Below, one piece after another: positions 1 to 64,000 of a stretch of 64,000 nt of DNA (position 1 is its first letter; each line of letters starts with the position of its first letter). Source of the DNA: Methylococcus geothermalis (GTDB lineage Bacteria > Pseudomonadota > Gammaproteobacteria > Methylococcales > Methylococcaceae). Below the pieces are notes generated by a model. It made no database searches and was not told the DNA's origin. It saw nothing but the letters and a program-made list of their open reading frames with translations. The translations under genes and the position numbers were made by a program. The stretch covers positions 2,556,501-2,620,500 of the forward strand of contig NZ_CP046565.1 of assembly GCF_012769535.1 (NCBI RefSeq), read 5' to 3'.

Positions 1-122
1 GGGGGATCGCCACGGTAAGTAAGGAATTTCGGTACCCTTCACCCATTTTCAAAGCCTGATTATCAGCGGGATGTGTTTTTACCGGCCAAATCGGGTTTGT
101 TCAGAGGTTCCCTAAAGTGACG

Positions 123-152
123 TTGGGGACGTTACACTAGACTTAATATAGT
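123..152 (+). promoter_or_regulatory. possible promoter of the lipid-synthase operon
   Basis: An AT-rich patch stands out in the leader. TTGGGG at 123-128 and TATAGT at 147-152 are 18 bp apart, a weak match to a sigma-70 -35/-10 pair, about 100 bp upstream of the synthase start. No other promoter-like pair was noticed in 1-257. Motif reading only. Confidence 0.25.
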
Positions 153-257
153 ATTAATTCTAATTTTTTCGGATACGTCGTGGGGGATGTGAAACGGAGC
201 GAGACCCTTAATTTGTGAGTTTTCTTAAGTAGTATGAAAGCCTTCTGGAGCCCTTCT

Positions 258-3200
258 ATGGAAAAAGTCATTGCAATCACTCCTCCTCACTGTACCCGCC
301 CCGAAATGGTGATCGCGGCATGCAGAGCCGGGGGCATAGGGGTGGTGGATCTAGGCTACCGCGACATATTCGATTGGTCGGTCGCTAATTTAGGCCGTAT
401 TGAATCCAGCGTCGATCGCACCTCGCTTTGGGGTGTCCGCTGGGATACCTTGGGTTTGCCGCAGCGCAGTCCGGAACTATTACTCAAATTATTTCGCCGT
501 TCTCGTCCTGTTCCGATTCTCGTGTTGGCGGGCCAGCAACCCGCTGAATTCCCCCGTTTCCGCGAGCTAACGCGACGGATCGCTCGACAAGCATTCGTCG
601 AGGTTCATGATTTGGAGTCTGCCCGAAGCGCCATTGCCGCCGGATACGACGGTCTGATCGTCAAGGGACACGAGGCGGGCGGCTTGGTGAGCAAGCACTC
701 GACCTTCATCCTGCTCCAAGAACTCCATGGCAAACTGAACGCTCCCTATTGGGTACAGGGAGGGATCGGCCCGCGCAGCGCCGCCGCGGCGATCTTAGCC
801 GGAGCAAGAGGCGTGGTATTGTGCGAACAACTCTGGCTTGCCGACGAAAGTCCTTTCTCCCGCACCGATATGCGCAATGCCTGGAGTCGGCTCGACGGAA
901 GTGAAACCATCCTGCTTGGACCCGATGATGTTCCCTATCGCCTGTTCAGCCGCTGGGGCCGAGGCAAACTTCGCGAACTGGAGCAACGGATTCTGCACGG
1001 CGAGCCGTGGCGAGAACGGTTGTCCCAATACCTGGGCGAGGCGGACGATCCGCTATTGCCGTTAGGCCAAGATATTACCTTTGCCGCCCCATTGGCAAAA
1101 CGTTACGGCACGGTCGGCCGCATCGTCACGGCGATCCGCAACGACATGGAGTCGACCGTGCGACTTGCCCGCTCTCAGAGGGTTTTTTCTCCGGAAAGCC
1201 CATTGGCGCGTAGCCACGGCACCCGGTATCCGATCGTGCAGGGTCCCATGACACGGGTCAGCGACACGGCCGCTTTCGCCAAGGCGGTGGCCGATGGCGG
1301 GGCGCTGCCCTTTCTCGCGCTGTCCGTGATGCGCAAGCCGCAAGTCCGGGAACTGCTGACGGAGACCCGATCCTTGTTGGGGGAGCAACCTTGGGGCGTG
1401 GGATTGCTGGGCTTCATGCCGCTCGAGTTTCGCCAAGAGCAAATCGAGGTGATTCGAGAGATCAAGCCGCCCTTCGCCATCATCGCCGGCGGTCGACCCA
1501 GCCAAGCCCGTGAGCTGGAAGAACTGTCGATCGCCACCTATCTGCACGTGCCGTCCCCGGGGCTCTTGCATGGATTCCTCAAGGAAGGCGCACGGAAGTT
1601 CATTTTCGAAGGCAGTGAATGCGGCGGGCACACGGGGCCACGGACCAGTTTCATCCTGTGGGAGTCTGCCATCGAGATCCTGCTGACAGCCGAGATCCCG
1701 GATGCCGAATCGGTCCATGTCTTATTCGCCGGAGGCATTCATGACGCGGTATCGACCGCCATGCTTTCGGTTCTCGCCGCCCCGCTCGTTGCCCGAGGCA
1801 TGAAAGTGGGGATATTGATGGGCACCGCGTATCTCTTCACCGAAGAGATCGTGCGCACCGGAGCAATCGTCGAGGAATTTCAGGCGCATGCCGTTACTTG
1901 CAAGGAAACGGTTTTGCTGCAATCGGGCGTGGGAGTCTACACCCGTTGCGCCAAAACGGATTTCTGCGATGAGTTCAATCGCAAACGACGCGAGCTGTTG
2001 TTGGCACAGGAAAGCGATGACGATATCCTGAAATCGTTGGAGATGCTCAATATCGGCCGTCTGCGCATCGCATCGAAGGGTATCACCCGCAATGATCTGG
2101 ATCCGACGGCGAAGAGTAGTGGTGATCGATATTTCAAGGTGGACGTTGCGACGCAGCGACGCGAAGGGATGTACATGCTCGGGGAAGTCGCGCGGCTTCG
2201 TAATAGTACATTGAAGATCGCCGAACTGCACCAGTCAGTGTCGGAAGGGAGCGGCGAGGTACTTGTTCACGCTAATGAGAATGAGCGCCAGCGTCCGATG
2301 CGCGCGGGTCGCGGAGTGACGCAACGAGATATCGCCATCATCGGCATGGCTTGCCTCTTGCCCAAGGCTCAGAACCTGCGCACGTATTGGCAGAATATCA
2401 TCAACCGAGTGGAGGCCATTCGCGAAGTATCCGAGGACCGTTGGCGTCCCATCGACTTTTTCGATCCCCGACGCGGGATCAAGGACAAAATTTATTCAAA
2501 ATGGGGCGGTTTTCTCGACGACATCCAATTCGACCCGACTGCATGGGGGATCCCTCCCGCCAGCCTGAAAGCCATCGAACCGATGCAATTGCTGGCATTG
2601 GTGGTGGCCCGGCAAGCGCTGGAAGATGCTGCCTTGGAGCGGCGACCGTTTGCCCGTGAACGCACGGCGACCATTTTCGGGGCGGGCGGTATGCATGACC
2701 TTGGTACACTCTATATCTTCCGCACCCTCCTCGCTCAATACCTTCCCAAGGTCCCGGGTCTTCCGGAGTCAACGCGGCAACACATCATTAAGTCACTTTA
2801 TGAAAAGGAGCTGCCGGTCTGGACCGAGGACTCTTTTCCAGGGTTCCTCGGCAACGTGGTGGCGGGTCGGGTCGCCAACCGGCTCGATCTCGGTGGAACC
2901 AACTTCACGGTGGACGCAGCCTGCGCCTCTTCTCTAGCCGCGCTGGACGCCGGCATCCGGCAGTTGCGTGATGGTGACGCCGACGTAGCCTTGGTTGGGG
3001 CGGTCGATGGCACCAATAATTCCACGTCGTTCATGGCCTTTGCGCAAACCCATGCGCTCTCGCCACGCGGCCGGTGTCGCCCGTTCGACGATAGCGCCGA
3101 CGGCATCGCCATCGGCGAAGGCGTGGTTGCGTTGGTTCTCAAGCGCCTGGCGGATGCCGAACGCGATGGCGATCGCATTCGTGGCATCATCAAGGGCATC

Positions 3201-6200
3201 GGAAGTTCCGCCGACGGCCGCAACCGCAGTCTGACGGCTCCGCACCCTCAGGGCCAAGCCCGGGCCTTGCATCGGGCTTACGAGGATGCCGGCGTCGAAC
3301 CATCCACAGTGACGCTGATCGAGGCGCATGGCACGGGGACCGCCGTGGGCGACAAATCCGAGATCGAGACACTGAACACCGTTTTCGGTGAATCAGGGGC
3401 CGAGCCGCAAACGTGCGCGGTCGGTTCAGTGAAGTCGATGATCGGTCACACCAAGGTGACCTCCGGTCTGGCAGCGCTCGCCAAGGCGACACTCGCCCTC
3501 GAGCACCGTGTACTGCCGCCGACACTGGGCGTCGAAAAGCCGAATGCCAGCGTGGATTTTGCCCACAGCCCGTTCTATATCTGCACGGAGCCTCGTCCCT
3601 GGCTCGCTCCCCCCAAGGGTCATCCCCGCCGCTGTGGGGTGAGTGCCTTCGGGTTCGGCGGCACCAATTTTCATGTCGTGCTGGAGGAGTACACGCGCGG
3701 ATATCGCGATACGGACACGGTGGACCTCAATCCACGCGACGCCGAACCCTTCGCCTTTTGGGGGGCTGACCGCAAGCATATCGAGCAGACCCTACGATGC
3801 CTGTTGGAGGGGCTCGAACATCCGGACTACCTGGATTTCGGGCAACTGGCTCATGCCGTGCACTTGGAACAACAGCGCATTCCGTCTTCCGACCGCAAGT
3901 GCCGCTTGGCCTTGGTGGCAACTTCGACGATCGACTTGAGGCAAAAGCTCGAATTGGCATTGCGAGCTCTGGCCGATAACGGCAAAACGGAATTCAAATA
4001 TCCGCAGGGAATCTACTTCCGGGAAAATATCGATCCGATGGCGGTATGTTTCCTGTTCCCTGGTCAAGGGTCGCAGAAGATCAATATGCTCCGCGACCTG
4101 ATTCTCGCTCGTCCCGCCCTGCATGAACTTTTCGAACGCGCAGATCGGCTCCTGGCGGACCGTCTCCCCCAGCCGCTTTCCAGGTACATTTACCCACTCC
4201 CCGTATTCAGCGACGAAGAGCGGGCACGTCAGCAAACTGCCCTAAATGCCACCCAGATCGCGCAGCCCGCTCTCGGAGTCGTGGAGCTGGCTGCGGCCCG
4301 GCTCCTGGAATCCTTCGGCATCAGACCCGACTTCGTCGCCGGGCACAGTTACGGCGAGTACGTGGCCCTGTGTGCGGCAGGGGGAGTCAACCCCGATGAC
4401 CTCATCCGGCTATCAGAAATCCGCGGACGCATCGCCGCCAACGCAGGGCGCGAATCCGGTGGAGCGATGGCGGCGGTAAGCGGTGATGGTCCCGGCACCG
4501 AAGCGCTCATCGCCAAACATGGTTTGCCCGTGCATATCGCCAATTTCAATACCCCCGATCAAACGATCATCGCCGGGCCCAGTGCGGCGATCGATCAGGC
4601 GGTGGCCGTTCTCAGTGGGGGATCGCTACGGGTCACCAAACTGCAGGTGAGCGGTGCGTTCCATTGTCCTATGATGAGCGATGCGCGCGATGCTCTCGCG
4701 GCAGAACTGTCTCGGATCAAGTTCACGACACCGACCATCCCAGTTTACAGCAACACCACGGCGGGCCGTTATCCCGACAAACCCGGAGACGTTTGTGCTC
4801 TCCTGACCCGGCATATCGTCGAACCCGTGCGTTTCGTGGAAGAGGTGAACCACCTCTATGAGGCGGGTGCCCGCGTTTTCATCGAGGTCGGACCGGGCTC
4901 GGTGTTGACTGGGATTGTAGACCGCATTCTGGCAGAGCGGCCCCACACGGCCTTGGGGATCGATGCTCCGGGGCGTCCCGGCTGGCTGCAACTGGCCCAT
5001 GCAATGACCCATTTGTTCACCCTAGGGGTGCCGGTAACCTTCCAAACGTGGTTCCAAGGCCGAGGATTCAAGGATTTCGCTCCGGCCGATTCGTTCGCCG
5101 AGGCAGAGAGGAAAGCCCATCCAGGCCCCCTAACCTGGAGAATCAACGGAGGCAGGGCAGCGCCTTGGGAGATCAAAACGGACAAAGCGGACGGAATCCA
5201 GGATACCGTTCCTCTTTCTCTACCTGAGCAAGGAGCCGCCCTTGACGCGCCGGCCCCGGCCAAAACTGTCGGTCCGGAACACCAGGAAAACCGTATCCTT
5301 GCCCCAAATCAAAGGAGTAACATCATGAATACTACGGAAATGACCCATTGGACAGAGACAACCGAACATGCAAGCCCCCCACCGGCAGTCCCCCCACCGG
5401 CAGTAAGCGACGCCCGCCTCGCCTTTGTGCAGCAAAGTCTTGCCCAATTCATCGACCTGCAAAAGGAGCAACAGCAGACATTGCGCCATTTCCTGAGCTT
5501 TTTGCACGCGAATCTTGCCGGTACGGAGCTGCCACTGCAGGGATGGCAGACGGAATCTCAGGCCATCGCACCGCAACCTTTGCAAACACAGGCAGTCCCA
5601 CCCAGCCCGCCACGAGGAGTGGTCCTCGCCGCGGTTCCACCCGCCCCAGTATTGCCCAACCAGATACTTGCCGCGAGTGGCCCGGTGACTCCAAGCGCTC
5701 CGATCGTCCAGAATGCATCAGTTCGTCCGCAGGAGTCGGCATCCAAGGCCCACAACGTGGTTCCCTTACCCAATGCGTTCCCTCCCCAAGCAGCCAAGGC
5801 TGGAGGTAATCTCGCGCCTACGGAACAATTCAAGGCCGATTTGCTTCGGGCGATCGCGGAGCGTACCGGCTATCCGGAAGAGATGCTCGACTTGGATGCA
5901 CACATGGAGGCGGATCTCGGCATCGACTCCATCAAGCGCATCGAAGTGTTCAGCATGTTGAAGGACCAGCACAACCTTCTGGAAGGGCGGGATGAAGAAA
6001 CCGTCATCGAGGAGCTGTCGGGCCTGAAGACCCTGAATGAAATCATCGCTTGGTATGACCGCTTGCGTGAATCGGGGTCGGAAGCGAAGGAAGGAGGGAT
6101 TCCATCCCCAAAAAAATCCCAGACTCCGCCGTCAGTCTCGCCGGTTGAGACGGCGGAGTCCAGACCGACTGCATACGAGCCGGCGGATCCCGTAAGATGT

Positions 6201-7808
6201 TATGCGTTAAAACCGGTGCCGGCACCCTGGAACGGAACGCTTACTGGTTTCTGCGAGCTACCCTTGCTCTTACTCGGACCGGCCGGGGAGGTCACCGAGA
6301 CTTTCAGGCAAACATTGGCGGATGAAGGGCATACCGTATGGCGGATCGTCCCGGGCCAGGAAACGGTCAGCCGGGAAGACGGATTGTTCGAGGTAGACTT
6401 CACTTCACCGAATACAGTCGAGAAACTGAAAGCTTTGGTGGCGAATACGGGAAAGACGCCGGGGGGCCTCATCAATGTTCTCGGCGTAGCAACGCCCGAC
6501 GATTCGTTGGGCGGCAGAACCGATCCGGCACGGATCCTGTTTCTCACTATGAAAGCATTGGGAAGCAGCCTTGAGGAAGGCGTATCTGCCGGTGGGGGCT
6601 GGCTCGTCAATGTTACTGCCATGGATGGGCAGTTTGGCCTCGGAGGCACCGGAATATTTTCCGTGGGGGGTGCGGGCAGTCACGGCGTTGCCAAGTCGGC
6701 AGCACGGGAGTGGCCTCAGTTACGGCTTAAATGCGTCGACCTTCAGACAGCATTGAGTCCTTCCCAATGGGCGGAAAACTTGGTCATGGAATTGCATTGT
6801 GGGGATTCCGCACCGGAGGTGGGCTTCACCACTTCCGGGCGCTGGCGGCTGGAGCTGGAATCTTACGATAGCGAAAGCGGTCTTTCTGGACCGGAGCTCG
6901 AACCTGGCGCAGTAATACTGGCTATGGGTGGCGCTCAGGGAATCACAAGCGACATCGTGAAATTCATGGCGCAACGGTACCAGGCACAGTTCGTACTGGT
7001 CGGGCGGACGCATCTTCCTAAGGAAGAAGGGGAATCGACCCGACATATCACCGATCCAGGAGAATTACGTCAATTTCTTATCGGCGAACAAAAGGCAAAA
7101 AGCGAACATAAAGTCAAGCCAGCAGAAGTGGAAGCGGAACTGAAGCGAATTCTCAAGATACGAGAGCTCCGGGGTAATCTGGACTTCCTGAAGGAGGCCG
7201 GTGTCAAGGTGGAATACCACGCTGTAGATGTCCGCGATGCCGAAATGTTCGGCCAATTGATCGATGATCTCTACGCCCGGCTGGGGCGCATTGATGGTGT
7301 CCTGCATGGTGCCGGAATCATCGAAGATAAGCTGGTTCGTGATAAGTCCGAGGCTTCTTTCGATGCCGTCTACCAGACTAAAGTTGTTCCGGCCCTGACT
7401 TTGGAACGAAAGCTAAGGTTTGAGAGTTTGAAGTTTCTAGTTTTCTTCTCATCGGTGGCGGGACGGTTTGGAAACATCGGCCAATGCGATTACAGTGCGG
7501 CGAATGAAGTGCTCAATAAACTGGCGGATCGCCTCAGTCTGGAATGGCCGAATGTCCATACGGTTTCCATCAACTGGGGACCTTGGGACTCCGGCATGGT
7601 GAACGACGAGCTACGGCGGTTATACGCTACGCGCAACATCCATCTCATCCCAGTGGCGACTGGGACGAGGCGTTTCATGGAAGCACTAGGAAATCCCCCG
7701 GGACAAGCTCCAGAACTCGTGATCACTGCAAGCCTGGATTCCATCGCTGCGGTAAATCGGAAAACAAAATTGCGTGAAAATATCCCCAAGGACTTGACAC
7801 CTTGCTAA
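258..7808 (+). CDS. PUFA-synthase-like modular polyketide/lipid synthase (ER-like x2, KS, AT, ACP, KR)
   Basis: About 2516 aa. Domains in order: two consecutive FMN-dependent nitronate monooxygenase/PfaD-like barrels (about 1-300 and 317-632, the second with SECGGHTGPR), ketosynthase (about 690-1132, DAACASS with Cys889, His1024 in EAHGTGT, His1064), acyltransferase (about 1264-1560, GHSYGEY with Ser1364), a Pro/Ala-rich linker, one acyl carrier protein (LGIDSIKR, Ser1891) and a PfaA-like ketoreductase (about 2214-2500, Tyr2412 in YSAANE). It should elongate and partly reduce an acyl chain in the cytoplasm; the PfaD-like domains could act as enoyl reductase. There is no dehydratase inside; one is encoded two genes downstream. 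I chose ATG 258 because GGAG lies 7 nt upstream; ATG 234 is in frame but has no good ribosome site. It is first of seven co-directional genes. Product unknown. Confidence 0.9.
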   Translation: MEKVIAITPPHCTRPEMVIAACRAGGIGVVDLGYRDIFDWSVANLGRIESSVDRTSLWGVRWDTLGLPQRSPELLLKLFRRSRPVPILVLAGQQPAEFPRFRELTRRIARQAFVEVHDLESARSAIAAGYDGLIVKGHEAGGLVSKHSTFILLQELHGKLNAPYWVQGGIGPRSAAAAILAGARGVVLCEQLWLADESPFSRTDMRNAWSRLDGSETILLGPDDVPYRLFSRWGRGKLRELEQRILHGEPWRERLSQYLGEADDPLLPLGQDITFAAPLAKRYGTVGRIVTAIRNDMESTVRLARSQRVFSPESPLARSHGTRYPIVQGPMTRVSDTAAFAKAVADGGALPFLALSVMRKPQVRELLTETRSLLGEQPWGVGLLGFMPLEFRQEQIEVIREIKPPFAIIAGGRPSQARELEELSIATYLHVPSPGLLHGFLKEGARKFIFEGSECGGHTGPRTSFILWESAIEILLTAEIPDAESVHVLFAGGIHDAVSTAMLSVLAAPLVARGMKVGILMGTAYLFTEEIVRTGAIVEEFQAHAVTCKETVLLQSGVGVYTRCAKTDFCDEFNRKRRELLLAQESDDDILKSLEMLNIGRLRIASKGITRNDLDPTAKSSGDRYFKVDVATQRREGMYMLGEVARLRNSTLKIAELHQSVSEGSGEVLVHANENERQRPMRAGRGVTQRDIAIIGMACLLPKAQNLRTYWQNIINRVEAIREVSEDRWRPIDFFDPRRGIKDKIYSKWGGFLDDIQFDPTAWGIPPASLKAIEPMQLLALVVARQALEDAALERRPFARERTATIFGAGGMHDLGTLYIFRTLLAQYLPKVPGLPESTRQHIIKSLYEKELPVWTEDSFPGFLGNVVAGRVANRLDLGGTNFTVDAACASSLAALDAGIRQLRDGDADVALVGAVDGTNNSTSFMAFAQTHALSPRGRCRPFDDSADGIAIGEGVVALVLKRLADAERDGDRIRGIIKGIGSSADGRNRSLTAPHPQGQARALHRAYEDAGVEPSTVTLIEAHGTGTAVGDKSEIETLNTVFGESGAEPQTCAVGSVKSMIGHTKVTSGLAALAKATLALEHRVLPPTLGVEKPNASVDFAHSPFYICTEPRPWLAPPKGHPRRCGVSAFGFGGTNFHVVLEEYTRGYRDTDTVDLNPRDAEPFAFWGADRKHIEQTLRCLLEGLEHPDYLDFGQLAHAVHLEQQRIPSSDRKCRLALVATSTIDLRQKLELALRALADNGKTEFKYPQGIYFRENIDPMAVCFLFPGQGSQKINMLRDLILARPALHELFERADRLLADRLPQPLSRYIYPLPVFSDEERARQQTALNATQIAQPALGVVELAAARLLESFGIRPDFVAGHSYGEYVALCAAGGVNPDDLIRLSEIRGRIAANAGRESGGAMAAVSGDGPGTEALIAKHGLPVHIANFNTPDQTIIAGPSAAIDQAVAVLSGGSLRVTKLQVSGAFHCPMMSDARDALAAELSRIKFTTPTIPVYSNTTAGRYPDKPGDVCALLTRHIVEPVRFVEEVNHLYEAGARVFIEVGPGSVLTGIVDRILAERPHTALGIDAPGRPGWLQLAHAMTHLFTLGVPVTFQTWFQGRGFKDFAPADSFAEAERKAHPGPLTWRINGGRAAPWEIKTDKADGIQDTVPLSLPEQGAALDAPAPAKTVGPEHQENRILAPNQRSNIMNTTEMTHWTETTEHASPPPAVPPPAVSDARLAFVQQSLAQFIDLQKEQQQTLRHFLSFLHANLAGTELPLQGWQTESQAIAPQPLQTQAVPPSPPRGVVLAAVPPAPVLPNQILAASGPVTPSAPIVQNASVRPQESASKAHNVVPLPNAFPPQAAKAGGNLAPTEQFKADLLRAIAERTGYPEEMLDLDAHMEADLGIDSIKRIEVFSMLKDQHNLLEGRDEETVIEELSGLKTLNEIIAWYDRLRESGSEAKEGGIPSPKKSQTPPSVSPVETAESRPTAYEPADPVRCYALKPVPAPWNGTLTGFCELPLLLLGPAGEVTETFRQTLADEGHTVWRIVPGQETVSREDGLFEVDFTSPNTVEKLKALVANTGKTPGGLINVLGVATPDDSLGGRTDPARILFLTMKALGSSLEEGVSAGGGWLVNVTAMDGQFGLGGTGIFSVGGAGSHGVAKSAAREWPQLRLKCVDLQTALSPSQWAENLVMELHCGDSAPEVGFTTSGRWRLELESYDSESGLSGPELEPGAVILAMGGAQGITSDIVKFMAQRYQAQFVLVGRTHLPKEEGESTRHITDPGELRQFLIGEQKAKSEHKVKPAEVEAELKRILKIRELRGNLDFLKEAGVKVEYHAVDVRDAEMFGQLIDDLYARLGRIDGVLHGAGIIEDKLVRDKSEASFDAVYQTKVVPALTLERKLRFESLKFLVFFSSVAGRFGNIGQCDYSAANEVLNKLADRLSLEWPNVHTVSINWGPWDSGMVNDELRRLYATRNIHLIPVATGTRRFMEALGNPPGQAPELVITASLDSIAAVNRKTKLRENIPKDLTPC
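6122..6160. repeat. 12-bp perfect inverted repeat inside the synthase gene
   Basis: GACTCCGCCGTC at 6122-6133 is followed after 15 nt by its exact reverse complement at 6149-6160. It lies in the region coding for the low-complexity linker between the ACP and KR domains, where inserted sequence would be tolerated. It resembles the palindrome between mmoY and mmoX (41883-41910), which also contains GACTCCG. Confidence 0.6.
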
Positions 7809-7874
7809 TCAATAACTTATGCTTGGCAACAACTCTATGGAAGCCCCCAATCATATACTGAATTCAAGACCAAT

Positions 7875-9098
7875 ATGCCAAATTTCGATTCTACCGTATT
7901 AGGCGACTTTGTCCCGGTACAGTTTTCCAAGCCGGTCCCTCAACGTATCTCGCTGGAATTGTCAGCTTTCGGCTTTGCGAAAGCCCATTGCTTGAATAAC
8001 TCTATCGAGGACAAAGAAGGTTTTCGCCAAGCGTATCAAGAAGTGAAAAAACGGTTCGAGAAGTACGCGTTGTCGCCGTCTCACATCAAGCGCAGGCAAT
8101 TGGTATTCTTCCCGCGCCTCACCGATATTCGGATGGTCGATGGAGAATTCGTTCTTGCCGAACCGAAACACGAGTACCTGCGTCTTTTTAAGGACAAGAG
8201 CGACCCCCGTGGTTTGGATCTTAAGAGCCGACACGAAAACTACGCCAAAGTGGTGGACGAATGTCTGAAAAAGATGTATCCACCCAAGGAAGTGAAAGCG
8301 CCGGACGATGTTATCCATGTCACCTGCTCTGGTTACGTGGCCCCCAGCCCCGTGGAACGAATGGTGGCGAGGAAAGAGTGGTTCGATACCACAGTGACCC
8401 ACAGCTATCACATGGGATGTTATGGGGCCTTCCCTGCTATCAGAATGGCCCATGGATTTCTGGCCTCCTCGCATTGTGCCGCGACTCCCCCGAAGGAGCG
8501 TATTGATATCATCCATACCGAGCTCCTATCCGGCCACAACGATATTACGGATCTAAGCGCCGAAAATATCATCACGATGTCACTGTTCGCTGACGGATTT
8601 ATCCGATATTCCGCACTTCCTGAGGGGGTCGCACGCGAGAAAGGTATTGCTGGTTTGAAGATACTGACCTTCCACGAACATCTTTTGCCTGACTCCGCCG
8701 ACGACATGACTTGGGTGCCGGGATCCCATCAGTTTCACATGACCCTTTCGGTAATGGTTCCCGTGGTAATCAAGAATCATGTGAAACGCTTTGTAGAAGC
8801 TCTGCTGCGCCGGATTGGGGTGGACTTTGCCCACGAAAAACACACGCTCACCTTTGCTATTCATCCCGGCGGTCCAAAAATCGTCGAACACATCCAAAAC
8901 GAACTTGGTCTTGACGAAGACCAAGTTGCAATCAGCAAGGAGGTATTTCTTGAAAATGGCAATATGTCTTCAGCTACTGTACCCCATATCTTAAAGTCTA
9001 TTTTGGAGGAACGATCCATCAAATGCGGAACACGAGTCGTCTGCCTCGGTTTCGGACCAGGCCTCACCGTGACTGGATTGGTTTTGGAGAAACTTTGA
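7875..9098 (+). CDS. type III polyketide synthase (chalcone/stilbene synthase family)
   Basis: 407 aa, the usual length for the family. The thiolase-fold catalytic triad is visible: Cys182 in HMGCYGAFPA, His288 in FHMTLSV and Asn363 in ENGNMSS; the family signature FAIHPGGPKI lies between the last two. Type III enzymes condense a CoA- or ACP-bound starter with malonyl units and cyclise the product to a pyrone, resorcinol or phloroglucinol. It lies 66 bp after the modular synthase and 2 bp before the dehydratase gene, so the likely starter is the fatty chain made by those enzymes, as in the Azotobacter alkylresorcinol system (established for ArsA-D; inferred here). No strong ribosome site precedes the ATG. 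Ring type and chain length cannot be read from sequence. Confidence 0.9.
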   Translation: MPNFDSTVLGDFVPVQFSKPVPQRISLELSAFGFAKAHCLNNSIEDKEGFRQAYQEVKKRFEKYALSPSHIKRRQLVFFPRLTDIRMVDGEFVLAEPKHEYLRLFKDKSDPRGLDLKSRHENYAKVVDECLKKMYPPKEVKAPDDVIHVTCSGYVAPSPVERMVARKEWFDTTVTHSYHMGCYGAFPAIRMAHGFLASSHCAATPPKERIDIIHTELLSGHNDITDLSAENIITMSLFADGFIRYSALPEGVAREKGIAGLKILTFHEHLLPDSADDMTWVPGSHQFHMTLSVMVPVVIKNHVKRFVEALLRRIGVDFAHEKHTLTFAIHPGGPKIVEHIQNELGLDEDQVAISKEVFLENGNMSSATVPHILKSILEERSIKCGTRVVCLGFGPGLTVTGLVLEKL

Positions 9099-9100
9099 TT

Positions 9101-10924
9101 ATGGCTGATCCAGCCAAGCTGCCCGACGACGGCAATCCCCTTCCTTTGATAGGACGGCTATACGAAATGGAGGCTTTCCGTGAAGCATCGGAGGCCATGG
9201 GAAGTTCGCTGCCGGACGCAACGGGAGAAACCGCTGGCCATTCGGAAACAATTGAGCCGCAATATGGAGCCGAGCTGCCCTTCGTCGGTCGAATAGTCGA
9301 TTACGTCGCTAACAATTCGATCCTCGTCGAACGCTGGCTGGACTTGGAAGAGGACCTCCATCTCGCGGATCACGCCTTTGTGAGCGCCGAGGGAGTCAAA
9401 CCGGTCTCCGCTTGCCTGCCGGTGGTGCCCATGACACTCAGCCTGGAAATGCTGGCGGAAACGGCAGCCTGCCTGGCGCCGGGTTTGGGCCTCATCGGCT
9501 TTGAAGACGTGAAAGCCACCAGCTGGATCGAGTTGGCCGACACCGACAAGCTGCGCCTGACGATTTCGGCCCGCACGCTGGAATCCGACGCGCAGGAACA
9601 ATACTGCCGGATCGCAGCCGCCATCCAGGCCGAAGGCCGGAGCGGCCCCGCCATTCAGGCCCAAGTGTTGTTTGCGTCGCATTATCGTCTCGAGCTGTCT
9701 CTGAGCTTCACCGAGCTCGGCAACCCGCGCGTCCATCCTCGGGATGCCAAGGAAATCTATGCGGATCGCTACTTGTTCCACGGCCCCGTCTACCAATGCC
9801 TGACCGGGAGAATCGTACTGGGCGACCGCGGGGCTGTCGGTGAGTTGGCGGTCAAAGCGCCTACGGATTTTTTTCGATCCACGGCCCGCCCCCAGTTCCT
9901 GACGGACCCCGCGCTGCTGGACGCCGTTGGCCAGTTGATCGGTATCTGGGCGATGGAGCAGGAACGTTATGTTTTTCCCATCGGCATCGGCAAAATGGAG
10001 TTTTACCGGCCTCCGCCACCTGCCGGAACGAACGTCCCGGTGCGCATCGAAGTCACCCGGAACGAGGGCAAGACGCTGGATTGCGACGTCGAAATTCAGG
10101 ATGGTGCGGGTGCCGTCTGGATGCGAATCAAGGACTGGAAAGACTGGAAATTCCGCTGGGAGCGGAGGCTCGTCGATTTCCGCCGCATGCCGACCCGCTA
10201 TCTCCTGAGCAAGTCCGTGCCGCTGCCGGGGCTTGCCCAAGATGCGGTCTGCTGCACGATATCGCCCGCCGACGTCTCGGATTTCGATGCCCGGCTCCTG
10301 GCATGCTTCTACCTTCAGAGGGAAGAGACGACGGCATTTTCCGAGAAGAAGGCGCAACCCCGCCGTCAACTGCACTGGTTGCTCGGGCGCATTGCCGCGA
10401 AGGACGCCGTGCGTTCCTGGTGGGCCCGACGGCAGGGAGCGTCCGCAATGCTGCATCCCGCCGCGTTCGCCCTGCGAAATACCGAGGCAGGCCAGCCGCA
10501 GGTGGCATCCTTGCCCACGGCTCCGGGAGTCGCACCCTACATCAGCATTTCTCATTGCGAGTCCGGCGCGATCGCCGTGGCACATGGCGAACCGATCGGC
10601 GTGGATATCGAAACGATCGAGGTCCGCGATCCCGGCTTTCTCCGATCTATCGCCATCGACACCGAAACCGCATTGCTGGAGGCCTTGGACGGCGAATTTA
10701 CCGACAAACCGGACGAATGGATCACACGCCTGTGGTGTGCCAAGGAGGCCACGGGAAAGCTGCTCGGTCAAGGACTGAACGGTTCCCCGCGGAACTACCA
10801 ACTGAAAACCGTCAGCCCCGAGGGACGAATGCAGATCACGCATGGCGAGAGCGGCCGGCTCGTCGGGGTGCGGACTCTCAGAGATCAGGAATGCATCATC
10901 GCTTACGCCACCCCCGAACCCTGA
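9101..10924 (+). CDS. fused polyketide dehydratase and Sfp-type phosphopantetheinyl transferase
   Basis: 607 aa. The first half is a PKS dehydratase-like double hotdog: candidate catalytic His91 (LADHAFVSAEG) and Asp274 in LLDAVGQL, a DxxxQ motif. The last part is an Sfp-type phosphopantetheinyl transferase with GVDIE (Asp502, Glu504) and WCAKEA (Lys548, Glu549). The dehydratase supplies the activity missing from the modular synthase, and the transferase would load phosphopantetheine onto Ser1891 of its ACP. ATG 9101 was preferred, 2 nt after the preceding stop with GGAG 12 nt upstream; an in-frame ATG at 9023 would overlap the type III PKS gene. The single-chain fusion of these two activities is unusual. 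Confidence 0.85.
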   Translation: MADPAKLPDDGNPLPLIGRLYEMEAFREASEAMGSSLPDATGETAGHSETIEPQYGAELPFVGRIVDYVANNSILVERWLDLEEDLHLADHAFVSAEGVKPVSACLPVVPMTLSLEMLAETAACLAPGLGLIGFEDVKATSWIELADTDKLRLTISARTLESDAQEQYCRIAAAIQAEGRSGPAIQAQVLFASHYRLELSLSFTELGNPRVHPRDAKEIYADRYLFHGPVYQCLTGRIVLGDRGAVGELAVKAPTDFFRSTARPQFLTDPALLDAVGQLIGIWAMEQERYVFPIGIGKMEFYRPPPPAGTNVPVRIEVTRNEGKTLDCDVEIQDGAGAVWMRIKDWKDWKFRWERRLVDFRRMPTRYLLSKSVPLPGLAQDAVCCTISPADVSDFDARLLACFYLQREETTAFSEKKAQPRRQLHWLLGRIAAKDAVRSWWARRQGASAMLHPAAFALRNTEAGQPQVASLPTAPGVAPYISISHCESGAIAVAHGEPIGVDIETIEVRDPGFLRSIAIDTETALLEALDGEFTDKPDEWITRLWCAKEATGKLLGQGLNGSPRNYQLKTVSPEGRMQITHGESGRLVGVRTLRDQECIIAYATPEP

Positions 10925-10985
10925 CATGCCTCCCCAACAAAACCGTGCGATCCTGCCTGAACCCGATACCAGCGGAGCCCAGACA

Positions 10986-11726
10986 ATGACGCCCAAGGAC
11001 ACCACGCCCCTGGTCGAGCTTCGCCAGGTCGGAAAGGTCTACAGCCTCGGCGAACGGAGTATCACGGCGCTTCAAGCCGTCAGCCTCCGTATCTTTTCCG
11101 GCGAATTCGTCGCCATATGGGGGCCGTCGGGATCGGGCAAATCGACGCTTTGCAATCTCATCGGGATGCTCGACGTCCCCTCCTCCGGCACCGTCCAGAT
11201 TCTCGGGCAGGATGTGACCATGCTCTCCGACGGAAAACGCAGCGACATCAGAAACAAAACCATAGGATTCGTATTTCAGAGCTTCAACCTGATTCCCGTA
11301 CTTTCAGCCCTGGAAAACGTGATGCTGCCGTTGCAGATCGCCAAAATCCCTACGATGCAAGCGAAACAGCTCGCAAAGGAGCGGCTCGCCGAGGTGGGGT
11401 TGGCCGAACACGAGTCACAACGGCCGGCCAAACTGTCCGGCGGACAACAGCAGCGGGTCGCCATCGCCCGCGCGCTTGTCGCAAATCCTTCACTGGTGAT
11501 CGCCGACGAGCCCACCGCCAATCTGGACTCCGAAAACGCCATCAAAGTGATCGAAACGATGCGGGAACTCAGCCAGAGAAACGGCACCACGTTCATCTTT
11601 TCCACCCACGACCATCGCTTGCTGGAACGCGTCGAACGTCAGCTACAGATGTGTGACGGCCAAATCATCGAAGACCGGATAGCCGAGCCGACGGAGTCCT
11701 GCCGACGAGTTCAGGTGGCACTGTGA
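10986..11726 (+). CDS. ABC transporter ATP-binding protein, LolD/MacB-type
   Basis: 246 aa from ATG 10986 (GGAG 8 nt upstream); ATG 10926 is an in-frame alternative 1 nt after the previous stop but adds only a proline-rich tail. Walker A GPSGSGKST, Q-loop in VFQSFNLIP, signature LSGGQQQR and Walker B LVIADEPTANLDSE are all present. The LolD/MacB subfamily powers extraction of lipoproteins, lipids or small molecules from the inner membrane rather than import. The stop overlaps the start of the permease gene by one base. The cargo is inferred to be the lipid made by the upstream enzymes. Confidence 0.92.
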   Translation: MTPKDTTPLVELRQVGKVYSLGERSITALQAVSLRIFSGEFVAIWGPSGSGKSTLCNLIGMLDVPSSGTVQILGQDVTMLSDGKRSDIRNKTIGFVFQSFNLIPVLSALENVMLPLQIAKIPTMQAKQLAKERLAEVGLAEHESQRPAKLSGGQQQRVAIARALVANPSLVIADEPTANLDSENAIKVIETMRELSQRNGTTFIFSTHDHRLLERVERQLQMCDGQIIEDRIAEPTESCRRVQVAL

Positions 11727-12973
11727 TGACTTGGCTCAAGCTCGCTGTAAGAAACCTTTTCCGCAACCGGCGCAGGTCGCTGTTCACCATCCTGGCCATT
11801 GCCCTGGGCTTTGCCGCGGTCAACGTTCTGGGAGGGTTTACCGACTACATCTTCAGTAATCTCGAGAATTCGTACATCCACGTTCAGGCCAACGGCCACC
11901 TCACGATTTTCAAGCCGGGATTCCTGAAGGAAGGAAAACTCGACCCGACCCGCTATCTATTGGACGAGGAATCCACCAAAACCATCGAAGAGATCCTGCA
12001 TCACTACCCCGAGGTGTTGGTCGTTACGCCCCAACTGCATATTTCCGGACTTCTCAGCAATGGCAAGGTTTCGACCATATTCCTGGCGTCAGGGCGCATT
12101 CCCTCCGATATCCGCACCATCAACAGCCACAGCCGGGGACTCGCAAGCAAATTCCAACAGTTCACCGGCAGGCCGCTCGAAGACGACGTCGTTTACGGCG
12201 TCGGACTCAGCAGAGGCTTGGCGGAGCAGCTGAATCTGGACATCGGCGCCACGGGCGTCGCCATGGCGCCCACCGTATCAGGTCAGGTCAATGCGCTCGA
12301 TGCCCAGGTATTCCAGTTATTTTCGGCCCCGATCGAGGCTCTGGATGACAAGCTCATGCTGGTTCCGCTCAAGTTTGCCCAAAGCCTTTACGACACCAGC
12401 AGCGTCGACCGCCTGATCGTGCTGCTGGAAAACACTACACAGACCGAACCGATCCGGAAACGGATGGCGCAAGATTTCAACGCTCGTGGCCTGAATCTGG
12501 AAATCAAGACATGGAACGAGCTTTCCACCTTTTATGTGAAAGTCAAGCAGATGTTCGACATCATCTTCCTTTTCACGTTTTTGATCGTATTCACGATCGT
12601 CGTGATGAGCGTCATCAACACCGTGAGCATGGCCATCATGGAACGAACCCGGGAAATCGGCACGCTGCGCGCCCTGGGACTCAAGCGCGGTGGCATCGTC
12701 GTACTGTTTGCCGCCGAAAGCCTGATGCTCGGCCTGTTCGGCTCCGCCCTGGGCGTGGTTCTCACCCTGCTGACATGGTCGGGTATCGCCTTGTTCAAAC
12801 CCACCTGGGTTCCCCCCATGATCACCGGGCGGGTCCCCCTCGAAATCTACCTGGTGCCTGAATACATGGCCTTCAGCGTCATATTGCTGGGTGTCTTGTC
12901 GCTGATGGCGGCGACACTTCCGGTTAGAAAAGCGGCTCGGATGGAAATTGTAACCGCGTTAGGGCATACCTGA
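11726..12973 (+). CDS. ABC transporter permease, MacB/LolC-type (FtsX fold)
   Basis: 415 aa. One transmembrane helix near the N-terminus (about 20-40), a large periplasmic MacB_PCD-like domain (about 45-270), then three helices in an FtsX domain (about 280-410) containing the family motif MERTREIGTLRALG. This four-helix topology is that of MacB/LolC/LolE mechanotransmission transporters. ATG 11726 overlaps the ATPase stop and has AGGTGG 7 nt upstream; a GTG one codon earlier is also possible. It presumably works as a homodimer with the ATPase, since only one permease gene is present. Confidence 0.9.
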   Translation: MTWLKLAVRNLFRNRRRSLFTILAIALGFAAVNVLGGFTDYIFSNLENSYIHVQANGHLTIFKPGFLKEGKLDPTRYLLDEESTKTIEEILHHYPEVLVVTPQLHISGLLSNGKVSTIFLASGRIPSDIRTINSHSRGLASKFQQFTGRPLEDDVVYGVGLSRGLAEQLNLDIGATGVAMAPTVSGQVNALDAQVFQLFSAPIEALDDKLMLVPLKFAQSLYDTSSVDRLIVLLENTTQTEPIRKRMAQDFNARGLNLEIKTWNELSTFYVKVKQMFDIIFLFTFLIVFTIVVMSVINTVSMAIMERTREIGTLRALGLKRGGIVVLFAAESLMLGLFGSALGVVLTLLTWSGIALFKPTWVPPMITGRVPLEIYLVPEYMAFSVILLGVLSLMAATLPVRKAARMEIVTALGHT

Positions 12974-12985
12974 GAGGCAAATAAA

Positions 12986-13729
12986 ATGAGAAGTGGATAT
13001 TTGTTCCTTCTGAGTATTATTTCTTTATTTTTATCCAATGAGGGACATGCGACGCAAAGCGTTTACGATATCCTCAAGAAAGCTGATGAATCCCGAGGCA
13101 ATGTCGTTGGCATTTCCTGGGAGGTTGTCATAGAATCGATTGAGGCAGATCGCACCACAGATACCGTCGTGTACAACATCAAAGCACGCGGATTCGATAT
13201 ATCGGGCCTGAGTCTGGAACCACCAAAATATAAAGGCAACAAGGTCCTTATGACAAATAACAACATGTGGTTCTACAAGCCAGGACTGAGCAAACCCATA
13301 CCCATTGCGCAGAGACAAAAGCTCATGGGTAACGCAGCCTATGGCGACATCGCGTCCACAAATTATGCTGAAGACTACGAACCCGCCGCTCTTCCTGACG
13401 AGATCGTCGACGGCGAAGATTGCTATGTCTTCGATCTCAAGAGCAAGAGTGATAAAACGACCTATGACAAGATCAAGTACTGGGTATCCAAGAAGCGTCT
13501 CGTCGGGATTAAGGCCGACTACTACACAGTCTCAGGGAAGAAATTCAAGACAGCCAATATGGAATATTCAAATACCGTGAAGGTTGATGGAAAGACCAGG
13601 CCGTTTATTTCCAAGATCACCATGCGTGACACGCTTATTAACGAGAATGTAACCTATATGAATATGAACAAGCCGCGGCTGGAGCCGCTCCCGGATTACA
13701 TATTCAACCTCAATCTCTTCATGAAATGA
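12986..13729 (+). CDS. LolA-like periplasmic outer membrane lipoprotein-sorting family protein
   Basis: 247 aa with a clear signal peptide (hydrophobic LFLLSIISLFL, cleavage near GHA at about 22). The rest resembles the LolA-like outer-membrane-lipoprotein-sorting domain: an N-terminal DILKKADE helix, strands around NNMWFYKPG, and MGNAAYGDIASTNYAEDY. Such proteins carry hydrophobic cargo across the periplasm, and several family members are paired with MMPL or MacB-like exporters. It follows the permease by 12 nt and overlaps the next gene by 4 nt. It is visibly more AT-rich than genes elsewhere in the window, in line with acquisition by transfer. Confidence 0.8.
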   Translation: MRSGYLFLLSIISLFLSNEGHATQSVYDILKKADESRGNVVGISWEVVIESIEADRTTDTVVYNIKARGFDISGLSLEPPKYKGNKVLMTNNNMWFYKPGLSKPIPIAQRQKLMGNAAYGDIASTNYAEDYEPAALPDEIVDGEDCYVFDLKSKSDKTTYDKIKYWVSKKRLVGIKADYYTVSGKKFKTANMEYSNTVKVDGKTRPFISKITMRDTLINENVTYMNMNKPRLEPLPDYIFNLNLFMK

Positions 13730-14973
13730 AACCGCATCGCTGGATTGTCTTTTCGTCGCTGATCGCTATCTCGCTTGGCACGGCAAACGCGAGTGACGAG
13801 CCGAGTTCGACGTCCAGCCTTCCCGAGGAAGAGTCTCTTTATGACGAGATCGAACGCGGATTCTACTCCCGAGTGAACGTGCTGGCCTTTGGTATTACGC
13901 AGCAACCTGCCGATCCGTCGGCCCTGAACACGAACAATGTCTTGGGTATCTCCAGATATCAGGCAGTCCTCAACCCACGCATCGATCTCAATCTCGATTT
14001 CCAACGACTGGAATTATCGGTAAAGGAACGGTTCCTCTATGTTTGGCAGCGCTGGGAAGAAGGCCTTCCCTCGGGGCGGGAAGACAGCACGGCGCAGTTT
14101 TACCTCAACGAAGGATTCGCACGTTATCGCCTTCTGGATGACCTCTTCGTTTCCTTCGGCCGGGAAAACCTCCAATGGGGACCTTCGGTGCTCCTCTCTT
14201 CCTCCAACCCGTTCAACCCCCAGAACGGGCGGAACAATCCCCGCGTGGAAGTCCCAGGCCTCGACTACGCCCGCGCCGTATGGGTACCGGATTCAAACTG
14301 GTCGGTGTCGTTTATCGCCAACACCAGTCCGGGAAGGCTCTTCAGTGCGAAACTCTTCGGTCTGGATCAAACCTCGTTCATCGGCCCTGCAACCAATGTC
14401 GAAGGCAGACGCTTTGAACAAAGCTACGCCCTCAAGACAGATTTTACGGGAGACGGAAAGTACTTTTCCCTTATTCCCACCTACCGGAACCAGAACGGCT
14501 ATCAGGTCGGATACTTAGGCGGCTGGAATGTCTCCGACGCACTTCTTCTGTATTCCGAAGGCTCGGCAGGCGAGCAGCGGGATTTCGAGGTGCAAATCGG
14601 CACCTCCTATACCTTCGAGGAAGGCGAAACTGTTAACCTTGAGTATTATCATAATGAAAATGGATGTCTGCTCGACAACATAAGGAGCTGTTTCACCACG
14701 CGCCAGATCACCTATAGGGACGTTTATTATCGACAGGATTACCTGATGGGACAGTTCACGGACAACAAGATCATCGGCGACTTGAACCTGAACCTCCGCT
14801 GGATCCATGACATCAACGACCAATCGAATCAGATTATAGGAATATTCGAATACGAAGCGAACAGAAATACGCTGCTCTATGTGATCGCCAACGGCTACAC
14901 GGGCGGGTCGAAAAGTGAATTCGGCAGTCTGCTCAACTACTCTCTCTTCGTCGGTGCGGGGTATACATTTTAA
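13726..14973 (+). CDS. outer-membrane beta-barrel protein of the lipid export operon
   Basis: 415 aa starting at an ATGA overlap with the LolA-like gene. A signal peptide (about 1-22) is followed by a short acidic Ser-rich stretch, then many alternating hydrophobic/polar strands typical of a porin-like barrel, ending in the terminal aromatic signature VGAGYTF used for Bam-dependent insertion. It contains SFGRENLQWGPS, a motif seen in capsule- or alginate-type barrel proteins. As last gene of the operon it could be the surface receptor for the exported product. No specific family was recognised with certainty. Confidence 0.7.
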   Translation: MKPHRWIVFSSLIAISLGTANASDEPSSTSSLPEEESLYDEIERGFYSRVNVLAFGITQQPADPSALNTNNVLGISRYQAVLNPRIDLNLDFQRLELSVKERFLYVWQRWEEGLPSGREDSTAQFYLNEGFARYRLLDDLFVSFGRENLQWGPSVLLSSSNPFNPQNGRNNPRVEVPGLDYARAVWVPDSNWSVSFIANTSPGRLFSAKLFGLDQTSFIGPATNVEGRRFEQSYALKTDFTGDGKYFSLIPTYRNQNGYQVGYLGGWNVSDALLLYSEGSAGEQRDFEVQIGTSYTFEEGETVNLEYYHNENGCLLDNIRSCFTTRQITYRDVYYRQDYLMGQFTDNKIIGDLNLNLRWIHDINDQSNQIIGIFEYEANRNTLLYVIANGYTGGSKSEFGSLLNYSLFVGAGYTF

Positions 14974-15329
14974 GCGTACGATTCACTGGTCTGCGAATAG
15001 TAAACTGGATGTGATCAGTCTGCGCCGATTCGCTTCGAAAAATCCTGGCCAAGGATGCTCGGCTTCCATGCCATTAGGTTTGTTAATTTTGAGTCATTAC
15101 AATAGATTAGAAGCCAAGAATCCGCACCTGATTGCATGATTTTTCAGCAACCAAGTCCTGTTTTTGCCGCGGGCCACCACGATCCGGGGAACCAATCGAT
15201 CAGGTAGCCATGGCAAAGGGGGTCTCTATTCTGTCTGAAATGAGGTCATTCTCAGCGCTCCGCGCAGGGTTCTCCCTTCCGCCCTGTCGGAAGATGGGTT
15301 CATGCCAGGGATTCGCCTTTCGATCGGTC
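14974..15329. other. intergenic stretch after the lipid operon
   Basis: No convincing gene, RNA or T-tract terminator seen. The minus strand carries an open frame continuing past the transposase remnant (NPWHEPIFRQ...), but it matches nothing I recognise and may be junk left by the insertion. Confidence 0.4.
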
Positions 15330-15703
15330 TCATCCCGAAGCCACCTCCCGCAGATGCAGGACGACCTCGTCGGCCAAGTCGCGGATCGCCGACGCCTTGG
15401 CGTCGAGCCGTTGGCGCATCCAGCACTGCCGGGGACCTTGGACAGCCCCAAGGCTTCATGGAAGAAGCGGTCTTGCCGAAACGCCTCGATCGCTTCGAAG
15501 TCGCTCTTGCCCAGGCTCAACAACCCCACCACGCTCTTGACGATGTTGCAAGCTGCGCATGCCTTGCGATACCAGGAGCTTCGGGTCGATCACCGCCTCT
15601 ACCTGCGCCGCCTGACAGCATTGGCCGATCAACGCCCGGCCAGCCGTCCAGAATACGAGGTCAGTTGAAGCTTGCCGGATTGCTTGACTTCAAAGTGCGC
15701 CAT
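15330..15703 (-). pseudogene. degenerate IS1380-type transposase fragment
   Basis: Read from CAT 15701-15703, the minus strand begins MAHFEVKQSGKLQLTSYSG. After a frame change it continues ALIGQCCQAAQVEAVIDPKL, after a second it reads KSVVGLLSLGKSDFEAIEAF and EALGLSKVPGS, and after a third RQRLDAKASAIRDLADEV, then a stop. These are successive N-terminal segments of an IS1380-family transposase broken by at least three frameshifts; the catalytic DDE part is missing. It marks an old insertion between the lipid operon and the ABC exporter. Family assignment is from memory of the N-terminal pattern. Confidence 0.6.
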
Positions 15704-15804
15704 GGTCGCTTGGGTGAGGTTGAAGTGCGCTCAATGAGTTCATTAAATCAATGCGTTGGATTGTTATTTCGGGATCATGAACACGGATTCAGGGATACGT
15801 TGTC

Positions 15805-15948
15805 ATGCTCATGGCAATGTACCTCCATCTCGGACCGTATTCCCGTTACGTCATCGGCGCGATCGACCGGCGGATCGAGGAACTTGATCGTGAGGCGCTG
15901 GCCAAGAGACAGCTTCGCTATCAATCAAGCATACTGACCAAGGTTTGA
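15805..15948 (+). CDS. small hypothetical ORF (47 aa)
   Basis: Reads MLMAMYLHLGPYSRYVIGAI then an Arg/Glu-rich helix (DRRIEELDREALAKRQLRYQ). The composition is protein-like, with an amphipathic helical second half, but there is no clear ribosome site and it lies beside a decayed transposase. It could be a remnant of a larger gene. Function unknown. Confidence 0.3.
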   Translation: MLMAMYLHLGPYSRYVIGAIDRRIEELDREALAKRQLRYQSSILTKV

Positions 15949-16036
15949 ACGATCCTGCCGGGGTATAAGTTCATAAGTTCAATAGCGGCGAGGCTGCGGA
16001 ATCGAATCTTGCCCGGTTGCGGCTGCCGGCCTTGCG

Positions 16037-17866
16037 TCAAACATCCTCGCCCAAAAAACCGCCGCTCTGATGCGCCCAAAGACGGGCGTAGAGGCCTCCT
16101 TCCGCAAGCAGGCTCCGGTGGCTGCCTTCCTCCACGATCCGGCCCTGGTCCAGGACGATGATCCGGTCCATGGCGGCGAGCGTGGACAGGCGGTGCGCAA
16201 TCGCCACCACGGTCTTGCCCGCCATCAGCCGGTACAGGCTGGACTGGATGGCGACCTCCACTTCCGAATCGAGGGCGCTGGTGGCTTCATCCAGCATCAG
16301 GATCGGCGCGTCCTTGAGCATCACCCGGGCGATGGCGATCCGCTGCCGCTGGCCGCCGGAGAGCTTGACGCCGCGTTCGCCCACGTGGGCATCGTAGCCC
16401 TTGCGGCCCTGGAGATCGGCCAGGCCGAGGATGAAGCCGTGTGCTTCCGCCTTTTCGGCCGCGGCCATCATGGCGCCCTCATCGGCATCCGGCCTGCCGT
16501 AGGTGAGGTTGTCGCGCACCGAGCGGTGCAAGAGCGATGTGTCCTGGGTCACCATGCCGATCTGTGCCCTCAGGCTGTCCTGCGTCACTTTCGCGATGTT
16601 CTGGCCATCGATCAGGATGCGGCCGCTATCGGCGTCGTAGAACCGCAGCAACAGGTTGACCAAGGTGGATTTCCCCGCGCCGGAGCGGCCGACCAGGCCG
16701 ATTTTTTCACCGGGGCGGATATGCAGCGAGAAATCCCGGAATACCGGCGCGCCGCCGCCATAGGCGAAGCCGACGGATTCGAAACGGATATCGCCGCGGC
16801 TCACTTGGAGTGTCTTCGCATCGGGGCGGTCGGTCACCGCGTGGCCCTTCGACAAGGTGTTCATGCCGTCCTGCACGGTCCCGATATGCTCGAACAGCGC
16901 AGCCATCTCCCACATGACCCAGTGGGAGATGCCGTTGAGGCGCAAGGCCATCGCCGTGGCCGCTGCGACCGCGCCGATTCCCACCATACCCTGGGTCCAG
17001 AGCCACAGCGCCGCGCCGGCGGTGCTGGCGATCAGCGACATGCTGAGGGAATGGTTGACGATTTCGAAGCCGCTGATCAGGCGGCTCTGCCGGTACACCG
17101 TCGCCAGGAATTCGTTCATCGCGCCGCGGGCAAACTCGGCCTCGCGCCGCGCGTGGGAAAACAGCTTGACCGTGGCGATATTGGTGTAGGCGTCGGTGAT
17201 GCGCCCGGTCATCAGCGAGCGCGCGTCCGCCTGCTGGGCCGCCACCCGGCCCAGCCGGGGCACGAAGAATCTGAGCATGGCGAGGTACAGCAGCACCCAC
17301 CCCAGGAACGGCAAAAGCAACAGACGGTCGAACCCGGCGGCCACCAGACTCATGGTCGTGAAGTAGATGACGACGAAGACCAGCATGTCGGTGACGATGA
17401 GCACGGTGTCGCGCACGGCGAGCGCGGTCTGCATCACCTTGGCCGCCACCCGCCCGGCGAACTCGTCCTGATGGAAGCTCATGCTCTGGGCCAGCATCAG
17501 CCGGTGGAAATTCCAGCGCAGCCGCATCGGGAAGTTTCCGGCCAGCGTCTGGTGCTTGATCATCGTCTGCAGCGCGATGACCAGGGGACTGGCCAGCAGC
17601 ACGCCCGCCAGCAGAAGCAAATGCTTGCGTTCGTCGATCCAGAACCGGTCCGGCGGGATTTGGCTGAGCCAGTCGACGATATTGCCCAGCATGCTGAACA
17701 GCAGCGCTTCGAACACGCCGATGCCGGCCGTCAGCAGCATCATGCCCGCGATGAAACCGCGCAACCCCGCCGTGCAGGCCCAGAGGAAGGCAAACAGGCC
17801 TGGCGGCGGATGGGGCGGCAACGCCTCGGGATAGGGATGGAGCAGTTTCTCGAACAAGCGCAGCAC
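16037..17866 (-). CDS. ABC exporter, fused permease-ATPase (MsbA/multidrug type)
   Basis: 609 aa from GTG 17866, which gives the N-terminus LRLFEKLLHPYP common in this family; GTG 17932 would add 22 residues. Six transmembrane helices (about 30-310) precede a nucleotide-binding domain with Walker A GRSGAGKST, signature LSGGQRQR, Walker B ILMLDEATSALDSE and the H-loop IAHRLSTL. It is a homodimeric inner-membrane exporter of lipid or drug type. It stands alone, 108 bp downstream of polX on the same strand. Substrate unknown. Confidence 0.88.
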   Translation of the reverse strand: MLRLFEKLLHPYPEALPPHPPPGLFAFLWACTAGLRGFIAGMMLLTAGIGVFEALLFSMLGNIVDWLSQIPPDRFWIDERKHLLLLAGVLLASPLVIALQTMIKHQTLAGNFPMRLRWNFHRLMLAQSMSFHQDEFAGRVAAKVMQTALAVRDTVLIVTDMLVFVVIYFTTMSLVAAGFDRLLLLPFLGWVLLYLAMLRFFVPRLGRVAAQQADARSLMTGRITDAYTNIATVKLFSHARREAEFARGAMNEFLATVYRQSRLISGFEIVNHSLSMSLIASTAGAALWLWTQGMVGIGAVAAATAMALRLNGISHWVMWEMAALFEHIGTVQDGMNTLSKGHAVTDRPDAKTLQVSRGDIRFESVGFAYGGGAPVFRDFSLHIRPGEKIGLVGRSGAGKSTLVNLLLRFYDADSGRILIDGQNIAKVTQDSLRAQIGMVTQDTSLLHRSVRDNLTYGRPDADEGAMMAAAEKAEAHGFILGLADLQGRKGYDAHVGERGVKLSGGQRQRIAIARVMLKDAPILMLDEATSALDSEVEVAIQSSLYRLMAGKTVVAIAHRLSTLAAMDRIIVLDQGRIVEEGSHRSLLAEGGLYARLWAHQSGGFLGEDV

Positions 17867-17974
17867 GGCTCTCAAAAGCGGTAATGATGTGTGGAAAGAG
17901 AAGGTCTCCGGTCGACTGGCGTGCCGTCTCACCCGGGTCCCGGGGGCCGAATGGCTTCGACGAGCGGCGGCGGC

Positions 17975-19699
17975 CTACATCGTCTTCTTCAGCAGCGGCT
18001 TCAGCGCATCGAGCGAACGGGTATTCAGCACGTCGCCCTTCTCCAGCCAGCCGCGCCGCGCCTGGCCGACGCCGAAGCGCAGATGGTCGAAATCCAGGAC
18101 GCTGTGGGCATCGGAGTTGACGCTGACCAGCACCCCTTCGGCCTTGGCCGCCTGACAGTAGGTGTCGAGCAGATCGAGCCGTTCGGGATGGGCGTTCAGC
18201 TCCAGGTAGCAGCCCCGTTCCTTGGCCTTGCGGATGATGCGCGGCATGTCCACGTCGTAAGGCTCGCGCCGCTCGATGAGCCTGCCGCTGGGATGGGCCA
18301 GGAGGGTGAAATGCGGGTGATCCATGGCTTTCAGGATGCGCTCGGTCTGCCTGGCGCGCGACAGCTCGAAACGGCTGTGGACCGCCCCGACCACCAGATC
18401 GAGCCGCCCCAGCAGTTCGTCGGGCAAGTCCAGCCGGCCGTCTTCCAGGATGTCGACCTCGATGCCCTTGAGCAGGGTGATGCCCCGCAGCTCGCCGTTG
18501 AGCCGGTCGATCTCGTCGATCTGCTGCGCCAGGCGCAGCGGGTCGAGACCGTGGGCGACGGTCAGCCGGCGCGAATGTTCGGTGATGGCCAGGTATTCGA
18601 AGCCCCGCTGGCGGGCGGCTTCGGCCATTTCCCGGAGAGTGTTGTGGCCGTCCGTGGCCCGTGTGTGGACGTGGAGATCGCCTCTGAGGTCGCCCAGTTC
18701 CACCAGTTTCGGCAAGCGCCCTGCCCTGGCCGCCTCGATCTCGCCCCGATCCTCCCTCAGCTCCGGCGGAATGAAGGGCAGCCCCACCGCCCGGAACACC
18801 GATTCCTCGGTCTCGCCGCCGATGCGTTCCTTCCCCTCGAACACCCCATATTCGTTGATCTTCAGACCCCGCTCCTGCCCCAGCCGGCGGACGGCGATGT
18901 TGTGCGCCTTGCTGCCGGTGAAGTAGTGCAGGGCTGCGCCGTAACTTTCCGGCTCGACCACCCGGAGATCGACCTGGAGCTTGCAGCCGAGCACGACGCT
19001 GCCGCGGGTGGAACCGTGCGAGAGCACCTCCGCCACCTCGTCGTAGGCGGTGAAGCGCTCCATCACCGGGCTGTCCGGCCCGGCGGTGACCAGGATGTCG
19101 ATATCGCCCACGGTCTCCCGCGCCCGGCGGTAGCTGCCCGCCACCACCACGTCGTGCACGCCGGGCACGGCGCGCAGCCAGGCGGCCAGCGGCTCGGCGT
19201 ACTGGGCGGCGGTGGCCAGCTTGAAACGTCCCGCCCCGCCGGCCTGAGCAGCCAGGGATTCGGCGATGCGGCTTTCCGTCTTCTCGCCGAAGCCGGCCAG
19301 GGACCGGATGCGGTGATCGCGGACCGCGCGCTGCAGCTGCTCGACGGTGTGGATGTCGAGTTCATGGTAGAGGGCCTTCACCCGTTTCGGCCCCAATCCG
19401 GGGATTTTGAGCAGTTCGGTGATGGCCGGCGGCAGCTTCTTGTGGAGCTTGTCCAGCGCCGCGCACCGGCCGGTCTCGGCGATCTCCCGTATCTTGCCGG
19501 CGAGGTCGTCGCCGATGCCGGGCAGCTCGGTCAGATCCTCGCCCTCGTGCAGCATGGCCCTCACGTCCCGACCCAGCTCCTGCAGGGTGCGCGCGGCATT
19601 GCGGTAGGCCCGCACCCGGAACACGTTGGCGCCCTCGATCTCCAGCAGGTCGGCGATTTCCTCGAAGATGGCGGCGATATCGGCATTATGGATGGGCAT
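17975..19699 (-). CDS. polX: DNA polymerase X with PHP domain
   Basis: 574 aa, the usual length for bacterial PolX. Order: N-terminal helix-hairpin-helix region (NADIAAIFEEIADLL... ELPGIGDDLAGKI), a beta-type nucleotidyltransferase palm (VVAGSYRRARETVGDIDILV, with the metal-binding DIDIL), and a C-terminal PHP phosphoesterase (GDLHVHTRATDG, ITEHSRR). PolX enzymes fill short gaps in base-excision and end repair, and the PHP domain adds 3'-5' exonuclease or AP endonuclease activity. ATG 19699 has GGGAG 6 nt upstream. The gene overlaps the end of rtcA by 14 nt, so the two are co-transcribed. Confidence 0.93.
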   Translation of the reverse strand: MPIHNADIAAIFEEIADLLEIEGANVFRVRAYRNAARTLQELGRDVRAMLHEGEDLTELPGIGDDLAGKIREIAETGRCAALDKLHKKLPPAITELLKIPGLGPKRVKALYHELDIHTVEQLQRAVRDHRIRSLAGFGEKTESRIAESLAAQAGGAGRFKLATAAQYAEPLAAWLRAVPGVHDVVVAGSYRRARETVGDIDILVTAGPDSPVMERFTAYDEVAEVLSHGSTRGSVVLGCKLQVDLRVVEPESYGAALHYFTGSKAHNIAVRRLGQERGLKINEYGVFEGKERIGGETEESVFRAVGLPFIPPELREDRGEIEAARAGRLPKLVELGDLRGDLHVHTRATDGHNTLREMAEAARQRGFEYLAITEHSRRLTVAHGLDPLRLAQQIDEIDRLNGELRGITLLKGIEVDILEDGRLDLPDELLGRLDLVVGAVHSRFELSRARQTERILKAMDHPHFTLLAHPSGRLIERREPYDVDMPRIIRKAKERGCYLELNAHPERLDLLDTYCQAAKAEGVLVSVNSDAHSVLDFDHLRFGVGQARRGWLEKGDVLNTRSLDALKPLLKKTM

Positions 19700-20771
19700 G
19701 GCACACTCCCGCTGGATTTCCACGGATTCGGACGAGGCCGGTCCCGTTCTCCGCCGGCCGGACATCCACCCGCGCCAGCCCGAAGCGCTCCACGACCCAG
19801 GCATGGGTGGTCAGGTGCGGACTGATGCGCTCGACGCTGAACAAAGACTCCTCCGGGCACAAGGCGGCGGGCAGGACGATCTGGTCGGCCAGATGCTGCT
19901 CCAGGGCCGCGCCGGAACGATAGTGGGCCAGCAGCGCCACACAGGCTTCCTCGGCGACCCGTTCGGCAGGCTTGCCTCTTCGTCCCAGCGCCGTGAAACC
20001 GGCCAGGCAATGATCGTAGCGGGCGGTCAGGAACAAGCCCGCACCGGCACAGGCCGCTTGCAGTACGGCCGGTTCAATGGCGGCGGCAATGCCCGCTTCC
20101 GCCAGGACCGCCCGGGCTCGGGCGGCCATGCGTTCCGGAATGTGGGCCGGCAGATTGGCCGCCAGGGCCCGCCCGGTGACCGATTGCAGGACGCCGCGGT
20201 CCTCCACGCGCAAGGCTCGCAGAGTTCGGCGGCCTCCTTGCACCGTCAGCGTCACCTCCCCCTTGCCGACGGGATACCAGCCGGACCGGATCAGCGACAG
20301 CTCGGCCCGCAGGCCCATGCGGGCCAGAGTCGGCAGCCAGACGTCGAGGACGTAGTCGAAGGCTGGGCTCATCGGCACATGGGTGCCGCCGCTCAGACTG
20401 ACCGTCGAGGTGCCCTCGGCCAGGGCCAGCGGCAGCAGGACGGTCTGCAGCACCAGCATCACAGCGCCTGCGCTGCCGCCTTCGCGGGCATCCCCCACGT
20501 CCAGCGCATAATCGCCCGCCCGCACGGGCCTGCACGGAACGAACTCCAGTGTCTGCGAGCCGAGCTCGGCGCCCTCGATCCGGGCGTCGCAGAGCATGGC
20601 CACCGCCCTCACCGCGGTGAGATGCTGCGGCGCCAGCCCTGGCTTCGGGCGGCGGGCACGGATGTTCTCCAGGCGCACCGCTCTGCCGGTCAATGCCGCC
20701 AGACTCAAGGCGCTGCGAAGAATCTGCCCGCCACCTTCGCCGTGAGAACCATCGATGCGGAGCAATGCCAT
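19686..20771 (-). CDS. rtcA: RNA 3'-terminal phosphate cyclase
   Basis: 361 aa. The N-terminal IDGSHGEGGGQILRSALSLA is the family signature; KPGLAPQHLTAV and the C-terminal region with HLTTHAWVVERF also fit RtcA. The enzyme adenylates RNA 3'-phosphates and converts them to 2',3'-cyclic phosphates, an RNA-repair reaction. No rtcB or rtcR is adjacent, unlike the E. coli rtc operon. The start lies 1 nt after the pcm stop and the 3' end overlaps polX, so regulation is probably through the pcm promoter. Confidence 0.93.
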   Translation of the reverse strand: MALLRIDGSHGEGGGQILRSALSLAALTGRAVRLENIRARRPKPGLAPQHLTAVRAVAMLCDARIEGAELGSQTLEFVPCRPVRAGDYALDVGDAREGGSAGAVMLVLQTVLLPLALAEGTSTVSLSGGTHVPMSPAFDYVLDVWLPTLARMGLRAELSLIRSGWYPVGKGEVTLTVQGGRRTLRALRVEDRGVLQSVTGRALAANLPAHIPERMAARARAVLAEAGIAAAIEPAVLQAACAGAGLFLTARYDHCLAGFTALGRRGKPAERVAEEACVALLAHYRSGAALEQHLADQIVLPAALCPEESLFSVERISPHLTTHAWVVERFGLARVDVRPAENGTGLVRIRGNPAGVCHAHP

Positions 20772-20772
20772 C

Positions 20773-21444
20773 TCATTCCCGTTCCGGCCGGTACCCGCCT
20801 TCGCCGGTCAACGGCACGAAAGCCACGGGCAGCACGCTGCAGGTCTCGATTTCGCCCTGGGCGTTCTTGTCCACCGTCATCAACTCTTGATGGTGGTAAG
20901 GCAGGCCGACCGGAATCACCATGCGTCCCCCCGGTTTGAGCTGTTCGATCAAAAGGTCGGGAAGGTAGGGCGCCGCCGCGGTGACGATGATGCCGTCGTA
21001 AGGCGCGTGTTCGGGCCAGCCGAAATAGCCGTCGCCGATGCGGACTTCCACGTTGCGGTAGCCGAGCTTCTTCAGCCTTTCGGCCGCCAGTTCGGCCAGT
21101 TCCGGAATGATCTCGATGGTATAGACCTGCTTCACCAGCCGCGACAGGATCGCCGCCTGATAGCCGGAACCGGCGCCGATTTCGAGGATGACCGAGTCCT
21201 CCCTCGGATTCAGAAGATCGGTCATCAGCGCGACGATGAAGGGCTGGGAGATGGTCTGGCCGCAGCCGATGGGGACCGGCCCGTTGTCGAAAGCGAACGG
21301 CACCCGGTCGGGGGGCACGAAGCGATTTCGCGGAACCTTGCGCATGGCTTTCATCACGCCGGGCGACAGCGTGCTGCGGCCGGTGAGATGGCGCGTCAGC
21401 GCGACCTCCGCCTCGAGGTCTCGCATCATCTGGGACAGACTCAT
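20773..21444 (-). CDS. pcm: protein-L-isoaspartate O-methyltransferase
   Basis: 223 aa from ATG 21444 (MSLSQMMRD). Family motifs: RNRFVPPDR, the substrate loop GCGQTISQPFIVALM, the SAM-binding ILEIGAGSGYQAAIL, and DGYFGWPEHAPYDGIIVTAA. It repairs isomerised Asp/Asn residues in aged proteins. The frame stays open upstream to 21789, but that extension has no signal peptide or domain, so it was not included. First gene of the pcm-rtcA-polX operon. Confidence 0.93.
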   Translation of the reverse strand: MSLSQMMRDLEAEVALTRHLTGRSTLSPGVMKAMRKVPRNRFVPPDRVPFAFDNGPVPIGCGQTISQPFIVALMTDLLNPREDSVILEIGAGSGYQAAILSRLVKQVYTIEIIPELAELAAERLKKLGYRNVEVRIGDGYFGWPEHAPYDGIIVTAAAPYLPDLLIEQLKPGGRMVIPVGLPYHHQELMTVDKNAQGEIETCSVLPVAFVPLTGEGGYRPERE

Positions 21445-22045
21445 CGCCCATGCCTCGCTTCGGGTGGGGATAATGCTGGACAATATAACCCTTTTCCCCA
21501 GCCTGGCGGTCGAAGGCCCGTTGGAAACCTCGATCAACGACGGGCGCAGCCATGGGCGGCGCAGGCCATGCCGGAGACTCCGCCGTTCTTGGTGAGCCGT
21601 TCCGCTATCGGCCAGCAGCGAACTGACCACGACGCTTGCCGATGGCACGCCATTTCCACCGCCGCCCTGTGAACAAGCCGACGGCCAGGGCGCCACGACC
21701 CATACGAGACATCTTTTTTCCCGTTCGTCTCCCGCGCGAAATCGGAAAGAAACCCTTGCCTTGCCATGCTCGTGCTCCCGAGTTTTCATGACCTGGCTAG
21801 ACTATGCCGGACAGGACACCGACGTCACATCAGCATTCATCCTGCACGTATCAAACGAATGGACGGAAAATGTGACAGCAGGAGCCTGACGGGACGAGAC
21901 GCCGAACGGCGAACAAACTCGGAATGCCTAAATCATGTCGAGCCTATAGCGTTGGAAATGCGATGGCTGAAGAGTCGGCGAAGGCTTACAATCGCCACAC
22001 GATAACCTTGCTCCGTTGTCAGACTTTTTTTCGCAGGAGGACGTC
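21445..22045. other. intergenic region between pcm and the formate dehydrogenase operon
   Basis: About 600 bp between divergent genes. Short open frames exist on both strands but none has a credible ribosome site plus protein-like composition. Promoters for pcm (minus) and fdnG (plus) must lie here; I could not assign them. Confidence 0.4.
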
Positions 22046-25000
22046 ATGCAAGTCACCCGGCGCCAGTTCTTCAGACTGAGTGCCGCAACGCTCGGGGGTT
22101 CCTCGCTGGCCGTCATGGGGTTTTCGCCCCGCGAGGCGCTGGCGGAAGTGCGCGCGTTCAAGCTGGCGCGCACCACGGAAACCCGCAATACCTGCCCGTA
22201 TTGCTCGGTAGCCTGCGGTCTCATCCTGTACAGCCTCGGTGACGGCGCCAAGAACGCCAAGGCCGAGATCATCCACATCGAGGGCGACCCCGATCACCCG
22301 GTCAGCCGCGGCAGCCTCTGCCCCAAGGGCGCCGGGCTGCTCGACTTCGTCCACAGCCCGACCCGCACCCGGTTCCCCGAGTACCGGGCGCCGGGCGCCA
22401 AGGCGTGGACCCGCGTCAGCTGGGATTTCGCGCTGGAACGCATCGCGAAGCTCGTCAAGGAAGACCGCGATCGGAATTTCGTCGCTCGCAACGGCCAGGG
22501 GCAGACGGTCAACCGCTGGCCGACGGTCGGCTTCCTGGCGGCTTCCGCTTCGTCCAACGAAGCCGGCTACCTCACCCACAAGGTTCTCCGCAGCTTAGGA
22601 GTGGTCGCACTCGACAACCAGGCACGGGTCTGACACGCACCGACGGTGGCAAGTCTTGCTCCGACATTCGGTCGCGGCGCCATGACCAATACCTGGATGG
22701 ACATCAAGAATGCGAACGTCATTCTGGTGATGGGCGGCAATGCCGCCGAGGCGCATCCGGTCGGCTTCAAATGGGTGGTGGAAGCCAAGGCGCACAACAA
22801 GGCCAAGCTGATCGTGGTCGATCCGCGCTTCAACCGCACGGCTTCGGTGGCGGATTTGTACGCGCCGATCCGGGTGGGGACCGACATCGCCTTCCTGAGC
22901 GGGGTGATCCGCTACCTGTTCGAGCACGACGCGCTCCAGCATGAATACGTCAAGGCGTATACCAACGCCGCCTTCATCGTGCGCGAGGATTTCGGCTTCG
23001 ACGACGGGCTGTTCTCCGGCTACGACGAGAGCGCCCGCAAGTACGACAAGGCGAGCTGGCAATACGAGCTGGACGGCCAGGGTTATGCCCGGGTCGACGA
23101 GACCCTGCAGCATCCCCGCTGCGTGCTGAACCTGCTGAAGCAGCATGTCTCCCGCTACACCGTCGACATGGTCTGCGACCTCACCGGCACGCCGAGGGAG
23201 CTGTACCTGGAGGTCTGCGAGACGATCGCCTCCACCGCGGTCCCGACCCGAACCCTGACCAGCCTGTACGCCCTCGGCTGGACCCAGCACAGCATCGGCG
23301 CCCAGAACATCCGGACGCTGGCGATCCTGCAATTGCTGCTGGGCAACATCGGGATGCCGGGCGGCGGGGTCAATGCCCTGCGCGGCCATTCCAACATCCA
23401 GGGCCTGACCGACCTGGGGCTGCTGTCCGACCAGCTGCCGGGCTATATGACGCTCGCCCATGACGAGGAGACCACCCGCGCCGCCTATCTGGAAAAGCAC
23501 ACGCCCAAGCCCCTGAGGCCGGGACAGGTCAACTACTGGTCGAACTACCCCAAGTTCCATACCAGCTTGATGAAGGCCTGGTACGGCAAGGCGGCGACCG
23601 CGGACAACGACTTCTGCTATGACTGGCTGCCGAAGCTCGATCAGGTCTACGACGGCCTGCGGGTGTTCGACCAGATGGAACAGGGCAAGCTGACCGGCTA
23701 TTTCTGCCAGGGCTTCAACCCGCTGGCGTCCTTTCCCGACAAGGCCAAGATCACCTCGGCGCTGTCCAAGCTGAAGTTCCTGGTGGTGATGGACCCGCTG
23801 GCGACGGAAACCTCGGAGTTCTGGCAGGACCACGGCGAATACCACGAGGCAACGCCGGAAGCCATCCAGACCGAGGTGTTCCGCCTGCCCACCACCTGCT
23901 TCGCCGAGGAGGACGGCTCGCTGGTCAACAGTTCGCGCTGGCTGCAATGGCACTGGAAAGGCGCCGAACCGCCGGGGGAATGCCGCACCGACATCGACAT
24001 CATGGCCGAGCTGTTCATCAAAATCCGTGAACTGTACCGGCGGGAAGGCGGCGCCTTCCCCGATCCGATCCTCGGCCTGCACTGGCCTTACCGGATTCCG
24101 GAAGCGCCGGGGCCGGACGAACTGGCCAAGGAGTTCAATGGCTACGCCCTGGCCGACCTCACCGATCCCAAAGACCCGACGAAAGTGCTGGTCAAAGCCG
24201 GGCAGCAGCTCTCGAGCTTCGCCCAGCTCCGCGACGACGGCAGCACCGCCAGCGGCACCTGGATCTTCTGCGGCGCCTGGACCGAGGCCGGCAACCAGAT
24301 GGCCCGGCGCGACACCTCGGACCCCACCGGACTCGGCATCGCGCCCCACTGGGCCTGGGCCTGGCCGCTGAACCGGCGGATCCTCTACAACCGCGCCTCC
24401 TGTGATCCCGCCGGCAAGCCCTGGGACGAAAGGCGCAAGCTGATCGAATGGGATGGCAGCAAGTGGAGCGGGCTGGACGTGCCGGACTTCAAGACCGACG
24501 CCGGCCCCGACAGCGGCGTGTCGCCCTTCATCATGACCGACGAAGGAGTGGCCCGGCTGTTCGCGCGGCACCTGATGGCCGAAGGCCCCTTCCCCGAGCA
24601 TTACGAGCCGTTCGAAACGCCGCTGGCGGCCAACCCCCTGCACAGCAAGGTGATCAGCAACCCGGCGGCGCGCGTGTTCGCGGGCGACAAGGCCATGCTC
24701 GGCAGCCGGGAGGAATTCCCTTACGTCGCCACCACTTACCGCCTCACCGAGCACTTCCACTTCTGGACCAAGCATGCGCGGATCAATGCCTCGCTCCAGC
24801 CGGAGCAGTTCGTGGAAATCGGCGAGGCGCTGGCGGCGGAACTCGGCATCGCCAACGGCGAGAAGGTGGTCGTGCGCTCCAGGCGCGGCCGCATCAAGGC
24901 GGTGGCGTTGGTGACCAGGCGCATCAAGGCGCTGAAGGTCGCGGGCCAGACCGTGCACCAGATCGGCATCCCGATCCACTGGGGCTTCACCGGCGCGACC

Positions 25001-25243
25001 CGGAAGGGCTACATCGCCAACACCCTGACGCCGTTCCTGGGCGATGCCAATACCCAGACGCCGGAGTTCAAGGCCTTTCTGGTCAATGTGGAAAAGGACC
25101 TGTCCGAACTCATGCCGCACACCCACAAGCCGGGCGAGGAGCACGAGGAACGCAGGCGGGCGGAGGCCGCAGCGGAAACCGGCATCGTCCAGGCGTCCTC
25201 CTCCTGGTGGCTACGTGTGCTGAAGGGCAGAGCCGAATCATGA
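22046..25243 (+). CDS. fdnG: selenocysteine-containing formate dehydrogenase alpha subunit (FDH-N/O type)
   Basis: 1065 aa read through an in-frame TGA at 22631-22633 (codon 196), the selenocysteine position of E. coli FdnG; the context DNQARV-Sec-HAPTVASLAP matches that family. A twin-arginine signal (TRRQFFRLSAATLGG) sends the folded enzyme to the periplasm. NTCPYCSVACG binds a [4Fe-4S] cluster; the rest is a molybdopterin oxidoreductase fold ending in a molydopterin dinucleotide-binding domain. It oxidises formate to CO2 as the last C1 step and passes electrons to the beta subunit. ATG 22046 has AGGAGG 5 nt upstream. Naive gene calling would split it at 22633. The toxin-antitoxin pair follows before fdnH. 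Confidence 0.95.
22631..22671 (+). promoter_or_regulatory. selenocysteine UGA and bacterial SECIS element
   Basis: The TGA is followed by sequence that folds as a hairpin: CCGAC/GTCGG-type outer pairing around GCAAGTCTTGC (stem GCAA/TTGC, loop GTC). The same GCAAGTCTTGC core occurs, as I recall, after the Sec codon of E. coli fdnG. The position immediately 3' of UGA is where SelB needs the bSECIS. Exact stem borders are approximate. Confidence 0.75.
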
Positions 25244-25307
25244 ACGGCGTAACCGAGCGGCGTTCCAAAAGGTTTACGATGAATACCACCGAGCTTTGGA
25301 GTCCCCT

Positions 25308-25562
25308 ATGATTGCCGTCGAACTCGAAACATCGATCACCGGGCATCATTTGGAATTGACCAGCCCAGCACTTCCCGAGCACGTTTCAAAAGCAAGGGTG
25401 ATCGTGCTTTACGAAGAAACGCCCCAAACAGAACCCAGCCGGGATGATGAAATCGAGGCGATCCTGATTCGAACCCAGGGCATCTTGGGCCGGCACTCCG
25501 CCGATGAAATCGATGCGGAGCTGTCCACCATGCGAAGCGAGTGGGATGCAACCTCCCCATGA
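25308..25562 (+). CDS. antitoxin-like small protein paired with PIN toxin
   Basis: 84 aa from ATG 25308 with GGAG 6 nt upstream. Beta-rich N-terminus (MIAVELETSITGHHLELTSP) followed by an acidic helical C-terminus (ADEIDAELSTMRSEWD), a layout common in antitoxins that wrap a PIN toxin. The TGA overlaps the toxin start as ATGA. No named antitoxin family was recognised; the call rests on context. The pair splits the formate dehydrogenase operon. Confidence 0.65.
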   Translation: MIAVELETSITGHHLELTSPALPEHVSKARVIVLYEETPQTEPSRDDEIEAILIRTQGILGRHSADEIDAELSTMRSEWDATSP

Positions 25563-25948
25563 CTCCCGTCACGACGCTCCTCGATACGAACGTCTTGATT
25601 TACCACATGAATAATCAAGGAGGAGACAGGTTTGTCGATCGTTTCCGGTCCACGTTGCAAGCGGGAGCCGGTATTTCCGTGATCACACGAATCGAGGTGC
25701 TGGCCTGGCGTGGACACACCGATGAAACGGCATTCCAGGCCACGGCTCTGCTCGGCCTTTGTCGAGAGTTCGGCTTGTCCGAATCCGTGATACAGCACTG
25801 CATTGGCCTGCGCCGAGCGTTCAATGTCAAACTGCCCGATGCCATCATCGCGGCGACGGCGGTCCTCTCCAATCTCCCGCTGATGACGCGCAACACCGGT
25901 GACTTTCAGCGGATTCCCGGCCTGATGATCGTGGATCCCTTCGAATGA
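25559..25948 (+). CDS. PIN-domain ribonuclease toxin (VapC-like)
   Basis: 129 aa. The PIN acidic residues are visible: [10 protein letters not shown] (Asp near 9), TRIEVLAW (Glu) and [10 protein letters not shown] (Asp), with TRNTGDFQ near the end. PIN toxins are Mg-dependent ribonucleases neutralised by the upstream partner. It starts inside the antitoxin stop codon (ATGA), so the two are translationally coupled. It ends 67 bp before fdnH; transcription could continue into the FDH genes. Confidence 0.85.
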
Positions 25949-26015
25949 AGCGGAAAGACATGAAAACGCGCGCATTTTCGATCTCCCATCCATTTCTTTA
26001 GGGAGCGATAGAACC

Positions 26016-26891
26016 ATGGCACTGCAATCCCTGGACATCGTCCGGCGCTCCGCCACCACCACGCCCAGCCCCCAGCAGCGGCAGACGACGGAGGTGGCCA
26101 AGCTCATCGACGTCACCAAGTGCATCGGCTGCAAGGCCTGCCAGTCGGCCTGCCAGGAGTGGAACGATCTGCGCGAGGAGGTCGGCATCAACGAGGGTTC
26201 CTACCAGAATCCGCACGACCTGACCGCCAACAGCTGGACCCTGATGCGCTTCGCCGAGACCGAGGAAAACGGCACCCTCGAATGGCTGATCCGCAAGGAC
26301 GGCTGCATGCACTGCGCCGACCCCGGCTGCCTCAAGGCCTGCCCCTCGCCGGGCGCGATCATCCAGTACAGCAACGGCATCGTCGATTTCCACGAGGAGA
26401 ACTGCATCGGCTGCGGCTACTGCATCGCCGGCTGCCCGTTCGACATCCCCCGCCTGTCCAACAAGGACGGCAAGGTCTACAAGTGCACCCTGTGCTCGGA
26501 CCGCGTGTCGGTGGGGCTGGAACCGGCCTGCATCAAGGCTTGCCCGACCCAGGCCCTGGTGTTCGGCAGCAAGGAGGACATGATCGAGCACGCCAACGAG
26601 CGTATCGCCGACCTCAAGGAGCGCGGCTTCGACCATGCCGGGCTCTACGACCCGGCCGGCGTGGGCGGCACCCATGTCATGTACGTGCTGCATCATGCCG
26701 ACAAGCCGCAGCTCTACAACGACCTGCCGAAAGACCCGGCCATCTCCCCCACGGTCGGCCTGTGGAAAGGAATCTTCAAGCCCCTGGCCACGGCCGCCCT
26801 GGCGTTCACGGCGCTGGCCGGGTTTTTCCACTATGTCACGGTCGGCCCCAACGAGACCGAGGACGACGACGAAGAGGAGGAAAAGGCATGA
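26016..26891 (+). CDS. fdnH: formate dehydrogenase iron-sulfur beta subunit
   Basis: 291 aa with four ferredoxin-like cysteine groups: [11 protein letters not shown] near residue 36, [13 protein letters not shown] near 98, [11 protein letters not shown] near 130 and CTLCSDRV near 157, for four [4Fe-4S] clusters. One C-terminal membrane helix ([17 protein letters not shown]) anchors it with the bulk in the periplasm. It wires the alpha subunit to the gamma cytochrome b. The acidic tail DDDEEEEKA is notable. GGGAG lies upstream of ATG 26016, and its stop overlaps fdnI by ATGA. Separated from fdnG by 772 bp. Confidence 0.94.
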
Positions 26892-27523
26892 GCACCGACC
26901 GCCACCCGCCACCCGTCGAGCGCTACAGCCCGGCGGAACGCTTCAACCACTGGGTCACCGCCCTCACCTTCCTGCTCCTGAGCTTCTCCGGCCTGGCGCT
27001 GTTCCACCCTTCCATGTTCTGGTTCACTCAGTTCTTCGGCGGGCCCACCTGGACCCGCATCCTGCACCCTTACATCGGCATCGTACTGTTCCTCTCGTTC
27101 TCCGGCCTGGCGCTCAAGTTCTGGCATCACAACCTGCTGACCCGCAACGACATCGTCTGGCTCGGCCGGATCGCCGATGTGGTGAGGAACCGGGAGGACC
27201 GGCTGCCGGAGGTGGACCGCTACAACGCCGGCCAGAAGATGCTGTTCTGGACCATGATCGCCACCCTCCCGACCCTGCTCCTCACCGGTATCGCGATCTG
27301 GCGGCCCTGGTTCGCTCCCTATTTCAGCATCGACATCGTCCGCCTGGCGCTGCTGCTCCATGCGGTTTGTGCCTTCGTCATGATCGCCGGCATCATCGTC
27401 CACATCTACGCCGCCTTGTGGATCAAGGGCACCATCGGCGCGATGGTCCGCGGCACCGTGACCCGGGCCTGGGCACGCAAGCATCATCCGGGCTGGTACC
27501 GGCGGGTGATCGGCGGGAAATAG
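26888..27523 (+). CDS. fdnI: formate dehydrogenase cytochrome b556 gamma subunit
   Basis: 211 aa with four membrane helices ([63 protein letters not shown]). Histidines in RFNHWVT, LLLHAV and VHIYAALW are the expected b-heme ligands. It takes electrons from fdnH and reduces quinone at the inner face, conserving a proton gradient. The ATGA overlap with fdnH shows coupling. A terminator-like hairpin follows at 27548. Confidence 0.93.
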
Positions 27524-27547
27524 GCACGGACACTGGCGGACGCCGCC

Positions 27548-27574
27548 GCCCGGTCTATAATACCGGGCCTTTTT
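27548..27574 (+). terminator. rho-independent terminator of the fdn operon
   Basis: GCCCGGT (27548-27554) pairs with ACCGGGC (27562-27568) across a 7-nt loop, followed by CTTTTT. The loop contains TATAAT, so the same site could double as a -10 element for ppnP 33 bp downstream. Confidence 0.7.
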
Positions 27575-27593
27575 ACAGACCAGGACTTCACTC

Positions 27594-27905
27594 GTGAGCC
27601 AGTTCGACAACGTCAGCGTCGTCAAGAAAGCCCATGTCTATTTCGACGGCAAATGTGTCAGCCACACCGTGCTGTTCCCGGATGGCAGCCGCAAGACCTT
27701 GGGGGTCATCCTGCCCGCCAGCCTGAACTTCAACACCGGCGCGCCGGAGGTCATGGAAATCACTGCCGGACGTTGCCGTGTGCAGCTCGCCGGGCAGAGC
27801 GAGTGGCAAAACTATCAGGCCGGCGATTCATTCGGTGTTCCGGGCGATAGCAGCTTCCAGATCGAGGTGAGCGATACGCTCCACTACGTGTGCCATTTCG
27901 GATGA
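27594..27905 (+). CDS. ppnP: pyrimidine/purine nucleoside phosphorylase
   Basis: 103 aa, GTG start. Matches the small cupin family DUF1255/Yai[12 protein letters not shown]-like start ([20 protein letters not shown]), [17 protein letters not shown], and [13 protein letters not shown]. PpnP phosphorolyses several nucleosides to the base and ribose-1-phosphate. It stands alone between the fdn terminator and two tiny genes. Confidence 0.9.
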
Positions 27906-27945
27906 AGTCTCACCTGAGTGACCGGACAGTGAGGGGTGGCAAGGC

Positions 27946-28059
27946 ATGAAGCTCGGCTCACCCTATCTGCGCAAGCTGGTCGAAATCGCCATCGGCATCG
28001 CCGCGCTCGAACTGCTGTTTTACCTGTTCCGGATCGGGGCCACGGTTTACGCGCCGTAA
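27946..28059 (+). CDS. 37-aa single-pass membrane protein, unknown
   Basis: Reads MKLGSPYLRKLVEIAIGIAA then a hydrophobic run (LELLFYLFRIGATVYAP) and stop. A purine-rich GAGGGG lies before the ATG. One membrane helix with basic residues on its N-side predicts N-in topology. Too short for family assignment. Confidence 0.5.
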   Translation: MKLGSPYLRKLVEIAIGIAALELLFYLFRIGATVYAP

Positions 28060-28175
28060 ACCCCGCGGCGTCAGATCCTTGTCCGGCAACGGTGCTATCA
28101 TCGCGCGGAGCCGGATGCGCGGCGCCGCCCGGAGCGCGCAACGGCTATTGGCAACCTGATTTGAGGAATGAATCC

Positions 28176-28361
28176 ATGAAATTCTTGTTCAAGCATCCAC
28201 TGGTCGTTTTCGGTCTGGGCATCGCCGCCGGCTATCTCGTGCACAAGTACCGGCGGGAAATCCTCGCGACCACCGCGGGGTTCACGGAAAAAGGTAGGGA
28301 ATTCGTGCTCGGTTCCCAGCAACACGATGTCGCCGGCACCTGCGAGCAGTGCGAAGACTAG
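28176..28361 (+). CDS. 61-aa hypothetical protein with one membrane helix
   Basis: ATG 28176 has GAGG about 9 nt upstream. The N-terminal helix (HPLVVFGLGIAAGYLVH) is followed by a basic stretch YRREIL and a polar tail ending in TCEQCED, a CxxC pair that might bind metal or form a disulfide. The YtxH-like arrangement of glycine-rich helix plus charged tail is familiar, but no function can be given. Confidence 0.55.
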   Translation: MKFLFKHPLVVFGLGIAAGYLVHKYRREILATTAGFTEKGREFVLGSQQHDVAGTCEQCED

Positions 28362-28562
28362 GAGGCGCGGCCGGCCGGGGAAGGGAGAGGGCCTTCGACG
28401 CATGGACCCCGGACGACCACTGCCAATGACTCAAGCAAATCCCGGACCACCAGCGCGGCGCCGTCCCTTGCGGAACCGGGCCGCCTCCCGGCGCCGGAAA
28501 CCGCGCGAAATCATGCCCTGACTGCGGGATTTCCCGCGCTCCAAACATGGCTCCCAGGCCGA

Positions 28563-30263
28563 TCAGCTCAACCCGTAACGGGAAACCTTCTTGTACAGCG
28601 TCGAGCGCGCGATGCCGAGAACACGGGCGGCCTGACTCATGTTGCCGCGGCACCTGCAGATGGCCGCGGCGATGCTTTCCGATTCGATTTTCGACAGGCT
28701 GATTCCACCGGCGGAATGGGAAACCCCCCAGCCTTCCGCACCGGCATGGGAGCCGCCCTGCTCGGCCTCTTCGAGGAAATCCGCCGGCAGATCCTCCAAG
28801 GTCAGCACGGCGCCGGAACAGACGAACAGGGCATTGCGGATCACGTTGCGCAGCTCACGCAGATTTCCCGGCCAGGGGTGACGCTCGAACAAGGCCATGA
28901 CTTCATCGCCCAAACGAATCTGCCGGACTCCCGCCGCCGCGACTTCCTGTTCGAAAACCGCCTGCACGATGCGGGACCGATCGGGCCGCTGCCGCAGCGG
29001 CGGCAGATGCAGGCGTGCCCCATTGAGCCGGTAATACAGATCGCGCCGGAAACGTCCCTGGCGGATCGCGTCCTGCAAGTCGACGTTGGTCGCGGCCACG
29101 ACCTGGACATCCACGTGCAAGGGTTTAGCTCCACCGACAGGCACGAATTCGCCGGTCTCCAGCACGCGCAGCAGCGTCGCCTGAAGATCGAAGCTCATAT
29201 CGCCGATTTCGTCCAGGAACAGCACCCCGCCGTCGGCCAGAAGAAACTTGCCCGGCTTGCCGCGGCTCCTGGCGCCGGTGAAACTGCCGGCTTCATAGCC
29301 GAACAGCTCGCTTTCGATGAGGTCCCTCGGAATCGAAGCGCAGTTGACGGCCACCAGCGGGCCTTTCCGCCGCGGCCCCAGGCGATGGGCGAAGCGCACC
29401 AGATATTCCTTTCCGGTGCCCGATTCGCCGCTGACGAGAAGCGGAATCCCGCGCTCCTGCAACCGCAAGGCCTTGTCGAGGAGGACTTTCACCGCCGAGT
29501 CGCTGATCAGGCCGTGTTCGCCGGCAACAGGAACCGGCGGCGCTGCGAACGAATCATCAGATCTGGCCCGGAAGACATCTCGCTCGCTCGCGGCCAGGCC
29601 CTCACAGGCCATGCGCAGAAAGGCGAGGAGCGCCCCCGCGGAACCGCGCCTGTCGCTCACGAGGCCAACCAGGGCGGTCACCTCACCGGCCGCATTCCTG
29701 ACCGGGCAGCCGGCGGTCACCAAGGCGTGCAGTCTCGCTCCGTAGTGTTCCTTGCCTTCGAAGGCGACGGCCGTACCCAGCACGGCGGCGCTGCCGATGC
29801 CGTTGTTGCCGAGCACTTCCTCCCGCCAGTCCCCGCCCGCCTTGAGCACCTCCCTGGCGACGGGAGCCATCCGCAGCCCGTCATCCAGCACCCGGAAAAT
29901 CCGGCAGCGGCTGTCCGCGACGACCAGCGCGGCCTGGGCACCCTTCAGAAAATCGAAAACGCCGCGGACCCGCTCCCAGACGGCCGCCAAGTCCGATGAA
30001 GCCGACGGACCGGGCTCGGAGGGATCGTCAAGCTTGCGCGGCCAGTCATCGGTGCCCGGAGGAAGCCGGTAGTCCTCGAAGCAGCGGCACCACGCATCCG
30101 CTACTTCGGGACGGACCCAATCCAGGGCGGCCGGCAGAACACCCGTCTGGCGCATCCACTCCCACGCCTGATCGGGCCGGTCCACGTACAAGCTGCTGAA
30201 ACGGTTCCAATCGGGAAATTCGACGGGGCTGGAAACGGAAGACAGGGACTGTTCGTTCACCAT
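28563..30263 (-). CDS. mmoR: sigma-54-dependent activator of the sMMO operon
   Basis: 566 aa. GAF-like sensory region (about 95-215), AAA+ domain (about 250-490) with Walker A GESGTGKE (279-286), Walker B GGVLFLDE (345-352), and a Fis-type helix-turn-helix at the end (GNMSQAARVLGIARSTLYKK). The sigma-54 contact loop is GSFTGA (326-331) rather than the usual GAFTGA. MmoR is known to be required for sMMO transcription from the mmoX sigma-54 promoter. AAGGAGA precedes ATG 30263. It is divergent from mmoS, sharing a 398-bp intergenic region. Confidence 0.93.
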   Translation of the reverse strand: MVNEQSLSSVSSPVEFPDWNRFSSLYVDRPDQAWEWMRQTGVLPAALDWVRPEVADAWCRCFEDYRLPPGTDDWPRKLDDPSEPGPSASSDLAAVWERVRGVFDFLKGAQAALVVADSRCRIFRVLDDGLRMAPVAREVLKAGGDWREEVLGNNGIGSAAVLGTAVAFEGKEHYGARLHALVTAGCPVRNAAGEVTALVGLVSDRRGSAGALLAFLRMACEGLAASERDVFRARSDDSFAAPPVPVAGEHGLISDSAVKVLLDKALRLQERGIPLLVSGESGTGKEYLVRFAHRLGPRRKGPLVAVNCASIPRDLIESELFGYEAGSFTGARSRGKPGKFLLADGGVLFLDEIGDMSFDLQATLLRVLETGEFVPVGGAKPLHVDVQVVAATNVDLQDAIRQGRFRRDLYYRLNGARLHLPPLRQRPDRSRIVQAVFEQEVAAAGVRQIRLGDEVMALFERHPWPGNLRELRNVIRNALFVCSGAVLTLEDLPADFLEEAEQGGSHAGAEGWGVSHSAGGISLSKIESESIAAAICRCRGNMSQAARVLGIARSTLYKKVSRYGLS

Positions 30264-30661
30264 CTGTGGCTATCTCCTTGGCATGAAGCTACGATCGACC
30301 ATTCGTACCACGGCCACCCTTCCAGGCGCGGCCGGTCATGCATAACCACAACTCGATTTCTTATATGTAGGGCCGCCCCTGTGCGGGACCGATGTCCGTT
30401 CATCGGCAACGGGGCTTGTGGGTGACACGGTAGCAACTCGATCACGAGCCTTCAATGCGGCTGATTGTCGCAGAGAATCAATGGCATGGCTCCGGCTGGT
30501 CGAAACGGGGCGCGCCTGCACAAACCTTGTTTCCTACTGTCGGACAATGTTGAAGCGCGAAACGGTTTCACCTTAGACTGCACCGCAATCCAAGCAGGGC
30601 ATGGCACCTCGGAAGCCGCCCAGGTCAAGGACCATCCCTGCCCACAACGAGTAAGGAAACC
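30264..30661. promoter_or_regulatory. divergent mmoR/mmoS intergenic region
   Basis: 398 bp with no gene-like frame. It must hold the promoters of mmoR (minus) and mmoS-mmoQ (plus). I found no convincing -35/-10 or -24/-12 pair and none of the TGTCCGAT half-sites present upstream of mmoX. Confidence 0.4.
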
Positions 30662-33600
30662 ATGTCCGGAGATTTCACCTCACCCCCCGTCATGAAGCAG
30701 CGTTTCCTGTGGTCGCTGGGCAGCATCTGCCTCATCGTCATCCTGACCGAAATCGTCGTGATGACGCTGCTGGAGCCGATCCGGCGCGCCGGTCTGGAAC
30801 TGCCGCCCTGGCAGGAAACCGCGCTGGACGGCCTGTTGCTGGCGCTGTTCAGCACCCCTCTGTCGTGGCTGCTGGCGCTGCGGCCCCTGGCGCGGCGGAT
30901 CGAGCGGGAAATCCAGCAGAACAAGGAGCTGCGGGAAGCGCTGGACGCACACGCCCTCGTCAGCATCACCGACCTGCAGGGCAAGATCCTGTACGCCAAC
31001 GACAATTTCTGCGCGGTTTCGCGCTATGGCCGCGACGAACTCGTGGGCCAGGACCATCGCATCGTCAATGCCGGCTACCACGGCAAGGCCTACATCCGCG
31101 ACATGTGGCGCACCATCGCCCGCGGCAATATCTGGCAGGGCGAGTTCTGCAATCGCCGCAAGGACGGGACCCGCTACTGGGTCGACACTACCATCGTCCC
31201 GCTCATGGACAGCGCCGGCAAGCCGCGGCAGTACATTTCCATACGCCGCGACATCACCGTGCAAAAGGAAACCGAGGCTCAGCTCGCCCTCTTCAAGCAG
31301 GCGATGGACGCCAACAGCGAGATGATCCTGATCACCGACCGTGCCGGGCGCATCATCTATGCGAACCCGGCGCTGTGCCGCTTCAGCGGGATGGTGGAAC
31401 ACGAACTGCTCGGCCAGAGCCCCAGCGTCCTCGACAGCCCGCTCGCCGATCCGGAGACGCTGGCCGCGATGCAGGCGGCACTCCGGGCCGGCCAGCCCTG
31501 GTCCGGACGGCTCCTGAACCGGCGCCGGGCCGGACCGGACCCTCAAGATGCCCGGGACTACTGGGCGGAAATCAGCACCACGCCCATCCATACCGAAGGC
31601 GACCGGCTGGTGGGCTACGTCCAGATCCAGCACGACGTGAGCGCCGCGGTCGAACGGGAACGCGCGCTGACGATGGAACAGGAGGACACCGCCGCCCGCC
31701 TCCGCATCACCCAAACCCTGCAGCAAAGCGACCCGCTGCACGACCGCTGCCGGCGCGCCCTGGACATCCTGTTCGGGCTCGGCAGCCTCGACCTGCAGCG
31801 CAAGGGAGGAATATTCCTGAAGGCGACAAACAAAGACTGCCTGAACCTGTTCGTGCTGCAAGGAAAATTCAGCGACGAATTCATCCGGCGCGAACAGGCC
31901 ATTCCCATGGGCGCCTGCCTGTGCGGCCGAGCCGCCGTTTCCGGCGAAATCCTGGTGTCCGACGACTGCTTCAGCGACGCCCGGCACGAACACCGCTTCG
32001 AGGGCATGGAGGCCCATGGCCATTACATCGTGCCGATCGCATCCGGCGGCGACGTGCTGGGCGTGATGTTTCTTTACACCGATCCCACCCCCGCACGCAA
32101 CGAGGCGCGGATGGCGATGCTCCGGCAGGTGGGCGAAATGCTGGCGCTGGCGATACTCGAAGACCGCGCCAAGGCCTCACTGAAAGCCGCCCATGATGCC
32201 GCGGTGGAGGCCACCCAGGCCAAGAGCGCATTCCTTGCCAACATGAGCCACGAGATCCGCACCCCGATGAACGGCGTGCTCGGCATGCTGGAATTGCTGA
32301 AGGATACCGACATGTCCCGCGAGCAATGGGATCTGGTGGAAACCGCTTCGAATTCTGCCGAATCCCTGCTCGAAATCATCAACTCGATTCTCGACTTCTC
32401 CAAACTCGAAGCGGGCAAGGTCGACATCGAGCGGACCGAATTCAATCTGCCCGACCTGGTCGAGGAAGTCTGCGCCCTGCTGGCCGGCCGCGCCCACGAT
32501 AAGGGCCTGGAGCTGAACTGTTTCCTGCCCGCGGACCTGCCCCGGATGTGGATCGGCGATCCGACCCGCATCCGGCAGGTACTCACCAATCTGATCGGCA
32601 ATTCCGTGAAGTTCACCGAAAAGGGAGAGGTCTCGGTCCAAGTGACGCAAGCGGATGCCGGCGAGGGCCGGACGCATCTGAGCTTCGAAATAAGCGATAC
32701 CGGCATCGGTATCGCTCCGGAGGTTCAGGAGCGGCTGTTCCAGCCATTCACCCAGGCCGACGGCTCCACCTCCCGCCGCTTCGGCGGCACCGGCCTCGGC
32801 TTGTCCATCTGCCGGAACCTGGTCGAACTCATGGGCGGCAACATCCGCCTGGAAAGCGCACCCGGCCAAGGCAGCCGCTTCTGGTTCACGCTCCCCCTGG
32901 AACACGTCGCCGGTGCGGCCGCACCGGCCTTGCCGGACTTCTCCCACCGGCGGGTGCTGGTGGTGGACGACAACGCCACCAGTCGCGTCATCCTTGCCCA
33001 CTATCTGACCCACTGGGGCCTGGAAGTCGACGAAGCGAACCGGGGCGACACGGCCCTGGCCGAGCTGGAGGCCGCCCAGCGCGAATCGAGACCCTACGAC
33101 CTCGTCTTGCTCGATCTCCACATGCCGCACATGGACGGCTATGGACTCGCCCGGGCCATGAATGCCAAACCAGGTCTCAAGGAGATTCCGCGCCTGCTGC
33201 TGTCCTCGGGCGGTTTAGCCAGCGAAGCCGAGCTTCGGGCGCTCGGCATCGCGCGCAGCCTGCTGAAACCGGTGCGGCAATCGCTGCTGTTCGACGCCAT
33301 CGCGGACGTGCTCGCCACCCAGGCCAGGGAGAAACCCCGCACACCCGACAAGTCGGAGACCATCCTGCCGGCTTATGAAGGCCGCAGGGTCCTGGTGGTG
33401 GAAGACAACCGGGTCAACCAGAAAGTGATCGTCGCCATGCTCGCCAAGTTCCGCATCGTTCCGGACGTCGCCGACAACGGCCAGGCCGCCCTGGAGCGGC
33501 TGGCCCGGTCCCGCTACGATCTGGTCCTGATGGACTGCCAGATGCCTGTTCTGGGAGGCTACGAGGCCACGCAGGAACTGCGCGCAAGGGAGCGGTCCGC

Positions 33601-34192
33601 GGGATCTGGACGCACGCCGGTCGTCGCGCTCACCGCCCATGCCGCGACCGGCGAGCGGGAAAAATGCCTGGCGGCCGGCATGGACGACTATCTGAGCAAA
33701 CCGATTTCCAGGGACCGGCTCGCCGAGGCGCTCGAGCGCTGGCTGGGACTTTCCGTCTCGAATATCGAGAAGACGGCAGATGGCCCCGAGGGAAGAGATG
33801 GCGGCCCCGGGCCGGGCGGTCCTTCCTGGAACAGGGCGGAAGCACTGGCGCGCCTGGACCACGACGAGGAGCTCCTGGCAGAAATGATCGGTCTCTGTAT
33901 CGAGGAACTCCCCAAGCACCTCGCCGCCTTGCGTGAAGCGGGAACGAGGGCGGACACGGCCGCGCTGGCCGATGCGGCGCATGCCATCAAAGGCATGGCG
34001 GGGCATTTCTGCGCCGAAGCGGTCCGGGAGCTGGCCACACGGCTGGAAGACCAGGCCCGGACGGCGGGATCGGCCGCAGATCCGGCGCTGATGCGGGCGC
34101 TGGAAACCGCAGCTACCAGGTTATTGGACGATATGCGAAGCAGCCCCTCCCTGGGGTCCCCGGAAAAGGGCGGCGACGGTGAGCCACGATAA
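30662..34192 (+). CDS. mmoS: hybrid sensor histidine kinase of the sMMO copper switch
   Basis: 1176 aa. Two N-terminal membrane helices (about 15-35 and 55-75), two PAS domains (about 95-210 and 220-335), GAF (about 350-505), HisKA with His530 in [10 protein letters not shown], HATPase (N-box region and GTGLGLSI), two receiver domains (Asp near 818 in LLDLHMP and near 958 in LMDCQMP) and a C-terminal Hpt with His1107 in [15 protein letters not shown] of the Bath protein binds FAD and senses redox, not copper directly (established). AAGGAA precedes the ATG. mmoQ follows after 65 bp. Confidence 0.93.
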
Positions 34193-34257
34193 ACGCCCGA
34201 AGCCCCCTGCCGGGAGATCGAAAACCCCCTTGGCGTCTGGACTCGGACCTACGGAAG

Positions 34258-36102
34258 ATGCATAAGCAGAAGCTGTGCGACTCGCTGCCCACCCCGTCGC
34301 GCACAGCCGCCGCGATCCTGAGCCTGGCCCAGCGCGAAGACGTCACAGCGGAAGCGCTGGCCCAATTGATCCAGACCGACCCGGCGCTCACCGGCCGGAT
34401 CCTGCGCTTCGCCAACGCCCCCGCCAAGGGCACGCGCCGCCCGATCGCCAGCGTGATCGACGCCATGAACCTCCTCGGTCTCCAAGCCATTCGCCAGTTC
34501 GCGCTGAGCCTCTCGCTCATCGAGGCCCATCGCGAAGGCCAATGCGAAGCGTTCGACTACACGGCCTACTGGAAGAGATCCCTCGCCTGCGCGATCACGC
34601 TCCAGACGATCATGGCCCAGGCTCCCACCGTCGCCCCGAAAGAAGCCTTCACGCTGGGCCTGCTGGCCGATGTAGGCCGCCTCGCTCTGGCGACGGCCTG
34701 GCCGGAGGAATACAGCGAATGTCTGCGGCAGGCGCACGACGAAAGGCTGAACGCGCTGGAGCGGGAGCGTTTCGCCACGGATCACGACGACCTGACCCTC
34801 ATGCTGCTGACCGATTGGGGTTTTCCGCAGGTCTTCATCGATGCGCTGAAATGCAGCCAGCAGAACGAAATCCTGGAAGAAGGCCGCACCGGCCGGTTGG
34901 CCCGGCAGATCGCTCTGGCACGGCGGGTCGCGGATTACCGCCTCGCGGACGAGTCGCAGCGCATCGGATTGGCGCCGGCTCTGGCGGCGGAAGCTAGAAA
35001 ATGCAACCTCGACGACGAGGATCTGGCGCTTCTGCTCGGCGGGCAGCAGGAGGAGTGGAACGACTGGACGCGGGTGATCGGGATCGCCGAGGAAGACCGG
35101 ACCACCACGACCGAGCCTTCCGGTCCGGGGCTGCAAGCGGAGGAAAAGCTGCACGTGCTGCTGGCGGACGACGACCCCATCATGCTGACGCGACTGTCCC
35201 GGCAGCTCGAAGCCGATGGACATCATGTCGCCTCACGGCGGGATGGGGAAGCGGCGCTGGAATACGCGCTCGAGCACGAGCCGGAAATGGTGATCACCGA
35301 CTGGCACATGAAGCCCATGAACGGCCTGGCGCTGTGCAAGGCGCTGCGGGCGTCCGCGCTGGGCAGCAATGTCTACATCGTCATGCTCACCGCGACCGAG
35401 AGCGAAGACGCCCTGGTCGAAGCCTTCGGCGCCGGCATCGACGATTACGTCACCAAGCCGCCCAGCGTCAGGGTTCTCAAGGCCCGCATCCGGGCCGGCC
35501 AGCGCATCATCAGCCTGCACAAGAAGCTCGCGCGGGAACGCAAGGAAATCGAACGCTACGCCTCGGAACTGGCCGCCGCCAACCGCCGCCTGGAACTCAT
35601 GGCCCATACCGACCCGCTCACCGGGCTGCCGAACCGCCGCTACGCGATGGGCAAGCTGGAACGGGAGTGGGCGGAGGCGCGCACGTTCGGCCGGCCCTTG
35701 AGCGTCATGGTGCTCGACCTCGACTGGTTCAAATCCATCAACGACACCCTCGGCCACGACGCCGGCGATCAGGCGCTCGTTCATGCCGCCCGCGTGATGC
35801 GGGAAACCGTTCGCAGCAGCGACATCGTTTGCCGGATGGGCGGCGAGGAATTTCTGATCATCACGCCCGATACCAGCGGCTCCTCCGCACTCCAGACCGC
35901 CGAACGCATCCGCAGCGCGATCGAACGGCGCCAGCCCGGGGAACTGACGCTATCCCGGCCGTTGACCGCCAGCATCGGCGTGGCCGATTCCACGTCCGCC
36001 ACCGCCAGCGTGAAGGACCTGCTGCTGAAAGCCGACGATGCCCTCTACCATGTCAAACAGAATGGCCGTAACGGCGTCCATTACGCCGGACACGGGGCAT
36101 AG
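34258..36102 (+). CDS. mmoQ: response regulator with HDOD, receiver and GGDEF domains
   Basis: 614 aa. HDOD domain (about 1-200), receiver (about 298-415, Asp348 in VITDWHMKPMNG), a short coiled coil, then GGDEF (about 445-610) with active-site GGEEF at 528-532 and an intact RxxD inhibitory site (RSSD) five residues before it. MmoQ is the proposed partner of MmoS. The GGEEF motif suggests real diguanylate cyclase activity, which would tie the copper switch to cyclic-di-GMP (inference). It runs convergent to mmoG, 58 bp apart. Confidence 0.92.
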   Translation: MHKQKLCDSLPTPSRTAAAILSLAQREDVTAEALAQLIQTDPALTGRILRFANAPAKGTRRPIASVIDAMNLLGLQAIRQFALSLSLIEAHREGQCEAFDYTAYWKRSLACAITLQTIMAQAPTVAPKEAFTLGLLADVGRLALATAWPEEYSECLRQAHDERLNALERERFATDHDDLTLMLLTDWGFPQVFIDALKCSQQNEILEEGRTGRLARQIALARRVADYRLADESQRIGLAPALAAEARKCNLDDEDLALLLGGQQEEWNDWTRVIGIAEEDRTTTTEPSGPGLQAEEKLHVLLADDDPIMLTRLSRQLEADGHHVASRRDGEAALEYALEHEPEMVITDWHMKPMNGLALCKALRASALGSNVYIVMLTATESEDALVEAFGAGIDDYVTKPPSVRVLKARIRAGQRIISLHKKLARERKEIERYASELAAANRRLELMAHTDPLTGLPNRRYAMGKLEREWAEARTFGRPLSVMVLDLDWFKSINDTLGHDAGDQALVHAARVMRETVRSSDIVCRMGGEEFLIITPDTSGSSALQTAERIRSAIERRQPGELTLSRPLTASIGVADSTSATASVKDLLLKADDALYHVKQNGRNGVHYAGHGA

Positions 36103-36137
36103 GCGTCACCTCGCATCGCGCGCTCGACCGGTGACGC
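36103..36137. terminator. hairpin between convergent mmoQ and mmoG
   Basis: GCGTCACC (36103-36110) and GGTGACGC (36130-36137) form an 8-bp stem in the 58-bp gap between the two stop codons. No T-tract on either side, so factor-independent termination is doubtful. Confidence 0.4.
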
Positions 36138-36160
36138 GGTTGCAGGTCCGGTGCGCGGCT

Positions 36161-37840
36161 TCAGGCCCTCGGATCTTCCCGGGTCGCGGCGGCCCATTCC
36201 GCGCTGAAGCCGGCGAACGCATCCGCATCGGGGACTTCCAGCACCACCGCCGCGGTGGTGAGAAAAGTGCCGGCCACCGACGCGGCTTTCTCCAGGGCCA
36301 GTCTGAGCACCTTGGCGGGGTCCCATATCCCCTTGGCATGGAGGTCGCCGAAACTCCCGCTTTCCTGGTCGTAGCCCCAGCCGGGATTCGGGTGATCCAT
36401 GACCTTGGCGACGACGGCCTCCCCCGATAGCCCCGAGTTTTCGCCGATGACTCGCAAGGGCTCCGCCAGCGCCGACCGGACGATGTCGATGCCGCGCGCT
36501 TCGTCCGCGCCGTGCGCCCCGAGTTCGGCCAATGCGGGGAGACTGCCGAGGAACCCGACGCCGCCGCCGGGCAGTACGCCTTCTTCCAGGGCGGAAACCA
36601 CCGAGCGGTAGGCGTTTTCGATCCGCACCATCCGCTCCTTCATCTCCACGTCGGTCACGCCGCCCACGCGGTAAACCGCTGACTTGCCGCTCAGGCCGAT
36701 GATGCGTGCCTCGATGTCCTCGAGTTCGTGCAGACGCCCGGTCGCCGATCCCTGGCCGGGCTTGAGGGCACGATACTGCTCGGCCTCCAGGCGCAGACCC
36801 TCCAGACGGGCGCGGGAGGCTTCGGTGCCTGGCGTGCCGAGCAGGGCCGTTGCGTCGGCGCTGACCACCGCCCGGCGCACCCGCCCCAGGTCGGCCAGCG
36901 TGACCCGATCCAGCCGGTCGCCCTTAGCCTCCAGGACCGCCCTTCCGCCGGTCAGCGCGGCCAAGTCCAAGAGCCGGTCCGGCCGCCTGTCGCCGAACCC
37001 CGGAGCGGTGACGGCAACCGCCTTGAACACGCCGCGCACATGATTGAGCAGAATGCCGGCCAGGGCCTTTTCCTGGACGCGGTCGGCGGCGATCAAGAGG
37101 CTCCCGCCGGCCTCGGTGACTTGCTCCAGCAGCGGCACCAGATCGACGAAATCGTTCACCTCCAGATCGGTCATGAGCACGTAGACGTCGTCGAGTTCGG
37201 CCAGCTCCCGGGTCCGGTCGGTCACGAAATAGGGCGACAGGTAGCCCTTCTCCCAGCGATAACCGTCGACGACATCGAGCACGTCCTCGCGCCGCTGCCC
37301 CAGCTCGACCGACACGGCGCCGTGGACGCCGACCGCGTCCAGCGCCTCCAGCAGCAGCCGGCCGACGCCGGGTTCGTTCTTGGTCGCCACCGCGGCCACG
37401 CCCAGAATGAGCGATTCCTGTTCGCCGCGCCAGGCGCGGGCCCGGATGTCCTCGGTCACGCAGGCGACGGCCCGGTCGATGCCGCGCTTGAGCGCGATGG
37501 GATCGGCCCCGGCGGCGAGGCTCTTGAACATCTCCCGGGCGATATGGCGGGCCAGCACGATGGCGGTGGTGGTGCCGTCCCCTGCCTCCCGTGACATGGT
37601 GCCGGCGACGTCCCGCAGCAGCCGGGCCCCGAGATTGGCGATCCGGTCCTTGAGCACGATGGAATTCGCCACCGTGACCCCGTCCCGGGTCGCAACCGGG
37701 GGCAGGCCGTCGGCCCGGTGCTGGATCATGACGCTGGGGCCGGTCGCGCCCAGCGTCGGCATCGCCGCGCGCGCGAGGATCTCGATGCCCTGCATCATGC
37801 GGCGCCGCGCATCCCCTTGGTAAACCACTTCCTTTGCCAT
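36161..37840 (-). CDS. mmoG: GroEL-like chaperonin of the sMMO cluster
   Basis: 559 aa from ATG 37840 (MAKEVVYQGDAR). GroEL fold throughout: GPSVMIQ and DGVTVANSIVLKD in the equatorial domain, the ATPase AGDGTTTAIVLAR, VEEVI-like apical segments and EEGVLPGGGVGFL. The GroEL C-terminal GGM tail is absent, the protein ending EDPRA. MmoG is required for sMMO expression and is thought to fold MmoR and/or the hydroxylase (literature). A cognate GroES is not nearby. It lies 16 bp after the 106-aa gene, so it is probably at the end of the mmo transcript. Confidence 0.93.
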   Translation of the reverse strand: MAKEVVYQGDARRRMMQGIEILARAAMPTLGATGPSVMIQHRADGLPPVATRDGVTVANSIVLKDRIANLGARLLRDVAGTMSREAGDGTTTAIVLARHIAREMFKSLAAGADPIALKRGIDRAVACVTEDIRARAWRGEQESLILGVAAVATKNEPGVGRLLLEALDAVGVHGAVSVELGQRREDVLDVVDGYRWEKGYLSPYFVTDRTRELAELDDVYVLMTDLEVNDFVDLVPLLEQVTEAGGSLLIAADRVQEKALAGILLNHVRGVFKAVAVTAPGFGDRRPDRLLDLAALTGGRAVLEAKGDRLDRVTLADLGRVRRAVVSADATALLGTPGTEASRARLEGLRLEAEQYRALKPGQGSATGRLHELEDIEARIIGLSGKSAVYRVGGVTDVEMKERMVRIENAYRSVVSALEEGVLPGGGVGFLGSLPALAELGAHGADEARGIDIVRSALAEPLRVIGENSGLSGEAVVAKVMDHPNPGWGYDQESGSFGDLHAKGIWDPAKVLRLALEKAASVAGTFLTTAAVVLEVPDADAFAGFSAEWAAATREDPRA

Positions 37841-37856
37841 GTTGGGTCGACTCCAG

Positions 37857-38177
37857 TCAGGATTGATTGTTTTTACGCGCCGAAGGCGACAGGTGGCGCA
37901 TGTAGGCCTCCCCGGCGTTGGCGCGGCTGGCGCGGGCACGCTTGAGCCGAGACCAGATCCACACCAGTTCGCGGTCGCGGAAGTCCATGGTCCGCTTGAG
38001 TTCCCATTCTTCCTCGGGACTGAGGTCGTGGTCCCAGTACTCCTTGAGTTCGGCGACCCGGCAGGTGCCCAGGGATGCCGCGAGCCCTTTCTCCTTGCGC
38101 GCGAGCTCCTGGATGCTGGCATCCAGCTGCTCGATCATTTCGCGCAGGAATTGGGGCGGGAATGGCTCGGTGCTCAT
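37857..38177 (-). CDS. uncharacterised 106-aa protein of the sMMO operon
   Basis: Start ATG 38177; 14 bp after mmoC and 16 bp before mmoG, so in the operon. Charged and helical: a heptad-like segment (FLREMIEQLDASIQELARKE), then ELKEYWDHDLSPEEEWELKR and a basic tail rich in Arg. No signal peptide, cysteine cluster or known domain is visible. A soluble coiled-coil adaptor or assembly factor is possible but not shown. It is not mmoD, which sits between mmoZ and mmoC. Confidence 0.8.
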   Translation of the reverse strand: MSTEPFPPQFLREMIEQLDASIQELARKEKGLAASLGTCRVAELKEYWDHDLSPEEEWELKRTMDFRDRELVWIWSRLKRARASRANAGEAYMRHLSPSARKNNQS

Positions 38178-38191
38178 GACGCTTCTCCGGA

Positions 38192-39238
38192 TCAGGCGGC
38201 GCCGGACGGCAGGAACTTTTCGAAGAAGACCTGATCGCCGGGAATGCCGTGACTGCGCGTCACCTCCAAGGCGGCGTCGATCATGCCGGGCGGGCCGCAT
38301 AGGTAGATGTCCGGATTGGACCCATTGGATTCCAGATCCTGGCGCAGCAGGTCGATGGGCAAACCCTGCTGTCCCTCCCAATCCGGGCCTGGCTTCCATA
38401 CGCAAGCCTTCACTTGGAGATTGCGCATGGATCGTTCGAGAGACTTCAACTCGTCGATGTAGAACAATTCGGGCTCGGTGGTGACGCCGAAATAGATGTG
38501 CGTCTCGTTCGGCGCCCTCCACTCCCGCATCTGCCGCACCATCGAGACCACGGGCGCCAGCCCGGTTCCGCCGGCCACGAAATAGCGCGGCGCCATGCCC
38601 CGTTCCTTGAGCCCGAACACGCCGAGCGGCCCCTTGACGGAAAGCACCTGGCCCACGCGCGCCTCGTTGCGCAGATAGTCGGAAAACCGGCCCTCGGGCA
38701 GCACGCGGATCAGGAACTCCAGCCGGCCTTCCGGGTTGGGGATATTCGCCGGCGAATAGGAGCGGGAAATATCGGTACCCGGAATGGTCAGATCCATGAA
38801 CTGGCCGGGCTCGAATTTCACCCCCCGGTTGCCGGATTCATCGGGCCGTTTCTGCAGCAGGAACTGGACGGTGTTGGAAGAAACCCAATTGACCGCAACC
38901 ACTTCCGCTTCGAAGCTGCCGACGTCGCAGTAACTGATCCGGCAACTGGTGTAGGGCAGCTCGACTTGCAGATCGGTCTTCGGATAGGTCCGGCAAAGCA
39001 GAACCAGCCCTTCCTCTTCCTCTTCGGGGGGCAGGGCCTGAACGCTGCACCCCCTGAGATCGTAATCGCCTTCCGCGCAAAAGGCCTTGCAGGTCGCGCA
39101 GCCGCCTTCCCGGCAGGACGACATCAGGAAGATGTCCTGGCGCAGGGCGGCGGTGATGACGTCCTCGTCCGAACGGCATTCGAAGCGGAGCGATTCGCCG
39201 TCCTCCGTGACCGCCGTGATAGTGTGAACTCTCTGCAT
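38192..39238 (-). CDS. mmoC: sMMO reductase (component C)
   Basis: 348 aa. N-terminal [2Fe-2S] ferredoxin with Cys42, Cys47, Cys50 and Cys82 ([10 protein letters not shown]...LLCRTYP), FAD-binding domain with [10 protein letters not shown] (about 170), and NADH-binding domain with [15 protein letters not shown] and [10 protein letters not shown]. It moves electrons from NADH through FAD and the 2Fe-2S centre to the hydroxylase diiron site. It starts 12 bp after mmoD. Confidence 0.97.
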
Positions 39239-39250
39239 AAACTTACCTGT

Positions 39251-39562
39251 TCAATGTTGAACCCCGCCGGTCCGGTCCTCTCCCGGAGCGCGTTGTTCGG
39301 TCATGCCAAAATAATTCAGAACATGCGTCACGGCGCGGATCGACGATTCCAGGCTGATCGAGCAGCCTTCCTGAACGATCCTTTCCTCCCGAACGATGAT
39401 CCACCGCCACATGAAATCGAGATCCTTCGCGTAGGCCGCGTAGGTCTCGTCCCGTTTCAGCAGATGCCAGTCCGCGGAAGGAAAGAAACCGGCCTGGGGC
39501 CTTGATTCCTCGAACCGTTCGTCTGCTTCGCCCGAAAATGGCTGAAATGCCGATTCGACCAT
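39251..39562 (-). CDS. mmoD: MmoD (OrfY), sMMO regulatory/assembly protein
   Basis: 103 aa, the length I recall for the Bath protein, located between mmoZ and mmoC as in other methanotrophs. Aromatic-rich centre (SADWHLLKRDETYAAYAKDL, then FMWRWIIVREER). MmoD inhibits the hydroxylase in vitro and has been proposed as part of the copper switch that reciprocally controls sMMO and particulate MMO (literature). A 156-bp hairpin-rich gap separates it from mmoZ, whereas mmoC follows at 12 bp. Confidence 0.93.
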   Translation of the reverse strand: MVESAFQPFSGEADERFEESRPQAGFFPSADWHLLKRDETYAAYAKDLDFMWRWIIVREERIVQEGCSISLESSIRAVTHVLNYFGMTEQRAPGEDRTGGVQH

Positions 39563-39630
39563 GGTGAATTCCTTACGAAAAATGGAGAAGCGTGCGGCGA
39601 ACCCGCGCGTTCCTTGAAAGCCGGAGGCTC

Positions 39631-39705
39631 CGGGCCGGCGGGACCGGCCCGAAGCGGCATCCCTGCCCGGCCGGCCTTTACGGCAGGGCCGTCGAGGCCG
39701 GCCGG
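39631..39705. promoter_or_regulatory. nested hairpins between mmoZ and mmoD
   Basis: Three perfect stems lie in the 156-bp gap: CGGGCCGG/CCGGCCCG (39631-39638 with 39644-39651), CCCTGCC/GGCAGGG (39661-39667 with 39682-39688), and CCGGCCGGCCT/AGGCCGGCCGG (39668-39678 with 39695-39705). The last two interleave and exclude each other. No T-tract. They could limit read-through, protect the mmoXYBZ 3' end, or switch conformations. Confidence 0.6.
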
Positions 39706-39718
39706 AGACTTCCTCCCG

Positions 39719-40222
39719 TCAGTGCGCCGCCTGCAGATGCACTACCCGCACGCCGCGCTGCTTGCGCAGCTCTTCCAGCGGCGTGTCGTAGTAGTTGAGG
39801 TTGCGCAGCTCCATCAGCCGGGTTCCCAGTTGGCGCTCGCCGTCCAGGAAGTAGTTCACCGGCATGATCGGCGGTTTGTAGGCCTGGCGGAAACCGATGT
39901 GGATCTTCTCGGCTTCCCACTTGTCCTTGGCCGCGTTCATTTTCTTGACGGTGCCATCCAGGACGGCCTTGGCGTCCTCGCCGAAGGCGGTCTTGTGGCG
40001 GAAATCCGCTTCGCTGAAGGCGCGCGCCTTGAGGACGGCGACCTTCTCCTCGAGCTTGGCCTCGATCCAAAGATAATCGTTGTCCAGCTCGTAGCTGTTG
40101 CGGAACGGGGTGGTGTGATCCATCCGGAACTGCTTCAGCGTCTCGGCCGCCTTCTCCAGGGTGTTGAGCTGCGCGATCTTGCTCACCCAGGCGTCGCGGT
40201 TGGCGTTGCTGTGTATGGCCAT
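39719..40222 (-). CDS. mmoZ: sMMO hydroxylase gamma subunit
   Basis: 167 aa. Carries the family sequence [20 protein letters not shown] and ends [13 protein letters not shown]; relative to Bath, as I recall it, the N-terminus is 3 residues shorter and SNANRDAW replaces SNDTRDAW. Helical subunit that braces the (alpha-beta-gamma)2 hydroxylase. It starts 10 bp after mmoB and is followed by the hairpin region. Confidence 0.97.
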
Positions 40223-40232
40223 GTCGATCTCC

Positions 40233-40658
40233 TTATGCGTGATAGTCTTCGAGCTTCCGGTCGAGCCCCATCAGTTCACTGGTGATGGTGAACTTGTTGC
40301 CCAGGGTGTAGGCCCGACCGATGGTGGAGGAAACGTCGACCAGGAAGTCGTACACGTTGAAGGTCCGGCCCAGCAGCTCGGAGATCTCGTCGCAGTCGAC
40401 TTCGATCTTGCCGTTGGCCTTGATCCACCAATAGCCGGCGCGGTCTTCCACGTTCACCGTCGGATTGACGTTCTTCTTGTAGTCGGTCAGAAGAATCTCC
40501 TCGATGAAGGTGTTGATCTCGTCCGACTTCTTGAGCACCAGAACGACCGTGTCGCTCTCGTGGACCACCTGGTTTTCCTCGGCGAAGAACTGATCGGCAA
40601 AATCCTTGCCGTCCAAGCCCATGATGCCGGCGTCGTATGCATTGCTGTTTACGCTCAT
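40233..40658 (-). CDS. mmoB: sMMO regulatory protein B
   Basis: 141 aa starting [20 protein letters not shown]. This cofactor-free protein binds the hydroxylase near the diiron site and controls O2 and substrate access. The flexible N-terminal tail with the conserved [10 protein letters not shown] region, needed for activity, is intact. 11 bp after mmoY and 10 bp before mmoZ. Confidence 0.97.
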
Positions 40659-40669
40659 CGTGATATGTC

Positions 40670-41839
40670 CTATTTCAGTCCTGCCAAAACGGCGTTGACG
40701 ATCTGGTCGCGATCCGCCTTGAAGTCGATCTTGCTGGCGTAGTCCTCGATCCAGTCGTCGACCACCCGGTACAGCGAAGCGGTGATTTCTTCCTTGTCGG
40801 TGGTGCCGGCCGGCAGCTTCGCGAACAGCCCCATGAAGTCGCGCAGCGCGGCCACGGTGGGCTCCAGCCACTTGCTGGTCCAGTTGCGCAGCACGGTGCG
40901 GTTGTAGTCTCCGAATTCCGGATCATCGCCCAGGGTGGTGTAGTACAGGTCCTGTACGCCCTGCTTGGTGATCTGGAAATACGTCTGGGACTGGTTGATG
41001 AAGAACGGCGTCAGGGTGTCGCCGAACTTCGGCGCCAGCCGCTGGAAGAACTCGCGGCGGACGAACTGGCCGAACAGCGCGTCGTAGACGGCATGGACCG
41101 AGAAGGCGCTTTCGTTCCAGTCGAACACCTCCTGCCAGAGCGCCTCCACCGCCAGGCGAGCGCCCTTGTAGATGCCGCCGGTGGTCCATTCGGCCTTCGG
41201 CACCGCAGTGGATTCGTCGAAGCCGGGCACGATCTTGGCCAGGAACCCGCGCTCCAGCTGGATCATCTGGGCCAGGTCGATCTTGTCGAAGCCCCAGAAA
41301 GCCAGGTCAACCCGAATCACATCCGACAAAGCCTCGCGGGCACCCTGGGAGTGGGCGTTGAACAATCCGTATTCATTGAACAGGAACGCGCCCCAGTACT
41401 TGTTGACGAACTCGTCGCGCCAGGCCGGGTCCATCGACCGGATCTGGCCGTCGGCGGAATAGCCCTGCAGGAAGCGGTCGGTGTAGCGCCATTCCTCGGC
41501 CTTGTCCTTGACATACGGCGCGTGCCAGCGGCGCAGCGGGTCGCGGTGCTTGAACCAGTCGACCGTGCGCAGCTCGGTGGTCTCGTTGCCCCAGGACGGG
41601 CGGCCGCCATGGAACTTCTGGGTCCAGTCGCCCCAGTCCAGGCCGCCGGCAATCCAGTCGGCGTTGGGCTGGGCATAGACGGTCAGGGCTTCGTATTCCG
41701 TCAGGCGCTTCCAGCGCGGCGTGACGAAATAGCCCATCTTGTTGTTGCTATCCAGCGGAGCTTCGGGAAGCGCCTTGAGAATCACTGATGCCATGTCCGG
41801 ATCGGTCAATCCGCGGCGTCTTTCTCCTAACATACTCAT
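40670..41839 (-). CDS. mmoY: sMMO hydroxylase beta subunit
   Basis: 389 aa, family length. MSMLGERRRGLTDPDMAS at the start and DWIEDYASKIDFKADRDQI at the end are typical. It has the same ferritin-like fold as the alpha subunit but no diiron ligands and forms the dimer core. It is separated from mmoX by a 78-bp gap holding a perfect palindrome, while mmoB follows after 11 bp. Confidence 0.97.
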   Translation of the reverse strand: MSMLGERRRGLTDPDMASVILKALPEAPLDSNNKMGYFVTPRWKRLTEYEALTVYAQPNADWIAGGLDWGDWTQKFHGGRPSWGNETTELRTVDWFKHRDPLRRWHAPYVKDKAEEWRYTDRFLQGYSADGQIRSMDPAWRDEFVNKYWGAFLFNEYGLFNAHSQGAREALSDVIRVDLAFWGFDKIDLAQMIQLERGFLAKIVPGFDESTAVPKAEWTTGGIYKGARLAVEALWQEVFDWNESAFSVHAVYDALFGQFVRREFFQRLAPKFGDTLTPFFINQSQTYFQITKQGVQDLYYTTLGDDPEFGDYNRTVLRNWTSKWLEPTVAALRDFMGLFAKLPAGTTDKEEITASLYRVVDDWIEDYASKIDFKADRDQIVNAVLAGLK

Positions 41840-41882
41840 ATCAATGTTCCTTTCGTTTGATGTTGATCAGGCGATGGCGGGA

Positions 41883-41910
41883 TCGGACTCCGTCCCGGGA
41901 CGGAGTCCGA
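41883..41910. promoter_or_regulatory. perfect 28-bp palindrome between mmoX and mmoY
   Basis: TCGGACTCCGTCCC (41883-41896) is followed directly by its exact reverse complement (41897-41910), only 7 bp past the mmoX stop codon. No T-run follows on the minus strand, so it fits an mRNA-stabilising or processing hairpin better than a strong terminator. Confidence 0.75.
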
Positions 41911-41917
41911 CACGCGA

Positions 41918-43501
41918 TTAGTTGAACGCCTTCGCCGGGTTCTTGAAGACGCAGTTCAGCCTCTTGATGTCGTCCAGCGTCCACAGCTTGTCGCCACGGA
42001 CGTGAGGCTGGGCGATCAGGGTCTTGCCGTCGCTGCGCAAGCCGTGCTGCTCCGCGATCACTTCGGACAGCTCCATGCCTTCGTACTGTTCGAAGATGTT
42101 CTGGCACTCGTAGCGCTCCGGCTCGGCCAGCCACATGCGCTCGCCCCACTGATCGCTGAAGGTGTGCATCTGGCCGTTGTACTCGTGCACCCGCAGGGTG
42201 CTGGCGCCCTTGGCGAGGCTCGGGCAGAACGGCACCTGGGACGTCCGATCGACGTAGATCGGGTGGTTGTTTTCGATGAACCACATCAGCGGAATGAAGC
42301 CCGAGGACGGATCCTCGCAGCCGCGAGCGCGCCATTCCTCGTAGATCTTGCCGTAGTGGTCATACCAGCCCGGGTAGTGGGCTTCGAACCAGGCCATTTC
42401 TTCCTGATCCGGCAGAGCCAGGCGGAAGAAGCCGGTCGGCCACAGCGCGTAGGCCAACAGGAACAGGTCGTGATGCGCCCAGTAAGCGTCCTGCTTGGCG
42501 TCCTTCAGGCTGGCCGGAGATTGCACGCCATACTTGCCCAGACGGCCGATCCAGATGCCGCCCCAGTCTTCGTACACCCAGCGGTTCCAGGTCTTGACCC
42601 AGGGCTCGACCTTGAACTTGGAGCCGTACTCGAACAGCATGCCCAGCACCGGGGTGAAGTACTTCTGCTGGGTCCAGAACGCGTTGTTCAGGTCCGTGTT
42701 CATGTACTTGGCGGAGGCCGGATCGTTGGCGATGGACACCACGGTCTGGTAGCCGTTGGCCATGTGGCGCAGTTCGTCGGTTTCGATCGACAGGAACACC
42801 GTCGGGGTGATCTCGTCGCCGTTGGCGGCGGCCCATTCGGTCACCGCGACGATCAGCGGGTTGGTGAAGCAGGCCTCGCCCACCAACTGCAGGTTGAGCG
42901 AGCATTCCACCGCGTCGCCGGAGATGAAGCCGTCAGCGAACACGCGCTTCATGCCCTTCCACAGCGGCCCGATGGTACGGGTGCGGCGGGCGTCGTTGTG
43001 GCCGGCCGGGTCCTGGCCGTTCTTGGCGAAGTAGTAGTTGACGTAGGCGCACTGGTGGGTGTGGCGGATTTCGTCCAACACCTGGGCCAGATAGCCGTTC
43101 TTCTGTTCCGCGGCCTGGGCGGAGTCCCACAGCATCCCGGTGGCGGCGATGGCGTTGTATTCGCCCACTTCCAGGAAATTCGAGACCACTTTCATGGTCT
43201 CGTTCCATTTCGGATGGACGCGGACGCCTGCGTTCAGCCGGGTCAGCGCATCCTGCAGGCTGCCGAACTGGCGCTCGTCCTTGACGGCCTCCATGCGCGC
43301 ATATTCCTTGGCGATGAGCTTGAACTGTTCCTTGGTCTCGTTCGCCATCTTGTACTTGGTGGCGTACTTGGTCCGGTTGTTCTTGAACTCCCAGTTGAAG
43401 CTTTGAAGCCAACGGTGCACTTCCTGTGCATTCACGCTGGTGGGCGCCCGATGGGCGGCCAGCGCGTCCGTCGCGGCCTTGGTTGCGGTGCTAAGTGGCA
43501 T
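41918..43501 (-). CDS. mmoX: sMMO hydroxylase alpha subunit (diiron active site)
   Basis: 527 aa from ATG 43501 (MPLSTATKAATDAL), the same length as I recall for Bath; an in-frame upstream ATG at 43525 lacks family support. All diiron ligands are at the standard positions: Glu114, Glu144, His147, Glu209, Glu243, His246, with Cys151 and Thr213 lining the cavity. It oxidises methane to methanol with O2 and reductant from MmoC, in the cytoplasm. First gene of the operon, preceded by a sigma-54-type promoter and an activator-site array. Confidence 0.98.
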   Translation of the reverse strand: MPLSTATKAATDALAAHRAPTSVNAQEVHRWLQSFNWEFKNNRTKYATKYKMANETKEQFKLIAKEYARMEAVKDERQFGSLQDALTRLNAGVRVHPKWNETMKVVSNFLEVGEYNAIAATGMLWDSAQAAEQKNGYLAQVLDEIRHTHQCAYVNYYFAKNGQDPAGHNDARRTRTIGPLWKGMKRVFADGFISGDAVECSLNLQLVGEACFTNPLIVAVTEWAAANGDEITPTVFLSIETDELRHMANGYQTVVSIANDPASAKYMNTDLNNAFWTQQKYFTPVLGMLFEYGSKFKVEPWVKTWNRWVYEDWGGIWIGRLGKYGVQSPASLKDAKQDAYWAHHDLFLLAYALWPTGFFRLALPDQEEMAWFEAHYPGWYDHYGKIYEEWRARGCEDPSSGFIPLMWFIENNHPIYVDRTSQVPFCPSLAKGASTLRVHEYNGQMHTFSDQWGERMWLAEPERYECQNIFEQYEGMELSEVIAEQHGLRSDGKTLIAQPHVRGDKLWTLDDIKRLNCVFKNPAKAFN

Positions 43502-43540
43502 TTGTTGTTTCCTCCAATAACACATTCTATGAGTGATGAA

Positions 43541-43570
43541 TGTCCGGCGGCGGTTACGAGCCTTCGGACA
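43541..43570 (-). promoter_or_regulatory. inverted repeat in the mmoX leader
   Basis: TGTCCG (43541-43546) and CGGACA (43565-43570) are an inverted pair 18 nt apart, between the predicted start point and the mmoX ATG. They share the core of the upstream TGTCCGAT half-sites, so they may be further protein sites or a leader hairpin. Confidence 0.4.
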
Positions 43571-43602
43571 TACGGCCTCCGGGGAGGTCGTGACAATCTC
43601 AT

Positions 43603-43618
43603 TACATGGATCGTGCCA
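43603..43618 (-). promoter_or_regulatory. sigma-54 promoter of mmoX
   Basis: The minus strand reads TGGCACGATCCATGTA: a full -24 TGGCAC and a -12 element with GT in place of the usual GC, GG and GT separated by exactly 10 bp. About 100 bp upstream of mmoX. The sigma-54 activator MmoR in the cluster supports it. Confidence 0.65.
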
Positions 43619-43707
43619 ACTATTCGTTTAGGCCCGATAGACAGGAATATCAATACGTTGATCCGACAGCCCGACTATCCCGCCGCAACCGCCTTGAATG
43701 GACGATG

Positions 43708-43766
43708 TGTCCGATAATGCGACATGTGTCCGATATCCGGACAGCGATCGGACATAACATCGGACA
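43708..43766. promoter_or_regulatory. array of TGTCCGAT half-sites upstream of mmoX (likely MmoR sites)
   Basis: TGTCCGAT occurs at 43708-43715 and 43727-43734, and its reverse complement ATCGGACA at 43747-43754 and 43759-43766, the inner two forming a palindrome around 43740. They lie about 110-170 bp upstream of the predicted start point, where sigma-54 activators bind. Confidence 0.6.
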
Positions 43767-43945
43767 TAACATCGCCACTGGTATCTTGGCGAACAGTCAT
43801 CCATCGTCATGGGGATATGAGACATTTCGCCGCATTCAACGAGATATCGATCTACGGCAAAATGGGGTAAGGCCATAGGTGCACCGATCGACGTGCACAA
43901 AACAGGCCGCTTTTGCATAAACCAGACCTTATCAAGCGAATCAAC

Positions 43946-44218
43946 ATGCCCAAATATGTGATAGAGCGTACGATTCCCGGCGCCGGAAACCTGTCGGCCG
44001 ACGAGCTGCAACGGATTTCCCGGAAATCCTGTTCCGTCCTCAACGCCATGGGACCACAGGTTCAATGGCTTCAGAGCTATGTCACCGACGACAAGGTGTA
44101 CTGCATCTACATCGCGCCGGACGAGGCCACGCTGCTGCAACATGCCCTGGAGGGCGGTTTTCCTGCCGACTCGATCGCGCGGGTCCGTACCGTCATCGAT
44201 CCCACCACGGCGGAATGA
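43946..44218 (+). CDS. DUF4242 small protein
   Basis: 90 aa from ATG 43946 (MPKYVIERTIPGAGNLSADE). The pattern KYVIERxIPGAGxLSADEL followed by WLQSYVTDDKVYCIYIAPDE is that of DUF4242, a ferredoxin-like alpha-beta fold that in a few members binds nickel. The stop overlaps the next gene's start (ATGA), coupling it to the dynamin-like GTPase. It is divergent from mmoX, so the regulatory region between may serve both. No clear function. Confidence 0.75.
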   Translation: MPKYVIERTIPGAGNLSADELQRISRKSCSVLNAMGPQVQWLQSYVTDDKVYCIYIAPDEATLLQHALEGGFPADSIARVRTVIDPTTAE

Positions 44219-46056
44219 ACGCCATCGCCCGTTTCTCCGCGCCAGCCGGAACGCCGCCGGCGCCCGGCTACGCAGACCTCAAGTCGGAACTGATGGGCCT
44301 GATCGACGAGCTGGCGGAAAACTTTCCCGCCAGCCTCCGTCCTGCCCTCGCCTTGCGGGACAAGCTGCAGGCCGAGCATTTCGACGTCCTGACGGTCGGC
44401 CAGTTCAAGCGCGGCAAGACCAGCCTGATCAACGCCTTGTTGGGAGAAAGTCTGCTTCCCGTCGGGGCCGTACCGCTGACTTCAGTGGTGACGATCCTCG
44501 ACCACGGCGATGCCGTCCGAATCACCGTCCATTTTCTGGATGGCGGCTCGCTCGACATTGCGGAGGAGGCCCTGGCGGATTACGTCACGGAGCCGGGCAA
44601 CCCGGGCAATGAAAAAGGCGTCAGCGAAGTGCTGATCCGAATGCCTTCGCCCCTGCTCAGAAATGGCGTACGCATCGTGGATACACCCGGTGTCGGCTCG
44701 GTGTTCCGCCACAATACCGACACCGCCTGCGCGCGGCTGCCGCAGTGCGACGCGGCCCTGTTCGTGCTGTCCGCCGACCAGCCGGTGAGCGAAGCCGAAT
44801 TGGAATTCCTGCGCGAGGTCCGGAAATACGCCGGACGCATCTTTTTCCTGCTGAATAAAATCGACATCCTGAAGGAAGCGGACGCGGCCGAGATCGAGAC
44901 CTTTTCCCGCCGCGTCCTGGCCGGGGCCGTCGGGTCGGATATCCGTCTCTTCCCCATTTCCGCCGCGGAGGCGCTGGCGGGAAAAACCGCAAATGATCCA
45001 GCCCGGCTGGCGAGGAGCCGCCTCCCGGCCTTCACCGAGGCGCTGGAGCGCTTCCTGATGGAGGAAAAAGGCAAGCTGCTGCTTGATGCCGCGGCCGCCG
45101 GCGTGGCGCGCCTGATCGCTCGGAATCGCCTGGAGATCGAACTGGAGCGGCGCTCGCTGACGGCATCGATGGCGGAACTGGACGAAAAGATGGCGCTGTT
45201 CGCGGCTCGCCGTACCCTGGCGGTCCGCGAGATGCAGCGCCTCGACGGACATCTCCGGCAGGAATTCCGCCTGCTGGCCACCCGCCTCTTCGAGCGCGAC
45301 CTCAAGGACCGACAGAGCGAACTGGCTTCACACCTGGGAAGGAAGTTCGACGGGCTGGTCCTGAATCAGGACCTTCTGACGCCCAAGGACTTCGACGAAC
45401 GGCTCGACACCTTCATCCGGGAGGAAGTCGAAGCGGCTTTCGTCGACTGGCGGGATGCGCTGGAACGGCAAGGCGCCGCGGCGGTCGCTGAGATGACCGA
45501 GGAATTCAGCCGTGGCATCGAGGAGTCGATCGCCGAACTCCAGCGCTTCGCCGGCGATCTTTTCCGGCTCGCCATGCCGGCCGCCGCCCCGGAAGCACGC
45601 TGGCCGGCGAGATCCCGTCCCGGCTTCCGTCCCGCCGGCGAGCCCATGGGGTTGGAACTGCTCGCGGAGCAGGCGCTGAGACGGGGACCGGCTTGGGTGA
45701 CACCGCGCTTCGGAAGGCTCAAGGTTCTGGCTGAACGCTGGGCCAAACGCGGCATCGTCCGGCGGCGCAGAAGCCAGTTGGCCGAAGCCATCGAAATGCA
45801 CACGGGCCGCATCCGCAGCGACTTTCTTCGGCGCCTGGAACAGGTGCGGGAAGAGATTTCGGCCGATCTGACCCAGCGCCTGGAGGGCGCGGCGGACGGC
45901 CTGGAGCAGGCATTGGCGCGGGGCGCCGGGGAACACGCCCGGGCCTCACGGGAAGCGGGTCCCCGGCTTCAGCGGCTGGAGGGGCAACTGGCCCTGCTGG
46001 ACCAGCTGGGTCAGCGCATCCAAGCCGTTCGCTTGCGCGCCGCGGCACTCGCCTGA
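44215..46056 (+). CDS. bacterial dynamin-like GTPase
   Basis: 613 aa from the ATGA overlap at 44215. GTPase motifs: P-loop GQFKRGKT (62-69), G2 Thr in PLTSV (about 89), G3 DTPGVGS (about 158), G4 LLNKID (about 216). A long helical stalk rich in Glu/Arg and coiled coil (about 290-613) follows, as in BDLP/DynA proteins, with a hydrophobic patch LAMPAAA near 460. Such proteins bind and remodel or fuse membranes. Placement beside the sMMO genes in an organism known for internal membranes is suggestive only. Confidence 0.8.
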   Translation: MNAIARFSAPAGTPPAPGYADLKSELMGLIDELAENFPASLRPALALRDKLQAEHFDVLTVGQFKRGKTSLINALLGESLLPVGAVPLTSVVTILDHGDAVRITVHFLDGGSLDIAEEALADYVTEPGNPGNEKGVSEVLIRMPSPLLRNGVRIVDTPGVGSVFRHNTDTACARLPQCDAALFVLSADQPVSEAELEFLREVRKYAGRIFFLLNKIDILKEADAAEIETFSRRVLAGAVGSDIRLFPISAAEALAGKTANDPARLARSRLPAFTEALERFLMEEKGKLLLDAAAAGVARLIARNRLEIELERRSLTASMAELDEKMALFAARRTLAVREMQRLDGHLRQEFRLLATRLFERDLKDRQSELASHLGRKFDGLVLNQDLLTPKDFDERLDTFIREEVEAAFVDWRDALERQGAAAVAEMTEEFSRGIEESIAELQRFAGDLFRLAMPAAAPEARWPARSRPGFRPAGEPMGLELLAEQALRRGPAWVTPRFGRLKVLAERWAKRGIVRRRRSQLAEAIEMHTGRIRSDFLRRLEQVREEISADLTQRLEGAADGLEQALARGAGEHARASREAGPRLQRLEGQLALLDQLGQRIQAVRLRAAALA

Positions 46057-46198
46057 CGGAAACACCCTTCAGCCGTTCTTCTCGACTGGCGTTGTCGCTT
46101 CACCCAGGGTGGTGGAATCGCAGCGATCGGGCAGCCTTCGGTGTTTCCGCAATGCTGTTTGCGTTTGAAGTGCCCGGCATGGGCGGGATCGCAGGACC

Positions 46199-46738
46199 TT
46201 ACAACCGGCCGCACAAGGACAGCAGGCCCTGCAACAGCGCCAGGGGTGTCGGCGGGCAACCCGGCACGGCGAGATCGACGGGGATGACGTTACTCACCGC
46301 CCCGCAACTGGCATAGGACACCCCGAACTCACCACCGCAAGCGCCGCAGTCGCCCACGGCGATCACCCATTTGGGATCGGCGGTGGCTGCGTAGGTACGC
46401 TTCAAGGCGGCTTCCATGTGCCGCGACACCGGTCCCGTCACCATCAGAACGTCGGCATGGCGAGGTGAAGCGACGAAATGGACACCGAAGCGCTCGACAT
46501 CGTAGTAGACGTTGTTGAGGGCGTGAATCTCCAGCTCGCAGCCGTTACAGGAGCCCGCGTCCACTTGCCGAATGGCGAGACTTCCGCGAAACCGTTTGTC
46601 CACGACGACCTTGAGCGCTTGGCCGACTTGCTCGATCGGTTCCTCGCGCTCGGTGGCGCTGATGCCGGGTTTGGCCAGTTTCGGGACTTTCTCGGTGAGG
46701 ACACCGGTCTTGAAAATCTTGCCATACAGTTGCAGCAT
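46199..46738 (-). CDS. Ehr complex small subunit (HyfI/NuoB-like iron-sulfur protein)
   Basis: 179 aa. The [4Fe-4S] ligands are intact: SCNGCE (CxxC), GDCGACGGEF and PGCPPTPLALL. This is the NuoB/HyfI fold that holds cluster N2 next to the quinone or metal site. GAGG precedes ATG 46738. It is the last gene of the operon, 12 bp after the large subunit. With the partner's NiFe site lost, the electron acceptor is unclear. Confidence 0.88.
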   Translation of the reverse strand: MLQLYGKIFKTGVLTEKVPKLAKPGISATEREEPIEQVGQALKVVVDKRFRGSLAIRQVDAGSCNGCELEIHALNNVYYDVERFGVHFVASPRHADVLMVTGPVSRHMEAALKRTYAATADPKWVIAVGDCGACGGEFGVSYASCGAVSNVIPVDLAVPGCPPTPLALLQGLLSLCGRL

Positions 46739-46750
46739 GAAAATGCCTCG

Positions 46751-48334
46751 TTAAAGGTCGTGGCCGGAATAGGACCCGTTGACCGATTTGTTGCACACCG
46801 GGAAGTCGGGAACGATGTTGCCGAGTATGAGTTTTTCCAGCGCAGGCCAGTTGATGACGCTGGGATCGCGCGGCCAGTAGCGGCGGATGGCGTTGTCCGA
46901 ACCGAAACGCACGAAGCAGAGAATCTCGCCGCGCCAGCCCTCGATGGCTGCGAACCCTTCCGCGCCCTCGGCCGGGACCTGCCAGCGCGCCACCCGCTCG
47001 CCTTCGGGCATCCCTTCGAGCAGATCGCCGAGCAGTCGCAGCCCGGCGCGCAATTCCTTGTAGCGAACCCAGAAACGCGAGGAAACGTCGCCCTGGCTTT
47101 CCGTTGGCACGCTGACCTTCAATCGGTCGTACGGTGGATAAGGCGCGTCTCGGCGCGTATCGAAGGTCTGGCCGCTCGCGCGGCCGACGAAGCCCAGCGC
47201 GCCCAAGGCTGCCGCCAGTTCGGTCGAAAGAATGCCGGCGTTGAGAAAACGATCCTCCAGGGAGGAATTGGCGTCGAGGAGAGTCAGCAGCTCATCCAGC
47301 TCCACCCGCAAGGCCGTTATGGATCGATGCATGGCCTTCGCCGTCGCCGGAGTGATGTCGACCCGAGCCCCGCCGGGCACGATCCGGTCCATCAGCAGCC
47401 GATGGCCGAAATGGACCTGGTTTTCCCGCAGCCACTGCTCCCGTAGACGGCCGAACTGGTAATAGCCGAAGGCAAAGCCTACGTCGTTGCACAGGGCACC
47501 CAGATCCCACAGATGATTGATGACCCGCTCCCGCTCCGCGAGGATTCCGCGCAGATACGCGGCACGCAAGGGGATTTCGATCCCCGCGGCGCGTTCCATG
47601 GCCATGCAGGCGGCCCAGGCATGACCGACCGTGGTGTCGCCGGACACCCGTCCGGCCAGCCGCGCCAAGCCGTCCGGGTCACGGCCCTCGGCGATCTTCT
47701 CGATGCCCTTGTGGACATAGCCCAAACGCTCCTCCAGATGCAGCACCGTTTCGCCGACGGCCTGGAAGCGGAAATGGCCGGGTTCGATGATGCCCGCATG
47801 CACCGGGCCGACGGGAATTTCGTAGACACTGGCACCCTGGGCCTTGAGGAAGGGGTAGTCGCGGTCCGGCGGCGTTTCCTCCGCGTTCGATCCGGCGGCC
47901 GGAAATTCCTTGCGCAGCGGATGGACGCCTTCGTCCCAGGCCCGATGGCGTATCCAGCGGCGCGGATCGGGATGATCCTCGAAACGAACGCCGAAAAGGT
48001 CCTGGATGTGGCGCTCGGGTCGGTCCGCTGCCCAATAGTAAGGCGCATGGGACGGCAAACTCGCTCGTTCCGGCGCCAGAGTGGTTCTCAGAATCAGGTA
48101 GGTTCCCCGATGTTCCAAACAGGCGTTGACCGTCAGATCGAAACCTCGGTCATCGGCCCAAACCCCGGCCCAGCGCCAATGCTCGGACTTGGCGGTTTCG
48201 GCAGCCTTGCCCCAATCGCGGGCATCGATCTGCAAAACCGTTGCGGGCGGCAAGGCGCACGGGACCGACGAACGGTTGTCGATGTCCTGGGCCGCCAGTT
48301 TCAGCCGCAGCGAAGTCAAGCTTTCGACGCTCAT
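46751..48334 (-). CDS. Ehr complex large subunit, hydrogenase-like without NiFe cysteines
   Basis: 527 aa. N-terminal NuoC-like part (about 1-165) fused to a NuoD/HycE-like part (about 175-527), as in HyfG/HycE. The first NiFe motif RxCGxC is replaced by GRVSGDTTVGH and the C-terminal DPCxxC by PDFPVCNKS, so the four cysteines that hold NiFe are not there. It cannot be an ordinary hydrogenase; this is the mark of energy-converting hydrogenase-related (Ehr) complexes, of unknown function. The start overlaps the preceding gene's stop by 4 bp. Confidence 0.88.
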   Translation of the reverse strand: MSVESLTSLRLKLAAQDIDNRSSVPCALPPATVLQIDARDWGKAAETAKSEHWRWAGVWADDRGFDLTVNACLEHRGTYLILRTTLAPERASLPSHAPYYWAADRPERHIQDLFGVRFEDHPDPRRWIRHRAWDEGVHPLRKEFPAAGSNAEETPPDRDYPFLKAQGASVYEIPVGPVHAGIIEPGHFRFQAVGETVLHLEERLGYVHKGIEKIAEGRDPDGLARLAGRVSGDTTVGHAWAACMAMERAAGIEIPLRAAYLRGILAERERVINHLWDLGALCNDVGFAFGYYQFGRLREQWLRENQVHFGHRLLMDRIVPGGARVDITPATAKAMHRSITALRVELDELLTLLDANSSLEDRFLNAGILSTELAAALGALGFVGRASGQTFDTRRDAPYPPYDRLKVSVPTESQGDVSSRFWVRYKELRAGLRLLGDLLEGMPEGERVARWQVPAEGAEGFAAIEGWRGEILCFVRFGSDNAIRRYWPRDPSVINWPALEKLILGNIVPDFPVCNKSVNGSYSGHDL

Positions 48335-49797
48335 TGCGGCAAGCTCCCCGAAATCAGCTGCGTCGCCTGGTTGAACCAGTTGCCGAGAAATGGGGGGATG
48401 GACAGACCGAGCCATAGCACCAGCGCCAGATGCGCCATGACCGGCCACAGGTTGGCTTGGATGGCCCGCCGGCCCTCCGGAACATCGCCGAAAACCATAG
48501 GCTGGATATGGCGGAACAGACCGGCGAAGGCGAGCCCGATCCCCAGAAGCAACAACGGCGTCAGCCAGGGGTAGTCGTGCATCGTGGCAACCAGGACCAG
48601 GAATTCGCTGGCGAATACTCCAAAGGGCGGAAATCCGGCGATGGCCACGGTGCCGATCAACAGTCCCCAGCCGATGGTGGGCTGAGTCAGGATCAAGCCG
48701 CGTATCCCGTCCATACGCTGGGTGCCGGCCAATTGGGCCGCATGGCCCACGGTGACGAAAATGGCCGATTTGGTGAGGGAATGGGTGGTCATGTGAAACA
48801 GCGCGGCGAAGGTGGCCCAGGGGCTACCCACACCGAAGGCGAAAGTCATCAGGCCCATGTGTTCGATGGAGGAATAGCTGAACAGCCGCTTGATGTCCGT
48901 CTGACGGTGCAGAAACAGGGCCGCGACGAGGAAGGACAGCAACCCGAACCCCATCATCAGGTTACCGGCCAGATGCGTGCCCAGCGAACCGTCCACCAGC
49001 ATTTTGCAGCGCACCACGGCATAGAGGGCGTCATTGAGCAGCAGCCCCGAGAGGATGGCCGACATGGGGGTCGGACCTTCCGAGTGGGCGTCCGGCAGCC
49101 ATTGATGCAAGGGGACCAGGCCGATCTTGGTGCCATAACCGACCAAGAGAAACACGAAGGCCATACTCAGAATGGCGGGATCGAGGGCATGGGCGTTTTC
49201 ATGCAACACCGTCCACAACAGCGCCTCTCCTCCTATGCCGAGTTTTTGCTCGGCGGCGAAGTACAGCAGGACCGTGCCGAACAGGGCCTGGGCGATACCC
49301 ACGCCACAGAGGATGAAATATTTCCAGGCCGCCTCCACCGACTCGGGCGTGCGATACAAACTGACCAGCAAGACGGTGGCCAGGGTCGCGCCCTCCATCG
49401 CCACCCACATGACCCCCATGTTGTTGGTCGTGAGCACCAGATACATGGCCAGCATGAAACCCTGGTACATGGCGTAGTAGAGCCGCAAACGCCGCCCCGT
49501 CACCCGGCCGATCTCCCGTTCGTGCGCCATGTAAGGGCCGGAGAAGATCGAGGTGGTGAGTCCGACAAAGGCGGTCAGGGCGACCAGGTAGACGTTGTAG
49601 GAATCGACATACAGCAACCGCCCCGATGAGAGCTCCGGACCATTGATGAGCACGTCGATGGCCAGCCAGACGGATGCCGCCAAAGCCAGGCCGTTGAAGC
49701 GGCTATTCAACCGCCCGGCCTCGGGCCGGTCGCCGTAGCGGGCCAGCAGCACCATGCCCCAAAGGGGGATCATAAGCAACAGATACACTGCGATCAT
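48331..49797 (-). CDS. Ehr complex membrane subunit (HyfF/NuoN-like)
   Basis: 488 aa, about 14 membrane helices, Proton_antipo_M fold. Conserved channel residues are visible in WVAMEGATLATVLLV (Glu in the helix), GTKIGLVPLHQWLPDAH (Lys, His) and the central FSYSSIEHMGLM. Antiporter-like proton-pumping subunit. It is joined to its neighbours on both sides by 4-bp ATGA overlaps. Confidence 0.88.
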   Translation of the reverse strand: MIAVYLLLMIPLWGMVLLARYGDRPEAGRLNSRFNGLALAASVWLAIDVLINGPELSSGRLLYVDSYNVYLVALTAFVGLTTSIFSGPYMAHEREIGRVTGRRLRLYYAMYQGFMLAMYLVLTTNNMGVMWVAMEGATLATVLLVSLYRTPESVEAAWKYFILCGVGIAQALFGTVLLYFAAEQKLGIGGEALLWTVLHENAHALDPAILSMAFVFLLVGYGTKIGLVPLHQWLPDAHSEGPTPMSAILSGLLLNDALYAVVRCKMLVDGSLGTHLAGNLMMGFGLLSFLVAALFLHRQTDIKRLFSYSSIEHMGLMTFAFGVGSPWATFAALFHMTTHSLTKSAIFVTVGHAAQLAGTQRMDGIRGLILTQPTIGWGLLIGTVAIAGFPPFGVFASEFLVLVATMHDYPWLTPLLLLGIGLAFAGLFRHIQPMVFGDVPEGRRAIQANLWPVMAHLALVLWLGLSIPPFLGNWFNQATQLISGSLPQ

Positions 49798-50471
49798 TGG
49801 TCCGCCTCGCTCAATTTGCTGAGCTGATCCACGTTGAGGGAATCGATGCTGGAGCGGATCTGGAAGAAGAACACGCCGAACACCACGGCGGCCACCAGCA
49901 CATCGAAGGCCACCCCCAGCTCCACGACCATGGGCATACCATAGGTGGATACGACGGCGGCGAAGAACAGGCCATTCTCGATGGACATGAAACCCACCAC
50001 GTGGGCCACCGCCTGCCGGCGGGTGATCATCAGCAGCATGCCGAGCAGTACCGCGGCGAGGCTCACGGCGATGGCGTTGAGCGTCACCAGGGTGGAATGC
50101 TGGACGACCGGCAAACTGACGTAATAGCTGAACACGACCAGGGCCGTTCCGGCCATCATGACCCGCGCCGGGTGGTCGACGGTATCCATGACCCGGTGCA
50201 GTCCCATATGGCGGATCAACCGATGCAGCAGGATCGGAATGACCAGTCCCTTCAAAAGAAAACTCAGGACCGCGGAAACATAGAGGTGTGGATAATCGAG
50301 AACGGCGGCGGCCAAAGCCGTCGCGGCCGCCAGCAGGCACCCCTGCAGCGCGAAGATCAGCACCAGCCGGACCAAGCGGGACTGCCCGAGCATCAGGAAC
50401 GAGGTCAGGGCGATCAAGCCCGCCAGCAGCAGAATCGCCTGTTGATACAGTGTCAGTTCGGAAATGGCCAT
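49794..50471 (-). CDS. Ehr complex membrane subunit (HyfE-like)
   Basis: 225 aa from ATG 50471, which overlaps the previous stop by one base. Seven or so hydrophobic helices; HVVGFMSIENGLFFAAV is the NuoK-like signature with the conserved membrane Glu, and the C-terminus is polar. HyfE/HycE-type membrane anchors link the antiporter subunits to the rest of the complex. Confidence 0.85.
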   Translation of the reverse strand: MAISELTLYQQAILLLAGLIALTSFLMLGQSRLVRLVLIFALQGCLLAAATALAAAVLDYPHLYVSAVLSFLLKGLVIPILLHRLIRHMGLHRVMDTVDHPARVMMAGTALVVFSYYVSLPVVQHSTLVTLNAIAVSLAAVLLGMLLMITRRQAVAHVVGFMSIENGLFFAAVVSTYGMPMVVELGVAFDVLVAAVVFGVFFFQIRSSIDSLNVDQLSKLSEADQ

Positions 50472-51415
50472 CAGCGCGCCGCCTCCAGGATGATGTGACT
50501 CAGCATCCCCAGGACGCTGAGCAGATAGGCGAAGCCCAGATATTCCTGCACGCGGAAAATCCGCATCTTGGCGAACAGGGCTTCCGACAGAGCGAGCAGC
50601 AGAGCCAGCACCGCCAGCTTCAACGCGATCGCCGCCGCACCAAAGACCAACGCCGACGGGGAAAGCTCCTGCGCGATCCCCCATGGAAAGAAGATATTGG
50701 CGATGAGAACGCCGTAGAGCATCAGCTTGATCTGGCTGGCCCATTCGATCAGCGCCAGCCAGCGTCCGCTGTACTCCAGGATCATGGCCTCGTGGATCAT
50801 GGTCAGCTCCAGATGGGTGGCCGGATTGTCGACCGGGATCCGCCCGGTCTCGGCAATCGCCACCAGTATCAGGCCGCCCAGGGCGAAGACGAACGAAGGG
50901 CGCAATACCAGGCCGGCGTCCAGAACGTAATCCATGGCCTGAGACAGGTTGGTGGTGCGCGCGCTCATGCTGAGAGTGAACACCGCCATCAGCATGGCCG
51001 GCTCGGCGAGGGAGGAAATGGTCATTTCCCGTGACGAGCCCATGCCGCCGAAGGCGGTGCCGATGTCCATCCCGGCCAGTACCTGGAAAGTGCGGGCCAT
51101 CGCGAAGAAGCCTACCAGCACGATGACGTCGGCGACGCGCGAGGTGGGCAAATCAACCGCCGCCAGGGGCACGATGGCCGCCGCCAGCACGGTCGACGCG
51201 AACACGATGTAAGGGGCGGCCCGGAATATCCATGATGCCGGGTGCGGCACGATGGGCTGTTTCCGGTACAGCTTGAACATGTCCCGGTAAGGCTGGAACA
51301 CCGACGGCGCCTTGCGGTTCTGCAGGCGGCACTTGATCCGTTTGATCCAGCCGGCCAACAGGGGCGCCGCGCCGACGAAAAGCAGGGTTTGCACTACCGC
51401 CAGCAGCCAAGCCAT
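50471..51415 (-). CDS. Ehr complex membrane subunit (HyfC/NuoH-like)
   Basis: 314 aa, about eight helices. The NuoH/HycD signature ETGRIPVDNPATHLELTMIH followed by EAMILEYSGR is clear, as is FQPYRDMFKLYRKQ near the start. This subunit joins the iron-sulfur arm to the membrane arm and forms the proton or quinone channel entrance. One-base overlaps (TGATG) with genes on both sides. Confidence 0.9.
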   Translation of the reverse strand: MAWLLAVVQTLLFVGAAPLLAGWIKRIKCRLQNRKAPSVFQPYRDMFKLYRKQPIVPHPASWIFRAAPYIVFASTVLAAAIVPLAAVDLPTSRVADVIVLVGFFAMARTFQVLAGMDIGTAFGGMGSSREMTISSLAEPAMLMAVFTLSMSARTTNLSQAMDYVLDAGLVLRPSFVFALGGLILVAIAETGRIPVDNPATHLELTMIHEAMILEYSGRWLALIEWASQIKLMLYGVLIANIFFPWGIAQELSPSALVFGAAAIALKLAVLALLLALSEALFAKMRIFRVQEYLGFAYLLSVLGMLSHIILEAAR

Positions 51416-53529
51416 CAGCTGATCACCCACAACAGAAAAATCAACGTAACGAAGGAATAACCCAGATAGGTCCGAATATTCCCGGTCTGCAAACGTCCCA
51501 CCCAGCGCGCCAGTTTCGTGACGGCGCGCCCCGAGGGTTGATAAAGGGTCAACCAAGCTCGGTCCAGTACCTGGAATTGATAGCGCAGCGCCGTGACCCG
51601 CGACTGGGCAGGACCTTCCTTGTGTTCTTCGACGGTTTCGCAAATTTCGAACACGGGCTCGAAGATACGGCGGATAGGCATGCTGAAGGCGCCGGAGGTG
51701 TATTGCATGCGGGATGTCAACCCCCCGAAGCCGCAGTCCCAGGGCTCGGCCCGCCGCGGCTTGATCCGGGTGCGGCGATACAGCAGGAAATAACACACCC
51801 AGCCCACGGCCATGATCGCCAGCAATACCAGGGCCGGTGCATAAGACGCTATTTCCGGCGCCACCGGCGTGAGCCACAGCCAGCCCAGGGTGGAGATATT
51901 GGGTAGGACGAAGCCGGTCAACTGCCGGGTCAAACTCCCCAGGCCATTGATCAACGGGGTCGGCAACACGCCGAACAGCACGCAGCAAACGGCCAGCAGA
52001 GCCGGACCCGCCAGCATGCCGCGATGATGGACCTCATGGGCATGGGCGATATGGTGTGAACGGGGCAGTCCCAGGAACGCCACGCCGTAGACCTTGACGA
52101 AACAGGTGGCCGCCAGTGCCGACGTCAGCGCCAGCACCGCGCTGGCGGTGGGAATCAGGCTGCGCAACACGCCGCTGTCGATGACACTGCCCTGCAACGC
52201 GGTCTGGAAAATCAGCCATTCCGAAACGAAGCCGTTCAGCGGCGGGAGTGCGGCGATGCTCAAGGTACCGACCAGGAACACCGCCGCCAGTTTCGGCATG
52301 CGATGGATCAATCCGCCCATGTTTTCCAGGCTGTGCTCATGGGTCTGGTGCAGGATGGCGCCGGCGCCGAGGAACAGCAGAGACTTGAACAAGGCATGAT
52401 TGAGCGAATGTAACAGCGCGGCCACCAAGCCCAACGTGCCCAGTTGGGTGTGTCCGCTACTGAGAAAAATCATGGCCAATCCCAGCGCCAAGAAGACAAT
52501 GCCGATGTTTTCCACGGAGGAATAGGCCAGGAGTCGCTTGAGATCCTGTTGCTGCAGGGCGTAGAGGATGCCTAGCACAGCGGAGGCGGAACCTATGATC
52601 AGCACCAGGACGCCCCACTGCCAGAGTATCCGGTCCAACAGATCGAAGCTGAAGCGGATGAAGCCGTAGACGGCAATCTTCAACATGACCCCGCTCATCA
52701 AAGCGGACACATGCGACGGTGCCACCGGGTGCGCTTCAGGCAGCCAGGCATGAATGGGAACCAGCCCGGCTTTCATGCCGAAACCGATCAACCCCAGCAC
52801 GAAGGCGACGCTGGCCCACCCCGGGCTCAGCGAGGCCCCGCGCAAAGCGTCGAAAGTCAGGCCGCTGCCGAAGCCCGCAAGCACGCCAAAGCCCAAGATG
52901 ATGGCGATGGCCCCGATCTCTGCCATCAGCAGGTAAAGGAAGGCGGCACGGCGGTTGGCGGCGTGGTCATGCTGGTAAGCGACCAGGAAATAGCTGGCGA
53001 CCGACATCAATTCCCAGGCGATCATGAACACGAACGCATCGTCGGCCAGCAGGACCAGTTCCATGCCGGCCACGAACAGGCCGGTAAACAGCCCCAGCGC
53101 GGAAAGGGAGTGCTTGCCGTGTTCGAACTCCCGAACGTAGCCGGGGCCGTAGAGACTGACGGCGATCAGCGGCAGGCCGAGCACACAGAGAAAGAATCCG
53201 GCGAGGGGATCGATGCGGATATGCCAGTTGAGCCAGGGAAGCCCCAACGGCAGGGTGTCGGTGAGCACTGCCCCGCTCTGGAGCGTATCCAGCCCCGCCA
53301 GAACGGCGCTGATGCCGGAAAACCCCAGCAGCGCGAACGGGCGGAAGCGACGGAACACGGCAAAATGCGCTTGAGGGAAGGCCCGAGCCACCGCCGGCGG
53401 CTCTTGCGGCCAGCGGCGCCCGATCGCCTCCGCTAGGCGCTGCAACCCGGTGCGCCGGCGTGTGGCGACAGCGACGAGCGCCGATGCCAGTGCGGCGATC
53501 ACCGATAGATAAGCAAGAAACAACGACAT
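51415..53529 (-). CDS. Ehr complex large membrane subunit (HyfB/NuoL-like)
   Basis: 704 aa with about 16 helices. Proton_antipo_M core with FMIAWELMSVASYFLV (Glu), GFGMKAGLVPIHAWLPEAHP (Lys, His) and LLAYSSVENIGIVFLALG. A long C-terminal extension contains the HyfB-type segment CGFGGLTSRMQYTSGAFSMP. First of the six complex genes, 24 bp after sulP. Confidence 0.9.
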   Translation of the reverse strand: MSLFLAYLSVIAALASALVAVATRRRTGLQRLAEAIGRRWPQEPPAVARAFPQAHFAVFRRFRPFALLGFSGISAVLAGLDTLQSGAVLTDTLPLGLPWLNWHIRIDPLAGFFLCVLGLPLIAVSLYGPGYVREFEHGKHSLSALGLFTGLFVAGMELVLLADDAFVFMIAWELMSVASYFLVAYQHDHAANRRAAFLYLLMAEIGAIAIILGFGVLAGFGSGLTFDALRGASLSPGWASVAFVLGLIGFGMKAGLVPIHAWLPEAHPVAPSHVSALMSGVMLKIAVYGFIRFSFDLLDRILWQWGVLVLIIGSASAVLGILYALQQQDLKRLLAYSSVENIGIVFLALGLAMIFLSSGHTQLGTLGLVAALLHSLNHALFKSLLFLGAGAILHQTHEHSLENMGGLIHRMPKLAAVFLVGTLSIAALPPLNGFVSEWLIFQTALQGSVIDSGVLRSLIPTASAVLALTSALAATCFVKVYGVAFLGLPRSHHIAHAHEVHHRGMLAGPALLAVCCVLFGVLPTPLINGLGSLTRQLTGFVLPNISTLGWLWLTPVAPEIASYAPALVLLAIMAVGWVCYFLLYRRTRIKPRRAEPWDCGFGGLTSRMQYTSGAFSMPIRRIFEPVFEICETVEEHKEGPAQSRVTALRYQFQVLDRAWLTLYQPSGRAVTKLARWVGRLQTGNIRTYLGYSFVTLIFLLWVIS

Positions 53530-53553
53530 TTCCGCGCCTGCTCCGGGGTGGTC

Positions 53554-55188
53554 CTACTGTGTCTTGATACGTGCCGCCAACTCGTGATCGCCGTACGGTT
53601 CGTGGCCGGCCAATCCATGAATTTCGCAGCGTCCGCCATGCGCGATGACATCATCGCGGAAGTGATCGATGAACTCCATCACCGTGTGGTCGATCAGATA
53701 GGCGTCGGAGAGATCGAAGATGATCGTGCTGCCTGCCGGCAGGTCTGTCAATGCGCTCTTGAGCGAAATGAAATTGGAGAAGATCGCCGAACCCCGGACG
53801 AGGATGACGTAGGCGCCAGCGGCCGTGCGCTCGATCCGGTAGGAGATCGCCAGCAAATTCTCGAGCGAGACGCCTCGCCCGACATGGAGGAGCAGTTTGG
53901 CCGCGATGCCGATCGCCACGCCGGCGAGAAGGTTGGTCGCGAGGACGCCGACGATGGTAATGACGAACAGCGCCAGCTGTTCCTTACCCAGATCCATGGT
54001 TCTGGCGAAAACCCTCGGCGAGGCCAGGCGAAAGCCGGTATAGACCAAAAGCGCGGCAAGGGAGGCCAGGGGAATCGCGTCGATCACGTGCGGAAACGCC
54101 CACACGAACAGCAGCAGAAACACGCCGTGGAAGAAATTCGACCAACCGGTTCGGGCGCCGGCGTCGATATTGGCGGAACTGCGCACGATCTCGGCGATCA
54201 TCGGCAGACCGCCGATCAGACCCGCCACAACGTTACCGACGCCCACTGCCCTGAGATCGCGGTTCAGGTCGGAATAGCGCCGCTGGGGGTCGAGCTTGTC
54301 CACCGCCGCCGCACTCAGCAGGCTTTCCAGGCTGCCCACCAGAAAGATGGCGACGACGCTCTGCCAAAACGCCACCGTGAATGTCTTGGAAAAATCCGGA
54401 AGGAAAAGACTGGCCATCAGGCTGTCCGGAATCGACACCAGAAAATCCGGACCGACGATCAAGTCCTTGGGGACCATGAAACCTTCGCCCGGATGAAGCC
54501 GGCCGAGATCGAAAACCTGCCCCAAGGCCATCCCGGACAAAATGACCACGATGGGTGCCGGAACGGTCCTCAGGAAGCGGTTTTCGATCAGCGGCCAACC
54601 GATCAGAATGGCCATGCCGACCAAAGCGATGAGAACGGTTTCCGGAATGAAATAGGCCAGCACATGAGGAAGCTGAACAATGCTGGACAGCATGGTGACG
54701 TCGGTTCCGGTCTTGATGCCCGCCATCACCGGAAGCTGTTTGGCCACGACGACGATCCCGATGGCGGCCAGCATGCCATGTACCACCGATGCCGGAAAGA
54801 AGGCTGACAGACGACCGGCCTTGTAAAGGCCCGACAGCACCTGCAGCGCGCCCGACATGACGATGGCCGCCAAGGTGTAGCGGTAACCGGCCATGGCATC
54901 GCCCTGTCCCAATGTCTGTACCGCGGTGGCAATCACCACGATCAAACCGGCGGCCGGGCCGGTGATGGTGAGGTAGGAGCCGTTGATACGGGAGACCAAC
55001 AGCCCGCCGACCACGGCGGAAAGAATGCCGGCCATGGGCGGGACTCCCGAAGCCGCGGCCACGCCCAGGCACAAAGGCAGGGCGATGAGAAAGACCAGGA
55101 AACCGGCACCGATGTCCTGGCGCCAGCTTGCATGCCTGCCGGCGGGACCGCGAAACGCGGCGAAAGCTTGCAACACGGGATTTCCCAT
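53554..55188 (-). CDS. SulP-family anion (sulfate/bicarbonate) transporter with STAS domain
   Basis: 544 aa from ATG 55188 with GGAG 8 nt upstream. N-terminal SulP transport core of about 12-14 helices (DIGAGFLVFLIALPLCLGVA, ITGPAAGLIVVI) and a C-terminal STAS domain (about 440-530, IIFDLSDAYLIDHTVMEF). Bacterial SulP proteins carry sulfate, bicarbonate or dicarboxylates. It is the first gene of the Ehr operon (24 bp to the HyfB-like gene), so a functional link, such as ion-driven bicarbonate uptake, is possible. A promoter with an 18-bp operator lies about 170 bp upstream. Confidence 0.88.
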   Translation of the reverse strand: MGNPVLQAFAAFRGPAGRHASWRQDIGAGFLVFLIALPLCLGVAAASGVPPMAGILSAVVGGLLVSRINGSYLTITGPAAGLIVVIATAVQTLGQGDAMAGYRYTLAAIVMSGALQVLSGLYKAGRLSAFFPASVVHGMLAAIGIVVVAKQLPVMAGIKTGTDVTMLSSIVQLPHVLAYFIPETVLIALVGMAILIGWPLIENRFLRTVPAPIVVILSGMALGQVFDLGRLHPGEGFMVPKDLIVGPDFLVSIPDSLMASLFLPDFSKTFTVAFWQSVVAIFLVGSLESLLSAAAVDKLDPQRRYSDLNRDLRAVGVGNVVAGLIGGLPMIAEIVRSSANIDAGARTGWSNFFHGVFLLLFVWAFPHVIDAIPLASLAALLVYTGFRLASPRVFARTMDLGKEQLALFVITIVGVLATNLLAGVAIGIAAKLLLHVGRGVSLENLLAISYRIERTAAGAYVILVRGSAIFSNFISLKSALTDLPAGSTIIFDLSDAYLIDHTVMEFIDHFRDDVIAHGGRCEIHGLAGHEPYGDHELAARIKTQ

Positions 55189-55353
55189 GAATTCTCCAGT
55201 CAATGCATGACGCCTTTGCGGAAAAGGCGGTGTGAACGCCGAGGGCCCACGGGCGCCGGTTCCCCCCAGCAAAGCATTCGGCCAGCCGTGCCCACCGCGA
55301 CATGAAACCCCGTCGCATGTGCTCGGCCGAGGCAACAAAATAATGACAACCGA

Positions 55354-55382
55354 TTTTTACTATTAAAACGGTAATTTGTCTA
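55354..55382 (-). promoter_or_regulatory. sulP-Ehr promoter overlapped by an 18-bp operator
   Basis: On the minus strand TAGACA (55382-55377) and TAAAAA (55359-55354) are 17 bp apart. Between and over them lies the imperfect palindrome TTACTATTAAAACGGTAA (55357-55374, plus strand), 16 of 18 bases identical to a second copy at 55787-55804 before the XRE regulator gene. A repressor there would block this promoter. Confidence 0.6.
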
Positions 55383-55494
55383 GTACACTTCCGGCCACCG
55401 TGGTAAAAAAGCATCGTAGTCCTCAGGCCCGTTCGTCGCCGAGGAGATTCTTTTTTCTCCGCACACTTCCCCTTTCAGTCAGGAGCTTAAACCG

Positions 55495-55758
55495 ATGTTG
55501 ACGCTTTTCGTGCGTGGCTTACCCCCTTCAACGACCGATGCCGGCCTGAGCGAGTTGTTTGGCGCCTACGGCAAGGTTTTCGACTTGAAAGTCAGCCGGG
55601 ATTTATTTACGGGTCAGGCACGTGGCATCGCTACCGTGGACATGGAAGGCCACGAAGCCCGTGCGGCGATTTCAGGATTGGACGGCCACGATTTCGAAGG
55701 AAAGACGATTTACGTCGCCCTGGACAAAGGCCGCAGGACCGGACGTGGGCGGCGTTGA
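55495..55758 (+). CDS. RRM-type RNA-binding protein
   Basis: 87 aa, one RNA recognition motif. RNP2 is LFVRGLP near the start, RNP1 is ARGIATVDM around 41-49 (the second aromatic is lost, Ile-Ala-Thr-Val), and the C-terminus is Arg/Gly-rich (KGRRTGRGRR). Such small RRM proteins often respond to cold or stress and act on RNA. AGGAG lies about 10 nt before ATG. Divergent from sulP; the operator at 55357 may affect it too. Confidence 0.88.
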   Translation: MLTLFVRGLPPSTTDAGLSELFGAYGKVFDLKVSRDLFTGQARGIATVDMEGHEARAAISGLDGHDFEGKTIYVALDKGRRTGRGRR

Positions 55759-55786
55759 CGTGAACGCAGGTCGGCTTGAACCTGCG

Positions 55787-55804
55787 TTACTGTTAAAATG
55801 GTAA
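55787..55804 (+). promoter_or_regulatory. 18-bp operator before the XRE regulator gene
   Basis: TTACTGTTAAAATGGTAA, of the form TTACYRTTWWAAYRGTAA on both strands. A -10-like TAAAAT lies inside it. It is 28 bp before the chosen start of the regulator gene, so autoregulation is likely. Second copy at 55357-55374. Confidence 0.6.
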
Positions 55805-55831
55805 CCTCGTTCCTTGACCCGCTCACCGATC

Positions 55832-56617
55832 ATGCGAAAAACAGCAAGGATGTCTTCCTCGGGCACGAATCCCAACGCCATTCCATCATCGGAAGAGAAT
55901 TTGAATTCGGTGGGCGTGCGGGTAAGGCATTACCGCGAGCGTTTGGGCCTGAGTCAGGAAGAGCTGGCGGGACGGGTCGGCGCGGCACAGCAAACCATTC
56001 AAAGCCTCGAGTCGGGCAAAATCAGGAAAAGCACCTTTCTGCCCCTTATCGCCAAGGAGTTGGGAATCGACTTCGATGCGCTGCTGTTCGGAAACGAACA
56101 GTCCCCCCTGGTGAGTACCGCGCGTCCGCTATTGATGGCGAGCACCCGTCGTGTCCCGCTGTTTTCTACGCGGGACTGCGAACGGGTGCACGCTTACCTC
56201 AAGGATCAGTCGGTGCAATCATCGACCGGTAAATGGGTGGCTATGGACTATTCGCTGCCATTCGCGGAATCCGGCCCACGTCTGTTTGCCCTCAAGCTGG
56301 AGCTGAGCGACGAAGCGTTTCAGCCCGAGTTTCGTCCCGGCGATCAACTGGTCGTCGATCCGGATGCGCCGATTCAGCCCAGCGATCCGGTCATCGTTTT
56401 CCGGCCGGGTGCGGAGCGACTCAACCTGAGCAAATACCGTGTCCTGTCACAATCCGGGGACGAGGTCGACTACGAACTCATCTCGATACATCCCGATTTT
56501 CCTAGCTTTGCGGGCACCGAATTGAAATCGCTCGAAATCCTGGGGGTGGTCATTCAGATGCGCCGTCCGGTTTCGAGCCGCGTCCGGCTGGCCGTCCTGG
56601 AAGAACAGGCTCGCTAA
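55832..56617 (+). CDS. XRE-family regulator with LexA/S24-like C-terminal domain
   Basis: 261 aa from ATG 55832 (start uncertain; ATG 55850 and TTG 55814 are in frame). Helix-turn-helix at about 26-85 (LGLSQEELAGRVGAAQQTIQ, SLESGKIRKS). C-terminal half follows the S24/LexA fold (FRPGDQLVVDPDAPIQPSD), but the catalytic Ser-Met is replaced by Ala-Phe (DEAFQPEFRPGD), so self-cleavage is not expected. It probably binds the two 18-bp operators at 55787 and 55357 (inference). No phage genes are nearby. Confidence 0.85.
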   Translation: MRKTARMSSSGTNPNAIPSSEENLNSVGVRVRHYRERLGLSQEELAGRVGAAQQTIQSLESGKIRKSTFLPLIAKELGIDFDALLFGNEQSPLVSTARPLLMASTRRVPLFSTRDCERVHAYLKDQSVQSSTGKWVAMDYSLPFAESGPRLFALKLELSDEAFQPEFRPGDQLVVDPDAPIQPSDPVIVFRPGAERLNLSKYRVLSQSGDEVDYELISIHPDFPSFAGTELKSLEILGVVIQMRRPVSSRVRLAVLEEQAR

Positions 56618-56659
56618 GGACGGCCCCTTCGAGCGGGGATCTGTCGACGAGCGAATCCG

Positions 56660-57085
56660 TCAGCCGTTCTTCTCGACCGTCATTTTCACCTCCCGCGTCC
56701 CTGTCGAGCAGAACAGCCGGATCGTCACCCGATCCCCGGCATGAAAATCTTTCGCGGGTTTGAACAGCATCAGATGGCGCTCGCCCGATTTGATGGCGAG
56801 CATTCCGTGCGGCGGCACGGTCAGCGAACTTTCCACCGCCATTCGGATCAGCCCGTCCCGGCGCACCAGTGAATGGAACTCGACCGAAGAAAAATCGGGG
56901 CTGTCGGCGCGCCGGATGGTGATGGGCGTATCCCCGCCGTTGCGCAAGGTCGCGAATCCGGCGAGCACGCTGGCGCCGGGCGGGGATTCCATCACCCTGG
57001 CATCTGCGATTTCCAGCCCTTCGCAGGCATAGATCGGAGCGGCCAGGAAAGCCGATGCGCAGCATAGGGCGCGAACACTCTTCAT
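56660..57085 (-). CDS. periplasmic copper chaperone PCu(A)C
   Basis: 141 aa with an N-terminal signal peptide (about 1-20). The Cu(I) ligands of the PCu(A)C motif are present: His in FHSLVRRDGLIRM with Met, then RHLML near the C-terminus. It hands copper to the CuA/CuB sites of cytochrome oxidases, usually with Sco. Its ATG overlaps the sco stop (ATGA), making it the last gene of the operon. Copper handling is of special interest in a methanotroph with a copper switch. Confidence 0.88.
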   Translation of the reverse strand: MKSVRALCCASAFLAAPIYACEGLEIADARVMESPPGASVLAGFATLRNGGDTPITIRRADSPDFSSVEFHSLVRRDGLIRMAVESSLTVPPHGMLAIKSGERHLMLFKPAKDFHAGDRVTIRLFCSTGTREVKMTVEKNG

Positions 57086-57780
57086 GGAGCCACCTGTTTT
57101 TCCAGAATCATCTTGAAATCGGCGGCCAGCGTCTCGGCTTGAAAGGGCGGGGTCAGATAGCCGGCCAGGCGGGCCTCGGGATCGAGCAACATCAGCTCGG
57201 CGGAATGATCGATGCCATAGCCCTCACCTTCGGGGGCGGGATTCTTGATGAACACGAAGCCGAGCTGACGCCCCAGCGCAGCCAGCGCATCGACCGGGCC
57301 GGTGGCGGCGCGGAATTCCTTGTCGAAATAGCGCACGTATCGCGCCAGATGGTCCGGCGTGTCGCGCTCGGGATCGACCGACACGAAGAGCACGGCCAGC
57401 CGCGCGCCATCGGCGCCGAGCTTGGCCTTGGCGGCCTTGAGCTGCGACAGCGTGGTTGGACAGACATCGGGGCAATGGGTATAGCCGACGAAGATGACCG
57501 TCCAGCGGCCGAGCAGGCCGGCCCGCGTGAACGGCTTGCCGTCCTCGCCGGTCAGCGCGAACTCGGCGACAGGCCGCGGCTGGGGCAGCAGCGTGCCGGA
57601 TGCCAGGGTTCGGGAACGCTCCGCCTGTTCCCGCCATGCCAGCATGCCCAAGGGCAGCGCGACCGCCGCAATCATTGCGATCGCCGCGATCCGGATGACG
57701 CCATCGCGGGCGGAGCCCGCCTGCGGCCGTGTGGAGCGCTCCGTACCCGTCCGTTCAAAACGCCTGCCTGTTTTCCTCAC
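57082..57780 (-). CDS. SCO1/SenC copper-binding protein
   Basis: 232 aa from GTG 57780, which overlaps the end of the ferritin-like gene by 26 bp; a longer ATG start at 57873 would be inside that gene. One N-terminal membrane anchor (IAAIAMIAAVALPLGML) and a periplasmic thioredoxin fold with CPDVCP, the copper-binding CxxxC, and a later His in GIDHSAELML. It assembles copper in cytochrome oxidase. Coupled to the PCu(A)C gene. Confidence 0.88.
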   Translation of the reverse strand: MRKTGRRFERTGTERSTRPQAGSARDGVIRIAAIAMIAAVALPLGMLAWREQAERSRTLASGTLLPQPRPVAEFALTGEDGKPFTRAGLLGRWTVIFVGYTHCPDVCPTTLSQLKAAKAKLGADGARLAVLFVSVDPERDTPDHLARYVRYFDKEFRAATGPVDALAALGRQLGFVFIKNPAPEGEGYGIDHSAELMLLDPEARLAGYLTPPFQAETLAADFKMILEKQVAP

Positions 57781-58630
57781 GTATCCGCCGCCCACCCCTG
57801 CCGGTAAACCCCAGTGCGATGCGCGCCAGTGCCGGCAAAAGGCGCGGACGCAGCAAATCCCGATCGTATGCATCCAGCCGGCGCCGGTTTTCTTCCAGAC
57901 AGGCTTCGAGGAGCCTGCCCACCGTGAAGCCCTGCATCAGGCCGGCGGCCTGGGTTGCCGAAAACTCCCGGCCGTTGCCCCGGTGGCGGGCATTCCGCAA
58001 GGCGACCCCCGCCAACGCTCCGATCGCGCGGGCGTAATACCATGCCGAGGTCAGGGCGCGCAAGGGCGCCGCGCCGCGTCCGCACCCCGCTTCGTGCCAG
58101 GCCATCCAGTTGACGAAGAACAGCACGTGGCGGACTTCCTCTCCCATGAGGATTTCCAGGACGTCGAACATCTCCTGCGGCAGGAATCCGCTCTCCCGCG
58201 CGAGCCGGAAGAAGCCGAAGCCCAGGAAGGAATCCACGCATTCGCCGTAGCCGAAGTCGATGAACGTCCGTTCGATGTTTGACGGCAGCGGCGGCATCTC
58301 CCGGGCTTCGATCACGATCCCGTAGCGGGCGATCAGGTGGCGCACCAGACGCTCATGGCGCCGTTCCTCCTCGGCCATCAGTTCCATGGCCTCGCGCACC
58401 AAAGGGTCCGGAATGGTCGGCGCGAACGCCTCGATGATCCGGATCGCCCGCATCTCGGTATACAGGACCTCCTGCCAGAACGGCACCTCCCGGAGGCGCT
58501 GCAGCATGGCCGGTTCCAACGCCGGCCACGCCAGCCGTTCCGGCTCGAACCGCAGATGGCTGTCGATGAAGCCGCGGCAGAACCGTTGCCGGTGCTCCGC
58601 CGATCCCGCCTTCGGTTTCCCTCTCGCCAT
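57755..58630 (-). CDS. ferritin-like diiron protein, uncharacterised (second copy)
   Basis: 291 aa from ATG 58630 (MARGKPKAG). The carboxylate and His pattern of a four-helix diiron protein is visible: Glu in EVLYTEMRAI, EEERRHERL, Glu in GYGECVDSFLGF, and GEEVRHVLFF. A basic Arg-rich C-terminus follows. It could be an oxygenase, oxidase or iron/copper-handling protein; no specific family recognised. 4 bp after the other ferritin-like gene. Confidence 0.75.
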   Translation of the reverse strand: MARGKPKAGSAEHRQRFCRGFIDSHLRFEPERLAWPALEPAMLQRLREVPFWQEVLYTEMRAIRIIEAFAPTIPDPLVREAMELMAEEERRHERLVRHLIARYGIVIEAREMPPLPSNIERTFIDFGYGECVDSFLGFGFFRLARESGFLPQEMFDVLEILMGEEVRHVLFFVNWMAWHEAGCGRGAAPLRALTSAWYYARAIGALAGVALRNARHRGNGREFSATQAAGLMQGFTVGRLLEACLEENRRRLDAYDRDLLRPRLLPALARIALGFTGRGGRRIREENRQAF

Positions 58631-58634
58631 CGCC

Positions 58635-59390
58635 TCAGCTCCCCATGGCATTGCTGCGCAACGGGGGCCGGAGCGCCGCGAGACGCCGCCAGGCGAACGT
58701 CCGTTCCAGGACATAGGCTGCCGATACGCCAAGCTTCAGCAGCGATTGCTTGGGCCTGCTCCAACCCAAGAGCGCGGCCATGTGCCGGACGAAGGCCAGG
58801 CCGACGTCACGGTAAACGCGGATCTCGGCCAGCGCGTAGGCCTTCAGCATCTGCGCGATGCGGTCTCGGTGGCCTTGGCCGCTGAGTTTCAGCAGCTCCT
58901 CGTGGGCGTAGGAGAGATGGTTGATTTCATCCTCCGCGATGACCCGCAAGCTCGGCGCCAGTTCCGCATCGTCGCCGAACACCCGGAGCAGACGGTCGAC
59001 CTCGTCGAACGCCCGTTCCTCGGTCACCTTGCTGTGCACCAGATACTGCAGGATTTCCTCCAGCCCGAGCGGCTCGTCGCGGCCGAGCCGATCATGCGGC
59101 AGCCCGATGCCGCGGCGCTCCAGCATCATGCAGTAATCGGCATCCGCCGGCACGGGCACTTCGTCCAGCCCGGTCTTGCGCAGCAGTTTGGAAAACATCA
59201 GGCCATGCTTGGTTTCGTCGGCCCCGTGCCGCAGGACCTTGCGCGCGAGCGCCGGGTCCGGCGTCAGGGCCGCAATCCGCTCGTTCTCCCAACCGCCCTG
59301 GGTCTCGCCCTTGGCGGCGATGCTCATCAAGAGCTGGAACGCCCGGGGATCGCGCCGTATCTCCTGAAAAATGCTGCGTGTCGAAAGCAT
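58635..59390 (-). CDS. ferritin-like diiron protein, uncharacterised (first copy)
   Basis: 251 aa from ATG 59390, which has GGAG 6 nt upstream (ATG 59396 is also possible but its GGAG abuts the codon). Diiron ligands: Glu in GGWENERI, DETKHGLMF, TEERAFDEV and EDEINHLSYAHEE, that is E, ExxH, E, ExxH. It is 31 bp after the pyrophosphatase homologue. Function unknown. Confidence 0.75.
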   Translation of the reverse strand: MLSTRSIFQEIRRDPRAFQLLMSIAAKGETQGGWENERIAALTPDPALARKVLRHGADETKHGLMFSKLLRKTGLDEVPVPADADYCMMLERRGIGLPHDRLGRDEPLGLEEILQYLVHSKVTEERAFDEVDRLLRVFGDDAELAPSLRVIAEDEINHLSYAHEELLKLSGQGHRDRIAQMLKAYALAEIRVYRDVGLAFVRHMAALLGWSRPKQSLLKLGVSAAYVLERTFAWRRLAALRPPLRSNAMGS

Positions 59391-59421
59391 GCGCATCTCC
59401 CTCGACGAACGTCGGATCCGC

Positions 59422-61377
59422 TCAGGCCAGCAGCGGCGCGATCAGCACGGACACCAGGCCCATCAGCTTGATCAGCGGGTTGAGCGCCGATCCCGCCGCC
59501 TCCTTGCAGGCACTTCCGACCCGGTCGCCGGTCAAGGCCGCGCGGTGCGCCTCGGATTCGCTGCCGCCGTACATGCCGTCCTCGATGTACCGCCTCGCGC
59601 TGTCCCAGGCACCGCCGCCGCTGCTCATGGCGAATGCCTGGAACAGGCCGGTGACGATGGCGCCGACCAGCATGCCACCCAGCGCCTCCCGGCCGCCGCC
59701 AAGCCCGACGAGGAGCGGAACCGCCAAAGGCACCAGCACCAGGATCAGCGCCCGCTTGAACGCCCCGCGCACGGTGGCATTCGCCCCCTTGCCCGTTTCG
59801 CCGGAAACGCTGCCGACCGCCCCCAGCGACACCGAACCCAGCAGATAGGGCATCAGACCGCCGGCGAACAGTCCGGTCAGCACGACCGGATCGGACAGAT
59901 TCAGTGCCAGGGGAACGCTGAAGCACCTGGAATACTCGGCGAACAGGGCAAGCATCGCCAAGCCGCCGGCGCCCACGGCATACCCCTGCACCACCGGGCG
60001 TGTCGCCTGGCCGGCGGCATCCAGGGAAGCGGTAGCCTGGCGCACCTCGTCCGGCAAACCGGCGGTTTCGGCAATCCCGTGCGCCGCTTGGGCGGCGATG
60101 CCGTACCCGTCGATGGCGACCATGACGCCGCCGAGCGAAGCCATCGCGACGGCGGCAAGCCCCACCGCGAACAAGCCCGTCCCCTCGTGGCCCGAAAAAC
60201 CGCCGCCGAGAGAGTAAGGGCTGACGAAAGCCGCGCACAGAATGGCGATGGACCACCCGGTGGATTTCAGCCCCGCGGCCAGACCCGCGACGACGTTGGT
60301 CGCCGGGCCGCCGCGCGAGGCCGCGGCGATGCGCTTGGCGAACCCGAAGCTCTTCGAGGTGTGGTATTCCGCGGCGACGATGTTCAACCCGGCCAGCACC
60401 AGGCCGGTACAGGCCGCGGAGAACAGGTTCAGCACGCTGAAGGCCGGCTGCACGGCGGGCAGGCCGAGAAACCATTCGGACCCGTAATACAGGCCCACGC
60501 CGGCCAGGATCACGGTGACGACCACGCCGCGATACAGGGCGCCCACGAGGTAGCGGCTTTTGCCCAGACGCACGAAACAGGCGCCACCCAGGGAAGCCGC
60601 CAGAACGAGACCCGCGACCAGCAGCGGGAATTCGGCCCAAGGGCTGTCGGCGCCGAACACGCTTCTCGCCAGCAGGACCGCCGCCACCAGCGCAACGGTG
60701 AAGGTCTCGAACACGTCGGCGGCGGTTCCGGCCGCATGTCCCGCCGTGGCGCCGACGCACCCTCCGATGGCCGCGGCCTCCTTTGCCTCCCGCCCGACGA
60801 GATCACCGGCATAGCCGCCGGCCGCCTTTGCCCAGACCCCGCCGACCGTCCTGGCGAACACGCTCATCAGAGAACCGCCCAGCGCCAGTCCCAGCAAACC
60901 GCCGTGCACGTCATCCGGCGTCCCCAGGGACAGCGTGAGCACGTAATAGCCCGCCACGGTGGACAACGCCAGTCCCGCGACCAGGAGTCCCGTGGCCGTT
61001 CCGCTTCGAAAGGCCATCGACAGCGCCGCGCCTAGCCCGGCACTTGCCGCGTCGGCGGTACGGGCATCCGCCCGCACCGAGATCGCCAAGCCGATGTAAC
61101 CCGCCAGCGCCGAAGCGACGACCCCGGCGATGAAGCCGTTCGCAGTCCAGGCGCCGAACTTGGTCAGGGCCAGCGCCAGGAGGCTCCCGACGACCGCCAA
61201 GGCCACGTATTGCCGTTTCATAAACGCCCTGGTCCCGTCCTGGATCGCCCTCGTCAGCGCCTGAATGTCCGGAGACCCGGCGCTCTTCCGCAAGATTCCG
61301 CCGGCGTTCAACAAAGCGCAGACGATTCCCGCCGCACCGCTGGCCAAAGCAAACGTCGCTATATTGCTCACATTCAT
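59422..61377 (-). CDS. H+-pyrophosphatase homologue with degenerate active site
   Basis: 651 aa, about 15-16 membrane helices, clear membrane pyrophosphatase fold (ALGGSLMSVFARTVGG, GTAADVFETF, ALNPLIKLMGLVSVLIAP). The acidic PPi/Mg site of the family is largely lost: the motif with DVGADLVGKVE is AGGYAGDLVGREA (187-199), the following DDPRNP is deleted, DNVGDNVGD is GGCVGATAG (205-213), and the C-terminal GDTVGDPFKD is GDRVGSACKE. Only Asp192 survives of the first group. PPi hydrolysis is unlikely. First gene of an operon with two ferritin-like genes, sco and the PCu(A)C gene. Confidence 0.8.
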   Translation of the reverse strand: MNVSNIATFALASGAAGIVCALLNAGGILRKSAGSPDIQALTRAIQDGTRAFMKRQYVALAVVGSLLALALTKFGAWTANGFIAGVVASALAGYIGLAISVRADARTADAASAGLGAALSMAFRSGTATGLLVAGLALSTVAGYYVLTLSLGTPDDVHGGLLGLALGGSLMSVFARTVGGVWAKAAGGYAGDLVGREAKEAAAIGGCVGATAGHAAGTAADVFETFTVALVAAVLLARSVFGADSPWAEFPLLVAGLVLAASLGGACFVRLGKSRYLVGALYRGVVVTVILAGVGLYYGSEWFLGLPAVQPAFSVLNLFSAACTGLVLAGLNIVAAEYHTSKSFGFAKRIAAASRGGPATNVVAGLAAGLKSTGWSIAILCAAFVSPYSLGGGFSGHEGTGLFAVGLAAVAMASLGGVMVAIDGYGIAAQAAHGIAETAGLPDEVRQATASLDAAGQATRPVVQGYAVGAGGLAMLALFAEYSRCFSVPLALNLSDPVVLTGLFAGGLMPYLLGSVSLGAVGSVSGETGKGANATVRGAFKRALILVLVPLAVPLLVGLGGGREALGGMLVGAIVTGLFQAFAMSSGGGAWDSARRYIEDGMYGGSESEAHRAALTGDRVGSACKEAAGSALNPLIKLMGLVSVLIAPLLA

Positions 61378-61660
61378 TCCATATGCTCCTGTCGATTGGT
61401 TGATATCGGAATCTGCCGCCGCGGATGCGGGGCCTCATTCCATTGCCATGGTTGTTACATGAAAGCCAGGTTCCATCGTCCTGAACCGGCCTATATCCGG
61501 AGGAAGAGTATGGCAGGTATCCACTATCGGAGAATGCGACAAATTGTCCTGCGGCATTTTGACATATTCACCCAAGCACCCCGACCGTGTCAGTATCCGG
61601 CGCCTTCAGATAACTTAACCCAAGGTATATTGACTTAGTCGACACTGACCGCAGATAGCC
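61378..61660. other. leader region upstream of the degenerate pyrophosphatase operon
   Basis: Contains a 42-codon plus-strand frame (61510-61638, MAGIHYRRMRQIVLRHF...) preceded by GGAGGAAG, but its sequence looks unstructured and it is not called as a gene. Promoters of the minus-strand operon must lie here; none assigned. Confidence 0.35.
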
Positions 61661-61664
61661 CTAT

Positions 61665-62907
61665 GGGCACCTCGAAAAACCGAGGTCATGTGACAATACC
61701 GCCCCTGAACAACCTGCCTGAGCCGCCATGATCAGAGAGAGCCTATTCGCCGCGGAGGAACGTGAGGCCAAGCTGGATCGCTTGGGCGACGTGCTGCGAG
61801 AGATGGAAAAGCACATCGACTTCAAGGTGCTGGCCGCCGAAATCGATCGGGCCGCACCGCGTCCAAGCCGAGCGCGTGGCGGACGCCCGCCGTTTCCGAC
61901 CGAACTGATGGTGCGTGCATTCCTCCTTCAGAACTTGTACGGACTGAGCGATGAACAAATGGAGTTTCAAGTGCTGGACCGCCTGAGTTTTCAGCGCTTC
62001 CTAGGCCTGCGGCGCAGCAGCCAGGTGCCGGACCGGACCACGTTCTGGACCTTCCGCGAGCGGTTGACGGCAGCGCAGGCCGGGGACGCGCTGTTCGAGG
62101 CGGTGAACCGGCAACTGGCGCGGCACGGCTATATCGCGCGAGGCGGTCAGATCGTGGACGCCAGCCTGGTTCCCGTGCCCCGGCAGCACGTCACCGAGGA
62201 AGAAGGAGAACAGATCAAGGCGCAGGCGATGCCTGCGGACTGGAAGCCTGCCGAGCGGCGGCAGCGGGACGTCGACGCCACCTGGACGAAGAAGCACGGC
62301 AAGTCCTACTTCGGCTACAAGCTGTCGGTTAGCGCGGACCGGCGCTACAAGCTGATCCGCAAGCTCAAGGTCAGCACCGCCAGTCAGAATGACACCCTGC
62401 ACCTGGAGGACGTGCTGGACAGCGCCAACACCGGACGCGACCTCTACGGCGACAAGGGCTACGTCGATGGCGAGCGAGAGGCCCGCCTCAAGAGCCGGGG
62501 CTGGCGAGTCCACATCCAACGCAAGGCGGAGAAGGGCCGCCCCCTGTCCGTCTGCCAGAAGCGCCGCAACACCCGCATCGCCCGAGTCCGGGCGCGCGTC
62601 GAGCATGTATTCGCCACGCTGGACCAGATGGGCGGCAAGCTGCTGCGCTGCATCGGCCTGGACCGGGCCAGGTTCCTGCTTGCGGGGAAGGCGGCGACCT
62701 ACAACCTACGCCGCCTGTGCAGCCTCAAGGCGTGCGGAGTGGTGGCCTTCTGACGCACGGGGACCGTCCGGAAACGCCGGAAGGGGCGGTTCCGGACGGA
62801 AAGCGCCTGCCGGGCAGGGCCAAAAAACGCAAGCATCGCGGGACGACCGACTGATCAGGTCGGATTGCTCGTTTTACCTGACTAATACCCGGTTTTTCGA
62901 GGTGCCC
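61665..62907 (+). mobile_element. complete IS5-like insertion sequence
   Basis: 1243 bp bounded by inverted repeats GGGCACCTCGAAAAACCG (left, 61665-61682; right end matches in reverse complement at 62890-62907). CTAT flanks both ends (61661-61664 and 62908-62911), a 4-bp target duplication. One transposase gene, on the plus strand. The clean ends point to recent insertion. Confidence 0.9.
61728..62753 (+). CDS. IS5-family transposase
   Basis: 341 aa. N-terminal DUF772-type region (RGGRPPFPTELMVRAFLLQN, GLSDEQMEFQVLDRLSFQRF) and a DDE catalytic domain: QIVDASLVPVP (Asp), YGDKGYVDG (Asp) and ARVEHVFATLDQMGGK (Glu). Catalyses excision and insertion of the element. The gene is intact, so the element may be active. 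IS1182 is an alternative family. Confidence 0.92.
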   Translation: MIRESLFAAEEREAKLDRLGDVLREMEKHIDFKVLAAEIDRAAPRPSRARGGRPPFPTELMVRAFLLQNLYGLSDEQMEFQVLDRLSFQRFLGLRRSSQVPDRTTFWTFRERLTAAQAGDALFEAVNRQLARHGYIARGGQIVDASLVPVPRQHVTEEEGEQIKAQAMPADWKPAERRQRDVDATWTKKHGKSYFGYKLSVSADRRYKLIRKLKVSTASQNDTLHLEDVLDSANTGRDLYGDKGYVDGEREARLKSRGWRVHIQRKAEKGRPLSVCQKRRNTRIARVRARVEHVFATLDQMGGKLLRCIGLDRARFLLAGKAATYNLRRLCSLKACGVVAF

Positions 62908-62988
62908 CTATGGGAATTTCTCCCTAGGGGTCTTCTGTCAATTTTCATGACATGCGGGCAGGAAATATCACAGGAGATCAATGACCCC

Positions 62989-64000
62989 ATGGAAAACACA
63001 ACGGAGATACTCGGCCTGTATCCCACCTGGTACCAGCCGGCCCTGGGCAGCGGCTGGGTATTGGGCATCATCGCCGTGATTCACGTGCTGGCGTCCCATA
63101 CCTCGGTCGGCGCGGCGCTGGTGTCGACCTGGCTCGCCACCGTCGCGGTCCGCCGCAACCGGCCGGAACTGCTGGAGTACGTCAGGCGGTACGGCGTCTT
63201 CCTGCTGGTTTTTTCCTACGTGCTCGGTTCCATCACCGGTCCCGGCATCTGGTTTTCGGCCACGGTCGCCAGCCCCCGGGGGCTCTCGGCCCTGATCCAC
63301 AGCTATGTGTGGTGGTGGGCGACCGAATGGGTGTTCTTCTTCATCGAGGTGGTGGGCATCTACCTGCTGGTCTATCTGGCCGGGAAGGTGGACGGGCGAA
63401 GCTATCTGAAGATCGCCTGGATCTTCGGCCTCGCCTCCTGGGCCACGATGCTGATCATCGTCGGCATCCTGTCGTTCATGATGTGGCCCGGCCAGGAGCG
63501 CTGGTTCACCGAAGGCGGCACCCTCGACGGCTTTTTCGGCCTCTATACCTTCGCCCAGATACTGAGCCGCACCTGCTTCATGCTGATGGCGGCCGCCCTG
63601 GCGGGAGGGCTGATTGCCGCCTATATCCGGGACGGCGCCTTCCGGCTGGAAATGACCCGGAAGCTGGCCTGGGTGGGCATGCTCGGCGCGGTGCTGGGGG
63701 CGGTGTTTTTCCAGTGGGGACTGACGACCCTGCCGGAAAGCGCCCAGCTCCTGATGAAGACCCGCCTGCCGGGATCGTTCGTGCCGGCGATGTGGGCGAT
63801 CCTGTCGGCGATCGTGATCTATTTCGCCACGCTGCTGCTGCGCCCCGGCGCGCTCAATGTCCCCCTCGCCGCCGCGATGATGGCGGCCTTGCTGATATTC
63901 GGCATCTGGCCGGAGGAGCGGGCGCGCGAATCCATGCGCAAACCCTACGTCGCCGGCCAGTTCGTTTACTCGAACCAGATCATCGCCCGCGACGTGCCGG
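62989..64000 (+). CDS. cytochrome bd-like oxidase subunit I (CydA-like), truncated by window end
   Basis: 337 codons to the window edge, no stop. Starts MENTTEILGLYPTWYQPALG and has at least eight hydrophobic helices with HVLASHTSVGAAL (candidate heme His), VWWWATEWVFFFIEVVGIY and AQILSRTCFMLMAAA. It resembles CydA-like oxidase subunits that carry a c-type heme extension; the part after VYSNQIIARDVP, where a heme motif would be, is outside the window. AGGAG is 12 nt before ATG 62989; ATG 62981 is out of frame. The IS element ends 81 bp upstream. Confidence 0.7.
   Translation, partial: MENTTEILGLYPTWYQPALGSGWVLGIIAVIHVLASHTSVGAALVSTWLATVAVRRNRPELLEYVRRYGVFLLVFSYVLGSITGPGIWFSATVASPRGLSALIHSYVWWWATEWVFFFIEVVGIYLLVYLAGKVDGRSYLKIAWIFGLASWATMLIIVGILSFMMWPGQERWFTEGGTLDGFFGLYTFAQILSRTCFMLMAAALAGGLIAAYIRDGAFRLEMTRKLAWVGMLGAVLGAVFFQWGLTTLPESAQLLMKTRLPGSFVPAMWAILSAIVIYFATLLLRPGALNVPLAAAMMAALLIFGIWPEERARESMRKPYVAGQFVYSNQIIARDVP

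Follow-up and report, generated by a model that had tools for sequence, protein, structure and literature searches.

An ars-type phenolic-lipid operon with a putative dedicated lipid exporter in Methylococcus geothermalis

We analyzed a stretch of 64,000 nucleotides (the window) from Methylococcus geothermalis, whose genome is a single contig of 3.37 Mb, and found that seven of its genes probably form an ars-type phenolic-lipid operon, which would combine the synthesis of alkylresorcinols with a dedicated route for these lipids to the outer membrane or the cell surface. The set belongs to the known ars phenolic-lipid system, here encountered in a methanotroph; its apparently unstudied part is the exporter. 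In agreement with the first-pass annotation, all seven ORFs were found on the + strand at 258-14973, with short gaps or overlaps between them (Table 1), and the functions proposed there were supported by Pfam and NCBIfam domains and by active-site motifs.

With refined starts, the first three junctions are gaps of 66 nt, 2 nt and 61 nt; the ATPase and permease genes then overlap by 1 or 4 nt, followed by a gap of 12 nt and by an overlap of 4 nt. The permease starts either at GTG 11723 or at ATG 11726, and the ATPase stop is overlapped either way. Alignments with homologues begin at 258, which favors this position as the start of the first gene; they also indicate that the dehydratase-PPTase and ATPase genes most likely start at 9101 and 10986, the 9023 and 10842 of a plain ORF list being too early. 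The gene spacing suggests one transcript for all seven genes; promoter- and terminator-like sites did not exceed their frequency in shuffled sequence. Since three further genera of the family share these seven genes in this order (protein identity, 55-78%), the set is not due to chance.

Table 1. Genes of the predicted phenolic-lipid operon, in window positions
Predicted product	Position	Strand	Evidence
ArsA-type type I fatty acid/polyketide synthase	258..7808	+	Pfam, TIGR02813, active-site motifs
ArsB-type type III PKS	7875..9098	+	Pfam, residue alignment, identity to A. vinelandii pair
ArsD-type dehydratase-PPTase fusion	9101..10924	+	PF14765 + PF01648
LolD/MacB-like ABC ATPase, putative exporter	10986..11726	+	TIGR02211, Walker A, signature, Walker B
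Single LolC/E-like (type VII) ABC permease, putative exporter	11723..12973	+	PF02687, PF12704
Periplasmic LolA_like carrier	12986..13729	+	PF17131, Sec-type N-terminus
Outer-membrane beta-barrel, C-terminal Phe	13726..14973	+	AlphaFold2 model, 18 strands; orthologues

The first protein harbors the domains NMO (two stretches)-KS-AT-ACP-KR, where NMO corresponds in Pfam to a PfaD-like enoyl reductase. It is 57% identical to Azotobacter vinelandii ArsA, and nine Pfam families are common to both. A motif check of the operon proteins recovered all KS, AT, ACP, KR, DH, PPTase and ATPase motifs. The NCBIfam model TIGR02813 (omega_3_PfaA) gave 1084.7 bits, above its cut-off of 1010.1. We nevertheless rejected a PUFA (Pfa) synthase: although TIGR02813 passes, one PP-binding stretch, hence one ACP, stands in place of the several tandem ACPs of a PfaA-type synthase, and no other pfa gene was found among the seven.

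The type III PKS carries the chalcone/stilbene-synthase C-terminal domain (Pfam) and, in the alignment, the catalytic triad Cys182-His330-Asn363. It is 64-65% identical to both A. vinelandii type III PKSs, and its closest solved chains are those of A. vinelandii ArsC, 3vs8 and 3vs9 (E about 1e-180), with no other solved chain scoring better than 6e-20. According to the available text of a review, 3vs8 is wild-type ArsC and 3vs9 is ArsC G284W; mutagenesis reported there showed that ArsB W281G loses the resorcinol and gains the pyrone, and that ArsC G284W shifts in the opposite direction. Because Trp280 of the window enzyme occupies the column of ArsB Trp281, the predicted product is most likely an alkylresorcinol. 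This column holds 41 Trp, 4 Glu, 3 Gly and 2 Leu in 50 aligned type III PKSs, and 30 Trp, 4 Glu, 3 Gly and 1 Leu in the 38 that come from ArsA loci (window included), all 38 of which keep an intact triad; the three Gly belong to the second copies of three Azotobacter species. There is a small chance that the main product is instead an alkylpyrone, given that the window enzyme resembles ArsC, the paralogue that forms pyrones, about as closely as it does ArsB. However, Trp280 agrees with ArsB and not with Gly284 of ArsC, and we dropped an alkylpyrone as main product on account of the ArsB-like residue, although a single residue does not make up a whole active site.

The third protein combines the families PS-DH and ACPS, as does A. 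vinelandii ArsD, to which it is 47% identical; like those of the synthase and of the type III PKS, this identity spans nearly the full length. ArsD is named a PPTase in the available text of one paper, and the dehydratase half appears to supply the step that is missing from ArsA. With an ArsA-type synthase, a type III PKS bearing the resorcinol-type Trp and an adjoining ArsD-type gene, the set thus has the sequence characteristics of an ars-type phenolic-lipid operon. The proposal at first pass that an unusual polyketide lipid is made and exported was supported as to a polyketide lipid and its export but not as to its novelty: the synthase genes are ars orthologues, and a new lipid class was rejected.

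The four downstream genes encode the putative exporter. The best NCBIfam model for the ATPase is LolD (TIGR02211), at 241.8 bits, below the cut-off of 307.75; similarly, the permease reached 89.9 bits on the curated LolCE model, below the cut-off of 362.45. Its domains are of the FtsX/MacB_PCD type, and its closest solved chains by sequence are LolE and then MacB. The carrier has a Sec-type N terminus with no lipobox cysteine, as read by eye. Its AlphaFold2 model (pLDDT 68) matched best, in Foldseek, 3buu (NE2245) and then LolA3 of P. gingivalis, and the carrier profile matched 3buu at 1.4e-50. The last protein matched no Pfam or NCBIfam family, and its profile found no credible relative by sequence among solved structures, but 16 orthologues are 39-63% identical to it. 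The outer-membrane barrel that had been predicted from its sequence was recovered by an AlphaFold2 model with 18 strands (mean pLDDT, 81), built from an alignment of 17 sequences, itself included. Among the best 50 Foldseek matches listed, the nearest folds were MOMP, Occ porins and AlgE (query TM-scores of 0.49-0.56, about 10% identity), followed closely by general porins; identity to the barrel was 8-13% among these 50. Such structural matches point to a barrel and to little more. No HlyD/MFP adaptor or TolC was found by Pfam and NCBIfam among the seven genes. In the open-licence PubMed Central literature, we found no treatment of these four genes as an exporter of alkylresorcinols.

To follow the linkage of exporter and synthase, we used 41 named loci obtained by one scan of a GTDB collection with a seven-sequence profile, with flanks of up to 10 kb on each side, and read their gene content by profile searches of the locus ORFs. 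Only these 41 loci were tallied; L018 and L027 share a contig, as do L019 and L025. ArsA, a type III PKS and ArsD occurred together in 30 loci, 26 of which have a single type III PKS, so that two copies were not treated as defining. The first-pass annotation had suggested looking for type III PKS genes beside LolA-like genes in other genomes, and the exporter was indeed present at 24 of the 30 synthase loci, identified by its ATPase and permease. All 24 belong, by record title, to Gamma- and Betaproteobacteria and include 3 from Azotobacter. Five others (four Methylocystis/Methylocystaceae and Beijerinckia mobilis) harbor instead a DevBCA-like permease, ATPase and adaptor, and the last one (L029) ends at a contig end before the exporter position, which lies within about 3 kb downstream. 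Within the flanks of up to 10 kb, both exporter kinds together were found in none of the 30. The barrel was present in 17 of the 24 exporter loci and cut by a contig end in 1; in the remaining 6 (L037, L043-L046 and L048), no barrel orthologue was found beside the carrier although the sequence runs on.

Two plasmid loci, from Methylosinus and Beijerinckia indica, also carry the DevBCA-like set. The best models for these genes were DevC, DevA and a membrane-fusion protein, all but one below the cut-offs, the Methylosinus permease matching DevC at 1e-38, under the curated cut-off. The adaptor was matched in seven loci (L016, L017, L030, L034-L036 and L052), among which a TolC gene was found only in L016. 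If these genes serve export, one exporter should be replaceable by another next to a given synthase, as seen here. Additionally, nine of the 41 loci (L050, L055-L061 and L063), several of them short, contain a type III PKS relative and, within the stretch available, neither ArsA nor the exporter. Among 38 genomes of the family, the permease orthologue occurred in 9 and the type III PKS in 7, all of them within the 9 (Fisher p 2.9e-6, shared ancestry not being corrected for). In a class sample of 369 genomes including M. geothermalis, a permease match at 1e-60 was found in 5 and a type III PKS match in 2, and both are therefore rare in the class.

The exporter orthologue is absent from three of five congeners, and the other two (G002 and G003, both single contigs) have the synthase, ArsD and exporter genes and no orthologue of the type III PKS, the gap between the synthase and ArsD ORFs being 63 nt in both. 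The whole genome of G003 gave no type III PKS match at E 0.001, and G002 has one match of 26% elsewhere in the genome. Their proteins keep the active-site motifs and are identical to those of the window at 70% (ArsA), 82% (ArsD), 84-85% (ATPase), 92-93% (permease), 84-86% (carrier) and 92-93% (barrel). The exporter has therefore changed less than the enzyme, as seen from the permease at 92-93% and the synthase at 70%. At the nucleotide level, 9274-14972 is 84% and 83% similar to the two congeners and the synthase, over about 500-7650, 69-74%; in the stretches compared, the operon flanks showed no similarity at E 1e-10. In the synthase tree, G002 and G003 are, at full support, sister to the window sequence; the permease tree unites all three in one group, fully supported as a whole but not in its internal branching. 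The simplest reading is that the G002/G003 line lost the type III PKS, and its gain in the window line is a less simple alternative. Behind the barrel, both congeners carry a gene of 651-684 codons without assigned function, followed in G003 by a fatty-acyl-reductase-like gene (PF07993).

Operon mobility is suggested by this patchy presence together with two further features. The G+C content is 52-60% in the first 16 kb and 60-69% in the rest of the window, and transposase genes (HTH, DDE_3, DUF772, DDE_Tnp_1) end about 300 nt upstream of the first gene (L021, 7384-9457). The same window contains soluble methane monooxygenase genes (MmoY and MmoC), which identifies the host as a methanotroph.

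Related exporters were also found in other settings. On two Chlorobi contigs, a more distant type III PKS (45%) is accompanied by a dissociated synthase set (AcpS, FabA-like, KS and two SDR genes) and by a related exporter comprising ATPase, permease and carrier, an arrangement that looks like this pathway assembled from individual enzymes. We further examined five distant exporter loci, namely those of G019 (a second copy), G018, G240, G341 and G368. In G019, G240 and G341, KS genes lie near the exporter and the surrounding sequence contains no type III PKS, whereas no KS gene lies near it in G018 and G368, the exporter of the latter being 0.9 kb from a contig end.

On the basis of the observed gene identities, content, order, conservation and motifs, we propose the following mechanism, of which the synthetic part is drawn from the A. 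vinelandii enzymes. The ArsA-type synthase, with the ArsD-type protein providing both its activation (PPTase half) and its completion (dehydratase half), would build a long saturated acyl chain, and the ArsB-type type III PKS would join this chain to three malonyl units and close an alkylresorcinol by aldol condensation. For the transport steps, we infer that the ATPase-permease pair would lift the lipid from the inner membrane, the LolA_like protein would carry it through the periplasm and the barrel may help its delivery into or across the outer membrane. Several observations count against export: the congeners lacking the type III PKS, the six loci without a barrel, the cytoplasmic inclusions of an overproducing strain, and an ATPase and a permease below the LolD and LolCE cut-offs. 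Moreover, adjacency is not proof of transport.

The congeners raise the question of what the exporter recognizes: since G002 and G003 have no type III PKS, the exporter there cannot depend on the ring made by that enzyme. It is possible, although we lean against it, that the exporter recognizes the long ArsA-built acyl chain under any head group, the type III PKS providing one finishing step among several. This would be a variant of our preferred explanation and not exclusive of it, the cargo of the congeners then being a free or otherwise modified very-long-chain lipid. It would account for the retention of synthase, ArsD, whole exporter and motifs in G002 and G003, for the Chlorobi contigs, where a related exporter is paired with a dissociated KS/SDR/FabA-like/AcpS set and a type III PKS, and for the three distant loci where KS genes are close by but the surrounding sequence has no type III PKS. 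Against it, all 38 aligned sequences from ArsA loci have a complete catalytic triad, so the cargo of the window organism probably bears the ring; furthermore, the loci lacking the type III PKS have no known product, and two of the five distant loci show no KS gene nearby.

Two other explanations deny the exporter this cargo or most of it. That the lipid stays mostly inside, in inclusions or in the inner membrane, with the exporter removing only the excess, seems unlikely to us: in the available Azotobacter literature, alkylresorcinols do pile up as cytoplasmic inclusions in an A. vinelandii overproducer, where overproduction may swamp the exporter, but these phenolic lipids are described as a component of membranes and of the cyst coat. 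We give still less credence to the idea that a lipoprotein or some other envelope component is the cargo of the four downstream genes, whose position beside ars would then be historical. The closest solved relatives, LolA-superfamily proteins and LolE, would agree with it. However, a separate FtsX-type permease elsewhere in the genome (weak match, E 1.3e-5) may be the housekeeping one, all 24 Gamma- and Betaproteobacterial loci retain the ars linkage, and a DevBCA-like set is swapped in in Alphaproteobacteria.

Dedicated export of an alkylresorcinol thus remains our preferred explanation. As a broader hypothesis, to which we grant somewhat less than an even chance, the four genes would be a portable Lol-derived exporter of long-chain polyketide lipids that reads the acyl chain, serves ars operons with or without a type III PKS, dissociated Chlorobi synthases and other KS clusters, is interchangeable with DevBCA-like sets and provides the missing route to the Azotobacter cyst coat. 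We found no account of how Azotobacter alkylresorcinols leave the inner membrane, and the four-gene set is a concrete candidate for this route. The comparison also predicts alkylresorcinols in methanotrophs, and it reveals that in other bacteria a different exporter replaces the Lol-like set beside the same synthase.

The closest known system is that of A. vinelandii. The first-pass annotation had considered the exact set undescribed and the Azotobacter system devoid of an exporter in the same operon; the contrast with Azotobacter proved incorrect, since orthologues of all four genes follow arsD. In strain CA (L040), arsA-arsB-arsC-arsD is followed about 90 nt later by the ATPase ORF and then by the permease, carrier and barrel genes, 64%, 67%, 65% and 46% identical, respectively, to the window proteins. 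The two operons are alike in synthase domains, type III PKS subfamily, dehydratase-PPTase and exporter order. However, A. vinelandii has two type III PKSs (ArsB and ArsC) where the window has one, ArsB-like, and a glycosyltransferase gene behind the barrel that the window operon lacks at this place; its best match in the M. geothermalis genome lies outside the window (33% over partial length). Transposase genes directly upstream are, in turn, a feature of the window operon and not of A. vinelandii ars. In the available text, A. vinelandii and Beijerinckia indica are grouped as Type P secondary-lipid synthases (Shulse and Allen 2011, PMC3098273). The Azotobacter literature, as far as its available text goes, terms the operon arsABCD, and contains no discussion that we found of the genes after arsD; one paper reports that alkylresorcinols and alkylpyrones take the place of 95% of the membrane phospholipids upon encystment.

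For the tags Avin_29480-29520, an algU proteomics paper was the only one found in the open-licence literature. In the available text of its encystment Table 3 (algU mutant versus wild type), Avin_29510, annotated as 'ABC-type antimicrobial peptide transport system, ATPase component', has a fold change of 0, as do ArsC, ArsB and ArsA (Avin_29530, 29550 and 29560). This table holds neither ArsD nor the other three expected exporter tags, 183 proteins were undetected in the algU mutant, and the encystment section does not discuss the ATPase. By gene order only, Avin_29510 should be the L040 ATPase, and its loss together with ArsA, ArsB and ArsC fits, if weakly, with co-regulation.

The window set shares with LolCDE-LolA a LolD-like ATPase, a LolC/E-like permease and a LolA-fold carrier. 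Unlike that system, which has both LolC and LolE, it has one permease gene, a PF17131 carrier, a barrel as last gene and a linkage to a lipid synthase, and its ATPase and permease fall short of the curated LolD and LolCE scores. The cargo of the DevBCA-TolC heterocyst glycolipid exporter is likewise a PKS-made lipid. This exporter relies on an HlyD-type adaptor and TolC, neither of which is in the window operon; in the ars clusters of Alphaproteobacteria, a DevBCA-like version takes the place of the Lol-like set. Two further type VII ABC transporters are comparable, as described in the available text of the respective papers: YbbAP-TesA of Escherichia coli, proposed to extract non-polar ligands (PMC12646458), and Borrelia BBJ23-29, which has a LolA-like carrier and an outer-membrane protein and for which non-polar ligands are also proposed (PMC13078400). 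No lipid synthase is named there for either, whereas the window set has one, and where BBJ23-29 uses an Omp85-family protein, the window set has a porin-like barrel.

The lipid operon has a counterpart without the type III PKS gene in two congeners of M. geothermalis, where the synthase, the ArsD-type dehydratase-PPTase and the exporter are retained. In both genomes, a further gene of 651-684 codons comes after this set, and in G003 it is followed by a fatty-acyl-reductase-like gene.

Loci of the two congeners carrying the synthase, ArsD and exporter genes without a type III PKS gene
Locus	Genome	Positions
L073	G003	4091-17435
L074	G002	3767-17131

In M. geothermalis itself, the G+C content is lower in the operon than in the rest of the window, and transposase genes lie directly upstream, before the first base of the window (7384-9457 of L021, an upstream stretch that overlaps the window by 500 bases). 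Elsewhere in the window, genes for MmoY and MmoC of soluble methane monooxygenase and for a GroEL-like protein were found about 21 kb from the operon on the minus strand (36161-41839). Separately, a SECIS_3 element (22628-22686) spans the break between two ORFs at 22016-25243, the second of which matches formate dehydrogenase-N alpha; the two probably form a single selenocysteine enzyme.

According to a published review, ring closure in ArsB and ArsC is set by the Trp281/Gly284 position. The alignment places a glutamate there in the type III PKS of L043-L046 (Burkholderia/Paraburkholderia); the product of these enzymes could be different. The synthase gene of Massilia cavernae (L031, 2444-9971) is spread over several ORFs, owing to a frameshift or an assembly error. 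The exporter is often followed by a family 4 glycosyltransferase gene (L026-L028, L038-L042 and others), and the encoded enzyme may glycosylate the lipid; a search of the window genome for a close homologue found none. The alphaproteobacterial ars clusters L016, L017, L030, L034-L036 and L052, two of which are plasmid-borne, harbor a DevBCA-like exporter. In L034, a Methylocystis cluster, genes for an FkbM-type methyltransferase and for glycosyltransferase of family 2 are also present.

More distant exporter homologues adjoin a KS-AT-ACP protein gene (L085, G240) or lie beside paired KS genes (L086, G341; L075, G019). Finally, in the Chlorobi loci L053 and L062, a related exporter adjoins genes for AcpS, a FabA-like protein, a KS, two SDRs and a type III PKS. 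A second type III PKS in L053 has its catalytic His and Asn replaced at the aligned columns. By its predicted gene content, this Chlorobi set appears to be a dissociated version of the ars-type pathway.
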